Shown here piece by piece: positions 1 to 64,000 of a DNA stretch of 64,000 nucleotides. The notes below the pieces were generated by a model that was given only the letters and a program-made list of their open reading frames with translations, searched no databases and was not told the DNA's origin. Positions within the stretch are counted from its first letter, which is position 1. Each line of letters begins with the position of its first letter. The translations under genes were made by a program, and so were the position numbers. The stretch is taken from positions 4,132,820-4,196,819 of the forward strand of contig NZ_JAIHOO010000001.1 in assembly GCF_019733395.1 (NCBI RefSeq), given 5' to 3'. The stretch comes from Lysobacter sp. BMK333-48F3 (GTDB lineage: Bacteria > Pseudomonadota > Gammaproteobacteria > Xanthomonadales > Xanthomonadaceae).

Positions 1-3000
1 TACACCTCCGGTTCGACTGGCCTGCCCAAGGGGGTGATGGTCGAACACGCCCAGGTCAGCCGCCTGTTCGCCGCGACCCAGGCCGATTTCGGTTTCGGCC
101 GCGACGACGTCTGGACCCTGTTCCATTCCTTCGCCTTCGACTTCTCGGTGTGGGAACTGTGGGGCGCGCTGATCCACGGCGGACGCCTGATCGTGGTGCC
201 GCATGCGATCAGCCGGGCGCCGGCCGAGTTCCATCGCCTGGTCTGCGAGCAGGGCGTGACCGTACTCAACCAGACCCCGAGCGCGTTCCGCCAGTTCGTC
301 GCCGCCGGCCAGGCCGCGCCGCGCCCGCATGCGTTGCGCTACGTGATTTTCGGCGGCGAAGCGTTGGAGATGGCGAGCCTCAAGCCGTGGTACGCGCAGC
401 CGCACAATCTCGCCACGCGCCTGGTCAACATGTACGGCATCACCGAGACCACGGTGCACGTGACCTACCGGGCGCTGCAGCCGGCCGATGCGGAGCGACC
501 CGGCGCCAGCCCGATCGGCACGCGCATCGGCGACCTCAGTCTGTACGTGCTAGACCCGCAGGGCCGGCCGCTGCCGGTCGGCTGCACCGGCGAGATGTAC
601 GTCGGCGGCGCCGGCGTGGCCCGCGGCTATCTGCGCCGCCCGCAACTGGATGCGCAGCGTTTCCTGCCCGACCGGTTCAGCGGCGCGCCGGGGGCGCGCA
701 TGTACCGCACCGGCGATCTCGGCCGCTACCTGGCCGACGGCACGCTGGAGTACTTCGGCCGCAACGACCAGCAGGTCAAGATCCGCGGCTTCCGCATCGA
801 GCTGGGCGAGATCGAAGCGCAGCTGAGCCAAGTCGAGGGTGTCGGCGAAGCGGTCGTGGTCGCGCGCGCGGACGTGCCGGGCGACCAGCGCCTGGTCGCT
901 TACCTGGTCGCCGGCGACGACGCGCCGCTGCCGGAACCGGCGCGTCTGCGCGAGGCCTTGCGCGACCGACTGCCCGATTACATGCTGCCGGCGGCGTATG
1001 TGCGCCTGCCGGCGTTGCCGCTGACCGCAAACGGCAAACTGGACCGCAAGGCGCTGCCGGCGCCGGACGACCAGGCTTATCGGCAGCGCGCCTACGAAGC
1101 GCCGCGCGGCGGCGCCGAACAGGCCTTGGCGCGGATCTGGGCCGAGCTGCTCGGCGTCGAACAGGTCGGTCGCGACGACAACTTCTTCGAGCTCGGCGGC
1201 CATTCCATCCTCGCCGTGCAGCTGGTCGAACGCCTGCAGCGCGAAGGCCTGCCGACGACCATCCGCGATCTGTTCTCGGCGCCCAGCCTGGCCGCGCTGG
1301 CCGCGAACCTGGCCGGGCAAGGGCAGGGCGAGCCCGTCGCGGTGCCGGCCAACGCCATCGCCGAGGGCTGCGAGCGCATCGTCCCCGAGATGCTGCCGTT
1401 GGTGCGCCTGGATCAGGCCCAGATCGACCTGGTCGCCGCCGCAGTGCCGGGCGGCATGGCCAATATTCAGGACATCTATCCGCTGGCGCCGCTGCAGGAA
1501 GGCATCCTGTTCCACCACCTGCTGCAACGCGACAGCGATGCCTACGTTCTGCCGGCGCTGCTGCGCTTCGACGACCGCGCCCGCCTGGACCATTTTCTGG
1601 ACGCATTGCAGCGGGTCATCGCACGTCACGACATCTTGCGCACGTCGGTTCAATGGGAGGGGCTGGACGAACCGGTGCAGGTAGTCTGGCGCCGCGCCGA
1701 AATGAATCTGCACACGCTGGCGCTGGACCCTGCCCGCGGCGACGTGCAGGCGCAGTTGCAGGACCGGGCCGATCCGCGCCGAGCCCGACTGGACCTGCGC
1801 CGCGCGCCGATGCTGCAGGCCTATGCCGCTTTCGATCCGGCAGGCGGGCATTGGCTGCTGCAGTTGCTGCATCACCACCTGACCCTGGATCACACCACCA
1901 CCGAACTGATCCTGCACGAAGTGGTCGCGCTGCTGCAGGGGCGTGGCGACGAGTTGCCGGCGCCGGTGCCTTTCCGCGACTTCGTCGCGCGGGCGCGCCA
2001 TGGCGTGGGCGAGGCCGAACACGAGGCTTACTTCCACGCCATGCTCGGCGATCTGGACGAGCCGACCGCGCCGTTCGGCTTGCTCGACGTGCAGGGCGAC
2101 GGCTCGCAGGTCGAGCAGGCGCGGCGCACGTTGCCGGCGGAACTGTCGGCGCGGTTGCGACGCCTGGCCCGCGCCCACGGCGTCGGCGCGGCCAGTCTGT
2201 TCCATCTGGCCTGGGCCCAGGTGCTGGGGCAGTGCAGCGGCCGCGACGACGTGGTGTTCGGCACCGTGCTGTTCGGACGCATGCAGGGCGGCGCCGGCAT
2301 CGACCGCGCCATGGGTATGTTCATCAACACCTTGCCGGTGCGCATCGTCCTGGGCGGACGCGACGCGGCGCAAGCGTTGCGCGAAACCCACGAGCGCCTG
2401 AGCGGGTTGTTGCGCCACGAGCAGGCCTCGCTGACCCTGGCCCGCCGTTGCAGCGGACTCGGCGCGGGCGCGCCGATGTTCTCGGCGCTGCTCAACTACC
2501 GCCATAGCCGCGCCGAAACGTTCGGCGAGAGCCGCATCGCCGACGGCATCCAGTACCTCGGCGGGCGCGATCTGACCAATTATCCCTTCAGCCTGTACGT
2601 CGACGACCTCGGCAGCGACTTCGTGCTGACCGCCGAGATCCATGCCTCGGTCCGCGCCGAGCGCATCGCCGATTTCGTCGAGCAGGCGCTGACCGCCCTG
2701 GCGCAGGCGCTGGAACGATCTTCCGATGCGCCGCTGAGCGCGCTCGACGCGCTGCCGGCGGCGGAGCGCCAGTGCGTGCTCTACGGTTACAACGACACCC
2801 GCCGCGACTATGCCGCGCCGGCCTTGGTCCACGAAGCCTTCGAGCAGCAGGCCGCGGCGCATCCGGAGCGGATCGCGCTGGAACTGGACGGTGCGCAACT
2901 GAGCTATCGCGCGCTCAACGAACAGGCCAACCGCCTGGCGCGGCATCTGCGCGGCCTCGGCGTCGGCCCCGACCAACGCGTGGCGATCTGTGTCGAACGC

Positions 3001-6000
3001 AGTCTGGCGATGGTGGTGGCGATCCTGGCCACGCTGAAAGCCGGCGGCGCTTACGTGCCGCTGGATCCGGCCTATCCGGACGAGCGCCTGGCGCAGATGC
3101 TGCGCGACAGCCGGCCGGCGGCAGTGCTGAGCCAGCACCGGCTGTTGCCGCGGCTGGCGCCGGGCGAGGCCGCGCTGGTGCTGCTCGACGAGGCGGCGCC
3201 GGCCTGGGCCAAGGCCTCGGCCGCCAACGTGCACGGCGGCGAGCTGGGGCTGAAGCCCGAGCACCTGGCCTACGTGATCTACACCTCCGGCTCGACCGGC
3301 GTGCCCAAGGGCGTGGCGATGCCGCATCGCGGCCTGGTCAACCTGCTGGCCTGGCAGCGCGAACAGTTGCCGGAACCGGCGCGGACCCTGCAGTTCGCCG
3401 CGCTGGGCTTCGATGTCGCGTTCCAGGAAATCTTCAGCACCCTGGGCAGCGGCGGCACCCTGGTGCTGCTGCACGAAGAACTGCGCCAGGATCTGCCGGC
3501 GCTGGCCGAGTGGTTGGCGCAGGAGTCGATCGAACGGCTGTTCCTGCCGTACATCGCTCTGAGCACGCTCAGCGAACTGTGGTCGCAGCGCGCCGAGCCG
3601 CTGCCGATGCTGCAGGACCTGATCACCGCCGGCGAACAACTGCGCATCACCCCGGCGATCCGGCGCATGTTCGCCAAGCACCCGCAGGCGCGGCTGCACA
3701 ACCACTACGGCCCGACCGAAAGCCACGTGGTCAGCGCGCATACCCTGGACGGCCCGGCCGAACACTGGGAAGACCTGCCGCCGATCGGCCGGCCGATAGG
3801 CAACAGCCGGGTCTATCTACTCGATGCGCAGCGGCGGCCGGTGCCGGTCGGCGTCGCCGGCGAGCTGTACCTGGGCGGGGTGCAGGTCGCGCAGGGCTAT
3901 CTGCAGCGGCCAGAGCTGAGCGCGCAGCGCTTTCTGGCCGACCCCTTCGACCGCCGCGGCGGCGGCCGCATGTACAAGACCGGCGATCTCGGCCGCTGGC
4001 GCGAAGACGGCACGATCGAGTACCTGGGCCGCAACGATTTCCAGGTCAAGGTGCGAGGCTACCGGATCGAGCTGGGCGAGATCGAGGCGCAGCTGACGCG
4101 CGCCGACGGCGTGCGCGAGGCGGTGGTGATCGCCCGCGACGGGCGTCCGGGCGAAACCCGGCTGGTCGCCTATCTGATCGTCGAGCCCGGCGCAGCGAAG
4201 CCGGAGGCGGCGCAACTGCGCGCGCAGCTGAGCCAGCGCCTGCCGGACTACATGCTGCCGGCCGCTTACGTGGTCCTGGAGGCCTGGCCGCTGACCCCGA
4301 ACGGCAAGCTCGAACGCAAGGCGCTGCCGGCGCCGGACGGCGAATCCTACGGCCGCCGCGCCTATGCCGAACCGCAGGGCGAGGTCGAACAGGCCCTGGC
4401 CGCGATCTGGTCGCAGTTGCTGGGCGTGGAGCGGGTCGGACGCGACGACGACTTCTTCGAACTCGGCGGACATTCCTTGCTGGCGATCCGGTTGTTGGAA
4501 CAACTGCGCCGCCGCGGCTGGTCGACCGATATCCGTTCGCTGTTCGCTCATCCCACCTTGGCCGCGCTCGCCGCTGCGGTCCAGGGCGAGGGCGGAGAGG
4601 CGAGGGTGGCGGTGCCGCCGAACCGGATCCCGCCCGGCTGCGAGGCGATCGCGCCGGCGATGCTGCCGCTGGTCGCGCTCGACGCCGCGGCGATCGAGCG
4701 CATCGTCCGCGCCACGCCGGGCGGCGCGGCCAATATCCAGGACATCTATCCGCTGGCGCCGCTGCAGCAGGGCATCCTGTTCCACCACCTGCTGCAGAGC
4801 GAGACAGATACCTACGTTCTGCCGACCCTGCTGGAGTTCGACGACCGCGCCCGCTTGGACCGCTTCGTCGCCGCTCTGCAGCGGGTCGTCGCGCGCCACG
4901 ACATCCTGCGCACCGCCGTGCATTGGGAAGGCCTGGCCGAGCCGGTGCAGGTGGTCTGGCGCCGCGCCGGGCTGGAGCTGCGTACGCTGGAGTTGGCGCC
5001 GGGGCCGCAGCCGGCCGAGCAGCGTCTGCGCGAACATCCGCAGGTGCGCGGCTCGCGCATCGACGTGCGCCGCGCGCCGATGCTGCACGGCTACGCCGCC
5101 CGCGCCGAGCGCGGCGAACGCTGGCTGTTGTTGCTGGCCTATCACCACCTGGTGATGGACCACACCACCCTGGAACGGCTGGTCGAGGAGATCGCCGCGA
5201 TCGAACGCGGCGACGAGGCCGAGCTGCCGGCGCCGGTGCCTTTCCGCGACTTCGTCGCCCAGGCCCGGCTCGGCATCGGCGAGCGCGAGCATGAGGGCTT
5301 TTTCCGCGCCATGCTCGGCGATCTGGACGAGCCGACCGCACCGTTCGGCCTGCTCGACGTGCAGGGCGACGGTTCGCAGATCGAACAGGCGCAACGCCGC
5401 TTGCCGGCCGAGCTGGCGGCGCGGCTGCGTCGGCAGGCGACGGCGCACGGCGTCGGCGCGGCCAGCCTGTTCCATTTGGCCTGGGCCCAGGTGCTGGGGC
5501 AGTGCAGCGGCCGCGACGACGTGGTATTCGGCACCGTGCTGTTCGGGCGCATGCACGGCGGCGCCGGCGCCGACCGCGCGGTCGGCATGTTCATCAACAC
5601 CTTGCCGCTGCGCTTGCGGTTGGGCGGACGCAGTGCGCGCCAGGCGTTGCGCGAGACCCACGAGCGCCTGAGCGGCTTGTTGCGCCATGAGCACGCCTCG
5701 TTGGCGCTGGCCCAGCGCTGCAGCGCGATGGAAGCGCATACACCGCTGTTCTCGGCCCTGCTCAATTACCGCCACAGCCAGGTCGGCAGCGGCGCCCACA
5801 CCCGGGTCCTCGACGGCGTGCGCCTGCTGGACGTGCGCGACCGCACCAATTATCCGTTCGGCCTCTACATCGACGACTCGGGGCGCGATTTCGAACTGAC
5901 CGTGCAGGTCGCGGCCTCGGTCCGCGCCGAGCGCATCGCCGATTTCGTCGAGCAGGCGCTGACCGCCCTGGCGCAGGCGCTGGAACGATCTTCCGATGCG

Positions 6001-9000
6001 CCGCTGAGCGCGCTCGACGCGCTGCCGGCGGCGGAGCGCCAGTGCGTGCTCTACGGTTACAACGACACCCGCCGCGACTATGCCGCGCCGGCCTTGGTCC
6101 ACGAAGCCTTCGAGCAGCAGGCCGCGGCGCATCCGGAGCGGATCGCGCTGGAACTGGACGGTGCGCAACTGAGCTATCGCGCGCTCAACGAACAGGCCAA
6201 CCGCCTGGCGCGGCATCTGCGCGGCCTCGGCGTCGGCCCCGACCAACGCGTGGCGATCTGTGTCGAACGCAGTCTGGCGATGGTGGTGGCGATCCTGGCC
6301 ACGCTGAAAGCCGGCGGCGCTTACGTGCCGCTGGATCCGGCCTATCCGGACGAGCGCCTGGCGCAGATGCTGCGCGACAGCCGGCCGGCGGCAGTGCTGA
6401 GCCAGCACCGGCTGTTGCCGCGGCTGGCGCCGGGCGAGGCCGCGCTGGTGCTGCTCGACGAGGCGGCGCCGGCCTGGGCCAAGGCCTCGGCCGCCAACGT
6501 GCACGGCGGCGAGCTGGGGCTGAAGCCCGAGCACCTGGCCTACGTGATCTACACCTCCGGCTCGACCGGCGTGCCCAAGGGCGTGGCGATGCCGCATCGC
6601 GGCCTGGTCAACCTGCTGGCCTGGCAGCGCGAACAGTTGCCGGAACCGGCGCGGACCCTGCAGTTCGCCGCGCTGGGCTTCGATGTCGCGTTCCAGGAAA
6701 TCTTCAGCACCCTGGGCAGCGGCGGCACCCTGGTGCTGCTGCACGAAGAACTGCGCCAGGATCTGCCGGCGCTGGCCGAGTGGTTGGCGCAGGAGTCGAT
6801 CGAACGGCTGTTCCTGCCGTACATCGCTCTGAGCACGCTCAGCGAACTGTGGTCGCAGCGCGCCGAGCCGCTGCCGATGCTGCAGGACCTGATCACCGCC
6901 GGCGAACAACTGCGCATCACCCCGGCGATCCGGCGCATGTTCGCCAAGCACCCGCAGGCGCGGCTGCACAACCACTACGGCCCGACCGAAAGCCACGTGG
7001 TCAGCGCGCATACCCTGGACGGCCCGGCCGAACACTGGGAAGACCTGCCGCCGATCGGCCGGCCGATAGGCAACAGCCGGGTCTATCTACTCGATGCGCA
7101 GCGGCGGCCGGTGCCGGTCGGCGTCGCCGGCGAGCTGTACCTGGGCGGGGTGCAGGTCGCGCAGGGCTATCTGCAGCGGCCAGAGCTGAGCGCGCAGCGC
7201 TTTCTGGCCGACCCCTTCGACCGCCGCGGCGGCGGCCGCATGTACAAGACCGGCGATCTCGGCCGCTGGCGCGAAGACGGCACGATCGAGTACCTGGGCC
7301 GCAACGATTTCCAGGTCAAGGTGCGAGGCTACCGGATCGAGCTGGGCGAGATCGAGGCGCAGCTGACGCGCGCCGACGGCGTGTGCGAGGCGGTGGTGAT
7401 CGCCCGCGACGGGCGTCCGGGCGAAACCCGGCTGGTCGCCTATCTGATCGTCGAGCCCGGCGCAGCGAAGCCGGAGGCGGCGCAACTGCGCGCGCAGCTG
7501 AGCCAGCGCCTGCCGGACTACATGCTGCCGGCCGCTTACGCGGTCCTGGAGGCCTGGCCGCTGACCCCGAACGGCAAGCTCGACCGCAAGGCGCTGCCGG
7601 CGCCGGACGGCGAATCCTACGGCCGCCGCGCCTATGCCGAACCGCAGGGCGAGGTCGAACAGGCCCTGGCCGCGATCTGGTCGCAGTTGCTGGGCGTGGA
7701 ACGGGTCGGACGCGACGACGACTTCTTCGAGCTCGGCGGACATTCGTTGCTGGCGATCCGGTTGATCTCGCAGGTGCGGGAGCGGCTCGATGCCGAGCTG
7801 GCCTTGTCGAGCCTGTTCGCCCAACCGCGCTTGGCCGCGCTGGCCGTCGCGGTGGCCGCGGCTGGACGCAGCGCGCTCGCGCCGATCCCGCTCGCCGGCC
7901 GCTCGCAGCCCCTGCCCTTGTCGCCGGCGCAGCAGCGGCTGTGGTTCGTCGCCGGCGTCGATCCGCTGGCCAGCGCCGCGTATCACGTCCCCGGCGCGCT
8001 GCGTCTGCGCGGCGCACTCGATCGTGCGGCGCTGCGCGCGGCACTGGACCGCGTCGTGGCGCGGCACGAATCGCTGCGTACCCGTTTCGTCGCTATCGAC
8101 GGTCAACCCTGGCAAACGATCGATCCGCCGCGCGGGTTCGCGTTGAGCGAGCAGGACGCGGGCGGTCTGACTCCGCAACAGATCGAAGATTTGTGCCGCG
8201 AAGCCGCGGCGCAGCCCTTCGACCTCGCCGCGGGGCCGCCGATTCGCGGCCGCCTGCTGCGCGTCGCCGCCGACGAGCACGTGCTGCTGGTGACGATGCA
8301 CCACATCGTGTCCGACGGTTGGTCGCTGAGCGTGCTGATGCGCGAAGTCGCCACCGCCTACAGCGCGTTGCGTGAAAACCGCGACCCGCCGGAGCCGGCG
8401 CTGCCGGTGCAGTACCCCGATTATGCGGTCTGGCTGCAGCACCGCCTGGACGCACCGGAGGCGCAGGCGCAGTTGGCGTCCTGGGTCGAACACTTGCGCG
8501 GCGCGCCGTCGCTGGTCGAGCTGCCGACCGACCGGCCGCGGCCGCCGTTGCAGGACTACCGCGGCGCCAGCCTCGACGTCGGCTTGGACGCGGCGGCGAG
8601 CGAAGCCGTGCGCAACCTGGCCCAACGTCATGGCGCTACTGCGTACATGGTGGTGCTGGCGGCCTGGGCGGCGGTAGTCGCGCGCTACAGCGGCCAGCGC
8701 CGGGTAGTGCTCGGCAGCTCGCACGCCGGCCGCGACCGGGTCGAGATCGAGCCGCTGATCGGTTTCTTCGTCAACACCCAGGCGATCCAGATCGACCTGG
8801 ACGCGGCGGCGAGCGTAGGCGAGCTGCTGGCGCAGGTGCGGCAGGAGGCGCTGCGGGCGCAGGAACGCCAGCAGGTGCCGTTCGAACGGCTGGTCGAGGC
8901 CCTGAACCCGCCGCGCTCGATGGCGCACTCGCCGGTGTTCCAGCTGATGCTGACCTGGCACAACACCCCGGATGTGCGCCTGGAGCTGGCCGGGTTGGAG

Positions 9001-12000
9001 GTGGAGCGGGTCGAGAGCCTGCCCGCCAGCGCCCAGTTCGATCTGGCGCTGGACCTGCAGGAGCGGGACGGGCGCGTGCTCGGCAAACTCAACTACGCGA
9101 CCGCGCTGTACGACGAGGCGACCGTGCGCCGGCATTGGGAAGGCGTGGCCGCGATGTTGCGCGGCATGGCCGCCGACGACGGTCAGCCGGTCGAGCGGAT
9201 CGACTTGCTGGACGCGCCGCAGCGCCAACAGTTGCTGCAGGACTTCGCCTTCGGCGGCGCGGCCGTGCCGGCGCATGCGTTCGTGCAGACCGCGTTCGAA
9301 CGCCAGGCGGCGCAACGGCCGGACGCGGTCGCGATCGAGCACGACGGCGAAGCCTGGACATACTCCGAGCTGGACCGGCGCGCCAATCGCCTCGCGCATT
9401 ACCTGCGCGGACTCGGTCTGCAGGCCGACGACCGGATCGCGCTGTGCCTGCAGCGCGGACCGGAGCTGATCGTTGCGGTCCTCGCCACGCTCAAGGCCGG
9501 CGCGGCCTACGTGCCGTTGGATCCTGCGCATCCGGACCAGCGACTGGCCTGGCTGTTGCAGGATTGCGCACCGGCGGCGCTGTTGACCCAAAGCGCCTTG
9601 CGCGGGCGTCTGCAGCCTCCCGCGGGTTGCCGCGCGATCGCGCTCGACGCCACCGCCTGGGAGCATGCGCCCTGGGCGGCGGCGCCGGCGCATGCGCCGG
9701 ATCTGCGGGCCTGGGCCGGCGACGGCTCGCACTTGGCCTACGTGATCTACACCTCCGGATCGACCGGCACGCCCAAGGGGGTGATGGTCGAGCATCGCCA
9801 GTTCGCGCACCAGGTCGCGGCCCTGCAGTCGCTGTACAGCTTCGTGCCGGAAGACCGTGTGCTGCAGTTCTCCGGGCTCAGCTTCGACGTCGCCGGCGAG
9901 GAGATCTTCGGTGCGCTCAGCCACGGCGCCACGCTGGTGCTGCGCACCGACGACTGGCTGGCCGAACCGCAGCGCTGGTGCGAGCTATGCGACGGTCACC
10001 GCCTGACCGTCGCCAACCTGCCGACCCTGTTCTGGCAGCGCCTGGCGCAGACGCCCGCGGCGAGCCTGCCGGCGCGGCTGCGCCAGATCGTGATCGGCGG
10101 CGACGCGGTCGGCGCAGCCGCGCTCGAAGCCTGGTGGCGCCGCGACGGCCATCTTCCGGCGTTGGCCAATGCTTATGGCCCGACCGAAACCACCATCAAC
10201 GCCAGCGTGGCCCGCTGCCGCGCCGACGACCCGCCGGGCAGCATCGGCCGGCCGGTCGCCAATGCGCGCATCTATCTGCTCGATCCGCAGGGGCAGCCGG
10301 TACCGCTCGGCGCGGTCGGCGAAATCTGCATCGGCGGTGCCGGCGTGGCGCGCGGCTATCTGCATCGCCCGGAGCTGACCGCGCAGCGCTTTCTGGCCGA
10401 TCCCTTCGCGCCGCCCGGCGCGCAGGCGCCGAGGATGTACCGCAGCGGCGATCTCGGCCGCTGGCGCAACGACGGCACGATCGAGTTCCTCGGCCGCGAC
10501 GACCAGCAGGTCAAGCTGCGCGGATTCCGCATCGAGCTCGGCGAGATCGAGGCCGAACTGGCGCGCCTGGACGGCATCGCCGAGGCGGCGGTGATCCTCG
10601 ACGCAGGGCAGGGCGAGGACCGCCGTCTGCTGGCCTATGTGGTCGCCGCCGGCGAGCGCCTGGATCCGGCCGAGCTGCGCGCAGGGCTGGCCGAACGCCT
10701 GCCGGACTACATGTTGCCGGCAGCGTTCGTGCGTTTGCCTGCGCTGCCGCTCAACGCCAACGGCAAACTCGACCGCGCCGCACTGCCGGCCCTGGAAGGC
10801 GCGGCTTATGCGCAGGCCGCATTCGAACCGCCCCAGGGCGAGCACGAGATCGCACTCGCGCGACTGTGGTCGCAATTGCTCGGCGTCGAAGCGGTCGGCC
10901 GCGGAGACGGCTTCTTCGAGCTCGGCGGACATTCGCTGCTGGCGGTGCGGATGATTTCGCAACTGCGCCAGCGGCTCGGCGTGGAACTGGCGCTGAGTTC
11001 GGTGTTCGCGCGGCCGAGGCTGGCCGAACTGGCGGCGGAGCTGGCCCGGTCTGCGCCCAGCGCGGCCGATCCGATCCCGCAAGCCGACCGCAGCCGGCCG
11101 TTGCCGCTGTCGCATTCGCAGCAACGGCTGTGGTACGTGACCCGGATCGACGCTCAGGCCGGCGCGGCCTATCACTTGCCGGGCGCGCTGCGCTTGCGCG
11201 GCGAACTCGACCGCGACGCCCTGCAAGCGGCGCTGGATCGCATCGTCGCGCGTCACGAAACCCTGCGCGCGCGGTTCTTCGCCGTCGACGGCCAGCCGCG
11301 GCAACGGATCGAGCCGTGGGCGCCGGCGGCGATCGGCTATCGCGTGCTGGAGGGGCTCGACGAGGCCGCACTGCGCGAGCTGTGCCGGGCCGAGGCCGCG
11401 GCCCCGTTCGATCTGGAGCGCGAGCCGCCGCTGCGCGTGCAGTTGCTGCGCCTGGCGCAGGACGAACATGTGCTGTTGTTGACCTTGCACCACATCGTCG
11501 CCGACGGCTGGTCGCTGAGCGTGCTCGCGCACGAGTTCTCGACCCTGTACCGCGCCTTCCGCGTCGGCCAGGCCGATCCGCTGCCGGCCCTGCCGGTGCA
11601 GTACGCGGATTACGCCGCCTGGCAACGGCAGCGTGCGCAGGGGGCGCAATGGCAGCGCCAGTTGCAATACTGGGTGGAGCGCCTGGGCGAGGCGCCGCCG
11701 CTGATCGGGTTGGCCACCGATCGGCCGCGGCCGCCGAGCCAGGACTATCTCGGCGCCCGTTTCGACGTCGCCCTCGACCCCGCCCTCGGCGCCGATCTGT
11801 CCGCCTTGGCGCAGCGCCACGGTGCGACCTTGTACATGGTCGTGCTGGCGGCGTGGGCGGCCGTGCTGGGCCGACTCAGCGGCCAGTCGCAGGTGGTGCT
11901 GGGCAGCTCGCTGGCCGGCCGCGACCGCGCCGAGTTCGAACCGCTGATCGGCTTCTTCGTCAATGCCCAAGCGCTGCGTTTCGACCTCGATCAGAGTCTC

Positions 12001-14253
12001 GACGTCGCCGGTTTGCTGGCGCAGGCGCGCGAGGTCGCGCTGCAGGCCCAGCACCATCGCGAAGTGCCGTTCGAACAAGTGGTCGAGGCGCTCAATCCGG
12101 CTCGTTCGACCGCCTACAACCCGATCTATCAGGTGCGCCTGGCTTGGCAGAACACGCCGCCGACCCAGCTTGCCGCCGACGGGCTGGCGTTCGACAGCCT
12201 CGCCTCGCAGGCCGGGCATGCCCAGTTCGACCTGTCGCTCGATCTGGAACCGGCGGGCGAGGGCATCGTCGGCCAGTTCAACTACGCTACCGCGCTGTAC
12301 GACGAGGCGACGGTGCGCCGGCACTGGGACGCGTTGGTGGCGATGCTGCGCGGCATGGTCGCCGACGAGCGCGCGCCGGTGGCGCGGATCGGCCTGCTCG
12401 ATGCCGAGCGGCGCGAACAGGTCTTGTACGGCTTCAATGCGTCCGGCGCCGGCGGCCACGACGATCTGCTGCACCGCCTGTTCGAGCGCCAGGCCGCGGC
12501 GCAGCCGCAGACCCTGGCTTTGGCCTACGACGGACAGGAGTTGAGCTACGCCGAGCTCAATGCGCGGGCCAATCGCATCGCCCACCATCTGCGCGGGCTG
12601 GGCCTGCGTCCGGACGATCGCGTGGCGCTGTGCCTGGAACGCAGCCTCGACCTGGGCGTGGCCTGGTGGGCCACGCTCAAGGCCGGCGGCGCCTGCGTGC
12701 CGCTGGATCCGGTGCATCCCGACGAACGTCTGGCGCACATGCTGTCCGACAGCGCGCCGGTCGCGGTGCTGACCCAGTCGCACCTACTTTCCCGCCTGCA
12801 GGTGCCGGCCGGCTGCACGGTGCTGTCGCTCGACGAAACGGCGGAACATGCGCTGGAAGCGGCGCCCTGGGCGCAAGCCTCGGCGCAGGATCCGGATCCG
12901 GCCGAGGTCGGCTTGTCGCCGGCGCATCTGGCCTACGTGATCTACACCTCGGGCTCGACCGGATTGCCCAAGGGCGTGATGGTCGAGCACCGCAACGTGC
13001 TCAATTTCCTGCACGGCATGGAGCAGCGCATCCATGGCCCGGCGCCGGACTGCCGCCGCATCGCCTGGAACTCCTCGTTCGGCTTCGACATGGCGGCCAA
13101 GGCCTGGGGGCAGTTGTGCTTCGGCCGCAGCGTGCACCTGCTGTCCGAGTGCATCCGGCTGGACGCCGAGGCCTTGCTCGACTACCTGGAGCGGCATGCG
13201 ATCGAGGCGATGGAATGCACCCCATCGCATTTGCGCATGCTGCAGGCGGCCGGTTTCCTGCGAGGCCGCGGCGCCGGCCTGCGCAAGCTGCTGCTCGGCG
13301 GCGAAGCCCTGGATGCGGCGAGCTGGGCCGCGCTGGTCGAAGCCGACGCGGTCCAGTTCCACAACATGTACGGCCCGACCGAGTGCAGCGTCGACGCCAC
13401 CTGCGGACCGGTCGCCGGAGCGGTGCCGCAGATCGGCCGGCCGATGCCGGGCGCGCGGGTGTATCTGCTCGACGCGCACGGCGAGCCGGTGCCGATCGGC
13501 GTCGCCGGCGAGATCTTCATCGGCGGCGCCGGCGTGGCGCGCGGCTACCTGCATCGCCCCGAACTGAGTGCGGAACGCTTCGTCCGCGATCCCTTCGCCG
13601 ACATCGCCGGGGCGCGCATGTACAAGACCGGCGACCTCGGCCGCTGGCGCGCGGACGGCACGATCGAGTACCTGGGCCGCAACGACTTCCAGGTCAAGAT
13701 CCGCGGCTATCGCATCGAGCTGGGCGAGATCGAAGCGCGCCTGGCCGGCCTGGACGGCGTGCGCGAGGCGGTGGTGCTCGCGCAGACGGACCGTCCCGGC
13801 GATCCGCGCTTGATCGCCTACCTGCTGCGCGAGCCCGATGCGCAACCGGATCCGGCCGATCTGCGCGCCCGGCTCGGCGCGCAGTTGCCGGACTACATGC
13901 TGCCGACCGCCTACGTCGCCCTCGACGCCTGGCCGCTCAACGCCAACGGCAAGCTCGACCGCAAGGCCCTGCCGTCGCCGGACGACGAGGGCTTGGCGCG
14001 TCGCGACTACCTCGCTCCCGAGGGCGAAATGGAAGCCCGCCTGGCGGCGATCTGGGCCGGGCTGCTCGGGGTCGAGCGGGTCGGGCGCAACGACAATTTC
14101 TTCGAACTCGGCGGCCATTCGGCGCTGGCGATCCAGCTGATCCATCTGATGAGCGAGCAGCAGCTGCAGGTCGACGTGCAGATGGTGTTCAACGCGCCGA
14201 CGCTGGCCGACCTGGCGGCCGCCACCGCGCAATGGGAGGAAATCGAGCTATGA
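1..14253 (+). CDS. Lipopeptide NRPS, modules 1 (partial) to 5, 5'-truncated by window edge
   Basis: Multimodular nonribosomal peptide synthetase; the window opens inside the A3 motif (YTSGSTG) of an adenylation domain, so the start lies upstream. Approximate residues within the window: A1 1-355, T 370-435; C/E 455-890, A2 935-1445, T; C/E 1545-1975, A3 2025-2535, T; C 2630-3060, A4 3090-3595, T; C 3695-4125, A5 4160-4660, T 4675-4740. Pocket codes that I read are DFWNIGMVH (Thr), DVQFIAHVV twice (Pro, Pro), DVENVGAIN (basic, probably Arg, Glu at position 239) and DMKELGMVD (unusual). The C domains after Thr1 and Pro2 are dual condensation/epimerisation types, with HHLLQRDSD near the N-terminus and HHLTLDH in place of HHxxxDG. 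Those after Pro3 and residue 4 are LCL type (HHIVSDG, HHIVADG). No separate E domain is present. The stop overlaps the next start (ATGA). The acidic tail WEEIEL suits docking to a TubC-type N-terminus. Confidence 0.96.
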   Translation, partial: YTSGSTGLPKGVMVEHAQVSRLFAATQADFGFGRDDVWTLFHSFAFDFSVWELWGALIHGGRLIVVPHAISRAPAEFHRLVCEQGVTVLNQTPSAFRQFVAAGQAAPRPHALRYVIFGGEALEMASLKPWYAQPHNLATRLVNMYGITETTVHVTYRALQPADAERPGASPIGTRIGDLSLYVLDPQGRPLPVGCTGEMYVGGAGVARGYLRRPQLDAQRFLPDRFSGAPGARMYRTGDLGRYLADGTLEYFGRNDQQVKIRGFRIELGEIEAQLSQVEGVGEAVVVARADVPGDQRLVAYLVAGDDAPLPEPARLREALRDRLPDYMLPAAYVRLPALPLTANGKLDRKALPAPDDQAYRQRAYEAPRGGAEQALARIWAELLGVEQVGRDDNFFELGGHSILAVQLVERLQREGLPTTIRDLFSAPSLAALAANLAGQGQGEPVAVPANAIAEGCERIVPEMLPLVRLDQAQIDLVAAAVPGGMANIQDIYPLAPLQEGILFHHLLQRDSDAYVLPALLRFDDRARLDHFLDALQRVIARHDILRTSVQWEGLDEPVQVVWRRAEMNLHTLALDPARGDVQAQLQDRADPRRARLDLRRAPMLQAYAAFDPAGGHWLLQLLHHHLTLDHTTTELILHEVVALLQGRGDELPAPVPFRDFVARARHGVGEAEHEAYFHAMLGDLDEPTAPFGLLDVQGDGSQVEQARRTLPAELSARLRRLARAHGVGAASLFHLAWAQVLGQCSGRDDVVFGTVLFGRMQGGAGIDRAMGMFINTLPVRIVLGGRDAAQALRETHERLSGLLRHEQASLTLARRCSGLGAGAPMFSALLNYRHSRAETFGESRIADGIQYLGGRDLTNYPFSLYVDDLGSDFVLTAEIHASVRAERIADFVEQALTALAQALERSSDAPLSALDALPAAERQCVLYGYNDTRRDYAAPALVHEAFEQQAAAHPERIALELDGAQLSYRALNEQANRLARHLRGLGVGPDQRVAICVERSLAMVVAILATLKAGGAYVPLDPAYPDERLAQMLRDSRPAAVLSQHRLLPRLAPGEAALVLLDEAAPAWAKASAANVHGGELGLKPEHLAYVIYTSGSTGVPKGVAMPHRGLVNLLAWQREQLPEPARTLQFAALGFDVAFQEIFSTLGSGGTLVLLHEELRQDLPALAEWLAQESIERLFLPYIALSTLSELWSQRAEPLPMLQDLITAGEQLRITPAIRRMFAKHPQARLHNHYGPTESHVVSAHTLDGPAEHWEDLPPIGRPIGNSRVYLLDAQRRPVPVGVAGELYLGGVQVAQGYLQRPELSAQRFLADPFDRRGGGRMYKTGDLGRWREDGTIEYLGRNDFQVKVRGYRIELGEIEAQLTRADGVREAVVIARDGRPGETRLVAYLIVEPGAAKPEAAQLRAQLSQRLPDYMLPAAYVVLEAWPLTPNGKLERKALPAPDGESYGRRAYAEPQGEVEQALAAIWSQLLGVERVGRDDDFFELGGHSLLAIRLLEQLRRRGWSTDIRSLFAHPTLAALAAAVQGEGGEARVAVPPNRIPPGCEAIAPAMLPLVALDAAAIERIVRATPGGAANIQDIYPLAPLQQGILFHHLLQSETDTYVLPTLLEFDDRARLDRFVAALQRVVARHDILRTAVHWEGLAEPVQVVWRRAGLELRTLELAPGPQPAEQRLREHPQVRGSRIDVRRAPMLHGYAARAERGERWLLLLAYHHLVMDHTTLERLVEEIAAIERGDEAELPAPVPFRDFVAQARLGIGEREHEGFFRAMLGDLDEPTAPFGLLDVQGDGSQIEQAQRRLPAELAARLRRQATAHGVGAASLFHLAWAQVLGQCSGRDDVVFGTVLFGRMHGGAGADRAVGMFINTLPLRLRLGGRSARQALRETHERLSGLLRHEHASLALAQRCSAMEAHTPLFSALLNYRHSQVGSGAHTRVLDGVRLLDVRDRTNYPFGLYIDDSGRDFELTVQVAASVRAERIADFVEQALTALAQALERSSDAPLSALDALPAAERQCVLYGYNDTRRDYAAPALVHEAFEQQAAAHPERIALELDGAQLSYRALNEQANRLARHLRGLGVGPDQRVAICVERSLAMVVAILATLKAGGAYVPLDPAYPDERLAQMLRDSRPAAVLSQHRLLPRLAPGEAALVLLDEAAPAWAKASAANVHGGELGLKPEHLAYVIYTSGSTGVPKGVAMPHRGLVNLLAWQREQLPEPARTLQFAALGFDVAFQEIFSTLGSGGTLVLLHEELRQDLPALAEWLAQESIERLFLPYIALSTLSELWSQRAEPLPMLQDLITAGEQLRITPAIRRMFAKHPQARLHNHYGPTESHVVSAHTLDGPAEHWEDLPPIGRPIGNSRVYLLDAQRRPVPVGVAGELYLGGVQVAQGYLQRPELSAQRFLADPFDRRGGGRMYKTGDLGRWREDGTIEYLGRNDFQVKVRGYRIELGEIEAQLTRADGVCEAVVIARDGRPGETRLVAYLIVEPGAAKPEAAQLRAQLSQRLPDYMLPAAYAVLEAWPLTPNGKLDRKALPAPDGESYGRRAYAEPQGEVEQALAAIWSQLLGVERVGRDDDFFELGGHSLLAIRLISQVRERLDAELALSSLFAQPRLAALAVAVAAAGRSALAPIPLAGRSQPLPLSPAQQRLWFVAGVDPLASAAYHVPGALRLRGALDRAALRAALDRVVARHESLRTRFVAIDGQPWQTIDPPRGFALSEQDAGGLTPQQIEDLCREAAAQPFDLAAGPPIRGRLLRVAADEHVLLVTMHHIVSDGWSLSVLMREVATAYSALRENRDPPEPALPVQYPDYAVWLQHRLDAPEAQAQLASWVEHLRGAPSLVELPTDRPRPPLQDYRGASLDVGLDAAASEAVRNLAQRHGATAYMVVLAAWAAVVARYSGQRRVVLGSSHAGRDRVEIEPLIGFFVNTQAIQIDLDAAASVGELLAQVRQEALRAQERQQVPFERLVEALNPPRSMAHSPVFQLMLTWHNTPDVRLELAGLEVERVESLPASAQFDLALDLQERDGRVLGKLNYATALYDEATVRRHWEGVAAMLRGMAADDGQPVERIDLLDAPQRQQLLQDFAFGGAAVPAHAFVQTAFERQAAQRPDAVAIEHDGEAWTYSELDRRANRLAHYLRGLGLQADDRIALCLQRGPELIVAVLATLKAGAAYVPLDPAHPDQRLAWLLQDCAPAALLTQSALRGRLQPPAGCRAIALDATAWEHAPWAAAPAHAPDLRAWAGDGSHLAYVIYTSGSTGTPKGVMVEHRQFAHQVAALQSLYSFVPEDRVLQFSGLSFDVAGEEIFGALSHGATLVLRTDDWLAEPQRWCELCDGHRLTVANLPTLFWQRLAQTPAASLPARLRQIVIGGDAVGAAALEAWWRRDGHLPALANAYGPTETTINASVARCRADDPPGSIGRPVANARIYLLDPQGQPVPLGAVGEICIGGAGVARGYLHRPELTAQRFLADPFAPPGAQAPRMYRSGDLGRWRNDGTIEFLGRDDQQVKLRGFRIELGEIEAELARLDGIAEAAVILDAGQGEDRRLLAYVVAAGERLDPAELRAGLAERLPDYMLPAAFVRLPALPLNANGKLDRAALPALEGAAYAQAAFEPPQGEHEIALARLWSQLLGVEAVGRGDGFFELGGHSLLAVRMISQLRQRLGVELALSSVFARPRLAELAAELARSAPSAADPIPQADRSRPLPLSHSQQRLWYVTRIDAQAGAAYHLPGALRLRGELDRDALQAALDRIVARHETLRARFFAVDGQPRQRIEPWAPAAIGYRVLEGLDEAALRELCRAEAAAPFDLEREPPLRVQLLRLAQDEHVLLLTLHHIVADGWSLSVLAHEFSTLYRAFRVGQADPLPALPVQYADYAAWQRQRAQGAQWQRQLQYWVERLGEAPPLIGLATDRPRPPSQDYLGARFDVALDPALGADLSALAQRHGATLYMVVLAAWAAVLGRLSGQSQVVLGSSLAGRDRAEFEPLIGFFVNAQALRFDLDQSLDVAGLLAQAREVALQAQHHREVPFEQVVEALNPARSTAYNPIYQVRLAWQNTPPTQLAADGLAFDSLASQAGHAQFDLSLDLEPAGEGIVGQFNYATALYDEATVRRHWDALVAMLRGMVADERAPVARIGLLDAERREQVLYGFNASGAGGHDDLLHRLFERQAAAQPQTLALAYDGQELSYAELNARANRIAHHLRGLGLRPDDRVALCLERSLDLGVAWWATLKAGGACVPLDPVHPDERLAHMLSDSAPVAVLTQSHLLSRLQVPAGCTVLSLDETAEHALEAAPWAQASAQDPDPAEVGLSPAHLAYVIYTSGSTGLPKGVMVEHRNVLNFLHGMEQRIHGPAPDCRRIAWNSSFGFDMAAKAWGQLCFGRSVHLLSECIRLDAEALLDYLERHAIEAMECTPSHLRMLQAAGFLRGRGAGLRKLLLGGEALDAASWAALVEADAVQFHNMYGPTECSVDATCGPVAGAVPQIGRPMPGARVYLLDAHGEPVPIGVAGEIFIGGAGVARGYLHRPELSAERFVRDPFADIAGARMYKTGDLGRWRADGTIEYLGRNDFQVKIRGYRIELGEIEARLAGLDGVREAVVLAQTDRPGDPRLIAYLLREPDAQPDPADLRARLGAQLPDYMLPTAYVALDAWPLNANGKLDRKALPSPDDEGLARRDYLAPEGEMEARLAAIWAGLLGVERVGRNDNFFELGGHSALAIQLIHLMSEQQLQVDVQMVFNAPTLADLAAATAQWEEIEL
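2644..4494 (+). repeat. Near-identical A-T module repeat, copy 1
   Basis: This 1851-bp stretch recurs at 5914-7764 with an offset of exactly 3270 bases (1090 codons, one module). By eye I found six mismatches: 4114 c/t, 4271 t/c, 4314 a/c, 4431 g/a, 4461 a/g and 4476 c/g. The unit runs from the end of the dual C/E domain through the whole proline adenylation domain and most of the carrier domain. It breaks off inside the carrier domain, where the two copies switch to different condensation partners. This points to recent duplication or gene conversion. Confidence 0.93.
5914..7764 (+). repeat. Near-identical A-T module repeat, copy 2
   Basis: Second copy of the 1851-bp unit at 2644-4494. Three of the mismatches are non-synonymous (Arg to Cys, Val to Ala and Glu to Asp relative to copy 1). 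None touches the residues I read as the substrate pocket. After the unit ends, this copy's carrier domain is followed by an LCL condensation domain instead of a dual C/E domain. Confidence 0.93.
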
Positions 14254-17200
14254 ACGCTATCGAGTTGTTGCGGGCGCTGCAGGCGCGCGGGCTGTCGTTG
14301 CGCCTGGACGGCGAAAAGCTGCGCCTGCTCGGCGAGCCGCGTGCGCTGGCCGAGTCCGAGCTGGTGCAGGCCGTTCGCGAGCGAAAGCCCGAGCTGATCG
14401 CGCTGTTGCGCGAACGCGATGCCGCCACTGCCGACGACTACCGCATCGACGAGGGCACGACGGCGATCACCCCGAAGATGCTGCCGCTGGCCGGAATCGA
14501 CCAGGCCGCGATCGACCGTTTGCTGGCCCAAGTGCCGGGCGGGACCGGCAACGTGCAGGACGTTTATCCGTTGGCGCCGCTGCAGGAAGGCATCCTGTTC
14601 CATCACCGTCTGCACGGCGAAGGCGAGAGCGATGCCTATGTCATGCCGACCCTGCTGCGCTTCGACAGCCGCGAGCGCCTGGACCGATTCGTAGATGCGC
14701 TGCGCGAGGTGGTCGCCCGCCACGACATCCTGCGCACCTCGGTGCATTGGGAGGGGCTGGAGCAGCCGTTGCAAGTGGTGCATCGGCAGGCCGATCCGGT
14801 CGTCGAGATCCTGGCCGCTGCGCCGGGCGCGAGCGCGCGAGAGAGTCTGCAGGCCCAGGCCGATCCGCGCCGGTTCCGGCTCGACGTGCGGCAGGCGCCG
14901 ATGTTGCGTGGCCACGCGGTCCGGGATCCGGCCGACGGCGGTTGGCTGCTGCAACTGCTGCACCATCACCTGATCCTGGATCACACCGCGTCCGAGCTGC
15001 TGGTGCAGGAAGTGATGACGATCCTGCAGGGGCAGCGCGAGCGCCTGCCGGTGCCGGTGCCGTTCCGCCGCTTCGTCGCCCAGGCCCGGCGCGGCATGGG
15101 CCAGCCGGAGCACGAGGCGTATTTCCGTCGCGAACTCGGCGAGGTCGACGAAACCACCGCGCCGTTCGGCCTGAGCGACGTGCAGGGCGACGGCAGCGGC
15201 GTGGTCCGCGCCGGCATCGAGCTCGAACCGGGCCTGGCCCGGCGCCTGCGCGAACAGGCGCGGGCACGCGGGGTCGGCGCCGCCAGCCTGTTCCACCTGG
15301 CCTGGGCGCAGGTGCTGGGGCTGTGCAGCGGTCGCGACGAGGTGGTGTTCGGCACCGTGTTGTTCGGCCGTCTGCAGGCCGGCGCCGATGCGGCGCGGGC
15401 GATGGGCATGTTCCTCAATACCTTGCCGCTGCGGGTGAAGATCGACGGCCGCCCGGTCGAGGCGGCCCTGCGCGGCGTGCATGCGTCTCTGGCCGAGTTG
15501 CTGGGTCACGAGCACGCTTCGTTGAGCCTGGCCCAGCGCTGCAGCGCCTTGCCGGCCAATGCGCCCTTGTTCGCCAGCCTGCTCAACTACCGCTACAGCC
15601 AGCGCGGCGACGCCGCGCCGGCGCTGGACGGGATCGAGGCGCTGGGCGGCCACGACCGGACCAACTATCCCTTCGTCCTGCACGTCGACGACTACGGCGA
15701 CGGCTTCGGCCTCACCGCCGAGGTCGAGCGCAGCGTCGATGCCCAGCGCGTCTGCGGTTTCGCCGAGCAGGCTCTGCGGGCCCTGGCCGACGCCCTCGAG
15801 CGCGAACCGCAGCGGCCGTTGGACAGCATCGAACGGCTGCCGGCGAGCGAGCGCGCGCAAGTGCTGCATGGTTTCAACGCCACCGACACCGAGTACCCCC
15901 GCGGCTTATTGCTGCACCAACTGTTCGAGCGCCAGGCGGCGCAGCGTCCCGATGCCACCGCCGTGGTGTTCGAGGGGCGTCGCCTGAGCTACGCCGAGCT
16001 CAATGCGCGCGCCAACCGACTGGCGCGCCGCCTGCGCTTGCTCGGGGTCGGCCCGGACGCGCGGGTCGGCATTTGCCTGCAGCGCAGCGAACATCTGGTG
16101 ATCGCGCTGTTGGCGACGCTCAAGGCCGGTGGCGCGTATCTGCCGCTGGACCCGGCGCAGCCGGCCGAACGCCTGCAGCAGTTGCTAGACGAAGCCGCGC
16201 CCGTCGCTGTGCTGACCGAAGCGGCCCTGGAAGCGCATCTGCCGGCGAGTTCGCTGCGCTGCCTGGTGCTGGATCGCGACGCCACGGCCTCGGTGCTGGC
16301 CGATACCGATTTGGACCCTGCCGATACCGGCCTGGGCGAGCGCCACCTGGCCTATGTGATCTACACCTCCGGCTCGACCGGGCGGCCGAAGGGGGTGATG
16401 AACGAGCATCGCGGGATCGTGAATCGCCTGCACTGGATGCAGCAGGCTTACGCGCTGACCCCGCAAGATGTCGTGTTGCAGAAGACTCCGTTCGGCTTCG
16501 ACGTGTCGGTCTGGGAATTCTTCTGGCCGCTGATGATCGGCGCGCAGCTGGTGCTGGCGAAGCCGGAAGGGCATAAGGACCCGGCCTATCTGGGCGAACT
16601 GATCCGCGCCGCCGGGGTGACTACCCTGCATTTCGTGCCCTCGATGCTGCAGGTGTTTCTGGCCCGGCTCGACGCGGTGGCCGGCTGCGCCAGCCTGCGC
16701 CGGGTGGTCTGCAGCGGCGAGGCCTTGCCGGCGGCGCTGGCGCGGCAGTGCCGCGAGCGCCTGCCGCAGGTGCGTCTGTACAACCTGTACGGGCCGACCG
16801 AGGCGGCGGTCGACGTCACCGCCTGGGACTGCAGCGAGGCCGATGTCGACACGGTGCCGATCGGGCGGCCGATCGCCAACACCCGCATCTACCTGCTCGA
16901 TGCGTCCCTGCGTCCGGTGCCGGTGGGCGTGGTGGGCGAGCTGTACATCGGCGGGGTGCAGGTGGCGCGCGGCTACCTCGATCGCCCCGAACTGACCGCC
17001 GAGCGCTTCGTCGCCGATCCGTTCGAAGCCGGCGGACGTCTGTACCGCAGCGGCGACCTGGCGCGCTGGCGCGAAGACGGCGCGATCGAATACCTGGGCC
17101 GCAACGACTTCCAGGTCAAGCTGCGCGGCCAGCGCATCGAGCTGGGCGAGATCGAGGCGCAGTTGCGCGCGCTCGACGGCATCGCCGATGCGGTGGTGGT

Positions 17201-17759
17201 CGCTCGCGAAGACCGGCATGGCGCGCTGGCCCTGGTCGCTTACGTGGTGCCGGAAGCGGGCGCCGAGGCGTCGCCGGCCGCGTTACGCGAGCGGCTGGCC
17301 CAGCGCCTGCCCGAGTACATGCTGCCGGGCGCCTATGTCGCGCTCGAGGCCTTGCCGCTCAGCGGCAACGGCAAGCTCGACCGCAAGGCCCTGCCGGCGC
17401 CCGGCGACGCGGCGTTCGGCCGCAACGACTACGAGCCGCCGCAGGGCGAGGTCGAGCAGGCCCTGGCCGCGATCTGGTCGCAGCTGCTCGGCATCGAACG
17501 CATCGGCCGCCACGACGGCTTTTTCGCCCTCGGCGGCCATTCGCTGCTGGCGGTGCAGCTGCTGGAGCACCTGCGCCGGCGCGACTGGTCGATCGACGTG
17601 CGCGCGGTGTTCGCCCAGCCCGAACTGGCGGCGATGGCCGCCGCCGTGCGCCGCGCGGCCGCGCCCGGCCAGGGCGAGGTCGCGGTGCCGCGCAACGCCA
17701 TTCCGGAGCGATTCGACGAATCGTCCAACGAACAAGAAACCGAGGAGTTCAGACTGTGA
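14250..17759 (+). CDS. Single-module NRPS (dock-C/E-A(Ser)-T), module 6
   Basis: 1169-residue synthetase starting at an ATG that overlaps the stop of the upstream NRPS. Residues 1-55 look like a TubC-type N-terminal docking domain (start MNAIELLRALQARGL). A dual C/E condensation domain follows (about 70-510), then an adenylation domain (545-1050) and a carrier domain (1065-1130, GGHSLLA). The pocket reads DVWHVSLVD, the serine code family (compare EntF DVWHFSLV). The dual C/E domain predicts that residue 5, delivered by the upstream protein, is epimerised to D before condensation with Ser. The acidic C-terminus ETEEFRL resembles the tail of the upstream NRPS and probably docks on the next protein. 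Translation is coupled at both ends. Confidence 0.96.
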   Translation: MNAIELLRALQARGLSLRLDGEKLRLLGEPRALAESELVQAVRERKPELIALLRERDAATADDYRIDEGTTAITPKMLPLAGIDQAAIDRLLAQVPGGTGNVQDVYPLAPLQEGILFHHRLHGEGESDAYVMPTLLRFDSRERLDRFVDALREVVARHDILRTSVHWEGLEQPLQVVHRQADPVVEILAAAPGASARESLQAQADPRRFRLDVRQAPMLRGHAVRDPADGGWLLQLLHHHLILDHTASELLVQEVMTILQGQRERLPVPVPFRRFVAQARRGMGQPEHEAYFRRELGEVDETTAPFGLSDVQGDGSGVVRAGIELEPGLARRLREQARARGVGAASLFHLAWAQVLGLCSGRDEVVFGTVLFGRLQAGADAARAMGMFLNTLPLRVKIDGRPVEAALRGVHASLAELLGHEHASLSLAQRCSALPANAPLFASLLNYRYSQRGDAAPALDGIEALGGHDRTNYPFVLHVDDYGDGFGLTAEVERSVDAQRVCGFAEQALRALADALEREPQRPLDSIERLPASERAQVLHGFNATDTEYPRGLLLHQLFERQAAQRPDATAVVFEGRRLSYAELNARANRLARRLRLLGVGPDARVGICLQRSEHLVIALLATLKAGGAYLPLDPAQPAERLQQLLDEAAPVAVLTEAALEAHLPASSLRCLVLDRDATASVLADTDLDPADTGLGERHLAYVIYTSGSTGRPKGVMNEHRGIVNRLHWMQQAYALTPQDVVLQKTPFGFDVSVWEFFWPLMIGAQLVLAKPEGHKDPAYLGELIRAAGVTTLHFVPSMLQVFLARLDAVAGCASLRRVVCSGEALPAALARQCRERLPQVRLYNLYGPTEAAVDVTAWDCSEADVDTVPIGRPIANTRIYLLDASLRPVPVGVVGELYIGGVQVARGYLDRPELTAERFVADPFEAGGRLYRSGDLARWREDGAIEYLGRNDFQVKLRGQRIELGEIEAQLRALDGIADAVVVAREDRHGALALVAYVVPEAGAEASPAALRERLAQRLPEYMLPGAYVALEALPLSGNGKLDRKALPAPGDAAFGRNDYEPPQGEVEQALAAIWSQLLGIERIGRHDGFFALGGHSLLAVQLLEHLRRRDWSIDVRAVFAQPELAAMAAAVRRAAAPGQGEVAVPRNAIPERFDESSNEQETEEFRL

Positions 17760-20700
17760 ATGCGGAAGTCTCGAGTATGCAGGCCCTGGACGCGAAGGCG
17801 CTGATCGGCCTGCTCGAACAGCGCCAGGTGCAGGTGCGGGTGGAGCAGGGCGAGTTGGTGGTAAAGGCGCCGCGCGGAGTGTTGACGCCCGGCGTGATGG
17901 CTTCGCTGAAACTGCACAAGCAGGCCTTGTTGCAATGGGCCGCGGCCAACGGCGAGCGGGTCGCGCCGGCGTCGCCGGCGCCGCAGATCACCCCGCAGAT
18001 GCTGCCGCTGGTGCGGCTGGAGCAGTCCCAGATCGACCGCATCGTCGCGGCCACCCCGGGCGGCGCCGGCAACATCCAGGACATCTATCCGCTGGCGCCG
18101 TTGCAGGAAGGCATCCTGTTCCACCACTTGCTGCAGCAGCAGGGCGATGCCTATCTGACCCGGCTGCTGATGAGCTTCGACAGCCGCGAGCTGCTCGAAC
18201 GCTTCGTCGCCGCGATGGACGAGGCGATCGCGCGCCAGGACGTGCTGCGCACCGCGGTGCAGTGGGACGGCCTGGCCGAGCCGGTACAGGTGGTCTGGCG
18301 ACGGGCGCGGCTGGAGGTGGAGACGTTGGAGTTCACGGGCGATGCGCAGCCGCAGTTGCAGGCCTACGCCGATCCCGGCCGCTACCGCCTGGACGTGCGC
18401 CGCGCGCCGATGATGCGCGGCTTCGCCGCCTACGACGCGCTAGGCCAACGCTGGCTGCTGCAGTTGCTTTACCACCACCTGGTCATGGATCACGTGACCC
18501 TGGAACTGCTGGTGCAGGAGGTCGGCCTGATCCTGCAGGACCGCCGCGGCGAACTGCCCGAGCCGGTGCCGTTCCGCAACTTCGTCGCCCAGGCGCGCCT
18601 GAACGCGCGCGAGGACGAGCACGAACGTCATTTCCGCGCGGAACTCGGCGACGTCGACCAGCCGACTGCGCCGTTCGACCTGCTCGACGTGCAGGGCAAC
18701 GGCGCCGATGCGGTGCAGGCCAAGCTGCGCCTGGACCCCGGGCTGAGCGCCGACCTGCGCCGGGTCGCGCGCAATCGCAGCGTCAGCGCGGCGAGCGTAT
18801 TCCATCTGGCCTGGGCGCAGGTGCTGGCGCGCTGCAGCGGCCGCGACGATGTGGTGTTCGGCACCGTGCTGTTCGGCCGCCTGCAGGGCGGCGCCGGCGC
18901 CGACCGCGCGATGGGCATGTTCATCAATACCCTGCCGCTGCGCGTGCGCCTGCAAGGCCGCAGCGCCGGCGAAGCCTTGGCCGACACCGCCGCCGGCCTG
19001 GCCGAACTGCTGCGTCACGAGCACGCGCCGTTGACCCTGGCCCAGCGTTGCAGCGGCATCGCCGCCAACACGCCGCTGTTCTCGGCCCTGCTCAACTACC
19101 GTCATAGCCGCGACGAGGGCGCGGCTGAGGCCGATGAGGGCATCGCCGGCATCCGCCATCTCGACAGCCGCGACCGCACCAACTATCCGTTCGTGTTGCA
19201 TGTCGACGACTACGGCGACGGTTTCGGCGTCACCGCCGAGATCGTCCAGCGCGTCGAGGCCGCGCGCATCGCCGAGTGGGTGCGCGAGGCGCTGGTGCAT
19301 CTGATCCAGGCCCTGGAGCAGGCGCCGGATACGCCGGTGCTGGCGCTTGAAGTGCTGCCCGCCGGCGAGCGCGAGCAAGTGCTGCAAAGCTTCAACGACC
19401 GCCGCCGCGATCACGCCGGGCAGGGCGAGCTGGTGCATGTGCTGTTCGAACGCCAGGCCGCGGCGACGCCCGACGCGATCGCGCTGGAGTTCGGGCCTGA
19501 GCGGCTGAGCTACGCCGAGCTGGAGGCGCAGGCCAATCGCCTCGCCCGGCATCTGCGCGGGTTCGGGGTGGGGCCGGACCAGCGCGTCGCGGTCTGCCTG
19601 GAGCGCGGCCCGGCGATGGTGATCGCGATCCTGGCCGCCTTGAAGGCCGGCGGCGCCTACGTGCCGTTGGATCCGACCTATCCGGACGAGCGCCTGGCGC
19701 ACATGCTGCGCGACAGCGCGCCGCGCGCTCTGCTGACCCAGGAACGGCTGCGAGATCGCCTGAGCGTCGCCGACGGATGCGAATGCGTACTGCTCGACGA
19801 TAGCGCCGATGCGCCCCGGGGCTCGTCGGACGCATCGCCGCCGCAGACCCCGGAGCTGGGCGGCGAGCACCTGGCTTACGTGATCTATACCTCCGGCTCG
19901 ACCGGCCTGCCCAAGGGCGTGGCGATGCCGCACCGCGGCCTGGTCAACCTGCTGGCCTGGCAGCGCGGACCGCTGCCGGAGCCGGCCCGGACCCTGCAGT
20001 TCGCCGCGCTAGGCTTCGATGTCGCGTTCCAGGAGATCTTCAGCACGCTCGCCAGCGGCGGCACCCTGGTGCTGCTGCACGAGGAGCTGCGCCAGGATTT
20101 GCCGGCGCTGGCCGACTGGCTCGGCGAGCAGTCGATCGAACGCTTGTTCCTGCCCTACATCGCGCTCAACGCGCTCAGCGAACTGTGGTCGCAGCGCGAG
20201 ACGCCGCTGCCGGCGCTGCGCGACCTGATCGTCGCCGGCGAGCAGTTGCGCATCACCCCGGCGATCCGGCGCCTGTTCGAGGGCCGCAGCGGGGCGCGCC
20301 TACACAACCATTACGGTCCGACCGAAAGCCACGTCGTCACCGCCCACACCCTGTCCGGCCCGGCCGGACAATGGCCCGACCTGCCGCCGATCGGCGCGCC
20401 GATCGACAACAGCCGGATCTACCTGCTCGACGCGCAGGGCCGGCCGGTGCCGCGCGGTGTGGCGGGCGAGATCCACATCGGCGGCGTCCAGGTCGCCCGC
20501 GGCTACCTGCAACGAGCCGACCTCAGCGCCGAGCGCTTCCTCGCCGACCCCCATGCGGCGGCCGAGCCGGGCGCGGCGGCGCCGCGCCTGTACAAGACCG
20601 GCGACCTGGGCCGCTGGCGCGACGACGGCACGATCGATTATCTGGGCCGCAACGACTTCCAGGTCAAAATCCGCGGCTATCGCATCGAGCTGGGCGAGAT

Positions 20701-23700
20701 CGAGGCGCGTCTGGCCGAGGTCGATGGCGTACGCGAGGCAGCGGTGATCGCGCGCGAGGACGTGCCCGGCGACAAGCGCCTTGTCGCGTACTGGGTCGGC
20801 GACGCCGGAGCGGCGCTGGACCCGGCCGAGCTGCGGGTGCGACTCGGCGCGGTGTTGCCCGACTACATGCTGCCGGGCGCGTTCGTGCCGCTGGAGGCGC
20901 TGCCGTTGACCCCGAACGGCAAGCTCGACCGCAAGGCCTTGCCGGCGCCGGACGGACTGGCCTTCGTCCATCGCGCCTACGAGGCGACCATCGGCGAGAT
21001 CGAAACCACGCTGGCGCAGATCTGGTGCGAACTGCTCGGGGTCGAGCGGGTCGGCCGCCACGACAATTTCTTCGAACTCGGCGGGCACTCGTTGCTGGCC
21101 GTGCGCTTGATCTCGCAGTTGCGCGAGCGGCTCGGCATCGAGCTGCCGCTGTCGGCGTTGTTCACCCATCCGCAGTTGGCCGAGTTGGCCCAGGACGTGG
21201 CCGAAGCCGGGCAGAACACGCTCAGCGCGATCGCCCGCGCCGACCGATCCAAGCCGCTGCCGATGTCGTTCGCGCAGCAGCGGCTGTGGTTCATCGCCCG
21301 GGTCGACCCCGAGGCCAGCAAGGCCTACCACGTGCCCGACGCAGTGCGGTTGCGCGGCCCGCTCGACGTGGCCGCGCTGCAGGCCGCGTTCGACCGCATC
21401 ATCGAACGCCATGAGGTGCTGCGCACGCGTTTCGTCGGCATCGCCGGCCAGGCGCTGCAGGTGATCGACGAACCGCGCGGCTTCGCCCTGCGTCGCGAAG
21501 ACCTGCGCGGCGCCGGCGACGCCGAACTGGAAGCGATCTTGCGCGAAGAAGCGCTGCGTCCGTTCGACCTGGCGCTGGGGCCGCTGATCCGCGGCCGCCT
21601 GCTCGAGTTGGGCCAGGACGATCACGTGCTTTTGGTCACGATGCACCACATCGTCTCCGACGGCTGGTCGGGCGGGGTGCTGGCGAACGAGTTTTCGAGC
21701 CTGTATCGCGCATTCCGCGAAGGCCGCCCCGACCCGCTGCCGCCGCTGGCGATCCAGTACGCCGATTTCGGCATGTGGCAGCGCCAGTGGCTGCAAGGGC
21801 CGTTGCTGCAGCAGCAGCTGCAGCAGTGGGTGCAGCAGTTGCGCGGCGCGCCGAGCCTGCTCGACCTGCCGACCGACCGACCGCGTCCGCCGATCCAGGA
21901 CTACCGCGGCGCCAATGTCGAAATCGCCCTCGACGCCGAACTCGGCGACGGCCTGCGCGCGCTCAGCCAGCGCCACGGCACCACCTTGTACATGACCATG
22001 CTGGCGGCCTGGGCGGCGGTGCTGAGCCGGCTCAGCGGCCAGGACCAAGTGGTGATCGGCAGCTCGCATGCCGGCCGCAGCCGGGTCGAGGTCGAGCCGC
22101 TGATCGGCTTCTTCGTCAACACCCAGGCGCTGAAGATCGACTTGTCCGGCAGTCCCAGCGTGCGCGCCTTGCTGGCCCAGGCGCGGCAGACCGCGGTGCA
22201 GGCGCAAAGCCTGCAGGACGTGCCGTTCGAGCGCCTGGTCGAAGCCTTGAATCCGCCGCGTTCGCTGGCCCACCATCCGGTATTCCAGGTCATGCTGTCC
22301 TGGCACAACACGCCCAAGGCCGAGCTCGATCTGGCCGGCTTGCAGGCGCAAAGCCTCGGCGGCGGCCCGGACAGCGCCCAGTTCGAACTGTCGCTGGAGC
22401 TGCGCGAAAGCGAGGACGGCATCGGCGGCCAGCTCAACTACGCCAGCGCGTTGTTCGACGAGGCCACCATCCGCCGTCAGTGGCGCTGCCTGGAGGCGAT
22501 GCTGCGCGGCATGGTCGCCGACGACAGCCAGCCGGTCGACCGGATCGACTTGCTCGACGCGGCCGAGCGCGAGCTGGTGCTGGAAGGCTTCAACGAAAGT
22601 CATGTCGCCGCCGCCGAGCCGGTGCTGGTGCATGCGCTGATCGAGCGCCAGGCCGCGGCGCAGCCGGGCACGACAGCGATCGAATACGGCGGCGAGCGCC
22701 TGAGCTACGCCGAACTCAACGCACGCGCCAACCGGCTCGCCCATCATCTGCGCGGGCTCGGCATCCGCCCGGACGACCGGGTCGCGGTCTGCGCCGAGCG
22801 CAGCCTGGAACTGGTGGTGGCCTTGCTGGCGGCGCTCAAGGCCGGCGCGGCCTATGTCCCGCTGGATCCGGTGTATCCGGACGAGCGTCTGGCGCACATG
22901 CTCGAAGACAGTGGAGCGGTCGCGTTGCTGACCCAGCAAGGCCTCAGCCACCGCCTGCAGGCGCCGCCGGTCTGCAGGCGGCTGCTGATCGACGATCCGC
23001 AACCAGCCTGGGCGCAGGCTTCGGCCGAGAATCCGGACCCGGCCCAGATCGGCCTGACTCCGGCGCACCTGGCCTACGTGATCTACACCTCCGGTTCCAC
23101 CGGCACGCCCAAGGGGGTGATGGTCGAGCACCGCAACGTCGGCTACTTCCTGCACGCGATGGAAGCCTGCATCCACGGCCTGGCGCCGGATTGCCGGCGG
23201 GTGGCGTGGAACTCCTCGTTTGGCTTCGACATGGCGGTCAAGGCCTGGGGCCAACTGGCCCAGGGGCGCAGCGTGTACCTGTTGCCGGAAGCGGCGCGAC
23301 TGAGCGCGGACGACTTGCTCGGCTTCCTCGAAACCCACGCCATCGAGGCGATGGAATGCACGCCTTCGCATCTGCGCCTGATGCAGGGCGCGGGCCTGCT
23401 GCAGGGACGCGCACCCAGCCTGCGTAAGCTGCTGCTCGGCGGCGAAGCGATCGACTCGGCGACCTGGGGCGCGCTGGCCGCGGTCGAGGACCGGCTGTTC
23501 TTCAACATGTACGGCCCGACCGAGTGCAGCGTCGACGCCAGCTGCGGCGTGATCGACGGCCGCCGGCCGCATATCGGCCGGGTCATGCCGGGCGCGCGGA
23601 TCTATCTGCTCGACGAGGCCGGCCATGCGGTGCCGGTCGGCGTGGCCGGCGAGATCCACATCGGCGGCGCCGGCGTGGCCCGCGGCTATCTGGATCGCCC

Positions 23701-26047
23701 CGAACTGACCGCCGAACGCTTCCCGCGCGACCCGTTCGCGGCCGATCCGCAGGCGCGCATGTACAAGACCGGCGACCTCGGCCGCTGGCGCGAGGACGGT
23801 ACCCTGGAGTATCTCGGCCGCAACGACTTCCAGGTCAAGCTGCGCGGGTTCCGGATCGAGCTCGGCGAGATCGAGGCGCGTCTGGCCTCGCAGCCGGGCG
23901 TGCGCGAGGCGGCGGTGATCGCCCGCGAGGACAGTCCCGGCGACAAACGCCTGGTCGCCTACGTGGTCGGCCTCGCCGGCGCGCCGACGCCGGATCCCGC
24001 GCTGGATCCGGCGCAGTTGCGCGCCGGGCTGGCGTCGCAACTGCCCGAGTACATGCTGCCGTCGGCGTTCGTCAGCGTGGACGCGTTGCCGCTGACTCCG
24101 AACGGCAAGCTCGACCGCAAGGCCTTGCCGGCGCCGGACGGGCAGGGGCTGGCGCTGAGCCGCTACGAGCCGCCGCAGGGCGACGCCGAACTGGCGATCG
24201 CGGCCTTGTGGTCGGAGCTGCTCGGCGTCGAACAGGTCGGCCGCCACGACAATTTCTTCGATCTCGGCGGCTATTCGCTGATGGTGTTCCAGGTCATCGA
24301 AGGCCTGAAGCAGAAGGGTTATGAAGTCGCGCTGCAGGACGTGCTGTTGGCGCAGCGGCTGAGCGAACTGGCGGCGCTGATCGACCGGCCGCGCGGCGGC
24401 TTCGCCCACGAGCAGTGGGTGACGATCCGCAAGGGCGGTGCGGCGCGGCCGCTGATCTTCGTCCACGAGCCCAGCGGCGAGGTGCTGGCCTACGAGCGTC
24501 TAGCCCGGCACATCGGCGCCGAGGTCGGCCTGTACGGCATCCGCGCGGACTACCGCCAGGTCCACGCCGACAGCCGCAGCGAAGACATCGCCGCCGGCTA
24601 TGTGCGGCTGATCCGCGAAGCGGTGCCGCAAGGGCCGTACCGCCTGGCGGGCTGGTCGGCCGGCGGCGCGCTGGCCTACGAGGTCGCGCAGCAGTTGCTC
24701 GCCGCCGGCGAACGGGTCGAATTCCTCGGCCTGATCGACAGCTGGTACCGCGGCGACGGCGAGCGCGGCGTGTCCGAGCTCGGCCTGCACGACAAGAAGC
24801 TGTTGCTGGTCGCGTTCGCCGAATACTACGGGCGCAAGCTGCAGGCGGCGGAAGTCGAACGCCTGCTCGGCGCCGAGGATCTGCCGGCGGCAGTGGCGCT
24901 GGCGCGGCGCGAGGGCTGGCTGAAGAAGGACATGAGCGCGCAGGAGTTCGAACAGCGCGCGCAGCTGTGGTTCGACCTGCGTGCGGCCGCGCATCGCTAC
25001 TACGCGCAGCCGCTGGCGGTCCAGGCGCATCTGTTCGCGGCGCACCCGACCGAGGCCGGCGACCCGGCCAACGGCTGGGGCGACGTGCTCGGCGACCGCT
25101 TGCAGGTGCATCCGATCGGCGGCGATCACTGGAACATCATGATGCGGGCCGAGCTCGCGGATCGGGTCGGCGCGGCGATCGGCGCGCAACTGGCCCGGCT
25201 CGACGGCGCCGAACCCGCGCCGGTGCCGGAGCCGCCCGCGGCCGGCGTCGCGGTCGTCATCCGCCACGGCCGCGCCGGCGGGCGCAAGGTGTTCTGCCTG
25301 CCGGGCGCCGGCGCCAACGCGACCTCGTTCCTGGATTTCGCCGCGCTCAGCCCCGGCGACGCCAGTTACATCGGCCTGGAGGCGCCGACCCTGATCGGGC
25401 GCGAGGGCGAGCCGCCGACGCTGAGCGAAGCGGCGCACCGTTACGCGCAGGCCATCCGCGCTTTGCAGCCGGACGGGCCGTATCACCTGATCGGCCATTC
25501 CTTCGGCGGCTGGGTCGCGCTGGAAGTCGCGCGGATCTTGCTCGAGGCCGGGGCCGCGGTCGCGCCGGTGGTGTTGGTCGACAGCGAAGCGCCGCGGGTC
25601 GAAGGCCACGGCGGCCGCGAGCACGCGCTGGGCGAGTACTTGAGCCTGATCGGCCTGCAAGGCGCGCACGGGCACGGCCTGAACGCGCAGTCGCTGGCCG
25701 CGTTGACGCCGGAACGGCAAGCCGAGAGCGTGTTCGAGGCCATGCGCGGCGCCGGTCTGTTGCCGGCCACGGCGCGCCTGGAGGACTTCGCGCCGGTGCT
25801 GGAGATGTTCTGCCGCCAATGCGCGATCGGTTACCGCCATGAGCGTCCGTTCGGCGGTCTGGCGGTGCTGGTGCGGGCGGTGGACGGCGACCGCGACGAG
25901 GCGGTCGATGTCCAGGCCTGGCGCCGCTTCGAACCGGAGCTGCGCGGTTTCGACCTGAGCGGCAGCGATCACCTGTCGGTGCTCAAACCGCCGCATGCGC
26001 AGCGGTTGATCGAGATCGTCGGCCGCCACTGGTACCTGGGAGGATGA
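17756..26047 (+). CDS. Terminal NRPS (dock-C/E-A(Pro)-T-C-A(X)-T-TE-TE), modules 7 and 8
   Basis: 2763-residue final synthetase. I chose the GTG start at 17756, which overlaps the previous TGA and has GAGGAG eight bases upstream; an ATG at 17777 is the alternative. Approximate residues: TubC-like docking 1-60, dual C/E 80-515, A7 560-1065, T, LCL condensation 1160-1590 (HHIVSDG), A8 1630-2125, T 2145-2210 (GGYSLM, Tyr replacing the usual His), TE1 2225-2480, TE2 2500-2763. A7 has the Pro code DVQFIAHVV. A8 has DMKELGMVD, identical to A5. TE1 carries GWSAGG with Ser2301 and GDHW. TE2 carries GHSFGG with Ser2582 and GSDH. Both thioesterases therefore look catalytically complete. Tandem TEs are known from other lipopeptide and lysobactin-type synthetases, where one cyclises and releases the chain and the other usually edits. 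The C/E domain implies D-Ser at position 6. Confidence 0.96.
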   Translation: MNAEVSSMQALDAKALIGLLEQRQVQVRVEQGELVVKAPRGVLTPGVMASLKLHKQALLQWAAANGERVAPASPAPQITPQMLPLVRLEQSQIDRIVAATPGGAGNIQDIYPLAPLQEGILFHHLLQQQGDAYLTRLLMSFDSRELLERFVAAMDEAIARQDVLRTAVQWDGLAEPVQVVWRRARLEVETLEFTGDAQPQLQAYADPGRYRLDVRRAPMMRGFAAYDALGQRWLLQLLYHHLVMDHVTLELLVQEVGLILQDRRGELPEPVPFRNFVAQARLNAREDEHERHFRAELGDVDQPTAPFDLLDVQGNGADAVQAKLRLDPGLSADLRRVARNRSVSAASVFHLAWAQVLARCSGRDDVVFGTVLFGRLQGGAGADRAMGMFINTLPLRVRLQGRSAGEALADTAAGLAELLRHEHAPLTLAQRCSGIAANTPLFSALLNYRHSRDEGAAEADEGIAGIRHLDSRDRTNYPFVLHVDDYGDGFGVTAEIVQRVEAARIAEWVREALVHLIQALEQAPDTPVLALEVLPAGEREQVLQSFNDRRRDHAGQGELVHVLFERQAAATPDAIALEFGPERLSYAELEAQANRLARHLRGFGVGPDQRVAVCLERGPAMVIAILAALKAGGAYVPLDPTYPDERLAHMLRDSAPRALLTQERLRDRLSVADGCECVLLDDSADAPRGSSDASPPQTPELGGEHLAYVIYTSGSTGLPKGVAMPHRGLVNLLAWQRGPLPEPARTLQFAALGFDVAFQEIFSTLASGGTLVLLHEELRQDLPALADWLGEQSIERLFLPYIALNALSELWSQRETPLPALRDLIVAGEQLRITPAIRRLFEGRSGARLHNHYGPTESHVVTAHTLSGPAGQWPDLPPIGAPIDNSRIYLLDAQGRPVPRGVAGEIHIGGVQVARGYLQRADLSAERFLADPHAAAEPGAAAPRLYKTGDLGRWRDDGTIDYLGRNDFQVKIRGYRIELGEIEARLAEVDGVREAAVIAREDVPGDKRLVAYWVGDAGAALDPAELRVRLGAVLPDYMLPGAFVPLEALPLTPNGKLDRKALPAPDGLAFVHRAYEATIGEIETTLAQIWCELLGVERVGRHDNFFELGGHSLLAVRLISQLRERLGIELPLSALFTHPQLAELAQDVAEAGQNTLSAIARADRSKPLPMSFAQQRLWFIARVDPEASKAYHVPDAVRLRGPLDVAALQAAFDRIIERHEVLRTRFVGIAGQALQVIDEPRGFALRREDLRGAGDAELEAILREEALRPFDLALGPLIRGRLLELGQDDHVLLVTMHHIVSDGWSGGVLANEFSSLYRAFREGRPDPLPPLAIQYADFGMWQRQWLQGPLLQQQLQQWVQQLRGAPSLLDLPTDRPRPPIQDYRGANVEIALDAELGDGLRALSQRHGTTLYMTMLAAWAAVLSRLSGQDQVVIGSSHAGRSRVEVEPLIGFFVNTQALKIDLSGSPSVRALLAQARQTAVQAQSLQDVPFERLVEALNPPRSLAHHPVFQVMLSWHNTPKAELDLAGLQAQSLGGGPDSAQFELSLELRESEDGIGGQLNYASALFDEATIRRQWRCLEAMLRGMVADDSQPVDRIDLLDAAERELVLEGFNESHVAAAEPVLVHALIERQAAAQPGTTAIEYGGERLSYAELNARANRLAHHLRGLGIRPDDRVAVCAERSLELVVALLAALKAGAAYVPLDPVYPDERLAHMLEDSGAVALLTQQGLSHRLQAPPVCRRLLIDDPQPAWAQASAENPDPAQIGLTPAHLAYVIYTSGSTGTPKGVMVEHRNVGYFLHAMEACIHGLAPDCRRVAWNSSFGFDMAVKAWGQLAQGRSVYLLPEAARLSADDLLGFLETHAIEAMECTPSHLRLMQGAGLLQGRAPSLRKLLLGGEAIDSATWGALAAVEDRLFFNMYGPTECSVDASCGVIDGRRPHIGRVMPGARIYLLDEAGHAVPVGVAGEIHIGGAGVARGYLDRPELTAERFPRDPFAADPQARMYKTGDLGRWREDGTLEYLGRNDFQVKLRGFRIELGEIEARLASQPGVREAAVIAREDSPGDKRLVAYVVGLAGAPTPDPALDPAQLRAGLASQLPEYMLPSAFVSVDALPLTPNGKLDRKALPAPDGQGLALSRYEPPQGDAELAIAALWSELLGVEQVGRHDNFFDLGGYSLMVFQVIEGLKQKGYEVALQDVLLAQRLSELAALIDRPRGGFAHEQWVTIRKGGAARPLIFVHEPSGEVLAYERLARHIGAEVGLYGIRADYRQVHADSRSEDIAAGYVRLIREAVPQGPYRLAGWSAGGALAYEVAQQLLAAGERVEFLGLIDSWYRGDGERGVSELGLHDKKLLLVAFAEYYGRKLQAAEVERLLGAEDLPAAVALARREGWLKKDMSAQEFEQRAQLWFDLRAAAHRYYAQPLAVQAHLFAAHPTEAGDPANGWGDVLGDRLQVHPIGGDHWNIMMRAELADRVGAAIGAQLARLDGAEPAPVPEPPAAGVAVVIRHGRAGGRKVFCLPGAGANATSFLDFAALSPGDASYIGLEAPTLIGREGEPPTLSEAAHRYAQAIRALQPDGPYHLIGHSFGGWVALEVARILLEAGAAVAPVVLVDSEAPRVEGHGGREHALGEYLSLIGLQGAHGHGLNAQSLAALTPERQAESVFEAMRGAGLLPATARLEDFAPVLEMFCRQCAIGYRHERPFGGLAVLVRAVDGDRDEAVDVQAWRRFEPELRGFDLSGSDHLSVLKPPHAQRLIEIVGRHWYLGG

Positions 26048-26049
26048 GC

Positions 26050-27033
26050 ATGAGCGAAGCCGCCAGCTCGCAAGCCGCCGGCCCGATCGAAACGCCGCCG
26101 TCGGCGGTCGCCGACGGTCTCGGCGAGGGCTTTCCGCATCTGGTCCGGGCCGAACCCGGCGCGGAGGACGCCGTGGCCTGGCTGGAACAGGCCATGCCGC
26201 GGCTGGAACCGCAGCTGCACCGTTGCGGCGCCCTGTTGTTCCGCGGCTTCGCCCTGGGCGACGCCGAGGACTTCCGCCGCGCGGTCGCGGCGATGGCGCC
26301 GCAACTGCGCGACTACACCGGCGGCACCTCGCCGCGCAGCCGGGTGGCCGAAGGCGTCTACACCTCGACCGAGTATCCCAAGCACCTGGAAATCCCGCTG
26401 CACAACGAGATGTCCTACAGCGTCCGCTGGCCGCAGCGGCTGTACTTCTTCTGCGCGGTCGCGCCGCAGACCGGCGGCGAAACCCCGATCGCCGATTCGC
26501 GCCGGATCCTGCAGGCGATGCCGGCGCAGATCGTCGACGAGTTCGAACGCAGGCAACTGACCTACGTGCGCAATCTGGCTTCGGCGCAATCGCCGTACAA
26601 CGCCTGGAGCAAGGCCTTCGAGACCCAGGACCGCGAGCAGGTCGAAGCCTATTGCCGCGAGATGGATATCGGTTACGAATGGCAGCGCAACGGCGGCCTG
26701 CGCATCCACGAGCGACGGCCGGCGACGCGTCTGCACCCGGCGACCGGCGAGCGGGTGTGGTTCAACCAGGTGCATCTGTTCCACGCCTCGAACACGCCGA
26801 TGGGCGGCGCGCTCAGCGCGCAGATCGAGGCCGGCTTGCCGATGGCCGCGTACTACGGCGACGGCGGCCGGATCGACAACGCCACCCTGGCCAGCGTACG
26901 CGAGGTGCTCAATGCGCACCGGCGCGGCTTCCGCTGGCGGCAGGGCGACCTGCTGGTGGTCGACAACCTGCTCGCCGCGCACGGCCGGCTGCCGTTCGAC
27001 GGCCCGCGCCGGATCCTGGTCGCCATGTCCTGA
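26050..27033 (+). CDS. TauD/TfdA-family Fe(II)/2-oxoglutarate dioxygenase (SyrP-like), probable beta-hydroxylase
   Basis: 327-residue non-haem iron dioxygenase of the TauD/SyrP type. The iron ligands are visible as His118-Asn-Glu120 (motif HNEMSYS) and a distal His311 (AAHGRLPF), with an Arg pair nearby that could bind 2-oxoglutarate. I prefer the ATG at 26050 because GGGAGG lies six bases upstream; the ATG at 26044 overlaps the NRPS stop but would have no spacing from that site. Enzymes of this family hydroxylate the beta-carbon of carrier-bound Asp in syringomycin-type pathways. With two X residues in the predicted peptide and a paralogue next door, beta-hydroxylation of Asp is the likely role. 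The substrate is inferred, not shown. Confidence 0.9.
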   Translation: MSEAASSQAAGPIETPPSAVADGLGEGFPHLVRAEPGAEDAVAWLEQAMPRLEPQLHRCGALLFRGFALGDAEDFRRAVAAMAPQLRDYTGGTSPRSRVAEGVYTSTEYPKHLEIPLHNEMSYSVRWPQRLYFFCAVAPQTGGETPIADSRRILQAMPAQIVDEFERRQLTYVRNLASAQSPYNAWSKAFETQDREQVEAYCREMDIGYEWQRNGGLRIHERRPATRLHPATGERVWFNQVHLFHASNTPMGGALSAQIEAGLPMAAYYGDGGRIDNATLASVREVLNAHRRGFRWRQGDLLVVDNLLAAHGRLPFDGPRRILVAMS

Positions 27034-27078
27034 ACCGCTTTCTTTCGACTCTCCTTTCTCACCGACGCGAACACGACC

Positions 27079-28017
27079 ATGAAGATCACCTCCGCCAAAC
27101 GCGAAGCGCTCGCGCCCTGGATCCGCCAGAACCGCCAGATCATCGACGACGCATTGTGGGACGACGGCTACGTGCTGTTCCGCGGCTTCGATGTCGGCGG
27201 CCTGGACGGTTTCGAGGAAAGCGCGGCCAGCGCCTGCGATTCGCTGTACAAGCATTACGGCGACCTGCCGCTGGCCAGCGCCAGCGAGAACGTCTACTTC
27301 GCCACGCCGTACCCCAAGCACCTGGAAATCCAGTTCCACAACGAGGCCTCGCACACCCATACCTGGCCCTCGCGGCAATTGTTCTTCTGCCTGGAGCCGG
27401 CGCCGGAAGGCGGCGAATGGACCCTGTCGGACGGGCGCCGGGTGATCGAGCGTCTGCCGGCGCAGATGCTGGAGCGCTTCCGCGAGTTGGGGCTGGTCTA
27501 CCGGCGCCGCTTCATCCGCGGCCTGGACGCGTCCTGGGAGCAGTTCTTCAAGGTCGGCAGTCTGCAGGAGTTGCGCGACAAGATCTCTCCGACCGGCCAC
27601 GAGATCGATGCGCCGTCGGAGAACGACGTCACCGTGTCCTACCGCACCCACGCCTTGCTGCATATTCCCGAGCGCGGCACCGAGGCCTGGTTCAACCAGA
27701 TCCTGCTGCATCATCCCGACGCTTTGCCGGCCGAGGTCGACAGCCTGCTGCGCAAGCATTTCCAGCGCGATCAGTTCCCGCGCACGGTGTTCTTCGGCGA
27801 CGGCAGCCCGATTCCGGCCGAGTGGGTGCGCACCATCGACCGGGTGCTGAGCGAATGCTCGGTGCGGATCCAGACCCAGACCCACGACGTGCTGTTGGTC
27901 AACAACCTGCTGTTGGCGCACGGGCGCCTGCCGTACAGCGGCAACCGCCAGATCCGCGTCGCCCTCGGCGACATGCGCGACCACGCCGTCGCATCCGCAG
28001 CCGCATCGGCCGCCTGA
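27079..28017 (+). CDS. Second TauD/TfdA-family Fe(II)/2-oxoglutarate dioxygenase
   Basis: 312-residue paralogue of the preceding dioxygenase, 45 bases downstream in the same operon. Ligands are visible as His87-Asn-Glu89 and distal His281 (LLAHGRLPYSGN). The block YPKHLEI..HNE is shared with the first enzyme, but the rest has diverged clearly. A tail rich in Ala follows the catalytic core. Two paralogues and two positions with the same unusual A-domain code suggest that each enzyme may serve one residue or one stereoisomer. That division of labour is inference. Confidence 0.9.
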   Translation: MKITSAKREALAPWIRQNRQIIDDALWDDGYVLFRGFDVGGLDGFEESAASACDSLYKHYGDLPLASASENVYFATPYPKHLEIQFHNEASHTHTWPSRQLFFCLEPAPEGGEWTLSDGRRVIERLPAQMLERFRELGLVYRRRFIRGLDASWEQFFKVGSLQELRDKISPTGHEIDAPSENDVTVSYRTHALLHIPERGTEAWFNQILLHHPDALPAEVDSLLRKHFQRDQFPRTVFFGDGSPIPAEWVRTIDRVLSECSVRIQTQTHDVLLVNNLLLAHGRLPYSGNRQIRVALGDMRDHAVASAAASAA

Positions 28018-28061
28018 GCCGCGGCCGCCCACCCTCGGAATCACCGCATGAGAACCCCGGC

Positions 28062-29234
28062 ATGATCAAACGCCAGCACGTCGTCAACGACTTCTTCCCC
28101 GAGGCCGAAGCCATGCGCACGGCCTACGACGGCAAGGTCAAGAACGCCTACCAGCAGACCGTCCATTGGCAGTACTTTTGCGAGCCGCAGATGTACACCT
28201 ACCTGCGCACGGTGCCGCAGCAGGTGATCCCGGAGGCGCTGTGGGGCCGCTTCAGCCAACACCTGAAGCAGTGGTGCATCGACCACGTCGGCCTGATCCC
28301 GACCGGCGCGCCCAATCTGCACCTGATGGTCAACGGCTGTACCCTCGGCCTGCACAGCGATTTCCACAACGGCACCTGGGGTTTCGTGTTCTCGCTGACC
28401 CGCTGGGACACGCGCAAGTTCTCCGGCGGCGAGACCTTGCTGATGCGCGACGGCGTGCCCAGCTACAAGAAGCACCACGTCCAGGGCGAGGTGCTGTACG
28501 AGCTGGTGCCGGCGCAGTTCAACCAGTTGCTGCTGTTCGACGACCGCATCGTCCACGGCACCCAGACCATCGAAGGCAGCATGGATCCGCTCGAGGGGCG
28601 CCTGGCCCTGGTCGGCCATCTGCGCGCGACCTCGCCGGTGGTGGCCGGTCCGCTGGATGCCGCCGCCGCGCGCAAGACCGTGTTCGAGTTCCACCGCGCC
28701 CTGGCCGAACCGGTCAAGCCCTACAAGGACGTGCAGGGGGTGATGACCTTCCGCCTCGGCGTCGGCGCCGACGGCGCGGTGGAGTCGACCACGGTGCTGA
28801 CCGACAACTTCGTCACCGCGCACAGCGGCTACGAAGCCAACGAGGACGTCGCCGCGGTGCGGGCCTTGGTGCTGGAGGCCGCCGCCAAGCTGCACTTCGC
28901 CGCCGCTTCCGGGCCGTCCAAGGTCACCGCCGCGGTATTGCTGCCGTTGCCGGACCTGCGCCCGATCGAGATCTCGATCGCCCATGCCGGACGTCCGGCC
29001 AAACTGCAGGAATCGCTCAAAGCCCAGCTCAAGCAAGGCGAGGCGCTGGGGTTCCAAGTCGACGTGCAAGGCGACGGTTTCGCGGTGCGCGAACCCCTGG
29101 CCGGCACGATCCGGATCGAACCCGGCCGCATCGTCGCCTCGTTCGATCCGCCGATGTGGGTGCCGTCGCAACGCGATCACTTCCAGGCCGCGCTCAGCGA
29201 GAACCTCGGCATGCTCGCCAAGTACGGCGGTTGA
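28062..29234 (+). CDS. Prolyl-4-hydroxylase-like 2-oxoglutarate dioxygenase with C-terminal extension
   Basis: 390-residue protein whose N-terminal half (about 1-200) looks like a P4Hc-type dioxygenase. His98-x-Asp100 (GLHSD) and His165 (RIVHG) form the expected facial triad, and Arg179 sits at the usual 2-oxoglutarate position. The C-terminal half, about residues 200-390, has no assigned function; part of it (VMTFRLGVGADG) resembles small beta-rich modules with an energy-transducer-like pattern. The ATG at 28062 follows a five-codon ORF at 28048. Its place between the TauD genes and the hydrolase, and the three prolines in the predicted peptide, suggest proline hydroxylation. I cannot tell which proline. 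Confidence 0.82.
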   Translation: MIKRQHVVNDFFPEAEAMRTAYDGKVKNAYQQTVHWQYFCEPQMYTYLRTVPQQVIPEALWGRFSQHLKQWCIDHVGLIPTGAPNLHLMVNGCTLGLHSDFHNGTWGFVFSLTRWDTRKFSGGETLLMRDGVPSYKKHHVQGEVLYELVPAQFNQLLLFDDRIVHGTQTIEGSMDPLEGRLALVGHLRATSPVVAGPLDAAAARKTVFEFHRALAEPVKPYKDVQGVMTFRLGVGADGAVESTTVLTDNFVTAHSGYEANEDVAAVRALVLEAAAKLHFAAASGPSKVTAAVLLPLPDLRPIEISIAHAGRPAKLQESLKAQLKQGEALGFQVDVQGDGFAVREPLAGTIRIEPGRIVASFDPPMWVPSQRDHFQAALSENLGMLAKYGG

Positions 29235-29250
29235 GCGGGTCGGGCAGGGC

Positions 29251-30672
29251 ATGACGCCGATGTCGTATCCGGATCTGGCGATTCTCGCGCTGGCCCTGGG
29301 CGCGGCCTGGTTGGCGGCGCTGTCGTCGCGGCCGGGGCCGCGCGGTCTGGCCGCTGTGGCGGCGCTGTCGGGGCTGGGCATGGCGGTGCAGGCATGGCGG
29401 CTGGGGCCGTGTTGGCAGTACGCGCCGTTGTGCGCGCTGGTCCTGGCGCTGGCCGCGTTGGCCTGGCTGCGGCGGCGACCGTCGCCGCGGCATCGCGCCC
29501 TGGTCTGGACCGGACGCGGCGGGCTGCTGGCGCTCGCGGCGGCTGCGGCCTTGCCCTGGGCCTTGTTGCCGGTGCCGGAGCTGCCGCCGCCGCGCGGGCC
29601 GTATCCGGTCGGCAGCCGGGTCTTCCGCTGGGTCGATCCGCAGCGCCTCGAAGCGGCCACCGCCGATCCGCGCGATCGGCGCAATCTGGTCGTCCAGGCC
29701 TGGTACCCCGCCGCCGCCGGCGGCGCGGTGCCGCCGCCGTATCTGGATGGCCTCGGCCGCCTGCCGGAAACGGTTTCGTTCATTCCCTCGTTGGCGATGG
29801 CGCGCTACGGACGCATCGACACCCACGCCCGCGGGCAGGCGCCGCCGCTGGCCTCGACGCGGCCCTGGCCGGTGGTGCTGTTCTCGCCGGGCTACGGCGC
29901 CTCGCGCGGGTTCTACAGCGGTTTGCTCGCCGATCTGGCCAGCCGCGGTTTCGTCGTGCTGGCGCTGGATCATCCCTATGAAGTCTCGGTGACCCAACTC
30001 GCTGATGGACGCCTGGCGACGCCGATCGAACGCTTGCCGCCCGACGATCCCGGCCAACTGCACTACATGGCGATGCGCATGGAGGTGCGCGCCGAAGACT
30101 TGCGCGGGGTGCTCGACCGGGTCCAGCGCGGCGACGGTTTCGGCGCGCTGTCGGCGCGGATGGATCGCACTCGCGTCGCCGCGATCGGCCACTCCTTCGG
30201 CGGCGCCGCGGCGATCGCCGCGGCGATGGCCGACCCGCGCCTGCGCGCGGCGGCCAATCTGGACGGCACCTTGTACGGCCGCGCCTTGCGCCAACGCCTG
30301 GAAGTGCCGTTGCTGCTGCTGGAAAGCGACCGCCGCGAGACCGGCCACTCCGAACGCTATTTGCAGGGAACCGCGGCGCTGATCCGGCATCTCCGCGCCG
30401 GCGGCTACCGCTACCAGATTGCCGCGGCCAACCATTACAGCTTCACCGACGTGCCGCTGTTTCTGGCGCCGCCGGCGCGCTGGTTGCTGGGCCGCTTGGT
30501 CGGCGGCTCGCGCGGCGCGGCCGCGACCCAGGCGCTCAGCAACGACCTGCTGACCGCGTTCCTGCACGACGCCTGGCGCGATGCCCCCGGCGACGTCGCC
30601 GCGGCGGCCGCGCATCACTCCGGCCTGAGCGGGGGAGCGCTGTCGCCGGCCGCGGCGGCGGGAGCGAAATGA
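29251..30672 (+). CDS. Membrane-anchored alpha/beta hydrolase, PAF-acetylhydrolase-like
   Basis: 473 residues with four hydrophobic segments in the first ~115 residues, followed by an alpha/beta hydrolase domain. The triad fits the plasma PAF-acetylhydrolase family: Ser315 in GHSFGGA, Asp338 in NLDGTLYG and His395 in NHYSFTDV. The gene starts 16 bases after the dioxygenase stop, with GGGCAGGGC just before the ATG, so it probably belongs to the NRPS operon. An ATG at 29260 is an alternative start. Family members cleave ester bonds of lipids. A membrane-tethered esterase in a lipodepsipeptide operon could open the lactone or trim product outside the cytoplasm, but this role is a guess. Confidence 0.85.
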   Translation: MTPMSYPDLAILALALGAAWLAALSSRPGPRGLAAVAALSGLGMAVQAWRLGPCWQYAPLCALVLALAALAWLRRRPSPRHRALVWTGRGGLLALAAAAALPWALLPVPELPPPRGPYPVGSRVFRWVDPQRLEAATADPRDRRNLVVQAWYPAAAGGAVPPPYLDGLGRLPETVSFIPSLAMARYGRIDTHARGQAPPLASTRPWPVVLFSPGYGASRGFYSGLLADLASRGFVVLALDHPYEVSVTQLADGRLATPIERLPPDDPGQLHYMAMRMEVRAEDLRGVLDRVQRGDGFGALSARMDRTRVAAIGHSFGGAAAIAAAMADPRLRAAANLDGTLYGRALRQRLEVPLLLLESDRRETGHSERYLQGTAALIRHLRAGGYRYQIAAANHYSFTDVPLFLAPPARWLLGRLVGGSRGAAATQALSNDLLTAFLHDAWRDAPGDVAAAAAHHSGLSGGALSPAAAAGAK

Positions 30673-30682
30673 GCGCAGGCCT

Positions 30683-30727
30683 CGCGACGGCAACGGCCCC
30701 GGGACGGAGGTCGCCGGGGCCGTCGCG
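30683..30727. terminator. GC-rich hairpin between convergent genes
   Basis: The arms CGGCCCCGG and CCGGGGCCG, with CGCGACGG/CCGTCGCG continuing the stem across a bulge, form a strong hairpin just downstream of the hydrolase stop and facing the end of the convergent gene. There is no T-run, so termination is inferred from position and stem strength. Confidence 0.5.
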
Positions 30728-30765
30728 GGTGGCGCCTGGATCGGTGCGGCCGAGGCCGCGACCGG

Positions 30766-31596
30766 TCAGGACCGCAGGAAGGCCAGCAGGTCCTGGTTGA
30801 GCTTGTCCTTATGGGTGTCGGTCAGGCCGTGCGGAGCGCCCGGATAGATCACCAGCTTGTGGTTCCTGACCAGCTTGGCCGCGGCGTGGGCGGCGGCGTC
30901 GATCGGCACCACCTGGTCGTCGTCGCCGTGCAGGATCAGGGTCGGCACGTCGAACTTCTTCAGGTCTTCGCTGAAGTCGGTTTCCGAGAACGCGGCGATG
31001 CAGTCGTAGGTGTTCTTGTGCCCGGCCAGCATGCCCTGCATCCAGAACCAGTCGATCATGCCTTGCGACGGCGTCGCGCCGGGGCGGTTGAAGCCGAAGA
31101 ACGGGCCGCTGGCGAGGTCCTGGTAGAGCTTGGAGCGGTCGGCGATCGAGCCGGCGCGCAGGCCGTCGAACACGTCCTTGGGCAGGCCGCCGGGGTTGGC
31201 TTCGGTCTTGAGCATCTGCGGCGGCACCGCCGAGATCAGCCCGGCCTTGGCGACCCGGCCGGTGCCGTGGCGGCCGATGTAGCGCGCGACTTCGCCGCCG
31301 CCGGTGGAGAAGCCGAACAGCGCGGCGCCCTTCAGATCCAGGTGTTCGATCAACTGGGCCAGATCGTCGGCGTAGTGATCCATGTCGTTGCCGTGCCAGG
31401 GCTGGCTGGAGCGGCCGTGGCCGCGGCGGTCGTGGGCGATGGTGCGGTAGCCGCGATCGGCCAGGAACAGCATCTGCGCTTCCCAACTGTCGGCGTTGAG
31501 CGGCCAGCCGTGGCTGAAGACGACCGGCTGGCCGTCCTGCGGGCCCCAGTCCTTGTAATAGATCTGCACGCCGTCTTGGGTGGTGAAGGTGCCCAT
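30766..31596 (-). CDS. Alpha/beta hydrolase, non-haem chloroperoxidase/esterase type
   Basis: 276-residue alpha/beta hydrolase starting at the ATG at 31596, with AGGAG seven bases upstream; the longer reading frame lacks such a site. The sequence shows the HGWPL oxyanion region, DRRGHGRS, a nucleophile in GFSTGGG, Asp in HGDDD and His in PHGLTDTH. This arrangement is that of cofactor-free haloperoxidases and arylesterases of the perhydrolase type. There is no signal peptide. It is oriented with wrbA and the pirin gene, 182 bases after wrbA. The set resembles oxidative- or xenobiotic-stress neighbourhoods. Confidence 0.92.
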
Positions 31597-31693
31597 GGTG
31601 TCGCTCCTGTTGCGTTGGGGGTAGGTAGGTCGAGTCAAGGCGAAGGCGAAGGCGAGTCGACGCCGCGCCCGCATCCGCCTTGCCCTTGCCGTT

Positions 31694-31726
31694 CCCCCCT
31701 TTGAAAAAGGGGGGTAGGGGGGATTT
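31694..31726. repeat. Intergenic C/G-tract hairpin repeat
   Basis: Runs of six C, TTT, GAAAAA, six G, TA, six G and ATTT. The C6 tract can pair with either G6 tract. I recall similar sequences as dispersed intergenic elements in Xanthomonadaceae genomes. Here it sits between wrbA and the hydrolase gene. Copy number in this genome cannot be judged from one copy. Confidence 0.55.
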
Positions 31727-31778
31727 GCTGTTTGCTTCTATGCGCCAGCCCGCTCAATCGCGTGCCCGCAGTTGCCCC

Positions 31779-32378
31779 TCAGCGGGTCAACCGCTGCGCC
31801 GTCTCGGCGACCACGCGGCCCTGATAGCGCGCGCCTTCCAGTTCGTTCTCGCTGGGCTGGCGCGAACCGTCGCCGCCGGCGATGGTGGTCGAGCCGTAGG
31901 GCGATCCGCCGGTGACCTCGTCCAGGCGCATCTGCCCGGCATGGCCGTAGTCCAGGCCGACCACCACCATGCCGAAGTGCAGCAGGTTGGTGATGATCGA
32001 GAACAGGGTGGTTTCCTGGCCGCCGTGCTGGGTCGCGGTCGAGGTGAAGGCCGAGCCGACCTTGCCGTGCAACGCGCCGCGCGCCCACAGCCCGCCGGCC
32101 TGATCGAGGAAGTTGGCCATCTGCGAGGACATCCGGCCGAAGCGGGTGCCGGTGCCGATCACGATCGCGTCGTAGTCGGCCAGGTCTTCGACCTTGGCGA
32201 TCGGCGCGGCCTGGTCGAGCTTGTAGTGCGAGCGGCGGGCGACTTCTTCCGGCACCAGCTCGGGCACGCGCTTGATGTCGACCTGGGCGCCGGCGCCGCG
32301 GGCGCCTTCGGCAACGGCTTGCGCCATGGTTTCGACGTGCCCGTAGGCGGAGTAGTACAGCACCAGAATCTTGGCCAT
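31779..32378 (-). CDS. wrbA: NAD(P)H:quinone oxidoreductase WrbA
   Basis: 199-residue flavodoxin-like FMN enzyme that reduces quinones by two electrons, a cytosolic protection against redox cycling. The start [16 protein letters not shown] is the FMN phosphate-binding loop. GTGTRFGRM, the block around [12 protein letters not shown], and SPYG are characteristic of WrbA, and the length matches the family. It lies downstream of the pirin gene on the same strand with a gap of about 120 bases, so it may be co-transcribed. Confidence 0.96.
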
Positions 32379-32499
32379 GAATTGCTCTTGAAAGTAGGAA
32401 TGCGTTGCCGGGAGTCGACAACGCCGGACACCTTGCCGGCGTTGGCTTGGAAAGCGTGAGTCGCGTCGTGTGTCTGCCTGCCGACTTGCGACGCCGGTC

Positions 32500-33201
32500 T
32501 CAGGGCGCGGTGTCGACCAACACGATTTCGGCGTCTTCCAGCGCGGTCACCCGCAGCTGCGCCTCGTTGCGGATCGCCGCACCGTCGCGGGCGTCGATGC
32601 GCAGGCCGTTGACTTCGACCGCGCCCTTGGCCGGCACCAGATAGCCGTAGCGGTCCGCGCCGAGCGCGTAGTCGGCCGACTCGCCGGCGGCGAGGGTCAG
32701 GCCGAGCACGCGCGCATCGGCGCGGATCGGCAGGGCGTCGTCGTCGCCGGCCTTGCCGCTGGCCAGGATCACGAAGCGGCCGGCGCGCTCGCCCTTGGGG
32801 AAGGGCTTGCTGCCCCAGGTCGGCGTGCCGCCGCGCTGGTCGGGAATGATCCAGATCTGGAAGATCCGGCTGGTGTCGGCTTCCAGGTTGTACTCGGCGT
32901 GCTGGATGCCGCTGCCCGCGCTCATCACCTGCACGTCGCCGGCCTCGGTGCGGCCGCGGTTGCCGAGGTTGTCCTGGTGGCTGATCGCGCCGTCGCGGAC
33001 GTAGGTGATGATCTCCATGTCGGCATGCGAATGCGGCGGGAAGCCGGTATTGGCCTGGATCGCATCGTCGTTCCACACCCGCAGCGCGCCCCAGCCCATG
33101 CGCTCGGCGTCGTGGTAGTTGGCGAAGGAGAAATGGTGCTTGGCGTCGAGCCAGCCGTGGTTGGCGCCGCCGAGGCTGGCGTAGGGGCGATGCTGGATCA
33201 T
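32500..33201 (-). CDS. Pirin family protein (quercetinase-like bicupin)
   Basis: 233 residues of the pirin/YhhW family. The N-terminal cupin has the metal-binding set: His-x-His in PPHSHADME (with Glu following) and His in GIQHAEYN. The C-terminal cupin is degenerate, as usual in this family. YhhW-type members have quercetin 2,3-dioxygenase activity in vitro, but physiological substrates are mostly unknown. It is transcribed away from a LysR gene across a 121-base intergenic region with a palindromic operator candidate, so regulation by that LysR protein is likely. Confidence 0.94.
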
Positions 33202-33272
33202 GTCGTGGCTCCCGAAGTCGTCGTTGCGTGGTCGATGGACGGCACGATAGACCTCGCCGACCGGCTTTAAAA

Positions 33273-33300
33273 TGGAACCAATCGAATAGGATTCATTCCA
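33273..33300. promoter_or_regulatory. Palindromic operator candidate between pirin and lysR genes
   Basis: A nested dyad lies in the divergent promoter region: an outer TGGAA (33273-33277) pairs with TTCCA (33296-33300), and an inner GAAT-AGG-ATTC (33284-33294) has a different centre, a few bases to the right. It is AT-rich compared with its surroundings and lies 23 bases before the lysR ATG. LysR-type regulators commonly bind interrupted dyads in such places, repressing their own gene and controlling the divergent one. Confidence 0.5.
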
Positions 33301-33322
33301 AAAGCGTTATAGTCGCCAGGCC

Positions 33323-34237
33323 ATGCAGAAACTCCCCGACCTCGAAGCCTGGGCGATCTTCGCCAAGGTCGCCGAAACCGGCTCCTTCGCCCGCACCGCG
33401 GCCGAGTTCGGCCTCGCCCAGGCGACCGTATCCAAGGCCATCGGCCGGCTGGAGGCGCGGCTCAAGACCGTGCTGTTCCATCGGACTTCGCGGCGCATGT
33501 CGCTGACCGAGAGCGGGCGCGGCGCGCTCGAGCGCGCCAGCCGGATCCTCGCCGAGGGCGAGGCGGTCGAGGCCGAGATCACCGCCCAGGCCAAGCACCC
33601 GCGCGGGGTGGTGCGGATCGCCGCGCCGATGTCGTTTGGCGTCGCCCACCTGTCGCCGGTGCTGCCGGAGTTCATGGCCAAGTACCCGGACATCGCCCTG
33701 GAGATCGCCTTCGACGATGGCGTCACCGACCTGGTCGGCGGCGGCTACGATCTGGCGCTGCGGATCTCGGCCCTGGCCGATTCCAGCCTGTTGGCGCGGC
33801 GCCTGTGCGGCGTGCGCGTCCTGCTGGTCGGCGCGCCGGCCTATTTCGAACGCCACGGCCGTCCGCGCCACCCGCGCGAACTGGCTGCGCATCACGGCCT
33901 GTCCTACACCTATTCGCGTTTCGGCAGCGCCTGGCGCTTCCAGCACAAGCGCCACGGCGACTTTTCCATCGCCGTGCCGTCGCCGTTGCGGGTCAACAAC
34001 GCCGAAGCCTTGAATCCGGCCTTGATCGCCGGCCTCGGCCTGGCGCTGCAACCCGAGTTCCTGGTCTGGCGCGAATTGCGCAGCGGCAAGCTGGAAGCGG
34101 CGATGGCCGACTGGGCGCCGCCGCCGATCGCGTTGCACGTGGTCACGCCGCCCGGCCGGGTGCGGCCGGCGCGGGTGCAGTTGTTGATCGACTATCTGGT
34201 GCGCAAGTTCGAGAAGGCGCCTTGGGCGGAGCCCTAG
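33323..34237 (+). CDS. LysR-family transcriptional regulator
   Basis: 304 residues with an N-terminal winged helix-turn-helix (about 8-65: [17 protein letters not shown], then the recognition helix around [12 protein letters not shown]) and a type-2 periplasmic-binding-like effector domain starting about residue 90 ([12 protein letters not shown]). It is closest to the CrgA/AaeR-like group that controls divergent detoxification genes. It is divergent from the pirin gene and probably controls it and wrbA. The effector is unknown. Confidence 0.95.
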
Positions 34238-34396
34238 ATTCGCGGTTGGCGTCGCGGCGCCGGCGGTAGCCGGCAGCGGTCGTCGCCGCTCGCTATGGCA
34301 GTGTCCGATCGAGGGCAGATTTAGTGTTTTATTTCAAGTCTTTATAGGCGCTTCGTGACGCATCACCATAGCGCGCCGCGTAGCCCACCCGCCGCC

Positions 34397-34696
34397 ATGA
34401 AGCACGCCGACGACCCCGGCACCCTGGAGCTGGATCTGCCCAAGAAACGCGGCCGGCCGACGCTGTACACCAGCGCGCTGACCCCGGCCGAGCGCGCCCG
34501 CCGCTATCGGCGGCGCAAGGCCGATCGTTTCGATGCGGCCTGGAGCGACCCGGCCGGTGCCGAGACCGGCATCCTGTGCCAGGCTCTGGCCTGGTTGGCG
34601 GCGAACCCGGATGCGGTCAGCGAACGCACCGCACAGCAACTGGGCTGGAAGATCGCCAAGGAGCTGGCGCGGCGCTTCCCGTCGCCGGCGAAGTAG
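34397..34696 (+). CDS. Small basic protein with an AT-hook-like motif
   Basis: 99 residues, probably starting at the ATG at 34397; an upstream ATG at 34355 adds a His/Pro-rich stretch. The N-terminal part carries KKRGRPT, an AT-hook-like DNA-binding signature, followed by TPAERARRYRRRK, a basic helix common in short bacterial proteins of unknown role. The C-terminal half is a predicted amphipathic helix pair. Nucleic-acid binding is likely; a specific function is not assignable. The preceding 160 bases after lysR are unusually AT-rich (34320-34350) and may hold its promoter. Confidence 0.68.
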   Translation: MKHADDPGTLELDLPKKRGRPTLYTSALTPAERARRYRRRKADRFDAAWSDPAGAETGILCQALAWLAANPDAVSERTAQQLGWKIAKELARRFPSPAK

Positions 34697-34828
34697 GGCA
34701 GTCCGGCGCCGCGCGCCCTGCGCGCATCGGTCGCAACCCGCGCCGGCCGGCCCGGCGCAGACTGATGTCGGACGCCGCCGACGCCGCGCCCGACGCCACG
34801 CATGGGGCGTGGCCCGCCAGGAGCGAAC

Positions 34829-35374
34829 ATGCCGTTGCCCAGCCATACCGTCCACGCCGTGCCCTTGCCGCGCGAATGCAGCGTGGCCGACCGCTATCCG
34901 CATCCCGATCTGGCCGATGCTTATTCGATCGAACTGCCGCCTGGAGCCTCGCAAAATCCGGAGGAGCTGGCCCGTTTCGTATTCGCCCACGTGCCGGGCT
35001 GGTCGCGCGCCCTGATGGGTCTGCGCGACCTGCTGGTCGCCGGGCTCGGCCTCAAGACCGGAGCGCAACTGACCGCGACGACGCCCGCGCAGGCGGCGGA
35101 GCGGGTCGGCTTCTTCAGGATCTATACCCGCCGCGCCGACGAGATCGTGCTCGGCGAAGACGACAAGCACCTCGACTTCCGTCTGTCGATGCTGTGCTCG
35201 CCCTCGACGGCGACCCCGCGCGGACGGCGCCTGACCTTGTCGACGGTGGTGCATTGCCATAATCGGCTCGGCCGCGCCTACATCTTCGCGATCGCGCCGT
35301 TCCATCGCCGCATCGTCCGCGCCTGCCTGCGTCGTGCGGCACGGATCGGCTGGCCGGCGGCCGCAGCCGCTTGA
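34829..35374 (+). CDS. DUF2867 family protein
   Basis: 181 residues starting at the ATG at 34829, with AGGAG five bases upstream. The arrangement ADAYSIELP, then FVFAHVPGWSRALMGLRDLLV, then a GLKTG loop, then VLGEDDKHLDFRLS is that of DUF2867. As I recall, members form a small SRPBCC-like alpha/beta fold and occur alone or fused to NAD(P)-binding epimerases. No signal peptide or membrane segment is present. Biochemical function is unknown. Confidence 0.82.
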   Translation: MPLPSHTVHAVPLPRECSVADRYPHPDLADAYSIELPPGASQNPEELARFVFAHVPGWSRALMGLRDLLVAGLGLKTGAQLTATTPAQAAERVGFFRIYTRRADEIVLGEDDKHLDFRLSMLCSPSTATPRGRRLTLSTVVHCHNRLGRAYIFAIAPFHRRIVRACLRRAARIGWPAAAAA

Positions 35375-35467
35375 CCATGCGCTGAGCGGCGCAGTGCAGT
35401 TTGGGGCGGAGCGGCGAAACGCGCGCTTCGCGACCACCCACTCCAGCCGCGTCGATCCAGCAGACCG

Positions 35468-35484
35468 GCCCTTCCGGGGAGGGC
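35468..35484. terminator. Weak hairpin after the DUF2867 gene
   Basis: GCCCT and AGGGC enclose a seven-base loop about 95 bases after the stop, followed by a short CTCTTG. The stem is short, so this is only a candidate. The rest of the 334-base gap upstream of the beta-glucosidase gene shows no ORF with a ribosome-binding site. Confidence 0.25.
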
Positions 35485-35654
35485 TCTTGCCTCCCGGATG
35501 AGTTCGCCGTCACACCTTGGCGTCCAATCGGCGGATCGCCGACGATCGCGCCGGCAAGGGCCGGTCGGGTGAAGCCTCATAATGCGTATCGGACGCGGTG
35601 CGGGTTCGCACCGGTGCGCGTCGCCGGCCCGCATGCCGCGAGCGAAACCTCGCA

Positions 35655-35684
35655 TTGACAGGCATGTAACCGGTTACATATGAT
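35655..35684 (+). promoter_or_regulatory. Sigma-70-type promoter of the GH3 gene
   Basis: A consensus -35 TTGACA (35655-35660) and a -10 TATGAT (35679-35684) are separated by 18 bases, about 25-40 bases before the gene start. Such a close match to consensus stands out in this GC-rich window. The spacer is occupied by a perfect operator palindrome, which implies repression by steric block. Confidence 0.72.
35664..35679. promoter_or_regulatory. LacI/GalR-type operator palindrome
   Basis: ATGTAACCGGTTACAT is a perfect 16-base palindrome with a central CG, the hallmark of LacI/GalR-family operators. It sits between the -35 and -10 elements of the beta-glucosidase promoter. No LacI-family gene is present in the window, so the regulator is encoded elsewhere. 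Confidence 0.75.
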
Positions 35685-35720
35685 GCTGAACGATAATTTC
35701 ACGCTAGGGTGCAAGCCGTA

Positions 35721-37901
35721 ATGACTGGCCGCGTTGATGTCGATGCGCTGCTCCAGCGCATGACGCTGGAGGAAAAAATCGGTCAGCTGTCGGTGCTCGC
35801 CGACTCGATCCGCCCCTTCGCGTTCGACGTCAATCCCGACTCGTTCCAATGGGGCCCGGAGCGCACCCGCGAGATGATCCGCGCCGGCCAGGTCGGCGCC
35901 TTGTTCAACGGCGTCGGCGCGGCCGAGGGGCGCGAACTGCAGCGCGTCGCGGTCGAAGAGAGCCGGCTCGGCATTCCCTTGCTGCTCGGCGCCGACGTTA
36001 TCCACGGCATGCGCACCGTGTTTCCGATACCGCTCGGCGAGTCGGCCAGCTTCGAACCGGAACTGGCCGAGCGCACCGCCCGCGCGGCCGCGATCGAGGC
36101 CACCCGCGAGGGCCTGCACTGGACCTTCGCCCCGGTGGTCGACGTGGCCCGCGACCAGCGCTGGGGCCGGGTCGCCGAAACCAGTGGCGAAGACACTTAT
36201 CTGTCGTGCGAGTTCGCCCGTGCGCGGGTGCGCGGCTTCCAGGGCGAGGACCTGACCGCCGACGACTCGCTGCTGGCCACGCTCAAGCACTTCGCCGCCT
36301 ACGGCGCGGTGAGCGCGGGCCTGGACTACAACGCCGTCGACCTGTCGCCGCAGACGCTGCACGAAGTGCATCTGCCGCCGTTCAAGGCCGCAATCGAGGC
36401 CGGCGCGCTGACGGTCATGAGCTCGTTCAACGACATCAACGGCGTGCCCGCGACTGCCAACCGCGAGCTGCTGACCGGGGTGTTGCGCGAGCAGTGGGGC
36501 TTCGAAGGCTTCGTGGTCTCCGATTACACCTCCGACTTCGAACTGATCGCGCACGGCTATGCCGCCGACGAGCGCCAGGCCGCCGAGTTGAGCCTCAACG
36601 CCGGCCTGGACATGAGCATGCAGAGCGGCGTGTTCATGGATCACCTGCGCGAGTTGGTCGGGCAAGGCCGGGTCAGCGCGGCCGCGATCGACACCGCCGC
36701 CCGGCGGATCCTCACGGTCAAGGCGCGGATGGGGTTGTTCGAGAATCCGTACCGGTCCTTGAACGAACCGGCGCCGGGCCCGGCGCCGTACCTGGCCGCG
36801 CACGACGCCTTGGCCCGCGAAGCCGCGCGGCGTTCGGTGGTGATGCTGAAGAACCAGGGCGACCTGCTGCCGCTGCGCAAGTCCGGCCAGCGCATCGCCC
36901 TGATCGGCCCCTTCGCCCGCGACCGCGAAAATCTCGCCGGCTGCTGGAACATCTTCGGCGACGCCAGCCGCGAGATCGACCTGGAAACCGGCCTGCGCGC
37001 CGCGCTGGCCGACCCGCAATCGCTGCAGGTGGTCGAAGGCTGCGCCATCGAGGCCTCGATCGAAGGCGGCATCGAGGCGGCCGTGGCCGCGGCGCGCCAG
37101 GCCGAGGCGGTGCTGCTCGCGCTGGGGGAACCTTCGGTTTACTCCGGCGAGGCGCAGTCGCGCACCCAGATCGTGCTGCCGCCGGCCCAGCAGGCGCTGG
37201 CCGAGGCGGTGATCGCGACCGGCACGCCGGTGGCGGTGCTGCTGCGCAGCGGCCGCGCGCTGGCGCTGAGCCCGGCGCTGCAATCGGCCGATGCGATCCT
37301 CGCGACCTGGTTCCTCGGCACCCAGACCGGCCACGCCATCGCCGACCTGGTGTTCGGCGACCACAGCCCGTCGGCGCGCCTGCCGGTGAGCTTTCCGCGC
37401 GACGCCGGCCAGCAGCCGTACTACTACAACCATCCCTCGACCGGCCGGCCGTACACGCCGGACGGCCTGCAGGCGTTCCGCACCCGCTGGCGCGAAGTCG
37501 ATCATTCCGCGCTGTATCCGTTCGGTCACGGCCTGACCTATACCCGTTTCGAATACGGACCGGTCGAGCTCGACCCGGCCGGCCTGGCCTGGGACGGGCG
37601 ATTGACGGTTCGGGCGCGGATCGCCAATGCCGGCACCCGCAGCGGCGAGGAAGTGGTGCAGTTGTACGTCCGCGACCGCGTCGCCAGCCGGGTGCGGCCG
37701 ATCCGCGAGCTCAAGCGCTTCCATAAGATCGCCCTGGCCCCGGGCGAAGCGCGCACGGTCGAGTTCACCCTCGAGCGTAGCGATCTGGAATTCCGCGGCG
37801 TCGACAACCGCCTGCTCGCCGAGCCGGGCGCGTTCGACCTGTGGGTGGCGCCGTCGGCGACCGCCGGCGTGGCCGTGTCTTTCCAACTCCATCCGGCCTG
37901 A
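35721..37901 (+). CDS. Beta-glucosidase, glycoside hydrolase family 3 (BglX-like)
   Basis: 726 residues from the ATG at 35721; a GTG at 35709 would add four residues. It has the three-part GH3 layout: an N-terminal barrel with GADVIHG, the nucleophile Asp268 in VVSDYTSD, a second alpha/beta domain (SVVMLKNQGDLLPL), and a C-terminal fibronectin-like domain (EEVVQLYVRD). No signal peptide is visible, unlike periplasmic BglX proteins, so the enzyme probably acts in the cytosol on imported oligosaccharides. The promoter carries a LacI-type operator, suggesting induction by the substrate sugar. Confidence 0.95.
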   Translation: MTGRVDVDALLQRMTLEEKIGQLSVLADSIRPFAFDVNPDSFQWGPERTREMIRAGQVGALFNGVGAAEGRELQRVAVEESRLGIPLLLGADVIHGMRTVFPIPLGESASFEPELAERTARAAAIEATREGLHWTFAPVVDVARDQRWGRVAETSGEDTYLSCEFARARVRGFQGEDLTADDSLLATLKHFAAYGAVSAGLDYNAVDLSPQTLHEVHLPPFKAAIEAGALTVMSSFNDINGVPATANRELLTGVLREQWGFEGFVVSDYTSDFELIAHGYAADERQAAELSLNAGLDMSMQSGVFMDHLRELVGQGRVSAAAIDTAARRILTVKARMGLFENPYRSLNEPAPGPAPYLAAHDALAREAARRSVVMLKNQGDLLPLRKSGQRIALIGPFARDRENLAGCWNIFGDASREIDLETGLRAALADPQSLQVVEGCAIEASIEGGIEAAVAAARQAEAVLLALGEPSVYSGEAQSRTQIVLPPAQQALAEAVIATGTPVAVLLRSGRALALSPALQSADAILATWFLGTQTGHAIADLVFGDHSPSARLPVSFPRDAGQQPYYYNHPSTGRPYTPDGLQAFRTRWREVDHSALYPFGHGLTYTRFEYGPVELDPAGLAWDGRLTVRARIANAGTRSGEEVVQLYVRDRVASRVRPIRELKRFHKIALAPGEARTVEFTLERSDLEFRGVDNRLLAEPGAFDLWVAPSATAGVAVSFQLHPA

Positions 37902-37928
37902 GTCGCGCTGCCGCGGCGGGGAGGGCGC

Positions 37929-38558
37929 ATGAAACTATTGCTGCTGGGCGCCACCGGGCTGGTCGGGCGCGAAGTCCTGCAACTCGCCCTGGCCGAGCCG
38001 GCGGTGAGCGCGGTCGTCGCGCCGGGCCGCCGTGCGCCGGCGCCGCACCCCAAGCTGCAGGCGCCGCTGATCGACTGGGACGCCTTGCCCGAGCAGGCCG
38101 ATTGGTGGCGCGCGGATGCGGTGATCTGCGCCCTGGGTACGACCATGCGCGTAGCCGGTTCGCAGGCCGCGTTCCGTCGCGTCGACCTCGATTATCCCTT
38201 GGCCGCCGCGCGCCTGGCCCGGCGCCACGGCGCCCGCGCCTACGCGCTCAATTCCGCGCTCGGCGCCGATCCGCAATCGCGGATCTTCTACAACCGGGTC
38301 AAGGGCGAACTGGAACAGGCACTGCAGGCGCAGGGCTACGCATCGCTGACCCTGGTCCGCCCCGGCCTGATCGGCGGACAGCGCGAGCAATTCCGCGCCG
38401 GCGAACGCGCCGCGACCTGGGCGCTGCGCCTGGCCGGCCCGCTGTTGCCGCTGCGCTGGCGGATCAACCCGGCGCGCAACATCGCCCGCGCCTTGCTCGA
38501 CGCCGCGCTGCGCGCCGAACCGGGCGTGCGCATCATCGAGTCTGATCGCCTGGCGTGA
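37929..38558 (+). CDS. NAD(P)-binding Rossmann protein (atypical SDR, HIM1/TIP30-like)
   Basis: 209 residues with the dinucleotide-binding start LLLLGATGLVG. RVDLDYPLAAARLARRHGA, NSALGADP and YNRVKGELE follow, then RPGLIGG. This is the pattern of short atypical SDR proteins related to HIM1/TIP30, whose substrates are generally unknown. GGGAGG precedes the ATG. It lies 27 bases after the beta-glucosidase stop and may be co-transcribed with it, but a functional link is not evident. Confidence 0.88.
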   Translation: MKLLLLGATGLVGREVLQLALAEPAVSAVVAPGRRAPAPHPKLQAPLIDWDALPEQADWWRADAVICALGTTMRVAGSQAAFRRVDLDYPLAAARLARRHGARAYALNSALGADPQSRIFYNRVKGELEQALQAQGYASLTLVRPGLIGGQREQFRAGERAATWALRLAGPLLPLRWRINPARNIARALLDAALRAEPGVRIIESDRLA

Positions 38559-38991
38559 TCGCGGTCGGATGCGCCGCGTCCGACCGCGCTCGGACAAGCG
38601 CAATGGCTTCGTCATAGTTTTCGTGACCGCGGATGTAGATCCCACGGGTCAGCATCGCTGACGCCAGGTCGTACAGCCGCGCTGACGCCGCGTGCGCAAC
38701 CCGCACGAATCGAATGGAATTCGCGCGCCCGTCAGCGCCGCGAACCCTCGCGGGCGATGTTGCGGGATTGAAGCCGATACAGCGCGATGGAAGCTATCGC
38801 CCGACGGACGGGCCGGTCCGATCGGGCGATCCGGGAAGGGAAGGGCATCGTGCGGGCCGCCATGGCTGGCCGGCCGTATCCGCGCGCCTCCCCGCAACCG
38901 GACTCACGCCGGCAGGGGCCCGCCGACGTTTGGCGCCGGGCGGCTTGGCCCGCTTCGGTTTCGCGACCCATAGCAACCGACGAGGTGGAAG
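38559..38991. other. Intergenic region, no gene seen
   Basis: Apart from the hairpin at its left end I see no supported gene, RNA or repeat in these 433 bases. Short ORFs on both strands lack ribosome-binding sites and recognisable composition. The last 15 bases hold the ribosome-binding site (GAGGTGGAAG) of the next gene. Confidence 0.5.
38560..38588 (+). terminator. Perfect 10-bp hairpin after the SDR gene
   Basis: CGCGGTCGGA and TCCGACCGCG form a perfect stem with a nine-base loop, starting two bases after the stop codon. It lacks a T-run, but its position right at the gene end makes it a plausible terminator. Confidence 0.6.
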
Positions 38992-40566
38992 ATGAAGACC
39001 GCAGCGCAATACCTGACCTGCGCGACGATCGCGCTGGCTTCCTGTGCCGCATCGGCCGCAGAACCGGCGCGCAGCATCGGCAACGTCGCGGACCCGGACA
39101 GTATCGGTGGCGGCGGGCGCAACATCATGCGCACCGCCGAGGGCGCCTTGGTCAGCTCCTTCACCGGCTCGTCGCAAGGCAAGACTCAGTTGTATTTCTC
39201 CAGCTCGAATGACGGCGGCAAGACCTGGTATACGGTCAAGCCGATCGATGTCGGCCGCTCCAGCGACGTGCTGTATCCCTCGATCGACTCCAACTTCGTC
39301 GGCGCCTATCTGGGCTATGTGGACGAGAGCGACGGCCGCCGCACCGGGCGCGTGCTGTATTCGCGCAATCCGCTGGCCAAGGACAAGCAATTCGTCGCCT
39401 CCGAGGCGCTGACTCCCGCGCTGGCCGGAATCGAAGGCAGCTTCATCGCCGCCTCGCGCACCGGCTGGGGCAACAAGCCCAACCGGGTGCCGAACACGGT
39501 GGCCTACGGTTGGTCCGATCGGGCCAAGGGCGATCTCTACGTGGGCGTTTCGCCGGACGGCGTGAGTTTCCCCAAGGCCGCGGTGGCGTACTCCAGCCCG
39601 CACGTGAAAAGCGCGCCGGCGGTGACCGTGCACGGCGATTACGTGTTCCTGACCTTCCTGACCGACGACCCCGCGCTGTCGCCCGGCGATCTCAACGGCA
39701 GCGTCAAAGGCAAGCTGTATCCGGCCTGGATCGAATCGCGCGACCAGGGCCGCAGTTGGTCCAAGCCGGTGCCGATGTTCGGCCGCTCGGTGAAGGACTT
39801 TCCCAAGCTCAGCGCGGCGCAGGCCCGCGCCGACGGCTTGACCGTCAAGGGGTCGGTCTATGCGGCCGGCGGCAGCGGCGGATGGCTGACCCAGAATCTG
39901 GTGTGGATGACCACCACCGGCGGCGAGGAGATCATTTTCTCGATGAACTCGATGTCGCCGGTGGCGGCCACGGAAGCGCTCGAATCGGCCTCGATCGAAG
40001 ACCCGCAGAACCTGATCGGCGTGGTCAGCTTCCGCAAGATGAAGCCCGGTTCGGAGTGGACGCATGTGCCGGCCAATCTGGATCTGTTCAGCTCGCCGGA
40101 AGGCCGCAACCAGCTCGACCGTCGCCTGAGTCCGTTCGGAATCCGCCTGGCCGACGCCAGCGGTCGCGGCGGCCAGCACCAGTACAGCGCCCTGGTCGAC
40201 ACGCCGATCCGCGCCACGACCTATGTCGAACGCGGCTCGGACGATCCGGCCAGCGATATCTCGATCGTGGTGGTGTCTTCCGTCGATACCGGCAAATCGT
40301 TCGACCATTTCGTCAAGTTCGACGAGCCGGCGCTGCGCAGCCTGGGTTTGCCCGACCTCGGCGACGAGGTCCGGATCGACGTCAGCCAGTGCCTGTTCGA
40401 AGACCGCGACGGCCAGGTCTATGTCGACGTGCTGGTCCACGACGTCGGACGCAGCAACGACATCCGTTACCTCAAGCTGCCGTTGGGCGTGAATGCGCAG
40501 CCGCTGCGCGCCAAGGAGCAGCGCGCTCTGGCCGCCGCGGCGACTGCGGCCGCCGCGCCGCGTTGA
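38992..40566 (+). CDS. Secreted sialidase-fold (BNR/Asp-box) protein
   Basis: 524 residues with a Sec signal peptide (cleavage likely after ASAA, about residue 23). Two Asp-box motifs are visible: SNDGGKTW at 72-79 and SRDQGRSW near 250. These mark a sialidase-type beta-propeller. I do not see a convincing set of sialidase catalytic residues, so enzymatic activity is uncertain. The Ala-rich C-terminus is low complexity. A cytochrome gene follows 77 bases later on the same strand, so the two may act together in the periplasm. Confidence 0.72.
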   Translation: MKTAAQYLTCATIALASCAASAAEPARSIGNVADPDSIGGGGRNIMRTAEGALVSSFTGSSQGKTQLYFSSSNDGGKTWYTVKPIDVGRSSDVLYPSIDSNFVGAYLGYVDESDGRRTGRVLYSRNPLAKDKQFVASEALTPALAGIEGSFIAASRTGWGNKPNRVPNTVAYGWSDRAKGDLYVGVSPDGVSFPKAAVAYSSPHVKSAPAVTVHGDYVFLTFLTDDPALSPGDLNGSVKGKLYPAWIESRDQGRSWSKPVPMFGRSVKDFPKLSAAQARADGLTVKGSVYAAGGSGGWLTQNLVWMTTTGGEEIIFSMNSMSPVAATEALESASIEDPQNLIGVVSFRKMKPGSEWTHVPANLDLFSSPEGRNQLDRRLSPFGIRLADASGRGGQHQYSALVDTPIRATTYVERGSDDPASDISIVVVSSVDTGKSFDHFVKFDEPALRSLGLPDLGDEVRIDVSQCLFEDRDGQVYVDVLVHDVGRSNDIRYLKLPLGVNAQPLRAKEQRALAAAATAAAAPR

Positions 40567-40643
40567 TCGACACCGTTCCGCGGCGGCGATGTCCGGTTCG
40601 GACGTCGCCGCCGGCGGGCGGCCCGGCACCGCGGAGGCGGCGC

Positions 40644-41969
40644 ATGGCGAAGCAGCGCAATGCAATGGCCGCCGTGGCGGCGACCGTCTTGCTGTCGGCC
40701 GCCGCGGCGACGCTGCCGATCGCGGCGACGGAAGATCCGGTTCCGGTTTGGGCGGCGGTCGAAGCCCTCGGCGGCGAGGCGACGGTGCTGAGCTTCGCCG
40801 GCGCGGCCTTCTCCACCACCTTGTCCGGCTTGTCGGGCGAAGAGCGGGAACGCGCCGGGCAGGGCAGCGCCTTGTTCTCGCGCCGTTGGAGCGAAGGCGC
40901 GCCGGCCGTTCTCGGGCCGCGATTCGTCGCCGAGGGCTGCGAGGCCTGTCATCGCCGCGACGGCAAGGGCGCGGCGCCGCGCGAAGCCGGTGCGGCCGGC
41001 GGCCTGGGCGGAGCGATCGTGTTCCTGGTCAGCGATGTCCTGGCCGGCGATGCCGGCTTCGACCGCGTGCGCCCGTTCGCGGTGCCCGGGGTCGCGCCCG
41101 ACCCGGCGGTCGGGCTGCATTGGCGGACGGTGGCATCGCGGGCCGCCGGTGCGGCCGGAGCGAGCTTGCGCCGGCCGGTGGTGCGACTGGCCCGGCTACC
41201 GACATCGGCAGGCGCGCCGGCGGCGACGCCTTCGTTGCGCGCCGCGCCGGCGATGTTCGGCCTGGGCCTGCTCGAAGCGATCGCGGACGCCGACATCGTC
41301 GATGGCGCGCGGGCCTGCCGCGATTGTCGGTTGGGCGTCCGCGGCCGCATCGCGCTGGTGCGGGACCCCGCCAGCGGCAAGGCGACGGTGGGCCGTTTCG
41401 GCTGGAAGGGCAGCCATGCCACGATCGCCGCGGTCAGCGCCGAGGCCTTGCAACGCGACCTGGGAATCGAGCCGCCCGGTCGCGCCGACAGCGAGATAAC
41501 GCAGGCCGAGCTCGATCGGCTGGTGTTCTATCTGCAGACCCTCGGCGTGCCGGCGCGACGGCCCGGCAGCGCGGCCCGGCGCGGGGCCAGCGTGTTCCGC
41601 GCCAGTCATTGCGATGCCTGCCACCGGCCGCAATGGACCACCGGTTCCGAGCACCCGGTGGCGGCGCTGCGCAACCAGACCATCTATCCGTTCACCGACC
41701 TGCTGCTGCACGACATGGGGCCGGATCTGGCCGCGCCGCACCCGGCCGGCGCCGCCGGGGCGCGCGAGTGGCGCACCGCGCCATTGTGGGGGCTGGGCCT
41801 CAACCGCGATGTCAGCGGGCGCGAGGACTACCTGCACGACGGCCGCGCCGGGTCGATCGAAGAAGCGATCCTGTGGCATGGCGGTGAAGCCCGGATCAGC
41901 CGCGACGCCTATCTGCGCCTGGACCCGGCCGGGCGGCGCGATCTGCTGGCGTTCCTGCGCTCGCTATGA
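40644..41969 (+). CDS. Exported di-heme c-type cytochrome (DUF1111/DHOR family)
   Basis: 441 residues with a signal peptide (about 1-29) and two haem c sites, CEACH (99-103) and CDACH (323-327). A third site-like motif, CRDCR (225-229), has Arg in place of the haem-ligating His. Blocks such as YPFTDLLLHDMG and FLHDGR-like DYLHDGRAGS are typical of the DUF1111 'di-heme oxidoreductase' family. Members are periplasmic redox proteins, often paired with imelysin or other secreted proteins; here the partner is the preceding propeller protein. GGAGG lies six bases before the ATG. Confidence 0.9.
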   Translation: MAKQRNAMAAVAATVLLSAAAATLPIAATEDPVPVWAAVEALGGEATVLSFAGAAFSTTLSGLSGEERERAGQGSALFSRRWSEGAPAVLGPRFVAEGCEACHRRDGKGAAPREAGAAGGLGGAIVFLVSDVLAGDAGFDRVRPFAVPGVAPDPAVGLHWRTVASRAAGAAGASLRRPVVRLARLPTSAGAPAATPSLRAAPAMFGLGLLEAIADADIVDGARACRDCRLGVRGRIALVRDPASGKATVGRFGWKGSHATIAAVSAEALQRDLGIEPPGRADSEITQAELDRLVFYLQTLGVPARRPGSAARRGASVFRASHCDACHRPQWTTGSEHPVAALRNQTIYPFTDLLLHDMGPDLAAPHPAGAAGAREWRTAPLWGLGLNRDVSGREDYLHDGRAGSIEEAILWHGGEARISRDAYLRLDPAGRRDLLAFLRSL

Positions 41970-41997
41970 ACGCCCGGTCGGCTCAGATCAGGTCAGG

Positions 41998-42987
41998 TTA
42001 GATCCAGCCCTGGTCGGCCAGTTCGCGCTTGATGTAGGCGTAGTAGATCGGCGCCACGATCACCCCGGGAATGTGGAAGGCCGCTTCCATCACCAGCATC
42101 GCCAGCAGCAGCTCCCAGGCGCGGGCCTGGATCTCGCCGCCGACGATGCGCGCGTTGAGGAAGTACTCGAGCTTGTGGATCAGCACCAGGTAGGCCAGCG
42201 CGGCGATCGCGGCATACAGCGAAATCGACAGCGCGGCGACGGTGATCAGGGTGTTGGAGACCAGGTTGCCGAGCACCGGCAGCAGGCCCAGGACGAAGGT
42301 GATCGCGACCAGGGTCTTGGCCAGCGGCAGGTGCACCCCGAACAGCGGCAGCACCACCAGCAGGAAGGCGCCGGTGAAGGCGGTGTTGAGCAGGGAAATC
42401 TTGAACTGGGCGAACACCACGCGCTTGAACGCGGCCGAGAAACGCGAGCTGCGGCCGAGCAGTTCGCGCCCCAGCGGCCCCAGCCGCGGCAGTTGCAGTT
42501 CGTCGTACAGCGCGATCATCGCGCCCAGCACCATGCCGACCAGCAGCCGCGCCGCGACCTGCGCCGCTTCGGCACCGGCCAGGCTCAGCTCGCCGCGATG
42601 CGCCTCCAGCCAGTCCTTGACCGCGGTGCGCAGCTCGGACAGGTCGGCGGGCAAGTAGGGCTGGGCCCAGGGCGGGATCTGCCCGCGCGAGGCGTCGATG
42701 ATCTCCATCATCCGCGCCAGCAGAGCCTGCTCGCCGCCGGTGTCGGCGCGGAAGAACGCCGCCAGGCCGAGCACGGCCAGGATCAGCGCGCCGACCACCA
42801 CCGCCGCCAGCAAGGCCACCGCGATCACCCGGGCGCGATGGCCGCGGACCATCCGCTCGACCAGCGGCGCGGTGGCGTGAATCAGTTGGAACACCAGCAG
42901 GCCGGCCAGCAAGGCGCCGACCAGGCCGAGCTTCAACACCAGAACCATCGCCAGCAGGGTCAGCAGCCAGGAGGCGATGCGCGCCGG
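41998..42987 (-). CDS. AI-2E/PerM family permease, 5' end disrupted by inverted repeat
   Basis: Membrane protein of the AI-2 exporter/PerM family. Hydrophobic segments around LLTLLAMVLVLKLGL and VIAVALLAAVVVGALILAVLGL, plus the C-terminal block AFHIPGVIVAPIYYAYIK, are family-like, with about eight membrane segments in all. The reading frame is intact from the TAA at 41998-42000 to 42987, which is the centre of a 307-base perfect palindrome. Beyond it the frame enters an inverted copy of itself, so the true start is missing. The nearest ATG, at 42948, would give 316 residues, while relatives have about 350. Either the gene is damaged or the assembly is wrong here. Confidence 0.85.
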   Translation of the reverse strand, partial: PARIASWLLTLLAMVLVLKLGLVGALLAGLLVFQLIHATAPLVERMVRGHRARVIAVALLAAVVVGALILAVLGLAAFFRADTGGEQALLARMMEIIDASRGQIPPWAQPYLPADLSELRTAVKDWLEAHRGELSLAGAEAAQVAARLLVGMVLGAMIALYDELQLPRLGPLGRELLGRSSRFSAAFKRVVFAQFKISLLNTAFTGAFLLVVLPLFGVHLPLAKTLVAITFVLGLLPVLGNLVSNTLITVAALSISLYAAIAALAYLVLIHKLEYFLNARIVGGEIQARAWELLLAMLVMEAAFHIPGVIVAPIYYAYIKRELADQGWI

Positions 42988-43140
42988 CGGCGCGCATCGC
43001 CTCCTGGCTGCTGACCCTGCTGGCGATGGTTCTGGTGTTGAAGCTCGGCCTGGTCGGCGCCTTGCTGGCCGGCCTGCTGGTGTTCCAACTGATTCACGCC
43101 ACCGCGCCGCTGGTCGAGCGGATGGTCCGCGGCCATCGCG
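42834..43140. repeat. Perfect inverted repeat, 153-bp arms, 1-base centre
   Basis: Arms 42834-42986 and 42988-43140 are reverse complements around base 42987; I checked the centre and the outer end base by base and the middle by reading. The left arm is the 5' part of the permease gene and the right arm is its inverted copy. A spacer-free palindrome of this size is expected to be unstable in cells. Confidence 0.92.
42988..43140 (+). pseudogene. Inverted fragment of the permease gene
   Basis: Exact reverse-complement copy of the permease 5' region. It encodes the same MVLVLKLGL.. stretch on the + strand from 43026 and then breaks off into unrelated frame at the 14-base junction. It has no start signal of its own and cannot make a full protein. 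Confidence 0.8.
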
Positions 43141-43811
43141 GTACCGAGCTCGGCATCGCTCCACGGCAGCGGAATGTCGAGAAAGGCCGCGCCCGCGCGC
43201 AGCCGGGCCAGATGCCGCTGCAGATGCCGGGCCTCGCCGCCGGACCAGCGCAGGGTCTCGAACAGGCCGTCGCCCAGGGTGAAGCCGCGGTCGCCGGGCT
43301 CGATCGCCGCGCCTTGCCGCATCGCTCCGTTGCACCACACCCGCATCGCACGCCTCCCGCCTGGGTAAGGGACTGTACCGCAAGCCGCCGCGCGGCCGGA
43401 CGCCGGCGGCGGCGCCGGGCAGGGCGTCGCGCCTGGCGCTCAGTTTCCCCGCAATCGCTCCGGCTGGGAATGGTGTCGACGGCGCTCGAGCCTGCTGCGG
43501 TGCCGCTGCCATGCCGGTTCGGCGGCCGCCGCCGGCGTCCGGCCGCGCGGCGGCTTGCGGTACAGTCCCTTACCCAGGCGGGAGGCGTGCGATGCGGGTG
43601 TGGTGCAACGGAGCGATGCGGCAAGGCGCGGCGATCGAGCCCGGCGACCGCGGCTTCACCCTGGGCGACGGCCTGTTCGAGACCCTGCGCTGGTCCGGCG
43701 GCGAGGCCCGGCATCTGCAGCGGCATCTGGCCCGGCTGCGCGCGGGCGCGGCCTTTCTCGACATTCCGCTGCCGTGGAGCGATGCCGAGCTCGGTACCGC
43801 GATGGCCGCGG
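43127..43811. repeat. Inverted repeat, 287-bp arms, 111-base loop
   Basis: Arms 43127-43413 and 43525-43811 are reverse complements (position sum 86938). The right arm holds the upstream region and first ~73 codons of the aminotransferase gene; the left arm is an inverted copy. This repeat overlaps the permease palindrome by 14 bases (43127-43140, CCGCGGCCATCGCG), which is the junction between the two inverted copies. Confidence 0.9.
43141..43346 (-). pseudogene. Inverted fragment of the aminotransferase (pabC-like) gene
   Basis: Reverse-complement copy of the first ~70 codons of the class IV aminotransferase gene, including its ATG at 43344-43346 and upstream sequence. The frame is lost where it joins the permease fragment. 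Confidence 0.8.
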
Positions 43812-44383
43812 TGGTGCACGAAGCCGGGCTGGACCAGGCCGCGATCCGACTGAGCCTGAGCCGCGGGCCCTCGTCGCGCGGCGTGCTGCCGCCCAGCGAT
43901 CCGCGACCGACGACGATCGTCTCCGCCGGTCCGCTGCCGCCGGCCGGCGACGTTTCCGCGGTCGTCGCCCGCTCGACCCGGCGCAACGAGCATTCGCCCC
44001 TGTCGCGGATCAAATCGCTCAGCTATCTCGACAACGTGCTCGCCGCCCGCGAAGCCGCGCAACGCGGCGCCGACCAGGCGCTGCTGCTTAACACCGCCGG
44101 CCGCCTGGCCGAAGCGGCGGTCGCCAACCTGTTCCTGGTCCGCGCCGGCGAACTGATCACGCCGCCGATCGTCGACGGCGCCCTGCCGGGGATCGCGCGC
44201 CAGTTGCTGATCGAACGCTGCGGCGCGGTCGAGCGTCCGGTCGAGGTCGAGACCCTGCTGTCGGCCGAATCGGCATTCCTCAGCAACAGCCTCGGCCTGC
44301 GCGGCTTGACCCGGATCGACGAGCGGACGATGAGCGTCGATGCACAGCGACTGAGCGCGCTCGCGACCCAGATAGAACACTAG
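43592..44383 (+). CDS. pabC: Class IV PLP aminotransferase, aminodeoxychorismate lyase-like
   Basis: 263-residue PLP enzyme of fold type IV, which also includes D-amino acid and branched-chain aminotransferases. The PLP lysine is Lys141 in SRIKSLSYLDNVLA. The N-terminal block DRGFTLGDGLFETLR and the LLxxxGRLAEAAVANLF segment match aminodeoxychorismate lyases, which release p-aminobenzoate for folate. GGGAGG precedes the ATG. The first ~73 codons also exist as an inverted copy upstream. The gene is not next to pabB or mltG in this window, so PabC is preferred but not certain. Its TAG overlaps the stop of the convergent gene (shared CTAG). Confidence 0.85.
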   Translation: MRVWCNGAMRQGAAIEPGDRGFTLGDGLFETLRWSGGEARHLQRHLARLRAGAAFLDIPLPWSDAELGTAMAAVVHEAGLDQAAIRLSLSRGPSSRGVLPPSDPRPTTIVSAGPLPPAGDVSAVVARSTRRNEHSPLSRIKSLSYLDNVLAAREAAQRGADQALLLNTAGRLAEAAVANLFLVRAGELITPPIVDGALPGIARQLLIERCGAVERPVEVETLLSAESAFLSNSLGLRGLTRIDERTMSVDAQRLSALATQIEH

Positions 44384-45702
44384 CGAGCCTCGTCGGCGTC
44401 GCCTGGGGCGGCGACAGCCGATTCGGACGGTCCGGCGCCTGCGCAGGCCGCCAGCCGGTGCGCGAGGTAGCGCCGGTACAGCGTCGTGTGCAGATTGTGC
44501 AAACCCAGTTCGATCCGGAACGGCGTGCGCGGGTTGCGGTCGAGCAGGCGGACGATGTGGTAGCCGACCGGCTTGACCCCCTGACGGTGCACGTAGATCT
44601 CGAAGCCGCGGTAGAACGGGTCGTCGAGTTCGGCATCGAGCTGCGCCAGCGCCGCTCGCGCATCGGCGGGCAATTGCGCGCGCAGGACCGGGTCGCGCCG
44701 GTACAGCAGGCGTTCGTAGTAGCGATGCAGCGGACGCGGATGCAGGCTACGCGCCAGCGACCAGATCTGGCGGTTGCGGCGGTTGTAGTGCTCGAACCCG
44801 CGCTGGCGGCGCAGCGCGTTCGCCGCGGCTTCGCTGACGTCGTAGACCACGAAGTTCTCGGCCTGGTTGTTGAGGTCGTCCAGCGCGCTGCGTTCGAACA
44901 CGTGGTAGATGAAGCCCGGCAGGCCCATGAACGCCTGGCGTCCGCTGCGCGAGGCGAGGGCGGCGTCGCCGTCGCGGCTGAACTCGCCCGCCGAACTGCC
45001 GAGCAGGATGCTGCGGCTGCGCCGGATGCGGTTGAAGCTGCCGATGACGATTTCGTCGGCAGCGAATTCGCGGTCGAATCCCTCGCGCCCGTAAAGCTCG
45101 GCCTGGGTCGCGTACTGGGCGATCTGCCGGCCCAGGCCGCATTCGCCGCGCACCTGGCCGCGGTAGAACGCGTCGATGGCGCGCGAATTCGCGCCGCTGG
45201 GGCGATAGCCGCGACCGAACCAGGCGATCGGGCGCCATCCGTCGTGTCGCGCGCCGGTCGGGCCGAAGCCCACCCAGCCCAGTTGCACGGCGGTGAAGCG
45301 GAAGCCGCGATTGGCCGTCAAACGGTCGACGGCGCGGCGGGTGGCGACGCCCAGTTGGTAGCCGTAGGCGCAGACCGTGGCGGGGTGGCGCAGCAGCGCA
45401 TCCAACTGCCGCTCGCGTTCGGCCGGGCCGATCCGGTTCGGCCATCGCACCAATAGGTCGCCCTGCGCCTGCGCCTGGGCCAGATCGGCCCGATCGCAGG
45501 GCGTGCCCGCCTGCACCGCGGTTTCGGCGTCGGCGGTGGGCTCGAAGCGCCAGCCCAGGTCTTGCAGCAGGGCGCGCTTGCAGGTCGCCGACGCGGGATC
45601 CGCGGCGAATGCGTCCGCCATCGCGAACGCCGCAAGCAGGAGCAACGCAGCGGCAGCGCAACGGCGCCTTCCGCGCGGCTGGATTCGCATCCACGCAAAC
45701 AT
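44380..45702 (-). CDS. Exported protein of unknown function, possibly transglutaminase-like
   Basis: 440 residues with a signal peptide (about 1-34, ending AFAADP). I do not recognise the family with confidence. The segment SRAIDAFYRGQVRGEC, with Cys188, followed by QIAQYATQAELYG and FDREF resembles the region around the active-site Cys of Bacillus transglutaminase Tgl, as I remember it. No clear partner His or Asp could be placed. Four other Cys residues occur in the N-terminal part. It lies downstream of the small lipoprotein gene on the same strand. An ATG at 45690 is an alternative start. Confidence 0.65.
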   Translation of the reverse strand: MFAWMRIQPRGRRRCAAAALLLLAAFAMADAFAADPASATCKRALLQDLGWRFEPTADAETAVQAGTPCDRADLAQAQAQGDLLVRWPNRIGPAERERQLDALLRHPATVCAYGYQLGVATRRAVDRLTANRGFRFTAVQLGWVGFGPTGARHDGWRPIAWFGRGYRPSGANSRAIDAFYRGQVRGECGLGRQIAQYATQAELYGREGFDREFAADEIVIGSFNRIRRSRSILLGSSAGEFSRDGDAALASRSGRQAFMGLPGFIYHVFERSALDDLNNQAENFVVYDVSEAAANALRRQRGFEHYNRRNRQIWSLARSLHPRPLHRYYERLLYRRDPVLRAQLPADARAALAQLDAELDDPFYRGFEIYVHRQGVKPVGYHIVRLLDRNPRTPFRIELGLHNLHTTLYRRYLAHRLAACAGAGPSESAVAAPGDADEAR

Positions 45703-45792
45703 GCCGGCAGCCTAAGCGCCCGGCGTTAAGCGCGCATCAACGCCTCGATCGCGAGGCGGGGCCGTGCCGGAGCGTGCGGACGGAGGTCCGGA

Positions 45793-46110
45793 TCAGCGCA
45801 GCGCGCCCTTGCGCGGCATGCGTTGCAGTTCGTCGATCACCCGTTGCGGCGCGCGCAGGCGGATCTGCACCGGGAACGACTCCATCACCGTCACGTCCTC
45901 GACCACGCCCTGTTTTTCCAGCTCCATGACCCGCTGCAGCACCGGGTCCGGCGATTCCGCGCTGCCGACGATGGTGGCGCCGAGCAAAGGTTCCGCCCGG
46001 CTCGACGCCGGCGGCGCGCGATCGGCGGGCGGCTGTTTGTGCTCGCCGCCGCAAGCGGCCAGCAGCATCAGCGCGATCAGTAGCGGGCTCATGGTTGTCG
46101 CCTTGGACAT
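45793..46110 (-). CDS. Small lipoprotein
   Basis: 105 residues with a lipoprotein signal ending in the lipobox LLAAC, so it is expected to be lipid-anchored. I chose the ATG at 46110 because it includes a Lys before the hydrophobic stretch; an ATG at 46092 is nearly as good. The mature part is short, Pro-rich near the start, then has a single predicted alpha/beta segment ending RMPRKGALR. Its gene follows the protease gene on the same strand after a strong hairpin. Function unknown. Confidence 0.7.
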   Translation of the reverse strand: MSKATTMSPLLIALMLLAACGGEHKQPPADRAPPASSRAEPLLGATIVGSAESPDPVLQRVMELEKQGVVEDVTVMESFPVQIRLRAPQRVIDELQRMPRKGALR

Positions 46111-46129
46111 GGGGTCATCCGTCGTGAAC

Positions 46130-46157
46130 GTGGCGCACCAGCGAACCGGTGCGCCAC
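46130..46157 (-). terminator. Perfect 10-bp hairpin downstream of the protease gene
   Basis: GTGGCGCACC and GGTGCGCCAC pair perfectly around an eight-base loop, 30 bases beyond the protease stop and 20 bases before the lipoprotein start. It probably ends or attenuates protease transcription before the lipoprotein gene. Confidence 0.6.
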
Positions 46158-46186
46158 GGATGGGACTGCGGATCAACGACCGGCGC

Positions 46187-47185
46187 TTACGGGTAGGTCG
46201 AGATCCAGCTCTGCAGCGTGTTGTAGACGGTGCTGGTCAGACGGGTACCGCAGTTCTGGCTCGACGAACCGGTGGTGTGGATGCCGCGCACATAGACGCC
46301 GCCGTCGCTGGAGATGCCGCTGCCGCTGTTGCCGCCGCTGGTGTCGATGGTATAGCACAGGCGGTAGGAACCGCTGGTCCACGGCGTTCCGGAGTGGGTC
46401 CACATCGTGCCGAAGGGCTTTTCGCCCGGATAGCCGGTGATGGTGTGGGTGCCGCCGGAGTACACGCCCCAGCCCGAGTTGCCGCCGTGCGGCGCCGAGC
46501 TCAGCACGATCAACGCATAGTCGTAGTTGGTGTCGGCGCTGTTGTGCCAGGCGCTGGTGGTGACGGCGCGGGCCCAGCTGGTCGTGCCCCAGGGCTGGTA
46601 GCTGCCGTTCTGGGCGACGGTGAAGTTCAGGCTGGAGTACCAGGTGCCGGCGCCGTTGGAGACGCAGTGGCCCGCGGTCAGCACGTGCTTGGGCGTGATC
46701 AGGGTGCCGGTGCAGCCGATGCCGATGCGGCCGATGTGCCAGTACGGCGAAGCGACGGTGTTGGTGATCTGGACGCGATCGTCCGTGCCGATCACCACCT
46801 TCGGCGCGAAACGCACGTCGCCGCCGCCGAGGGCCGGCAGCATCGGCGCGTTGCCGGGGGTCGACGCGTTGCGGCCGAGCAGTTCCAGATCGCGCAGCGC
46901 CTTCTCGAACACGGCGACGTCTTCCGGGTGCATGCTGGCGGCGTACTGGTCGCCGTTGGGAGTGACCATGACCGCGCTCAAACCGGCGGCCTTCTGGCGC
47001 GGGCTCTGCAGACGGGCGTCGATCGAACCGCCGCGTTCGGGCAGCACGTCGCGCACTAGGTTGTCGCCGTGGATGAACTTGGCCTTGGCGCCCATCTTCT
47101 GGAACGGACGCTCCTTGGCTTCGGCGGTGTTGGCCAGCGGGGCCGAAACCAGCAACGCCAGGCTCAGTGCGACTAGACTCTTCAT
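46187..47185 (-). CDS. Secreted glutamyl-endopeptidase-like serine protease (S1 family, V8-like)
   Basis: 332-residue preproprotein: signal peptide 1-23, propeptide to about 130, then a chymotrypsin-fold domain. The triad is His173 (TAGHC), Asp222 (NYDYAL) and Ser287 (GGNSGSG). A Cys pair frames the His loop (158 and 174). GIHTTG with His303 corresponds to the His that helps recognise Glu at P1 in V8 and Bacillus MPR enzymes. The segment IGTDDRVQITNT matches the mature N-terminus of that group. Lysobacter strains secrete many such lytic proteases; a feeding or predation role is likely. Confidence 0.92.
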   Translation of the reverse strand: MKSLVALSLALLVSAPLANTAEAKERPFQKMGAKAKFIHGDNLVRDVLPERGGSIDARLQSPRQKAAGLSAVMVTPNGDQYAASMHPEDVAVFEKALRDLELLGRNASTPGNAPMLPALGGGDVRFAPKVVIGTDDRVQITNTVASPYWHIGRIGIGCTGTLITPKHVLTAGHCVSNGAGTWYSSLNFTVAQNGSYQPWGTTSWARAVTTSAWHNSADTNYDYALIVLSSAPHGGNSGWGVYSGGTHTITGYPGEKPFGTMWTHSGTPWTSGSYRLCYTIDTSGGNSGSGISSDGGVYVRGIHTTGSSSQNCGTRLTSTVYNTLQSWISTYP

Positions 47186-47706
47186 AACTAGCTCCTTGTT
47201 GGTTGAAAGTCCTGACTACCGCCGGGCAAGCGCGTCCTGCGCTTCCCGGCCGACCGAGCGGGCAGGATGCCCGGTCGATATGCGAACGGCACGGACGCAC
47301 CGGTTCGCGACGCGGCCGTCCCGGGCCGCGCTGAGCGAGCGCCTGCGGCGCCCGTCATGTCGGGTTGTTCGCCTCGCCATCGCAAGGGCGAGCGCGTTCG
47401 CGGCGCGGCGGATGCCGCGCCTGCATGCTCGTGTCCAAACGCCGCGAATCCCGCGGCGCGGCGCCCGGCCGCTAGTCGGTGCGGCGGGGCAGGGAGCGTC
47501 CGGCTCTCACCGAAGGCGGGGACTGCGCGGGTTTGGCGCTCGCCCGTTCCCGGCTCGAGTGGACGCTCGTATCGATGCGCATTGCGACCTCCATGTTCGC
47601 GAATCGGAAAAACTTTCGGCGGCGGCCAGCCGCTGTGCTCGATCATCGGTCGCACGTCGCGCCGCGATGCGGACTGCCGTTCGTGCGCCGTTTCACGCTA
47701 TCTGAG

Positions 47707-47729
47707 CGTGTCGCGCGGGTTGCGACACG
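47707..47729. repeat. 8-bp perfect hairpin in the long intergenic region
   Basis: CGTGTCGC and GCGACACG enclose a seven-base loop. It is far from any annotated stop codon, so it is more likely a regulatory dyad or part of an untranslated RNA than a terminator. Confidence 0.4.
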
Positions 47730-47783
47730 TCCTCATGTCGGCATGGCCCGCTGTTCTCCAACGTCGTTTGCATTTTCGGTGGG

Positions 47784-47802
47784 ACAAAAAATTTTGTTGA
47801 CT
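47784..47802. promoter_or_regulatory. AT-rich dyad adjoining a -35-like TTGACT
   Basis: ACAAAA-AA-TTTTGT is a perfect dyad in otherwise GC-rich DNA, and TTGACT starts on its last base. I could not find a good -10 at the right distance. It lies about 420 bases before the response-regulator start, so which gene it serves is unclear. Confidence 0.3.
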
Positions 47803-48224
47803 GGCTGCGCGGCGCGGTTCCATTCCCTAGCAGCCTCGTAGGAATACGCGGCATCGCATCGGAAGCGGACAGAACATCGGCCACGAATCGAATGCGTGAC
47901 CGCGTCGTCGGATCGTCTCAGCGGGAACTGGCGCATGCTCGATGCCCGATCGAGCGTGGTTCAAGCGCGCATCGTCCGTCGCGAATGCAGCGCAAGCGCT
48001 GGGCCGATCCATTCGTCACGCATGCATATGCGATGCGCGACCACGGCCGCATGCAATGCCTATCGCTGAAGCCGTTCGAGGGCGTCGCCAACCGCTGCGG
48101 CGACAGCAGGATTCATGAATCTCTCGATCCGCATTGGCCGGATCGCCGCTCGAACGTCGTTCAAGCAGGCTGAATGCCCAACGGACGGAAAGTGCAGGCC
48201 TCATTCGTTTGAGGCGGCCATCAC

Positions 48225-48950
48225 ATGAATCTCGACGTTCGGACCATCGCCAGCAAGCCGCCTGCCGTCGTGGTCGTGGAGGACGACCGCTATCTGCGCG
48301 AAGAACTGCTGGTGCCGGAGTTGCTCCACGCCGGATTCGCCGCGATCGGCGTGGCCAGCGCGCTGGAGCTGTACCGGGTGTTGACGGCGCAGTCCTTCGA
48401 TCTTGTGCTGCTCGATCTGGGCTTGCCGGATGAAGACGGCTTGCGCATCGCTCAGCATCTGCGCAGCTTGCCCGCACCAGTGGGCATCGTCATGCTGACC
48501 GGCTACGACAGCGAGCACGACCGGATCAGGGGGCTGAACGCCGGCGCCGACGCCTATATCGCCAAACCCGCGGACATGGACCTGATCGTGGCGACGCTGA
48601 AGAATCTGGCGCGCTGGGCGGTGCCTGCGGCGGCAGCCGGCGCGCAAAGCACGGGCAGAAGCGGCGGATGGCGGGTGGACGAAGGGGGCTGGCGAATCCT
48701 GTCGCCCACCGACGCAGAAATCCGGATGACCAAATTCGAGCGGCAACTGATCGAGGCCTTGTCCGCGGCCGCCGGCAAGGCCGTTTCGCGGGAAGACTTG
48801 ATCGCGCGTCTGGCCGAGAACGTATACGACTTCGATCCGCACCGGCTGGACATGATCGTGCATCGGCTGCGCAGGAAGTGCCTGCAGCGCAGCGGCCAGG
48901 AGTTTCCGCTGTTGTCGGTACGCAATGTCGGTTACGTCCTGGCGTGGTAG
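48225..48950 (+). CDS. OmpR/PhoB-type response regulator
   Basis: 241 residues: a receiver domain (about 13-125) with acidic pair Glu19/Asp20-Asp21, phospho-acceptor Asp64 (LLDLGLPDEDG), Thr92 and Lys114, followed by a C-terminal winged-helix domain (about 145-241, ending LLSVRNVGYVLAW). This is a complete phosphorylation-controlled DNA-binding protein. The histidine kinase gene lies convergently 41 bases downstream and is the obvious partner, though the two cannot be one operon. Confidence 0.94.
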   Translation: MNLDVRTIASKPPAVVVVEDDRYLREELLVPELLHAGFAAIGVASALELYRVLTAQSFDLVLLDLGLPDEDGLRIAQHLRSLPAPVGIVMLTGYDSEHDRIRGLNAGADAYIAKPADMDLIVATLKNLARWAVPAAAAGAQSTGRSGGWRVDEGGWRILSPTDAEIRMTKFERQLIEALSAAAGKAVSREDLIARLAENVYDFDPHRLDMIVHRLRRKCLQRSGQEFPLLSVRNVGYVLAW

Positions 48951-48986
48951 GCGCGCGTCCGCCGCACGCCGGGAATCGGCGCGCGC
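48951..48986. terminator. Bidirectional hairpin between response regulator and kinase
   Basis: GCGCGCG (48951-48957) and CGCGCGC (48980-48986) flank a 22-base loop in the 41-base gap between two convergent genes. Its placement immediately after the stop suggests a shared terminator; the large loop weakens the case. Confidence 0.4.
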
Positions 48987-48991
48987 TTGCG

Positions 48992-50368
48992 TCACTCGGT
49001 CCCACCTGCGCTGTCGTTCGGCGGCCGCTGCGATCCGGCCAGCGGCAGCGATATCCGGATGCGCGTTCCGGCGCTGGGGCGGCTGTCGATCGCGATCGTG
49101 CCGGCGCAGTCGGTCACGAAGCGGTGCACCATCGCCATGCCCATGCCGGTGCCTCGCTCCCGCGGCTTGGTGGTGAAGAACGGCTCGAATACGCGCTCCA
49201 TCACTTCCGGCGCCATGCCGATGCCGGAGTCCTCCATGCGCAGAACCGCATGCTCCCGTTCGATCTCAACGGACAGGAGAAATTCGCCTTTTCCCTGCAA
49301 GGCGTCGCTGGCGTTGCCGGCCAGATTGAGCAGGGCGAGCACGAACTCGTCCCGGTCCGCCAGCACCAGCGCTTCGGATTCGGGGATGACGATGTTCGCG
49401 CTTACCTCGCCCTGCAGCATGGACAGCAGCAAGGGGCGCGCTTGTTCGATCGTGCCGCAAAGGTCGAATGCGGCTACCTGCCGTTCGCCGGCCCGGCTGA
49501 AGTTCAACAGGCGGCGCGTCAGCGTGGCGCCATGCTGCGCCGCGCGCCGGATGTCGGGCAATATGGCCTCGATCGCATCGCTGCGTCGCGATCGCGAAGT
49601 GGACAGGCCGATGATCACGCTCAGCACGTGATTGAAATCGTGCGCGACGCCGGCGGAAAGCCGCCCCATCGCCTCCATGCGCTGGATGTGCATCAGCCGG
49701 GCGTAGGCGAGCTCTTTCTGCTCGACCAGTTGTTCGAGTTCCCGGCACAGGGCGCGCAGTTCCTCGCCGCGGCGGATCGCGCGTTGGGAGGAAGCGATCA
49801 GCCGGTCCAGGATCGCGGCCAGAACCAGCAGATGCATGGCCGGCAGCGCGAGGCCGGACACGGTCGCGGACCGGCTCAACGGGCTTTCGTCGCGGCCGAT
49901 ATCGACCCAGGCTCCCAGCGCCAGGGCGAGGAGGTTTCCGGCCAGGGCCCACCAGAGCCCTTGCCGGCCCAACAGCAGGCAGGCCAGCAGCATCGGAAAC
50001 AGATGATGCATCTGCAGTTCCGATTGCGCGCGCAATCCATAGGTCCGATAGCTCAAGCCGACCAGGAGCAGCCCTCCCGCCACGGCCAGGGCGGAGGACA
50101 GTCGGTAGCGGCCCTGGGTCGAGAGATACAGGCACGCCGATGCGTACAGGGCCACGGCCGATGCGCCGAGGAATTCGTCGGACACCGACGGCCCACCCGG
50201 CGCTCGGGGCCACGATGCGACGGCCATCGCCACCGCGGCCGCCAGGGTCGCCGCCAGGATCGCCCTCAGCATCAAGACGTTGCTGTTTTCGGGCGAGTGG
50301 TGCGCCAGCCAGTGGCCGATCCGGGCGCGCTGGACGTCCCAGGCGCTGAGGAGGGATGCGGGAGTCAT
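48992..50368 (-). CDS. Membrane sensor histidine kinase
   Basis: 458 residues starting at the ATG at 50368. The N-terminal ~190 residues hold about six hydrophobic segments and no recognisable ligand-binding domain. A short coiled-coil (EELRALCRELEQLVEQKE) leads to the HisKA domain with His243 in AGVAHDFNHVLS. The ATPase domain has N box LNLAGNASDAL, G1 DSGIGM, F box FEPFFTTKP and G2 GTGMGMAM. It is probably the partner of the convergent response regulator. It is divergent from a propeller sensor that lacks a kinase, which could supply the missing input. Confidence 0.92.
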   Translation of the reverse strand: MTPASLLSAWDVQRARIGHWLAHHSPENSNVLMLRAILAATLAAAVAMAVASWPRAPGGPSVSDEFLGASAVALYASACLYLSTQGRYRLSSALAVAGGLLLVGLSYRTYGLRAQSELQMHHLFPMLLACLLLGRQGLWWALAGNLLALALGAWVDIGRDESPLSRSATVSGLALPAMHLLVLAAILDRLIASSQRAIRRGEELRALCRELEQLVEQKELAYARLMHIQRMEAMGRLSAGVAHDFNHVLSVIIGLSTSRSRRSDAIEAILPDIRRAAQHGATLTRRLLNFSRAGERQVAAFDLCGTIEQARPLLLSMLQGEVSANIVIPESEALVLADRDEFVLALLNLAGNASDALQGKGEFLLSVEIEREHAVLRMEDSGIGMAPEVMERVFEPFFTTKPRERGTGMGMAMVHRFVTDCAGTIAIDSRPSAGTRIRISLPLAGSQRPPNDSAGGTE

Positions 50369-50376
50369 GGGTCGCA

Positions 50377-52926
50377 ATGAACGCCGCTGATGGAATCGTA
50401 ATCGGGGAAGCACCGGGCAGCCGGAAACCGGCGCGGCGACAAGCACTATCCAGCCTAGCATCGGCCGCATCGGTGTTCTGGGACGGAGGCTGTGGGTCTG
50501 CGACGCTTCGGCCGTCGATCGACCCAGGACATGGCCGACGCCTGTCGCGCAGGCACCGGATCGTCGCGTTGCTGAGCTGCTTGCTGTGGTTCTTCGCGGC
50601 GGCGGCGGGCGCTCGTTCCGGGCTGGAGCACCGGCTCGGCGTGGCGAAGTTCACCACCGAGGAAGGGCTGCCCCAGGCCGGCATCAACGCGATCATCCAG
50701 GCGAGGGACGGCTATCTTTGGGTCGGCACCTTCGGCGGTCTGGCTCGTTTCGACGGAACGGCGTTCGAGCTCTACACCCGTGCGCGGGCCGATGGACGCA
50801 AGGACGCGGCGCCCGCCAGCGACCGGATACTGGCCTTGCTCGAAGACGACCGCGGACGGCTCTGGGTCGGCACTGCGGATGCCGGGCTCAGCGTTCGCGA
50901 GCGCGAACGCTTCCGCCACCTGGCCCTGTGCGGCGGCGGCTGCAGGATCAACGCGATCGCCCAGGGGCCGGACGGCCGGGTCTGGGTCGCCAGCAGCGAC
51001 GGCATCGCCGTGTTCGATCGGGCCGCAGGCCAGCCCCGGTGGATCGCCAGATCGCGCAGCACCGGCGAGTTCATGCGCCTGGCCATCGACGACGCCGGCC
51101 GGGTCCATGCCGGTGGGACCAACGGACTTTACCTGGTCCGCGCCGACGGGCTGGTGCCGATCGCGCTGCCCGGGCGCGAGGCCCGCGTGCAACTGCTGGA
51201 GCGCGATGGCAGCGGCCTGTTGGTCGGAAGCGAGCAACGACTGTACCGATTCGACCCGGTCCGCCGCGCCTGGCGCACATTGGCGCCTGAGGCCGCGATG
51301 TACGCCGCCCGCGACGCCGACGGCCGCTGGTGGTTGTCGCTCGCATCCAGGCAGGTGGTGCGCGAAACCGAGGACGGCGCCTGGCGGATCGTGCCCGAAC
51401 TCAGCGGGCTGGGCATCGCCCACCTGTTCCGCGACGCCGATGGCAACCTGTGGGCGGGCAGCCGCAACAGCGGACTGTTGCGCATGCGTCCGCCGCTGTT
51501 CGGGTTGCTCGCAGAACCCGCGCTGGGCACGGACATGGCGGGGCGCGCCGTCGTCGCCGACGGCGGCGACGGCCTGTGGCTGGGTTCGGCCTGCGGCGGC
51601 CTGTTCCATTGGAGCCCTCGCCGCGGCGCCCGTCCGATTCCGGTCGAGGCGACCTTGGGCAGCGCATGCATCGCCAGCCTGCTGCTCGACAGCCGCGGCG
51701 CGCTCTGGATCGGTACCGCCGGCGGCGCGCTGGGCCGGCTCGAGAACGGCCGCCTGGAGTTGGCCGGGTTCTGGCCGAACAACGAGTCGGTATCGATCTG
51801 GGAACGAGGGCCGCAGGATTTCATCGTGGCCGTCGGCAGGACCACATACGCGTCTACTTACCCGTACCCGAACGCTTCCGCGCCGCAGACCGAACGCTTT
51901 CGCCGCATCGCCGCCTTGCAGGGAACGCGCATCGCCGACGTGGCGCCAGCGGCGAAGGGCGGGATCTGGCTCGCCGGCAGCCAGGGCGTCGTACGCTTGA
52001 ACGGCGACCGGATCGTGGAGCGATGGACGCGGCCCCAGGGGTTTCCTTCGCGATCCGCACGAGCCTTGCACGAGGACGCGGCGGGCGCGCTGTGGGTCGG
52101 CACGTACGGCGACGGTCTGTATCGGATCGAACAGGGCAGGGTATTCCGCTACGGCGCCGGCAACGGCCTCTCGGACGAGACCGTCTCCTGCATCCTGGAA
52201 GACGCGCGCGGGCGATTGTGGTTGGGCGGAAACGCAGGCGTGGCCCTGGTTCCGGCGCCGCGCAAAAGCGCGCACCGCATCGAATCGATCCGGTTTTCGG
52301 CCAGCGACGGATTGATCCCGAGCGAGATCAACGGCGGCGACTCCGTTCCCTGCCTTCGCGACAGTCGCGGCGCCTTGTGGTTCGCCCTGGTGTCCGGCTT
52401 CGGCACGGTCGACCCGGCGAGGGTGCCGGGGGTCGAGTCCGCGCGCCTGAAATCGCATATCGAGCATGTCGCGATCGACGGAAAACCGCTGCGCCCGAGC
52501 GGCAGAACGCTGCTGCTGCCCTCGTATTCGAGCAATCTGGAAATCCGTTACACCGCGATCAACCTGGGCAAGCCGCGCGATACCGCGTTCCGGTTCCGCC
52601 TGACCGGCGCGGACCGCGGATGGGTGGACGCCGGGCCGAACCGTAGCGTCCTGTATCCGCGCATTCCCTGGGGCCGGTTCGATTTCCAGGTGCAGGCGCG
52701 CACCGGCGGAGGGGCATGGGCGAGCGAGCCCGACGCGGCATTGAGCATCGTTCATCCTCGCCCCTGGCATCAGCATCCCTGGGTGTGGGGGCTGATCGCA
52801 TTGTTGGGGCTGTTGGCGTTGACCATCGCCGGGCGCGGCGACGAAGCGCCCGCCGGCTTCAAACCGGCGGGCGTATCGCGCTCCCCGGGGGGCGCGGCGG
52901 CGCAAGCAGCGGCGGACGAGGCCTAG
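50377..52926 (+). CDS. Propeller-type sensor (Reg_prop + Y_Y_Y) lacking an output domain
   Basis: 849 residues if the ATG at 50377 is used; one at 50356 would overlap the divergent kinase gene, and neither has a good ribosome-binding site. After an N-terminal hydrophobic segment (about 60-75) come many propeller repeats ending in LWVGT-type motifs (for example YLWVGTFGGLARF, RLWVGTADAGL, ALWVGTYGDGLYRI). A Y_Y_Y domain follows (around LEIRYTAINLGKP) and one membrane helix (PWVWGLIALLGLLAL). Relatives normally continue into a kinase or LuxR-type output; here only a ~45-residue tail follows. It may signal through the neighbouring kinase, or be a truncated sensor. Confidence 0.85.
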   Translation: MNAADGIVIGEAPGSRKPARRQALSSLASAASVFWDGGCGSATLRPSIDPGHGRRLSRRHRIVALLSCLLWFFAAAAGARSGLEHRLGVAKFTTEEGLPQAGINAIIQARDGYLWVGTFGGLARFDGTAFELYTRARADGRKDAAPASDRILALLEDDRGRLWVGTADAGLSVRERERFRHLALCGGGCRINAIAQGPDGRVWVASSDGIAVFDRAAGQPRWIARSRSTGEFMRLAIDDAGRVHAGGTNGLYLVRADGLVPIALPGREARVQLLERDGSGLLVGSEQRLYRFDPVRRAWRTLAPEAAMYAARDADGRWWLSLASRQVVRETEDGAWRIVPELSGLGIAHLFRDADGNLWAGSRNSGLLRMRPPLFGLLAEPALGTDMAGRAVVADGGDGLWLGSACGGLFHWSPRRGARPIPVEATLGSACIASLLLDSRGALWIGTAGGALGRLENGRLELAGFWPNNESVSIWERGPQDFIVAVGRTTYASTYPYPNASAPQTERFRRIAALQGTRIADVAPAAKGGIWLAGSQGVVRLNGDRIVERWTRPQGFPSRSARALHEDAAGALWVGTYGDGLYRIEQGRVFRYGAGNGLSDETVSCILEDARGRLWLGGNAGVALVPAPRKSAHRIESIRFSASDGLIPSEINGGDSVPCLRDSRGALWFALVSGFGTVDPARVPGVESARLKSHIEHVAIDGKPLRPSGRTLLLPSYSSNLEIRYTAINLGKPRDTAFRFRLTGADRGWVDAGPNRSVLYPRIPWGRFDFQVQARTGGGAWASEPDAALSIVHPRPWHQHPWVWGLIALLGLLALTIAGRGDEAPAGFKPAGVSRSPGGAAAQAAADEA

Positions 52927-52949
52927 GAATCGTGCTTGGGCGAGCCCCA

Positions 52950-52970
52950 TGCATCGTCGCCACCGATGCA
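52950..52970. terminator. Hairpin between convergent propeller and peptide genes
   Basis: TGCATCG and CGATGCA form a perfect seven-base stem with a seven-base loop, 24 bases after the propeller gene stop. A likely terminator for the + strand gene. Confidence 0.45.
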
Positions 52971-52978
52971 CGAGGCTA

Positions 52979-53007
52979 GCGCCCGAACCGACCTCAGGGT
53001 TGGGCGC
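52979..53007. terminator. Second hairpin at the convergent junction
   Basis: GCGCCC and GGGCGC, extended by AACC/GGTT with a one-base bulge, form a hairpin 25 bases beyond the stop of the Cys-rich peptide gene on the minus strand. It probably ends the peptide operon. Confidence 0.45.
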
Positions 53008-53031
53008 AGCCGGCGAACCGGTCAGGACGGG

Positions 53032-53256
53032 TCAGCAGCTGTTGCTGGCCGACATGCCGTTCATTTCGCAGAACCAACTGTGAGGCAACGCGCAAACGAT
53101 GGTCCCGCAATCGACGCAGCTCAGATTGCCGCAGCCGTCCTCACAGCACCAATAGCCGTTCGAACAGCCATCGCCGGACATTCCGATTCCACCGGCAACA
53201 AGGGCCTTTCCGGCGGCGCCGGAACGAACCGGAGGGGTCTGCAGAGGCATATGCAT
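53032..53256 (-). CDS. Nine-Cys peptide, candidate precursor of a modified or disulfide-rich peptide
   Basis: 74 residues; the ATG at 53256 has AGGAG eight bases upstream. The N-terminal 30 residues have no Cys and contain GKALVAGGIGMSGDG, which resembles a leader ending in a double-Gly type site. The remaining ~44 residues carry nine Cys (C-x5-CC-x3-C-x4-C-x2-C-x4-C-x7-C-x10-C) with Gly, Ser and aromatic residues. It is the last gene of an operon headed by a PatA/PatG-type protease, with a 36-base gap from the previous gene. I know no family for it. A ribosomally made, protease-matured peptide is the best guess; a small metal-binding or disulfide protein is the alternative. Confidence 0.75.
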   Translation of the reverse strand: MHMPLQTPPVRSGAAGKALVAGGIGMSGDGCSNGYWCCEDGCGNLSCVDCGTIVCALPHSWFCEMNGMSASNSC

Positions 53257-53292
53257 AGCGATTTCTCCTGTACGCGATCAGATGAGTTTCGA

Positions 53293-53601
53293 CTACTGCC
53301 TGGCCTGGTGCGTGGGGTAGAGTCCGGACAGCACATACTTGTCGGCCGGGCCGTTTTTCCCGGCCCTGCGCTTGATCGTCCTGAAGCTGCCGCCTTCGCA
53401 CTTCTCGACGCAACCGTCGTAGGTCTCCATGCATTTGTTGGTGCAGCTTTCGTCGTCGTCGCCGCAACCGCCGATGCAAGATCTCAGTTGGCCCAGGCAG
53501 GCCGCGATGCAAGCCTGGTCGCAGCTGCTGGGACGGATCGCGTCGCGGACGAAGGAAGGAGCCGGCCTGTGGGCCGGGGCGGTCAGAGGGGGGCGATTCA
53601 T
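53293..53601 (-). CDS. Small protein with a regular CX3C helical Cys pattern
   Basis: 102 residues; the ATG at 53601 overlaps the previous stop (ATGA) and has GAGGA seven bases upstream. The middle (about residues 27-68) has nine Cys in the regular order C-x3-C-x3-C-x6-C-x3-C-x6-C-x3-C-x6-C-x3-C. Repeated CX3C spaced by six residues places Cys on the same face of helices, as in helical-hairpin disulfide or metal-binding proteins. No signal peptide is evident. The C-terminal 30 residues are basic and Cys-free (FRTIKRRAGKNGP). Function unknown; its place in the PatG-like operon suggests a substrate or helper. Confidence 0.78.
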   Translation of the reverse strand: MNRPPLTAPAHRPAPSFVRDAIRPSSCDQACIAACLGQLRSCIGGCGDDDESCTNKCMETYDGCVEKCEGGSFRTIKRRAGKNGPADKYVLSGLYPTHQARQ

Positions 53602-53801
53602 GATTGTCCTCGCTGGTCGGGGTTGGACTTCTTGGTGAGCGCGGGAATCGGAACCCAGTCGTTCAAGATCCGTTCCCGGGCCTTGCAGCCGGCGCACGCG
53701 GGCACGCCGGCTTTATTGAATGCGCGACGAAGCAGGGTGCCCAGGCCGGGGCCCGAACTGTCCGCATCCGTCGCGGGAGGAAGTCGCTTGGGCAGGTGCA
53801 T
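53598..53801 (-). CDS. Small protein with a CxxC motif, PatG operon
   Basis: 67 residues starting three bases after the stop of the PatA/PatG-like gene and overlapping the next gene by four bases. A central segment, GTLLRRAFNKAGVPACAGCKARERILNDWVPI, carries one CxxC within an amphipathic helix; I recall this short 'CxxC plus RxxxLN' block from small proteins of unknown role next to peptide genes. There is no signal peptide. It could be a leader-like carrier peptide, a redox or metal-binding helper, or a partner of the protease. Confidence 0.78.
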   Translation of the reverse strand: MHLPKRLPPATDADSSGPGLGTLLRRAFNKAGVPACAGCKARERILNDWVPIPALTKKSNPDQRGQS

Positions 53802-53804
53802 GGA

Positions 53805-55682
53805 CTAGACCTCGTTCCAGAACCGCGGCTGGCCGACGCCGATCGGCAGAACATCGCTCACATCGACGGTGAAGCGGCACGCCCGCCTGGCGCGCATCAG
53901 GTTTTCCGGGTCGAAGAAGCGCATCTTCACGTCGTACAGCTCGTCGTCGGACTTGGCGAGCGGGCTCTTCTCGACCGAGATGGCTTCGAGCACCCGGCCT
54001 TCACGAAGCGATTGCTTGAACACGCTTGCGGCCTGGAAGACATTGGTCGCCGAGTAGTTCAAGGCCCGATCCTCCGGGCTCAAGCCGTTGTTGCGGAAAT
54101 CGAAGTAGATGCGGCTCAGGAAGTCTTCGACACCGTCCTTGAGCGCCTGGTCGTCGTCGCTGTCGGCGAGAGCCTCGAGCAGCGCCTTGGTCGACCAGCT
54201 GTACATGCCGCGGACGTCAGGCGCCAAAACCGGCACCGTCTCGCCGGACTGCAGCGCGATCGTCCGTCCGGACGAATAGCCGCAAATGGATATGCGTTCG
54301 ATGTCCGGATCGCCGAGGAAATCGAGCAGCTTCTGGTAGGTGACGTGGGCGAACGGGCCGACCGGGGTGATGGCGTAAAGGACGGTGCCGTCCAGCTTCA
54401 ACAGCCACACCACGGACGGCGCCTCGTGCAGGTTCGCCTTCAGATACGTACCGATGTCCCTGCCGGCGGCCGACTGGCTGAAGCTGTTTCGGGACGATTC
54501 GCTGTAGTACTCGACCGCCAGCTCGCCCAGGGCGTAGACCAGTTGAGGCTGCTTGCAGGTGGTGCATCCCGACGAAGGCTTCACCAACTCCTCCTGGCCG
54601 TACGCGCGGTCGGCGGCGTACGCGACAACGTCCTCGTGCCCGGCATCACGCCCCGGATCGTACGAGTTGGCGACGGAGAGGGCATGCGGATTCGCTTCCG
54701 GCATGGACTCGTCTTGTTCTTTCTGCGGGGTCGCGTGGGTCGAGGTAGGGTCCGACATGCCGTGCTCCTTCTGGTTTTCTGAGTTGACTAGGAAAGCGTG
54801 AGCGGCCGCCACATCCATGATTCCCGATAGCAACTGGCGGCAGTGTTTGCTGTCCGGATCTCGTTCGCAGCCCCGGGCCGATTCGAGCATCGCTTGGCGC
54901 ACCCGGCGCGGGTCGATGCGGCCGTAGCGCGCAAGCTGCACGCTCATCAGCAGCGCGGCGGCGCCGGCGACGATGGGCGTGGCGAAACTGGTGCCGCTTC
55001 TGCGGCGAACGCCTCCGCCGGGCCTGGCTCCCAGGATGTGCTCGCCGGGCGCCAGGATTCCGCGGCCGCGGTATGCGTCGCTCCAGTTGCTGTTGCGCAT
55101 CGGCGCTCCGGACGCGCCCAATGCGCCCACCGCCAGGACCTCGGGCAGCGCTGCCGGAATATGCGCGCAATCGCATCCGTCGTTGCCGGCGGCGGCTATC
55201 ACCAGCACGTTGTTTCTGACGCAACGCTCCAGGGCGCGTTTCAACAGTCCGTCGGCCGGTTGTCCCGCCGACTTGATCAGCTGGCCTGCGCTGATCGTGA
55301 CGATATCGGCACCGTTGCCGACGGCCAGGTCGATCGCATGCGCCAGGTACGATTGCGTGCAGAAGCTGCGTCCTGCGCGCGGCCGGTCATCGAAGATCTT
55401 GATCAGCAAGCCGGTGCAGTTCGGCGCCACCCCCGACACGGCACCGCGGCCGAAGATCACGCTGGCGATATGGGTTCCGTGCTGGTGCGCCGGCGAATCC
55501 GATGGCGCCTGGTTTTCGCCGAGCGCGGTCAGCGCCGCTCCCTGGAAGCAGGGGTGCAATACATCCACGGCCCCGTCCAGCACGGCGATGCGGACTTCGC
55601 GGCTGCCGAGCGTTTCCCGCTGCAGTGCGGCGATGTCCTTCCAGGTTTTTTCGCCGAGATCTTCGTGCCGCGGGATATTCAT
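53805..55682 (-). CDS. PatA/PatG-type subtilisin-like peptide maturation protease
   Basis: About 625 residues with the ATG at 55682; ATGs at 55727 and 55841 would lengthen it and no start has a good ribosome-binding site. Residues 25-275 form a subtilase domain with a complete triad, Asp36 (AVLDGAV), His68 (HQHGTH) and Ser232 (SGTSFATP), and oxyanion Asn167 (AAGNDG). A low-complexity Glu/Ser/His linker follows. The C-terminal ~270 residues match the PatG C-terminal domain of cyanobactin proteases (VYALGELAVEY, YAITPVGPFA, YSATNVFQAA, FTVDVSDVLPIG). Cyanobactin PatA removes leaders and PatG macrocyclises. No heterocyclase, transporter or canonical PatE precursor is nearby, so the substrate is probably one of the co-transcribed Cys-containing peptides. 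Confidence 0.9.
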   Translation of the reverse strand: MNIPRHEDLGEKTWKDIAALQRETLGSREVRIAVLDGAVDVLHPCFQGAALTALGENQAPSDSPAHQHGTHIASVIFGRGAVSGVAPNCTGLLIKIFDDRPRAGRSFCTQSYLAHAIDLAVGNGADIVTISAGQLIKSAGQPADGLLKRALERCVRNNVLVIAAAGNDGCDCAHIPAALPEVLAVGALGASGAPMRNSNWSDAYRGRGILAPGEHILGARPGGGVRRRSGTSFATPIVAGAAALLMSVQLARYGRIDPRRVRQAMLESARGCERDPDSKHCRQLLSGIMDVAAAHAFLVNSENQKEHGMSDPTSTHATPQKEQDESMPEANPHALSVANSYDPGRDAGHEDVVAYAADRAYGQEELVKPSSGCTTCKQPQLVYALGELAVEYYSESSRNSFSQSAAGRDIGTYLKANLHEAPSVVWLLKLDGTVLYAITPVGPFAHVTYQKLLDFLGDPDIERISICGYSSGRTIALQSGETVPVLAPDVRGMYSWSTKALLEALADSDDDQALKDGVEDFLSRIYFDFRNNGLSPEDRALNYSATNVFQAASVFKQSLREGRVLEAISVEKSPLAKSDDELYDVKMRFFDPENLMRARRACRFTVDVSDVLPIGVGQPRFWNEV

Positions 55683-56149
55683 TCGTTGGTCCGTCGTTCG
55701 AGCCGCACCCGGCCCGGCCGTGGACATGCCGGGCTTTGCCGCGACAGCGCGATATCGCGCTTTTCCCAGGTCGGCGATCGGATCGCGGCGCCGGCTGCGG
55801 TAGGCGCAACGATGGGCTCGGCGCGACGGCGATGCACGCACCGAAATTTTCGGTTTTTCACTGCGAATGTCGGCAGGCGCGCGAATCTGCGACGGTGTTC
55901 GGAACCGGACGTGATCCAGTCCGAACCGGCCAGTCTGCGCAGCCGTGGCAGCGGGGAAACTTGCGAACAGCGACTCCGTTCGGTTTCGAGTCTCAGCCGG
56001 TGGGCCCGGACCGCCGCCTCGGTCCCGGCGTTAGCTGTTGGCCGTTGCTGCAGACCGTATGCGGCGGTTTCCCCTGGCGAGGGACGGCGCTGTCATCGCC
56101 GCCGCCCGGCGTGCGTTGCCAGTTGCAGCCGACGCCGCAAGGAACCGCC
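55683..56149. other. Divergent intergenic region upstream of the PatG-like gene
   Basis: 467 bases between the PatG-like gene and the divergent esterase gene. Frame-extended starts of the protease reach into it. I see no further gene. A strong sigma-70 promoter is not obvious for either side. The last 15 bases hold AAGGA, the ribosome-binding site of the esterase gene. Confidence 0.45.
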
Positions 56150-57022
56150 ATGCGCCACCTGTCCGCCCCCCGCTTGCTTGCCGCCCTGTCGGGTCGGCTT
56201 TGCCTGCTTGCGGCACTCGCTGTCCCTGGATTCGCATCGGCGGCCGAGGCCTCGGTCGCGCAACGCGACCTGGCCTACGGCCCCGACCCGGCGCAGCGCT
56301 TGGACGTTTACAGCCCGCATCGGGCAAGCGGCGCGCCTATCGTGCTGATGGTCCATGGCGGCGGCTGGCGCATCGGCGACAAGGCGGCACGCGGCGTGGT
56401 TCAGGCCAAGGCCGCGCACTGGAACGCGCAGGACCGGATCGTGGTCTCGATCAACTACCGGCTACTGCCGCAGGCCGACCCGCTGCAGCAGGCCGCGGAC
56501 GTGGCGCGCGCCCTGGCCTATGTGCAACGCGAGGCGCCGCGCTGGGGCGGCGACGCGACACGCCTGGTCTTGATGGGGCATTCGGCCGGCGCGCACCTGG
56601 TGGCGCTGCTGGCGGCCGCACCGGAGCTGGCGCGCGCGCAGGGGGCGCGGCCTTGGAGCGGGACGGTCGCGCTGGACAGCGCCGCCTACGACGTCGAGGC
56701 CTTGATGCGCCGGCCGCACCTGCGCCTGTACGACCAGGCGTTCGGCGCGGATTCGCGCTATTGGCGCGAGGCTTCGCCGACCCGGCGCCTGCGCGGCGCG
56801 CCGGCACCGATGCTGTTGGTCTGTTCCAGCCGACGCCGGCAGTCCTGCCCGCAGGCGCGCGACTACGCCCGCCGCGCCGTCGACCTGGGCGGGCGCGCGC
56901 AGGTGCTGCCGCTCGGGTTGGACCATGCGGCCATCAACGCCGAGCTCGGCGCCGAAGGCGACTACACCGCCCGGGTGGATGCGTTCCTGGCCTCGCTATG
57001 GGCGCCTGCGCGCCGCGATTGA
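56150..57022 (+). CDS. Exported alpha/beta hydrolase (esterase, BD-FAE/HSL-like)
   Basis: 290 residues starting at the ATG at 56150, with AAGGA six bases upstream. A signal peptide (about 1-31, ending ASAAEA) is followed by an esterase domain with the oxyanion motif HGGGW, nucleophile Ser145 in GHSAG, and a likely His in GLDHAAIN. The N-terminal YGPDPAQRLDVYSP block is typical of the BD-FAE/carboxylesterase group that act on feruloyl or short acyl esters. The protein is expected in the periplasm or outside the cell. No operon link to its neighbours is clear. Confidence 0.88.
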   Translation: MRHLSAPRLLAALSGRLCLLAALAVPGFASAAEASVAQRDLAYGPDPAQRLDVYSPHRASGAPIVLMVHGGGWRIGDKAARGVVQAKAAHWNAQDRIVVSINYRLLPQADPLQQAADVARALAYVQREAPRWGGDATRLVLMGHSAGAHLVALLAAAPELARAQGARPWSGTVALDSAAYDVEALMRRPHLRLYDQAFGADSRYWREASPTRRLRGAPAPMLLVCSSRRRQSCPQARDYARRAVDLGGRAQVLPLGLDHAAINAELGAEGDYTARVDAFLASLWAPARRD

Positions 57023-57182
57023 TCGTGGCCACCGGTCGATCCGGCACGGTCGACCGGCGTCGTTGCCGGTTGTAGCATCGCCCTGGATCGCGATATCGAC
57101 CAGGGCGGTCGGTCATGGCGCGCGGGCCGCGCCGTCCAGTCGCTCGAATCGCCCCATCCATCGCCTTCGGCCGGAGTCCGCC

Positions 57183-58139
57183 ATGCATCGCAATCGCGTT
57201 TCCATCCTGATCGCCGCCGTGCTGGGCGGCGCTCTGCTGGGCGCCTGCTCGCGCCCGCCGCCTGCCGCCACCGACGAACCCGCGCCGGCGGCAGCGACCG
57301 CTGCGGCGCCCGCGCCGGCTGCTGCCGATACCGGCGCATTCGCGTTCCGGATCGGCGCACTCGAGGCTTACGCGCTGAAGGACGGCGACATCGACGTCGC
57401 CAACGACGGCAAGACCTTCGCCATCGGCGAGCCGGCCGAACAGGTCGCGGCCTTGCTGAGCGCGGCCGGTCAGCCGACCGACGTGCTGCACCTGAGCATC
57501 CAGCCCTTGCTGGTGCGCAGCGGCGCCCGGGTCCTGCTGTTCGACACCGGCGCCGCCGGCGTTTCCTTCGCCCAGGCCGGTCGCTTGCCGGCCTCCCTGC
57601 GCGCCGCCGGCGTCGAGCCGGCGCAGGTCACCGACATCTTCATCTCGCACGGACACCCGGACCACGTCGGCGGCCTGCGCACGGGCGAGGGCGGCCTGGC
57701 CTTCGCCAACGCGACCATCCATCTGTCCAGGCCCGAATGGGAGGCGCTGAAGGGCGACCCCGGCAACGCCGCCCTGGTGGCCGCGATCGCGCCCAAGGTC
57801 CAGGCCTTCGAGCCGAATGCGGCGATCGTTCCCGGCTTGGTCGCCGCGGTCGCTGTCGACGGCCATACGCCCGGCCACAGCGCGTACGAGATCGTTTCCG
57901 GCAACGAACGCCTGTTGTACCTGGGCGATACCGCGCACCATCACGTGATCTCGGTGCAGCGCCCGGAATGGACGGTGGACTACGACCGCGACGCGCCGTT
58001 GGCCGAAGCCAGCCGGCGCGCCCTGCTGCAGCGCGCCGCCGAGCAGGATCTGCACGTGTACGCCGTGCACTTTCCGTTCCCGGGCCTGGGGCGGATCAAG
58101 CGCGAAGGCGACGGCTTCGCCTGGGTGGCCGATCGCTGA
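57183..58139 (+). CDS. MBL-fold metallo-hydrolase, lipoprotein
   Basis: 318 residues with a lipoprotein signal (lipobox LLGAC, Cys22) and an Ala/Pro-rich linker to about residue 50. The metallo-beta-lactamase motif HGHPDH is at 156-161, with GHTPGH and YLGDTAHH supplying further metal ligands. The layout resembles quorum-quenching lactonase-like and related hydrolases (LLFDTGAAG at the domain start). It is anchored in an envelope membrane. The substrate cannot be read from sequence; a lactonase or alkylsulfatase-like role is possible. Confidence 0.88.
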
Positions 58140-58256
58140 AAGCCGGGGGCGGTCGGGGCAGGGGAGTTCTCTTCGCCCGCTCCGGCTGCACAGCCAGGAC
58201 GCGCCGGGGCGACGCCTGGCACCTGCCGACAGCGTGCGTGCGCCGGCGGGATGCGC

Positions 58257-61200
58257 TCAGCGACGACCGTCCGGTGTGGCGCCATTGGTCACGCGCAGGC
58301 CGATCGAGCGCCGCAGATAGCGCCGCAACTGCGGTTCGTCGAAGGCCGGCTCGGCGATGCCGCTGCCGCGCAGGAATTCGTCGACGTTGCCGCAGTCCCA
58401 ACGATAGCCGTCCTGATACAACTCGGCCGTCGACTGGCCGTCGCGCACGACATCCTTGAACAGGCTCAGCAGCGGGTACAGTGGCGCTGTGTGGTCGTTC
58501 TCCCACAGCGCGCACCAGGCGCGATAGGGCAGCCGCGGCAGACGCAGTCCCGACGCTGCCTCCAGCTTGGCGAAGAATTCGTGCAGGGTGAGATTGTTCC
58601 GGTCGCGGTTGACCAGGTTGAATTTCTTGCCGATGGCCGCCGGATTGCGCGAAATATGGGCGATGGCCCGGGTCATGTAGTCGACGCTGGTCAGCCCCTC
58701 GCGGAAATTGCGTAGCTCCGGAACGCCGCCGTACGCGATGCAGGTGCGGACCAGCCGGGACCACCATTGGTAATCGGCGCAACGGCCGGAACGGCCGTGG
58801 AAGGTCGCGTAGCCCAGGCGGAAGGTCATCAGCGGCAGGCCGCGGCTCGCCGCCATATCGGCGATCTTTTCCATCACCCATTTGCTGCGGACGTAGCCGA
58901 TGTCGGCGCTCACCGCGGTCAGGTTCTGGTCGATGTCGTCGTCCTCGCGCATCATCTGCTTGCCGGTGTACCGGTGCCCCCAGCTGTAGACCGAAATCGT
59001 CGACATCAGGGCCAGCGGCTTGAGCCGGCCGGCGGCGCAGAAGGCCAGGACCTCGCGCAGCCCCAGCACGTTGTCGCGGCGCAGATGCGAGTAGGGCTGG
59101 ATGAAGTTGACCGCACTGGCGCAGTGGTAGACCAGGTCGGCCGATCCGGCCAGATAGTCGTGCTCGCCGGCGGCCAGTCCCAGCCGCGGCTCGGCCAGGT
59201 CCGCCGGGTAGGCGCGCACCCGCAACAGGCCGCGCTCGCCGGGGTCCAGGGCGTACTTGGCCAAAGTCGCCTTCAGTCGCTCGCCGGCGGCGTTCTGGTC
59301 GCTGGCCCGGATCGGACAGTGGATCGTCGCGCTCGTGGTCGCGAGCAGATCGCACAGCAAGTGGGCGCCGACGAACCCGGTGGCGCCGGTCAGCACGACA
59401 TGCCGGGGCGCGGCGATCTGGCTCGTGTCGTATCCGGTGTCGAAGCGGGTGCCGTCGATCAGATGCAGGTCGGATTGCAGCGCCCGGATCGGTTCGGCGT
59501 CGATCGTGGGCGCGCTGCGGCCCGAGCGCTGTTCCAGCGCCGTGGCCAGGGCGCGAACGCTGGGAAATTCGTAGATGTCCCGGACATAGGCCTTGACCCC
59601 CAGCGCCTGGCCGATCTCGCGGGTCAGCTGGGCGGCGAGCAGCGATTGGCCGCCGATCGCGAAGTAGCTGTCGTCCCGGTCGAAATCGGCATGCCCGAGC
59701 GCGCGGGCGAAGATCGCCGCGATCTGCGCTTCGGTGTCGGTGCCGGTCTCGGCCGCCTGGGCAAGCGCTGCTGCGGCTTGCCGGCGTTGCGCGTAGCGCC
59801 GGAGCAGCTCGGTTTTGTCGGTCTTGCCGTTGGGCGTAAGCGGGAACGCATCCACTGTCATGAAGGCGGCGGGAATCATGTAGTCCGGCAACGTCGCGGC
59901 GAGCTGGGCGCGCAGCCCGGAAGGCGCGGCGTTCGCTTCCGTCGCGGCCGTCGCCTCGGCCACCACGAAGGCGACGATCTGCTTGCGACCGGGGTCGTCC
60001 GGCGCGGCGACCGCGACCGCGGCCTTGCGCACGCCGGGCAGCAACTGCAACTGCGCCTCGATTTCGCCCAGTTCGACCCGATTGCCGCGGATCTTGATCT
60101 GCTCGTCGCCTCGGCCGAGAAACTGGATCTCGCCGTCCGGCAACAGTCGCGCCAGGTCGCCGGTGCGGTACAGGCGCTGGCCGCCGACGTTCACGAAGCG
60201 CTCGCGAGTGAGCGCTTCGTTGTCGAGATAGCCGCGCGCCAGCCCCGGGCCGCCCAGGCAGAGCTCGCCTGTCTCGCCCGGAGGAACCGGGTCGAGGGAC
60301 GGATCGAGGATGTGCGCCGTCGCGCCCGCGATCGGTTTGCCGATCGAGTAGGGGGCGCCCGCGCTGGCGCTGGGCACCCGCCTGGAGGTGGCGAAAATGG
60401 TCGCCTCGGTGGGGCCGTAGTAGTCCACCAGGGTGTAGCCGATTCCGTCCAGGTCGACGGGGGTCAATTTTTCGCCGGCGGTGAACAGATAGCGCAAGCG
60501 CGTCCTCACGCCGCGGGTCGCCGCTACGACCTCCGGCACCATCACGGTCGGCACGAAGGCGTGGCTGATCGCATGGTCCGCATAGAACAGCGCCAGCACA
60601 GCAGGGTCCACACGCACGGCTTGCTCCAGCAGGTGCAGCGTCGCCCCGGCGCACAGGGCCGACCACACTTCCCACTGGGCGACGTCGAAACCGATCTTGG
60701 CCATCGAAGTCAGGCGACTGTCGCCGTTCACCTCGAACTCGCGGTTGTGCCAGTCGACCAGATTGCCGAGCGCCGCATGCTCAATGACGACGCCTTTGGG
60801 CAGACCGGTGGTGCCTGAGGTGAAGATCGCGTACGCGACATCGCCCGCGCCGGCCGCAACGGGCGGGGCCAACCGACCGGCCGGAGCGGCCGCGAGTTCG
60901 TCGATATCGAGCGCCTCGAATGCGTCGCGAGTCCAGGCCCCACGGGAACACAGCGCCAGCGCGGATCGGGTCTGGGCGACGATGTAGCGTTTTCTCGCGT
61001 CGGGATAGCCGTCGTCGATCGGCACATAGGCCGCGCCGGATTTGGCGATGCCGAGCAGGCCGACGACCAGGCTCGCAGAGCGGTCGCAGATCAAAGGCAC
61101 CAGCGATCCGGGCCCGATGCCGCGTTGGGCGAGGCGCGCCGCGACGAGGTCGCTGTCGCGATCGAGCTGCCGGTAGCTGATCGCGCGGCCGCGGTCGACC

Positions 61201-61271
61201 GCGGCGGTCGATTCGGGCTGTTCGATCGCGCGATTCCGAAACCGATCGACTACGCTGCGTATGGTCGGCAT
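58257..61271 (-). CDS. Stand-alone NRPS-like A-T-reductase (carboxylic acid reductase-like)
   Basis: 1004 residues from the ATG at 61271. An adenylation domain (about 1-490; TSGTTGLPKG, YYGPTEATIF, LYRTGDLARL) is followed by a carrier domain (about 505-575; FAIGGQSLLAAQL) and a thioester reductase domain (about 620-1000; VVLTGATGFVG and the YVRSK tyrosine-lysine pair). The product should be an aldehyde released by NAD(P)H. The pocket reads roughly DVWAFAYIF, which I cannot assign. There is no condensation domain. Comparable A-T-R enzymes reduce amino or aryl acids, as in aminoadipate reductase. The neighbours give no clear pathway. Confidence 0.92.
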   Translation of the reverse strand: MPTIRSVVDRFRNRAIEQPESTAAVDRGRAISYRQLDRDSDLVAARLAQRGIGPGSLVPLICDRSASLVVGLLGIAKSGAAYVPIDDGYPDARKRYIVAQTRSALALCSRGAWTRDAFEALDIDELAAAPAGRLAPPVAAGAGDVAYAIFTSGTTGLPKGVVIEHAALGNLVDWHNREFEVNGDSRLTSMAKIGFDVAQWEVWSALCAGATLHLLEQAVRVDPAVLALFYADHAISHAFVPTVMVPEVVAATRGVRTRLRYLFTAGEKLTPVDLDGIGYTLVDYYGPTEATIFATSRRVPSASAGAPYSIGKPIAGATAHILDPSLDPVPPGETGELCLGGPGLARGYLDNEALTRERFVNVGGQRLYRTGDLARLLPDGEIQFLGRGDEQIKIRGNRVELGEIEAQLQLLPGVRKAAVAVAAPDDPGRKQIVAFVVAEATAATEANAAPSGLRAQLAATLPDYMIPAAFMTVDAFPLTPNGKTDKTELLRRYAQRRQAAAALAQAAETGTDTEAQIAAIFARALGHADFDRDDSYFAIGGQSLLAAQLTREIGQALGVKAYVRDIYEFPSVRALATALEQRSGRSAPTIDAEPIRALQSDLHLIDGTRFDTGYDTSQIAAPRHVVLTGATGFVGAHLLCDLLATTSATIHCPIRASDQNAAGERLKATLAKYALDPGERGLLRVRAYPADLAEPRLGLAAGEHDYLAGSADLVYHCASAVNFIQPYSHLRRDNVLGLREVLAFCAAGRLKPLALMSTISVYSWGHRYTGKQMMREDDDIDQNLTAVSADIGYVRSKWVMEKIADMAASRGLPLMTFRLGYATFHGRSGRCADYQWWSRLVRTCIAYGGVPELRNFREGLTSVDYMTRAIAHISRNPAAIGKKFNLVNRDRNNLTLHEFFAKLEAASGLRLPRLPYRAWCALWENDHTAPLYPLLSLFKDVVRDGQSTAELYQDGYRWDCGNVDEFLRGSGIAEPAFDEPQLRRYLRRSIGLRVTNGATPDGRR

Positions 61272-61804
61272 GCCTGTGTCTCCGATGGTCGAAGTCGCCG
61301 CTGTGCCCACCGCGCATGCGACGGGACGCGGTCGCGTCCTCGCGCCATGGCGATTGCGCAGGCATTGCGGATGGAAAGACGATGGCCGCGAGGCATGCGC
61401 GAAGAGGAAATCGCCGGTGGATTTCGCTGCAACGCGCGCATCGCCTCGTTCGACGTACTGAGTACCGGTCGACGGCGCGTTGGTCTGTGATCGGATCGCA
61501 GTTCCGCTCTGCTCACCGACGCTAACGGTCGGACCGTTGATCCAGATCAATCCGACGCGATGCCGAAGGCTCTGGATGCCCGCCTGCGCGGGCATGACGA
61601 CTGGAAGATTCGTGGCGAAGCCGAGCCACCGTCATTCCCGATGAACGTCATCCCGCGAAAGCGGGGATCCAGGGCTTCACCGAGACAAGACCGCGAAGTC
61701 TGTGGGCGCCCGCCTGTGCGCAGAGGCAGGTCGTGGCGTCGCCGCGGAAACCGCGGCGGGCCGTCGACCGACCCGCCGCGCGTGCGGCCGTCTTCGGGCG
61801 ATGC
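61272..61804. other. Intergenic region with REP-like hairpins
   Basis: 533 bases between the end of the GH76-like gene and the start of the reductase gene, both on the minus strand. No gene with a ribosome-binding site is seen. The main content is the paired REP-like element listed separately. Confidence 0.5.
61572..61676. repeat. Pair of inverted REP-like hairpin units
   Basis: Left unit: GGATGCCCGCCTGCGCGGGC plus ATGACG, with an eight-base stem ATGCCCGC/GCGGGCAT. Right unit in opposite orientation: GTCATCCCGC-GAAA-GCGGGGATCC. Such 'GGATCCCCGC..GGGGATGACG' units in head-to-head pairs are common intergenic repeats in gamma-proteobacteria and xanthomonads. They sit downstream of a gene end, as usual. 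Confidence 0.75.
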
Positions 61805-63259
61805 TTACTCGCCCGAACTGAGCGCGATCGCCAGGGTCAGCACCGACAGGCGATTGACGTAGGCCGACATCAGGTCGGCGTTGTCGCTGCCGTAGGGCGT
61901 GAACGCATCGCATTGGCCGGGCTGCAGCGGCTGGCCGAAGCCGGGGCTGACCAACGCGGTGGCGTTGGCGAGGATCGCCGGCGTGTACGGCGCCAACAGC
62001 GCCGGGTCGGCCTGGTGGGCCTGCAGCAGATAGCGCATGAACACCGCCACGCCGGTCTGGTAATCGCCGTAGTCGTAGCCCGGCGGCACCGCTGCGTACG
62101 GATCCGAGGCGCCGACCTGCAGCCAGGGCAAGGGGAACTCGCCGGCTACCGAGCCGTAGGTGCGCGGGAGGAAGGCGTTGGCGAACATGCCCTCGATCAG
62201 CTGCGGGTAGACGCCGGTCACCGGCGGCGGCGAGGCCCGGTACATCGCCTGCGCCTCGCGCAGGGCGCCGATCAGCAGGCCCTGGTCGCCGCTCCAGGTC
62301 ATCGACCGGTCGTAGGAGGAATCCCAGTACACCACGTTGTCCACGGCGTGGAAGCTGGACACGCGTTCGCGCACCAGCACGCCGGCGCGCGAGCCCGACT
62401 GGCTGGTCAGCAGCAGCGATTGCCACGGGTCCGGGGTCTTCAGCATCCATAGCTGCCACCAGGCGATCTGGTCCTGCCAGGCCTGATTGCAGGCCTGGAC
62501 GTCGACGCCGGCGTCGGTGAAGTACGCAGTGAAGGCCGGGTTCTGCGCGGCCAGGGACAGGCGCAGGCTGAGCAGGGCGAACACGCCGTTGGTGACCGTG
62601 TTCTGGATCGGGTTGAGCACGCCGCCGCTGCCGTCGTACTCGGCCACCGGGGTGGGGTGCGCGTCGAGGGTGATCGGCGAGTTCCAGATTCCGCCGGGCG
62701 AGTAGCGCGGCCGCAGTTGGGCCTGGATCAGCGGCGGCACGTTCGGCCAGGTCTGGCCGATGTCGGCCCAGCAATTGGGCGCGCCGCGGTTGACCGGGTG
62801 GGTGCTGGCGAATTGCGCCCAGCCCGGCGGATCGGTGTAGGGGTAGATCGCGGTCTGGTTCGGCTGAGTCGACCAGCGCGGCCCGACCATGTAGCACCAG
62901 GCGTTGATCGCGATCTTGAGGAAGTCGATGCGGTGCTGGGCCGCGAACCCCAGTTCCGCGGCGCGCAAGGCGGCGATGCCGATCCAGCCGAAATCGTCCC
63001 ACCAATTGCCTTTCTTGGTCGGGTCCAGCGCGGCCAAGGCGTCCTGGCCGTAGGGCGCGCTGTCGGCGCCGCTGACGAGGAAGTAGTCGAGCAGGCTGTC
63101 GAAGGCGCAGGCGGTGCGCCAGACGTTGCCGGCGCTGCTCCACAGCGGGTGGATCTGGTCGAACAGAACTTTGGCTTCGGCCAGATAGGCGGCCGCATTG
63201 GGCGGTACGCCCGGCTGCGCCGCGTTGCTGCCGGTCCGGTCGATCCGAGAGACGTTCAT
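61805..63259 (-). CDS. GH76-like (alpha-1,6-mannanase-type) protein without signal peptide
   Basis: 484 residues; the ATG at 63259 has AGGAC six bases upstream. Blocks WWDDFGWIGIAALRAAELG and TWSGDQGLLIGAL are typical of the GH76 alpha/alpha barrel, whose catalytic residues are adjacent Asp pairs. In the first block I see DD; the second carries a single Asp, so catalytic competence is uncertain. No signal peptide is visible, unlike most GH76 enzymes. The gene is 150 bases downstream of a TetR regulator on the same strand, which may control it. Confidence 0.68.
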   Translation of the reverse strand: MNVSRIDRTGSNAAQPGVPPNAAAYLAEAKVLFDQIHPLWSSAGNVWRTACAFDSLLDYFLVSGADSAPYGQDALAALDPTKKGNWWDDFGWIGIAALRAAELGFAAQHRIDFLKIAINAWCYMVGPRWSTQPNQTAIYPYTDPPGWAQFASTHPVNRGAPNCWADIGQTWPNVPPLIQAQLRPRYSPGGIWNSPITLDAHPTPVAEYDGSGGVLNPIQNTVTNGVFALLSLRLSLAAQNPAFTAYFTDAGVDVQACNQAWQDQIAWWQLWMLKTPDPWQSLLLTSQSGSRAGVLVRERVSSFHAVDNVVYWDSSYDRSMTWSGDQGLLIGALREAQAMYRASPPPVTGVYPQLIEGMFANAFLPRTYGSVAGEFPLPWLQVGASDPYAAVPPGYDYGDYQTGVAVFMRYLLQAHQADPALLAPYTPAILANATALVSPGFGQPLQPGQCDAFTPYGSDNADLMSAYVNRLSVLTLAIALSSGE

Positions 63260-63409
63260 GGCTGCGTCCTGAGTTGGTTGGCGTCGAACTGCGGTCGATG
63301 CTGTTCCTGCAGTGGGCGCGAGCAGCGGCGATCCGGACGCGAACGCCGGCCGTCGTGCCGCGCGGGTCCGCACGGCATGGCGGCAAGCGCAGGCCGGGGC
63401 GGCCGGCGA

Positions 63410-64000
63410 TCAGGCGGGCGCGAAGTGGGCCAGGAACATGTCGGTGGCGGTCTGCGCCACCTGGTCGCGCTGGGCCGGCGTCAGCATCGGCTGGCCCAGG
63501 GTGATCTGCGGCCAGAACGCGAAGCCCTTGACCATCCCCTGCAGCAGCATCGAAGCAAACAACGGATCCTGCGCCTGCAGGCGGCCGTCGGCGGCGGCGG
63601 CGCGGATCCACGCGGTCAGGGCCTCTTCCTTGTCGCCCATGCGCGCGAACAACTGCTGGGCGCGCTCGGGCGCGGGGATGATCGCGACGATGGCGACCCG
63701 GGCCAGGTCGATGAAGGCTTCGTCGTGCAGCAACTGCAGCTTCTGCTGCACCAGTTCGAGCAATTGCGGGCGCAGCGGACGGTCGGCCCGGTAGACCAGG
63801 TCGGGCGAGGCCAGGCTGCGTTCCCACAGTTGTTGCAGGATCTGCGCGAACAACACCTCCTTGCTCGGGAAGTGGTTGTAGACCGTGCGCTTGGAGACCC
63901 CGGCGCTGGCCGCGACCCGGTCCATGCTGGTGGCGTCGTAGCCGGCCTGGCGGAATTCGGCCATGGCCGCGTCGAGGATGGCGGCGCGCTTGCGGTCGGT
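63410..64000 (-). CDS. TetR-family transcriptional regulator, 5' end beyond the window
   Basis: The coding frame is open to the right edge, reading TDRKRAAILDAAMAEFRQAGYDATSMDRVAASAGVSKRTVYNHF-type TetR sequence, so the start lies just outside. The helix-turn-helix with the recognition helix SKRTVYNHFPSKE is intact. The C-terminal domain (about 120 residues, TetR_C/AefR-like: LARVAIVAIIPAPERAQ) probably binds a hydrophobic ligand. The internal ATG at 63964 would remove the first helix and is not the real start. Confidence 0.93.
   Translation of the reverse strand, partial: TDRKRAAILDAAMAEFRQAGYDATSMDRVAASAGVSKRTVYNHFPSKEVLFAQILQQLWERSLASPDLVYRADRPLRPQLLELVQQKLQLLHDEAFIDLARVAIVAIIPAPERAQQLFARMGDKEEALTAWIRAAAADGRLQAQDPLFASMLLQGMVKGFAFWPQITLGQPMLTPAQRDQVAQTATDMFLAHFAPA

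Follow-up and report, generated by a model that had tools for sequence, protein, structure and literature searches.

A putative PatA-only maturation operon for Cys-rich peptides, related to cyanobactin pathways, in a Lysobacter genome

The closest described relatives of the locus reported here belong to cyanobactin biosynthesis. In the available part of PMC10885120, PatA is described as cutting after G(L/V)E(A/P)S. The structure paper of the PatA/PatG DUF (PMC4259220) left the role of that domain open, reported no binding of the PatG DUF to PatE′ by NMR, and gave no known role for PatB or PatC in the portion available to us. In Streptomyces scabies, the PatG-DUF gene SCAB_66631 adjoins four short peptides, according to the accessible part of PMC7369419. 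Among the literature matches listed, there was no description of the system presented below.

The locus lies in a 64,000-nucleotide stretch of the Lysobacter sp. BMK333-48F3 genome, which we call the window, and comprises four genes with intact reading frames (Table 1). The protease gene is followed by those for the 67-, 102-, and 74-aa proteins at spacings of 3, −4 (an overlap), and 36 bases. These small proteins contain 2, 9, and 9 Cys residues, respectively. GC3 is 0.72 to 0.83 across all four genes, and the GC content of the operon is 0.60 to 0.65 vs 0.70 for the window. A sequence-only reading of this DNA had described a protease with a PatG-type C-terminus and three small Cys-containing genes at these spacings, which Pfam and the coordinates bore out. 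It had also noted the lack of a heterocyclase, prenyltransferase, or transporter nearby, and by Pfam we likewise found none among the seven neighboring ORFs (two of which had no family at 1e-5). No YcaO cyclodehydratase was present in the strain's own whole genome, which sets the locus apart from TOMM/azol(in)e clusters. None of the three small proteins matched any NCBIfam model at E ≤ 1, in a search that covered PatB (TIGR04220) and PatC. Rfam had nothing at 52000 to 57000, a promoter scan of the locus returned none, and a terminator scan returned one, below the shuffle mean of 2.7.

Table 1. Features of the locus, with positions in the window, strand, and supporting evidence
Feature	Positions	Strand	Evidence
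S8 protease gene, 625 aa	53805..55682	-	Pfam, NCBIfam
67-aa protein gene	53598..53801	-	homologues adjoin PatG_C genes elsewhere
102-aa Cys-rich peptide gene	53293..53601	-	translation, Cys count
74-aa Cys-rich precursor gene (putative)	53032..53256	-	leader profile from other loci, alignment A1
Leader motif MPLQTPPVR, residues 3-11 of 74-aa peptide	53224..53250	-	A1, leader profile
Predicted core of 74-aa peptide, residues 28-74, 9 Cys	53035..53175	-	column match in A1

The protease contains the Pfam domains Peptidase_S8 (1.1e-28), PatG_D (6.1e-7), and PatG_C (1.8e-30) and scores 526.4 bits against the NCBIfam model TIGR03895 (cut-off 421.05). D36, H68, and S232, which we take to be the catalytic triad, are invariant in all 20 aligned rows (window included). 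With an apparently intact Ser-His-Asp triad next to PatG_D and PatG_C, the enzyme can be assigned to the PatA/PatG protease family. Its nearest solved chains are 4h6v (8.5e-80, “subtilisin-like protein”), presumably PatA, and 4h6w (7.8e-77, “N-terminal cyanobactin protease”), and residues 382 to 623 match chain 4uvq (1.6e-51), presumably the PatG DUF. The macrocyclase-like match reaches 3.5e-37 vs the 8.5e-80 of the PatA-like one, and on this comparison the protease is nearer to PatA than to the PatG macrocyclase. No other protein of the genome exceeds the TIGR03895 cut-off; the separate A and G proteases of the cyanobactin pathway are not seen there, as no macrocyclase-type protease exceeds that cut-off. 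Within the window's family, Xanthomonadaceae, one of 297 sampled genomes has a match over the cut-off, and the DUF falls in a group (98/94) with a genome from the window's class and two loci on cyanobacterial plasmids. Phage records matched the protease 31 times, none over 80% of the query and the best 10 of the 31 in the S8 part only; viral contigs gave no match.

The 74-aa peptide begins with MHMPLQTPPVRS, a divergent version of the consensus leader of its relatives, MxLPxQxxPVxR...[VI]xPS. Compared with 23 of the 24 other leaders, its Arg is shifted by one residue toward the N-terminus, and the usual Arg12 is absent. A leader profile built only from other loci ranked this peptide first of 877 window frames (E = 0.0064), which admits it, but neither the 102-aa nor the 67-aa protein, to the PatA-only leader/Cys-core group that we define here. 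In A1, an alignment of 23 picked peptides, GIGMS falls on the [VI]xPS columns with Met replacing Pro, and the predicted core would start after it. The patellamide leader model TIGR03678 did not match the peptide at E ≤ 10. The earlier statement that none of the small proteins resembles PatE was nevertheless too strong, as both A1 and the leader profile indicate a likeness of this leader to the cyanobactin pattern, in a divergent form. A 10-residue matrix ranked the 74-, 102-, and 67-aa proteins 2, 18, and 39 among 350. The ORF ranked 1 by this matrix matches internally, in GC-rich sequence.

The Cys residues of the 102-aa peptide (positions 27, 31, 35, 42, 46, 53, 57, 64, and 68) include four CX3C pairs with an exact 11-residue period. 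Its leader is eroded, with a candidate cleavage site after IRPS (residue 25). The peptide is probably a precursor; because independent leader profiles fail to detect it, this assignment rests on its position and on inspection of A1. TIGR03678 matched neither this peptide nor the 67-aa protein at E ≤ 1.

The 67-aa protein follows the pattern RLPP...GLG...GVPACAGC..R..ILN.W. Its homologues adjoin PatG_C genes in L002, L056-L058, L075, L076, and the plasmid loci L094-L097. They occur as well in a second type of locus, in which the protease is split and the leader is a different one, FTAEASL. Ten positions are invariant in 11 of 11 homologues. Because conservation extends along most of the protein and the homologues lie beside PatG_D/C genes in both types, we dropped the 67-aa protein as a third substrate and read it instead as a conserved accessory rather than a variable precursor.

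The peptides used for profiles were chosen by eye, partly via Cys count, and gave both A1 and a leader-only profile, A2. Of 24 fused-type loci, 18 had a same-strand leader match next to the protease (E ≤ 0.05) when scored with leave-clade-out profiles, a count that includes L078, at exactly 0.050 and not a Cys-rich precursor, and L048, where the match is PatB. The loci with a match come from Rhizobiaceae, the window's class (Gammaproteobacteria), Cyanobacteria, Streptomyces, and a Planctomycete, whereas control subtilase loci, which had shorter flanks, gave 0 of 36. Among the matches listed, up to five per locus, three at E ≤ 0.05 were misplaced: in L089 a motif peptide encoded on the opposite strand (3.2e-3), in L088 a frame that overlaps the end of the protease, and in L081 the protease frame. 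All 26 A1 matches among those listed adjoin a PatG_C gene (19 whole genomes, with the number of candidates capped in 11). When leaders were cut at the presumed site, 15 of 24 ended in [VILM]xPS and 20 of 24 in S; the strict PatA consensus precedes the core in one of 24 relatives, and the window's sites are degenerate.

The sequence-only reading had proposed a check for small genes near related proteases, and common-leader ORFs do lie downstream in several phyla. Their absence beside orthologues, named there as the refuting outcome, was not seen in most loci; the exceptions are the six that fell short of the threshold (L047, L090, L091, L002, L081, and L077), L091 having no candidate small peptide. 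Because of this recurrence, the idea of a minimal system in which one protease acts on Cys-rich peptides gains support, with two amendments: the 67-aa protein becomes an accessory, and Cys-richness is not universal, since 10 of the 12 picked Streptomyces peptides have the same leader and no Cys. We accordingly dropped Cys as a defining trait of the group.

Our preferred reading, to which we assign a probability of about 0.68, is a PatA-only maturation operon for Cys-rich peptides, related to cyanobactins, with release by one cut and no rings. The S8-PatG_D-PatG_C protease would recognize the precursor by its N-terminal MxLPxQxxPVxR-type leader and make a single cut after a site resembling [VI]xPS (GIGMS for the 74-aa and IRPS for the 102-aa peptide). 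This cut would release Cys-rich cores of 47 and 77 residues, respectively, which would be neither heterocyclized nor joined head to tail, and the 67-aa CxGC protein may help the protease or the DUF without itself being a product. The protease is intact, the leader and site recur, and the operon context is in place. We infer the cleavage and its position and the absence of ring closure; the Cys residues may form disulfides or bind metal, and export and a biological role are presumed. Because the same protease-peptide pairing recurs in distant bacteria, the gene set looks like a stripped-down way to release ribosomal peptides.

In a variant of this reading, not exclusive of it, the protease would mature copper- or zinc-binding small proteins, whose Cys residues would hold metal instead of forming disulfides. 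The CX3C pairs of the 102-aa peptide are spaced as on Cys-lined helices, and because the protease has no signal peptide by eye, the cores would first meet the reducing cytosol. Other cores in A1, however, have irregular Cys spacing, none of the 23 A1 members was assigned to a metal-binding family by Pfam, and the Streptomyces peptides mostly lack Cys, which leaves us regarding this variant as rather unlikely. We consider it improbable that the peptides are regulators or chaperone-like protease partners bound via LPxQxxPVxR, as PatB may be, instead of substrates. PatB of a true cyanobactin cluster (L048) does begin with the leader motif, MRLPKLAPPVKR, and is the top match there, and the absence of a known role for PatB and PatC in the available part of PMC4259220 would suit such a function. 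Motif-bearing small proteins with few Cys also occur in L078, L079, and L083. Their likeness to PatB is a visual one only: TIGR04220, run on those of L078 and L083, matched neither. The picked peptides nonetheless display a precursor pattern: their cores vary, 14 of 21 loci encode at least two of them, and the core is preceded by a [VI]xPS-like site, which the L048 PatB lacks by eye. Proteases can gate toxins, and some Streptomyces cores (L049, L088) are short and hydrophobic, but we recognized no immunity-like gene within the operon and membrane activity is not obvious for the cores of the window, making a toxin or defense peptide whose membrane-active core is switched on by cleavage quite improbable. 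A decayed, functionless remnant of a cyanobactin cluster, with the remaining genes gone, would fit the patchy distribution, the lower operon GC, and the DUF grouping, but is very improbable given four intact frames, invariant triad columns, and a matching reduced layout in distant genomes. Transfer and decay are separate claims, and we favor transfer.

A broader reading, which we hold only tentatively and at somewhat short of an even chance, places the PatA-only operon in an unnamed large group of ribosomal peptides, spanning at least four phyla, that runs on one cyanobactin-type protease-DUF alone. Cyanobactins would be a specialized branch that gained a heterocyclase and a macrocyclase. The DUF and PatB would be part of an old shared core, serving leader docking. 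The group would have two types, LPxQxxPVxR with a fused protease and FTAEASL with a split protease, linked by the DUF family and partly by the CxGC accessory; the SCAB_66631 locus is perhaps a split-type member. With protease, DUF, leader motif, and peptides, the reduced system would make the roles of the DUF and PatB testable with a small set of components. Should the peptides be released, Rhizobiaceae, Planctomycetes, and cyanobacterial plasmids, among others, would be widespread sources of ribosomal peptides rich in Cys that genome mining based on YcaO enzymes would overlook.

Several results weigh against the preferred reading: the rarity of the strict PatA consensus, the six fused-type loci below threshold, the choice of profile peptides by eye, the failure of independent profiles to detect the 102-aa peptide, the NMR result on the PatG DUF and PatE′, and the low scores against cyanobactin precursors. 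The L055 leader aligns to positions 7 to 19 of TIGR03678, a register that speaks for the reading, with 13.2 bits vs a cut-off of 39.6, and 2 of the 23 A1 members match this model (best E 0.042, far below the cut-off); no leader at the Lysobacter locus exceeds that cut-off. The PatE chain matched A1 only at E = 1.4, A2 matched neither this chain nor other PDB chains, and single peptides gave nothing useful against the PDB, where one core matched a zinc finger (3.2e-4), in our view by chance.

To our knowledge, the S8 leader peptidases NisP, ElxP, and AmyP lack PatG domains. As proposed here, a single S8 protease removes the leader in those systems, which unlike this one act on lanthipeptides, as the available part of PMC10885120 describes. 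SCAB_66631 of S. scabies likewise pairs a PatG DUF protein with short peptide genes, although the homology there is confined to the DUF, and the accessible part of PMC7369419 derives neither a system nor a leader from it. The locus differs from the cyanobactin pathway in its long Cys-rich cores and in its single protease, with neither a macrocyclase nor a heterocyclase (the genome lacks YcaO). RSI is an element of cyanobactin peptides, and by eye the peptides carry neither it nor an AYDG signal. What the locus and its relatives share with that pathway is an S8-DUF protease closest to PatA, a leader motif that also occurs in PatB and that in the relatives is in register with the patellamide leader model, and a cleavage-like [VI]xPS site.

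Translation and coordinates bore out the layout proposed in the sequence-only reading: four genes on the minus strand (53032..55682 of the window), spaced by 3, -4 and 36 bases. The subtilase with a PatG C-terminal domain was likewise recovered, with Peptidase_S8, PatG_D and PatG_C found by Pfam in the 625-aa protein. GC3 was coding-like in all four genes (0.72-0.83), and their GC (0.60-0.65) lay below that of the window (0.70). The 67-, 102- and 74-aa proteins had no Pfam or NCBIfam match at E ≤ 1. No YcaO was present in the whole genome, and no modifying enzyme or transporter was found by Pfam among the seven neighbouring ORFs, two of which have no assigned family. An NRPS-like reductase layout was also present in the window (see table).

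The protease passed the NCBIfam cut-off of TIGR03895, the PatA/PatG protease model, and was the sole match over cut-off both in its own genome and among 297 sampled genomes of its family. Its nearest solved chain was 4h6v ("subtilisin-like protein"; 8.5e-80, residues 25-304), and 4h6w ("N-terminal cyanobactin protease") matched at 7.8e-77; we take these to be PatA and an orthologue. Matches to 4h6x (3.5e-37) and 4aks (4.5e-37) presumably reflect the PatG macrocyclase domain, and the second half (residues 382-623) matched 4uvq (1.6e-51), which we assume to be the PatG DUF. D36, H68 and S232 were invariant in 20 aligned protease rows, the window included. PatG_C occurred in 6 of 369 sampled genomes of the class and 2 of 398 of the phylum, both counts including the window's genome. 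With the centre genome included each time, it occurred in 4/246 genomes from the phylum of a Planctomycetales MAG, 5/199 from the order of genome G971 (of which G1524 is an apparent repeat, with the same coordinates and size) and 7/151 from the family of Rhizobium FY34. The PatG_C loci compared came from Rhizobium, the Planctomycetales MAG, further genomes, and plasmids of cyanobacteria and Streptomyces.

Small Cys-rich genes had been expected downstream of such proteases. In most of the loci compared, small genes did follow the fused proteases (S8 and PatG_D/PatG_C in one protein); the Cys richness held outside Streptomyces and failed in most peptides within it. Among 48 peptides from 21 loci, chosen by eye and partly by Cys count, the 36 non-Streptomyces ones carried 4-10 Cys, and 10 of the 12 from Streptomyces carried none. 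What these ORFs had in common was a leader: an MxLPxQxxPVxR start and, roughly 10 residues further along, a [VI]xPS-like site, beyond which comes a variable core. The window's 74-aa peptide agrees with the pattern at P4, Q6, P9 and V10; its Arg is at position 11, versus 12 in 23 of 24 other leaders, and its site has Met in place of Pro. In four loci (L084, L086, L087 and L059), the longest form of the first peptide ORF overlaps the protease end, and an internal ATG would give a start near the protease stop; these peptides have a basic stretch ahead of the leader motif and a common C-x2-C-x3-C core. Of the six fetched Streptomyces plasmid loci, five (L049, L050, L088, L089 and L097, not L095) have an annotated BTAD-domain regulator upstream of their PatG-type gene.

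Positions and leader features of peptides and associated genes
Feature	Position	Leader or near-start	Site	Remarks
Window 102-aa peptide	53293-53601			CX3C pairs
Window 74-aa peptide		MHMPLQTPPVRS	GGIGMS	9 Cys follow
Window, other protein	58257-61595			AMP-binding / carrier / NAD_binding_4
L055 peptide		MNLPIQTQPVMR	EVEPS	6 Cys
L046 peptide (Gloeocapsa)		MKLPVQAAPVQR	GIKPS	
L059 peptide		MRLPSQSPPVHR	GVEPS	8 Cys
L050 peptide (Streptomyces)		HMPQQAPPVDR	AVEPS	no Cys
L084 first peptide ORF	6482-6871			longest form
L086 first peptide ORF	4029-4418			longest form
L087 first peptide ORF	6574-6978			longest form
L059 first peptide ORF	6875-7264			longest form
L056 split-type set	5984-7397	MNxPGFTAEASL-type		S8, CxGC, PatG_D/C, peptides
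L076 peptide	3585-3980	FTAEASL-like		131 aa, 16 Cys
L082 ORF after PatG_C protein	6831-8570	MRVPGLYAGESLYASHNNY		579 aa
L096 single peptide	7636-7941	MNIPGFAAEAAL, then MRFPIQAGPITPS		seemingly both leader types in tandem
L048 PatB (Gloeothece plasmid)	12565-12780	MRLPKLAPPVKR		true cyanobactin cluster

A leader HMM built from 24 leaders of other loci ranked the 74-aa frame first (E = 0.0064; next frame 0.25) among 877 stop-to-stop window frames of at least 25 aa. With leave-clade-out HMMs (E ≤ 0.05), 18 of 24 fused-type loci had a same-strand match next to PatG_C. This count takes in L078, where a motif-bearing protein of 82 aa and 2 Cys scored 0.050; L048, where the match is PatB; and L089 (3.8e-2), where a better match lies on the opposite strand. 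L047, L090, L091, L002, L081 and L077 did not reach the threshold; a candidate was picked by eye in each except L091. None of 36 subtilase loci without PatG_C matched (best 0.13), a control weaker than the test because control loci offered 41-75 frames each and fetched test loci 134-486. Run on 19 whole genomes (in 11 of them on 150 candidates only), the A1 profile of 23 picked peptides matched 26 times at E ≤ 0.1, in 13 genomes. By coordinates read by eye all 26 lay on the same strand, no more than ~2.5 kb downstream of a PatG_C match; since A1 itself contains many of the matched peptides, this speaks to specificity. In the window's genome, both operon peptides, themselves A1 rows, matched, and no others did among the 150 of 318 candidates scored. 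Against the patellamide leader model TIGR03678, the L055 leader matched at positions 7-19 with a score below cut-off, and PatE chain 4v1u gave an alignment with A1 beginning at residue 7 (E = 1.4). Neither result is significant alone; the leader-only profile A2 matched no PDB chain.

A second arrangement was found in L056-L058, L075, L076 and plasmid loci L094 and L096, where a CxGC gene lies between separate genes for S8 (~290-310 aa) and PatG_D/C (~300 aa, with a shorter frame in L075), and Cys-containing peptides with starts like MNMPGFTAETSLY come after them. None of six split-protease loci matched the fused-type leader (leave-clade-out HMMs, E ≤ 0.05), and the FTAEASL string occurred in no paper of the open-licence PMC literature. 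L060 holds a PatG_C end and FTAEASL-type peptides, and nothing more of the set. A regular expression found no such peptides in L095 or L097, the latter also lacking an annotated S8. In L082 a PatG_C protein is present but nothing matches CxGC; the long ORF directly after that protein has a near-start resembling the FTAEASL leader. The DUF tree separated 10 rows (split type plus L082, L095 and L097) from the 24 fused-type rows (100/100). Within it the window grouped with L055, L046 and L090 (98/94), a grouping suggestive of transfer between the window's class and cyanobacteria.

The 67-aa protein shares 34% over 47 residues with a Rhizobium protein and 28% over 57 with a 66-aa protein of a split locus. 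A search of 5854 ORFs from 94 overlapping sequence records, mostly PatG_C or subtilase loci, placed the CxGC..R...LN.W-type pattern in seven distinct loci, each with an adjoining PatG_C gene. The L057 form, used as a plasmid-search query, yielded four further loci; a PatG_D/C-type protein follows the CxGC gene in all four and an annotated S8 peptidase precedes it in three. Ten positions are invariant in all 11 CxGC proteins. Relatives also exist outside these loci, since Nonlabens phage proteins match the Rhizobium form over 39 residues (2e-7). The 67-aa gene reads as an accessory; that its CxGC is used for metal is our guess.

PatA cleaves after G(L/V)E(A/P)S, according to an excerpt of PMC10885120. 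Single cuts after GIGMS in the 74-aa peptide and after IRPS in the 102-aa peptide would release cores of 47 and 77 residues respectively, each with 9 Cys. Four CX3C pairs of the latter peptide (C31/35, 42/46, 53/57 and 64/68) repeat with an exact 11-residue period. Its retention in both fused and split types makes the DUF a candidate for leader docking. In excerpts of PMC4259220, PatG-DUF showed no binding to PatE' by NMR, so docking may instead sit in the protease domain or elsewhere.

We recognised no description of a protease-only system among the titles and abstract starts listed by searches of the open-licence PMC literature, and its novelty is provisional because that set leaves out the majority of subscription papers and every bioRxiv preprint. 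Cyanobactin pathways, as excerpts of PMC4663559 and PMC4603692 describe them, have two proteases, PatE, PatB and PatC. In Streptomyces scabies, a protein with the PatG DUF only adjoins four short peptides (excerpt of the review PMC7369419). The PatB of the L048 cyanobactin cluster opens with a motif shared with the peptide leaders, which offers a lead on the role of PatB.
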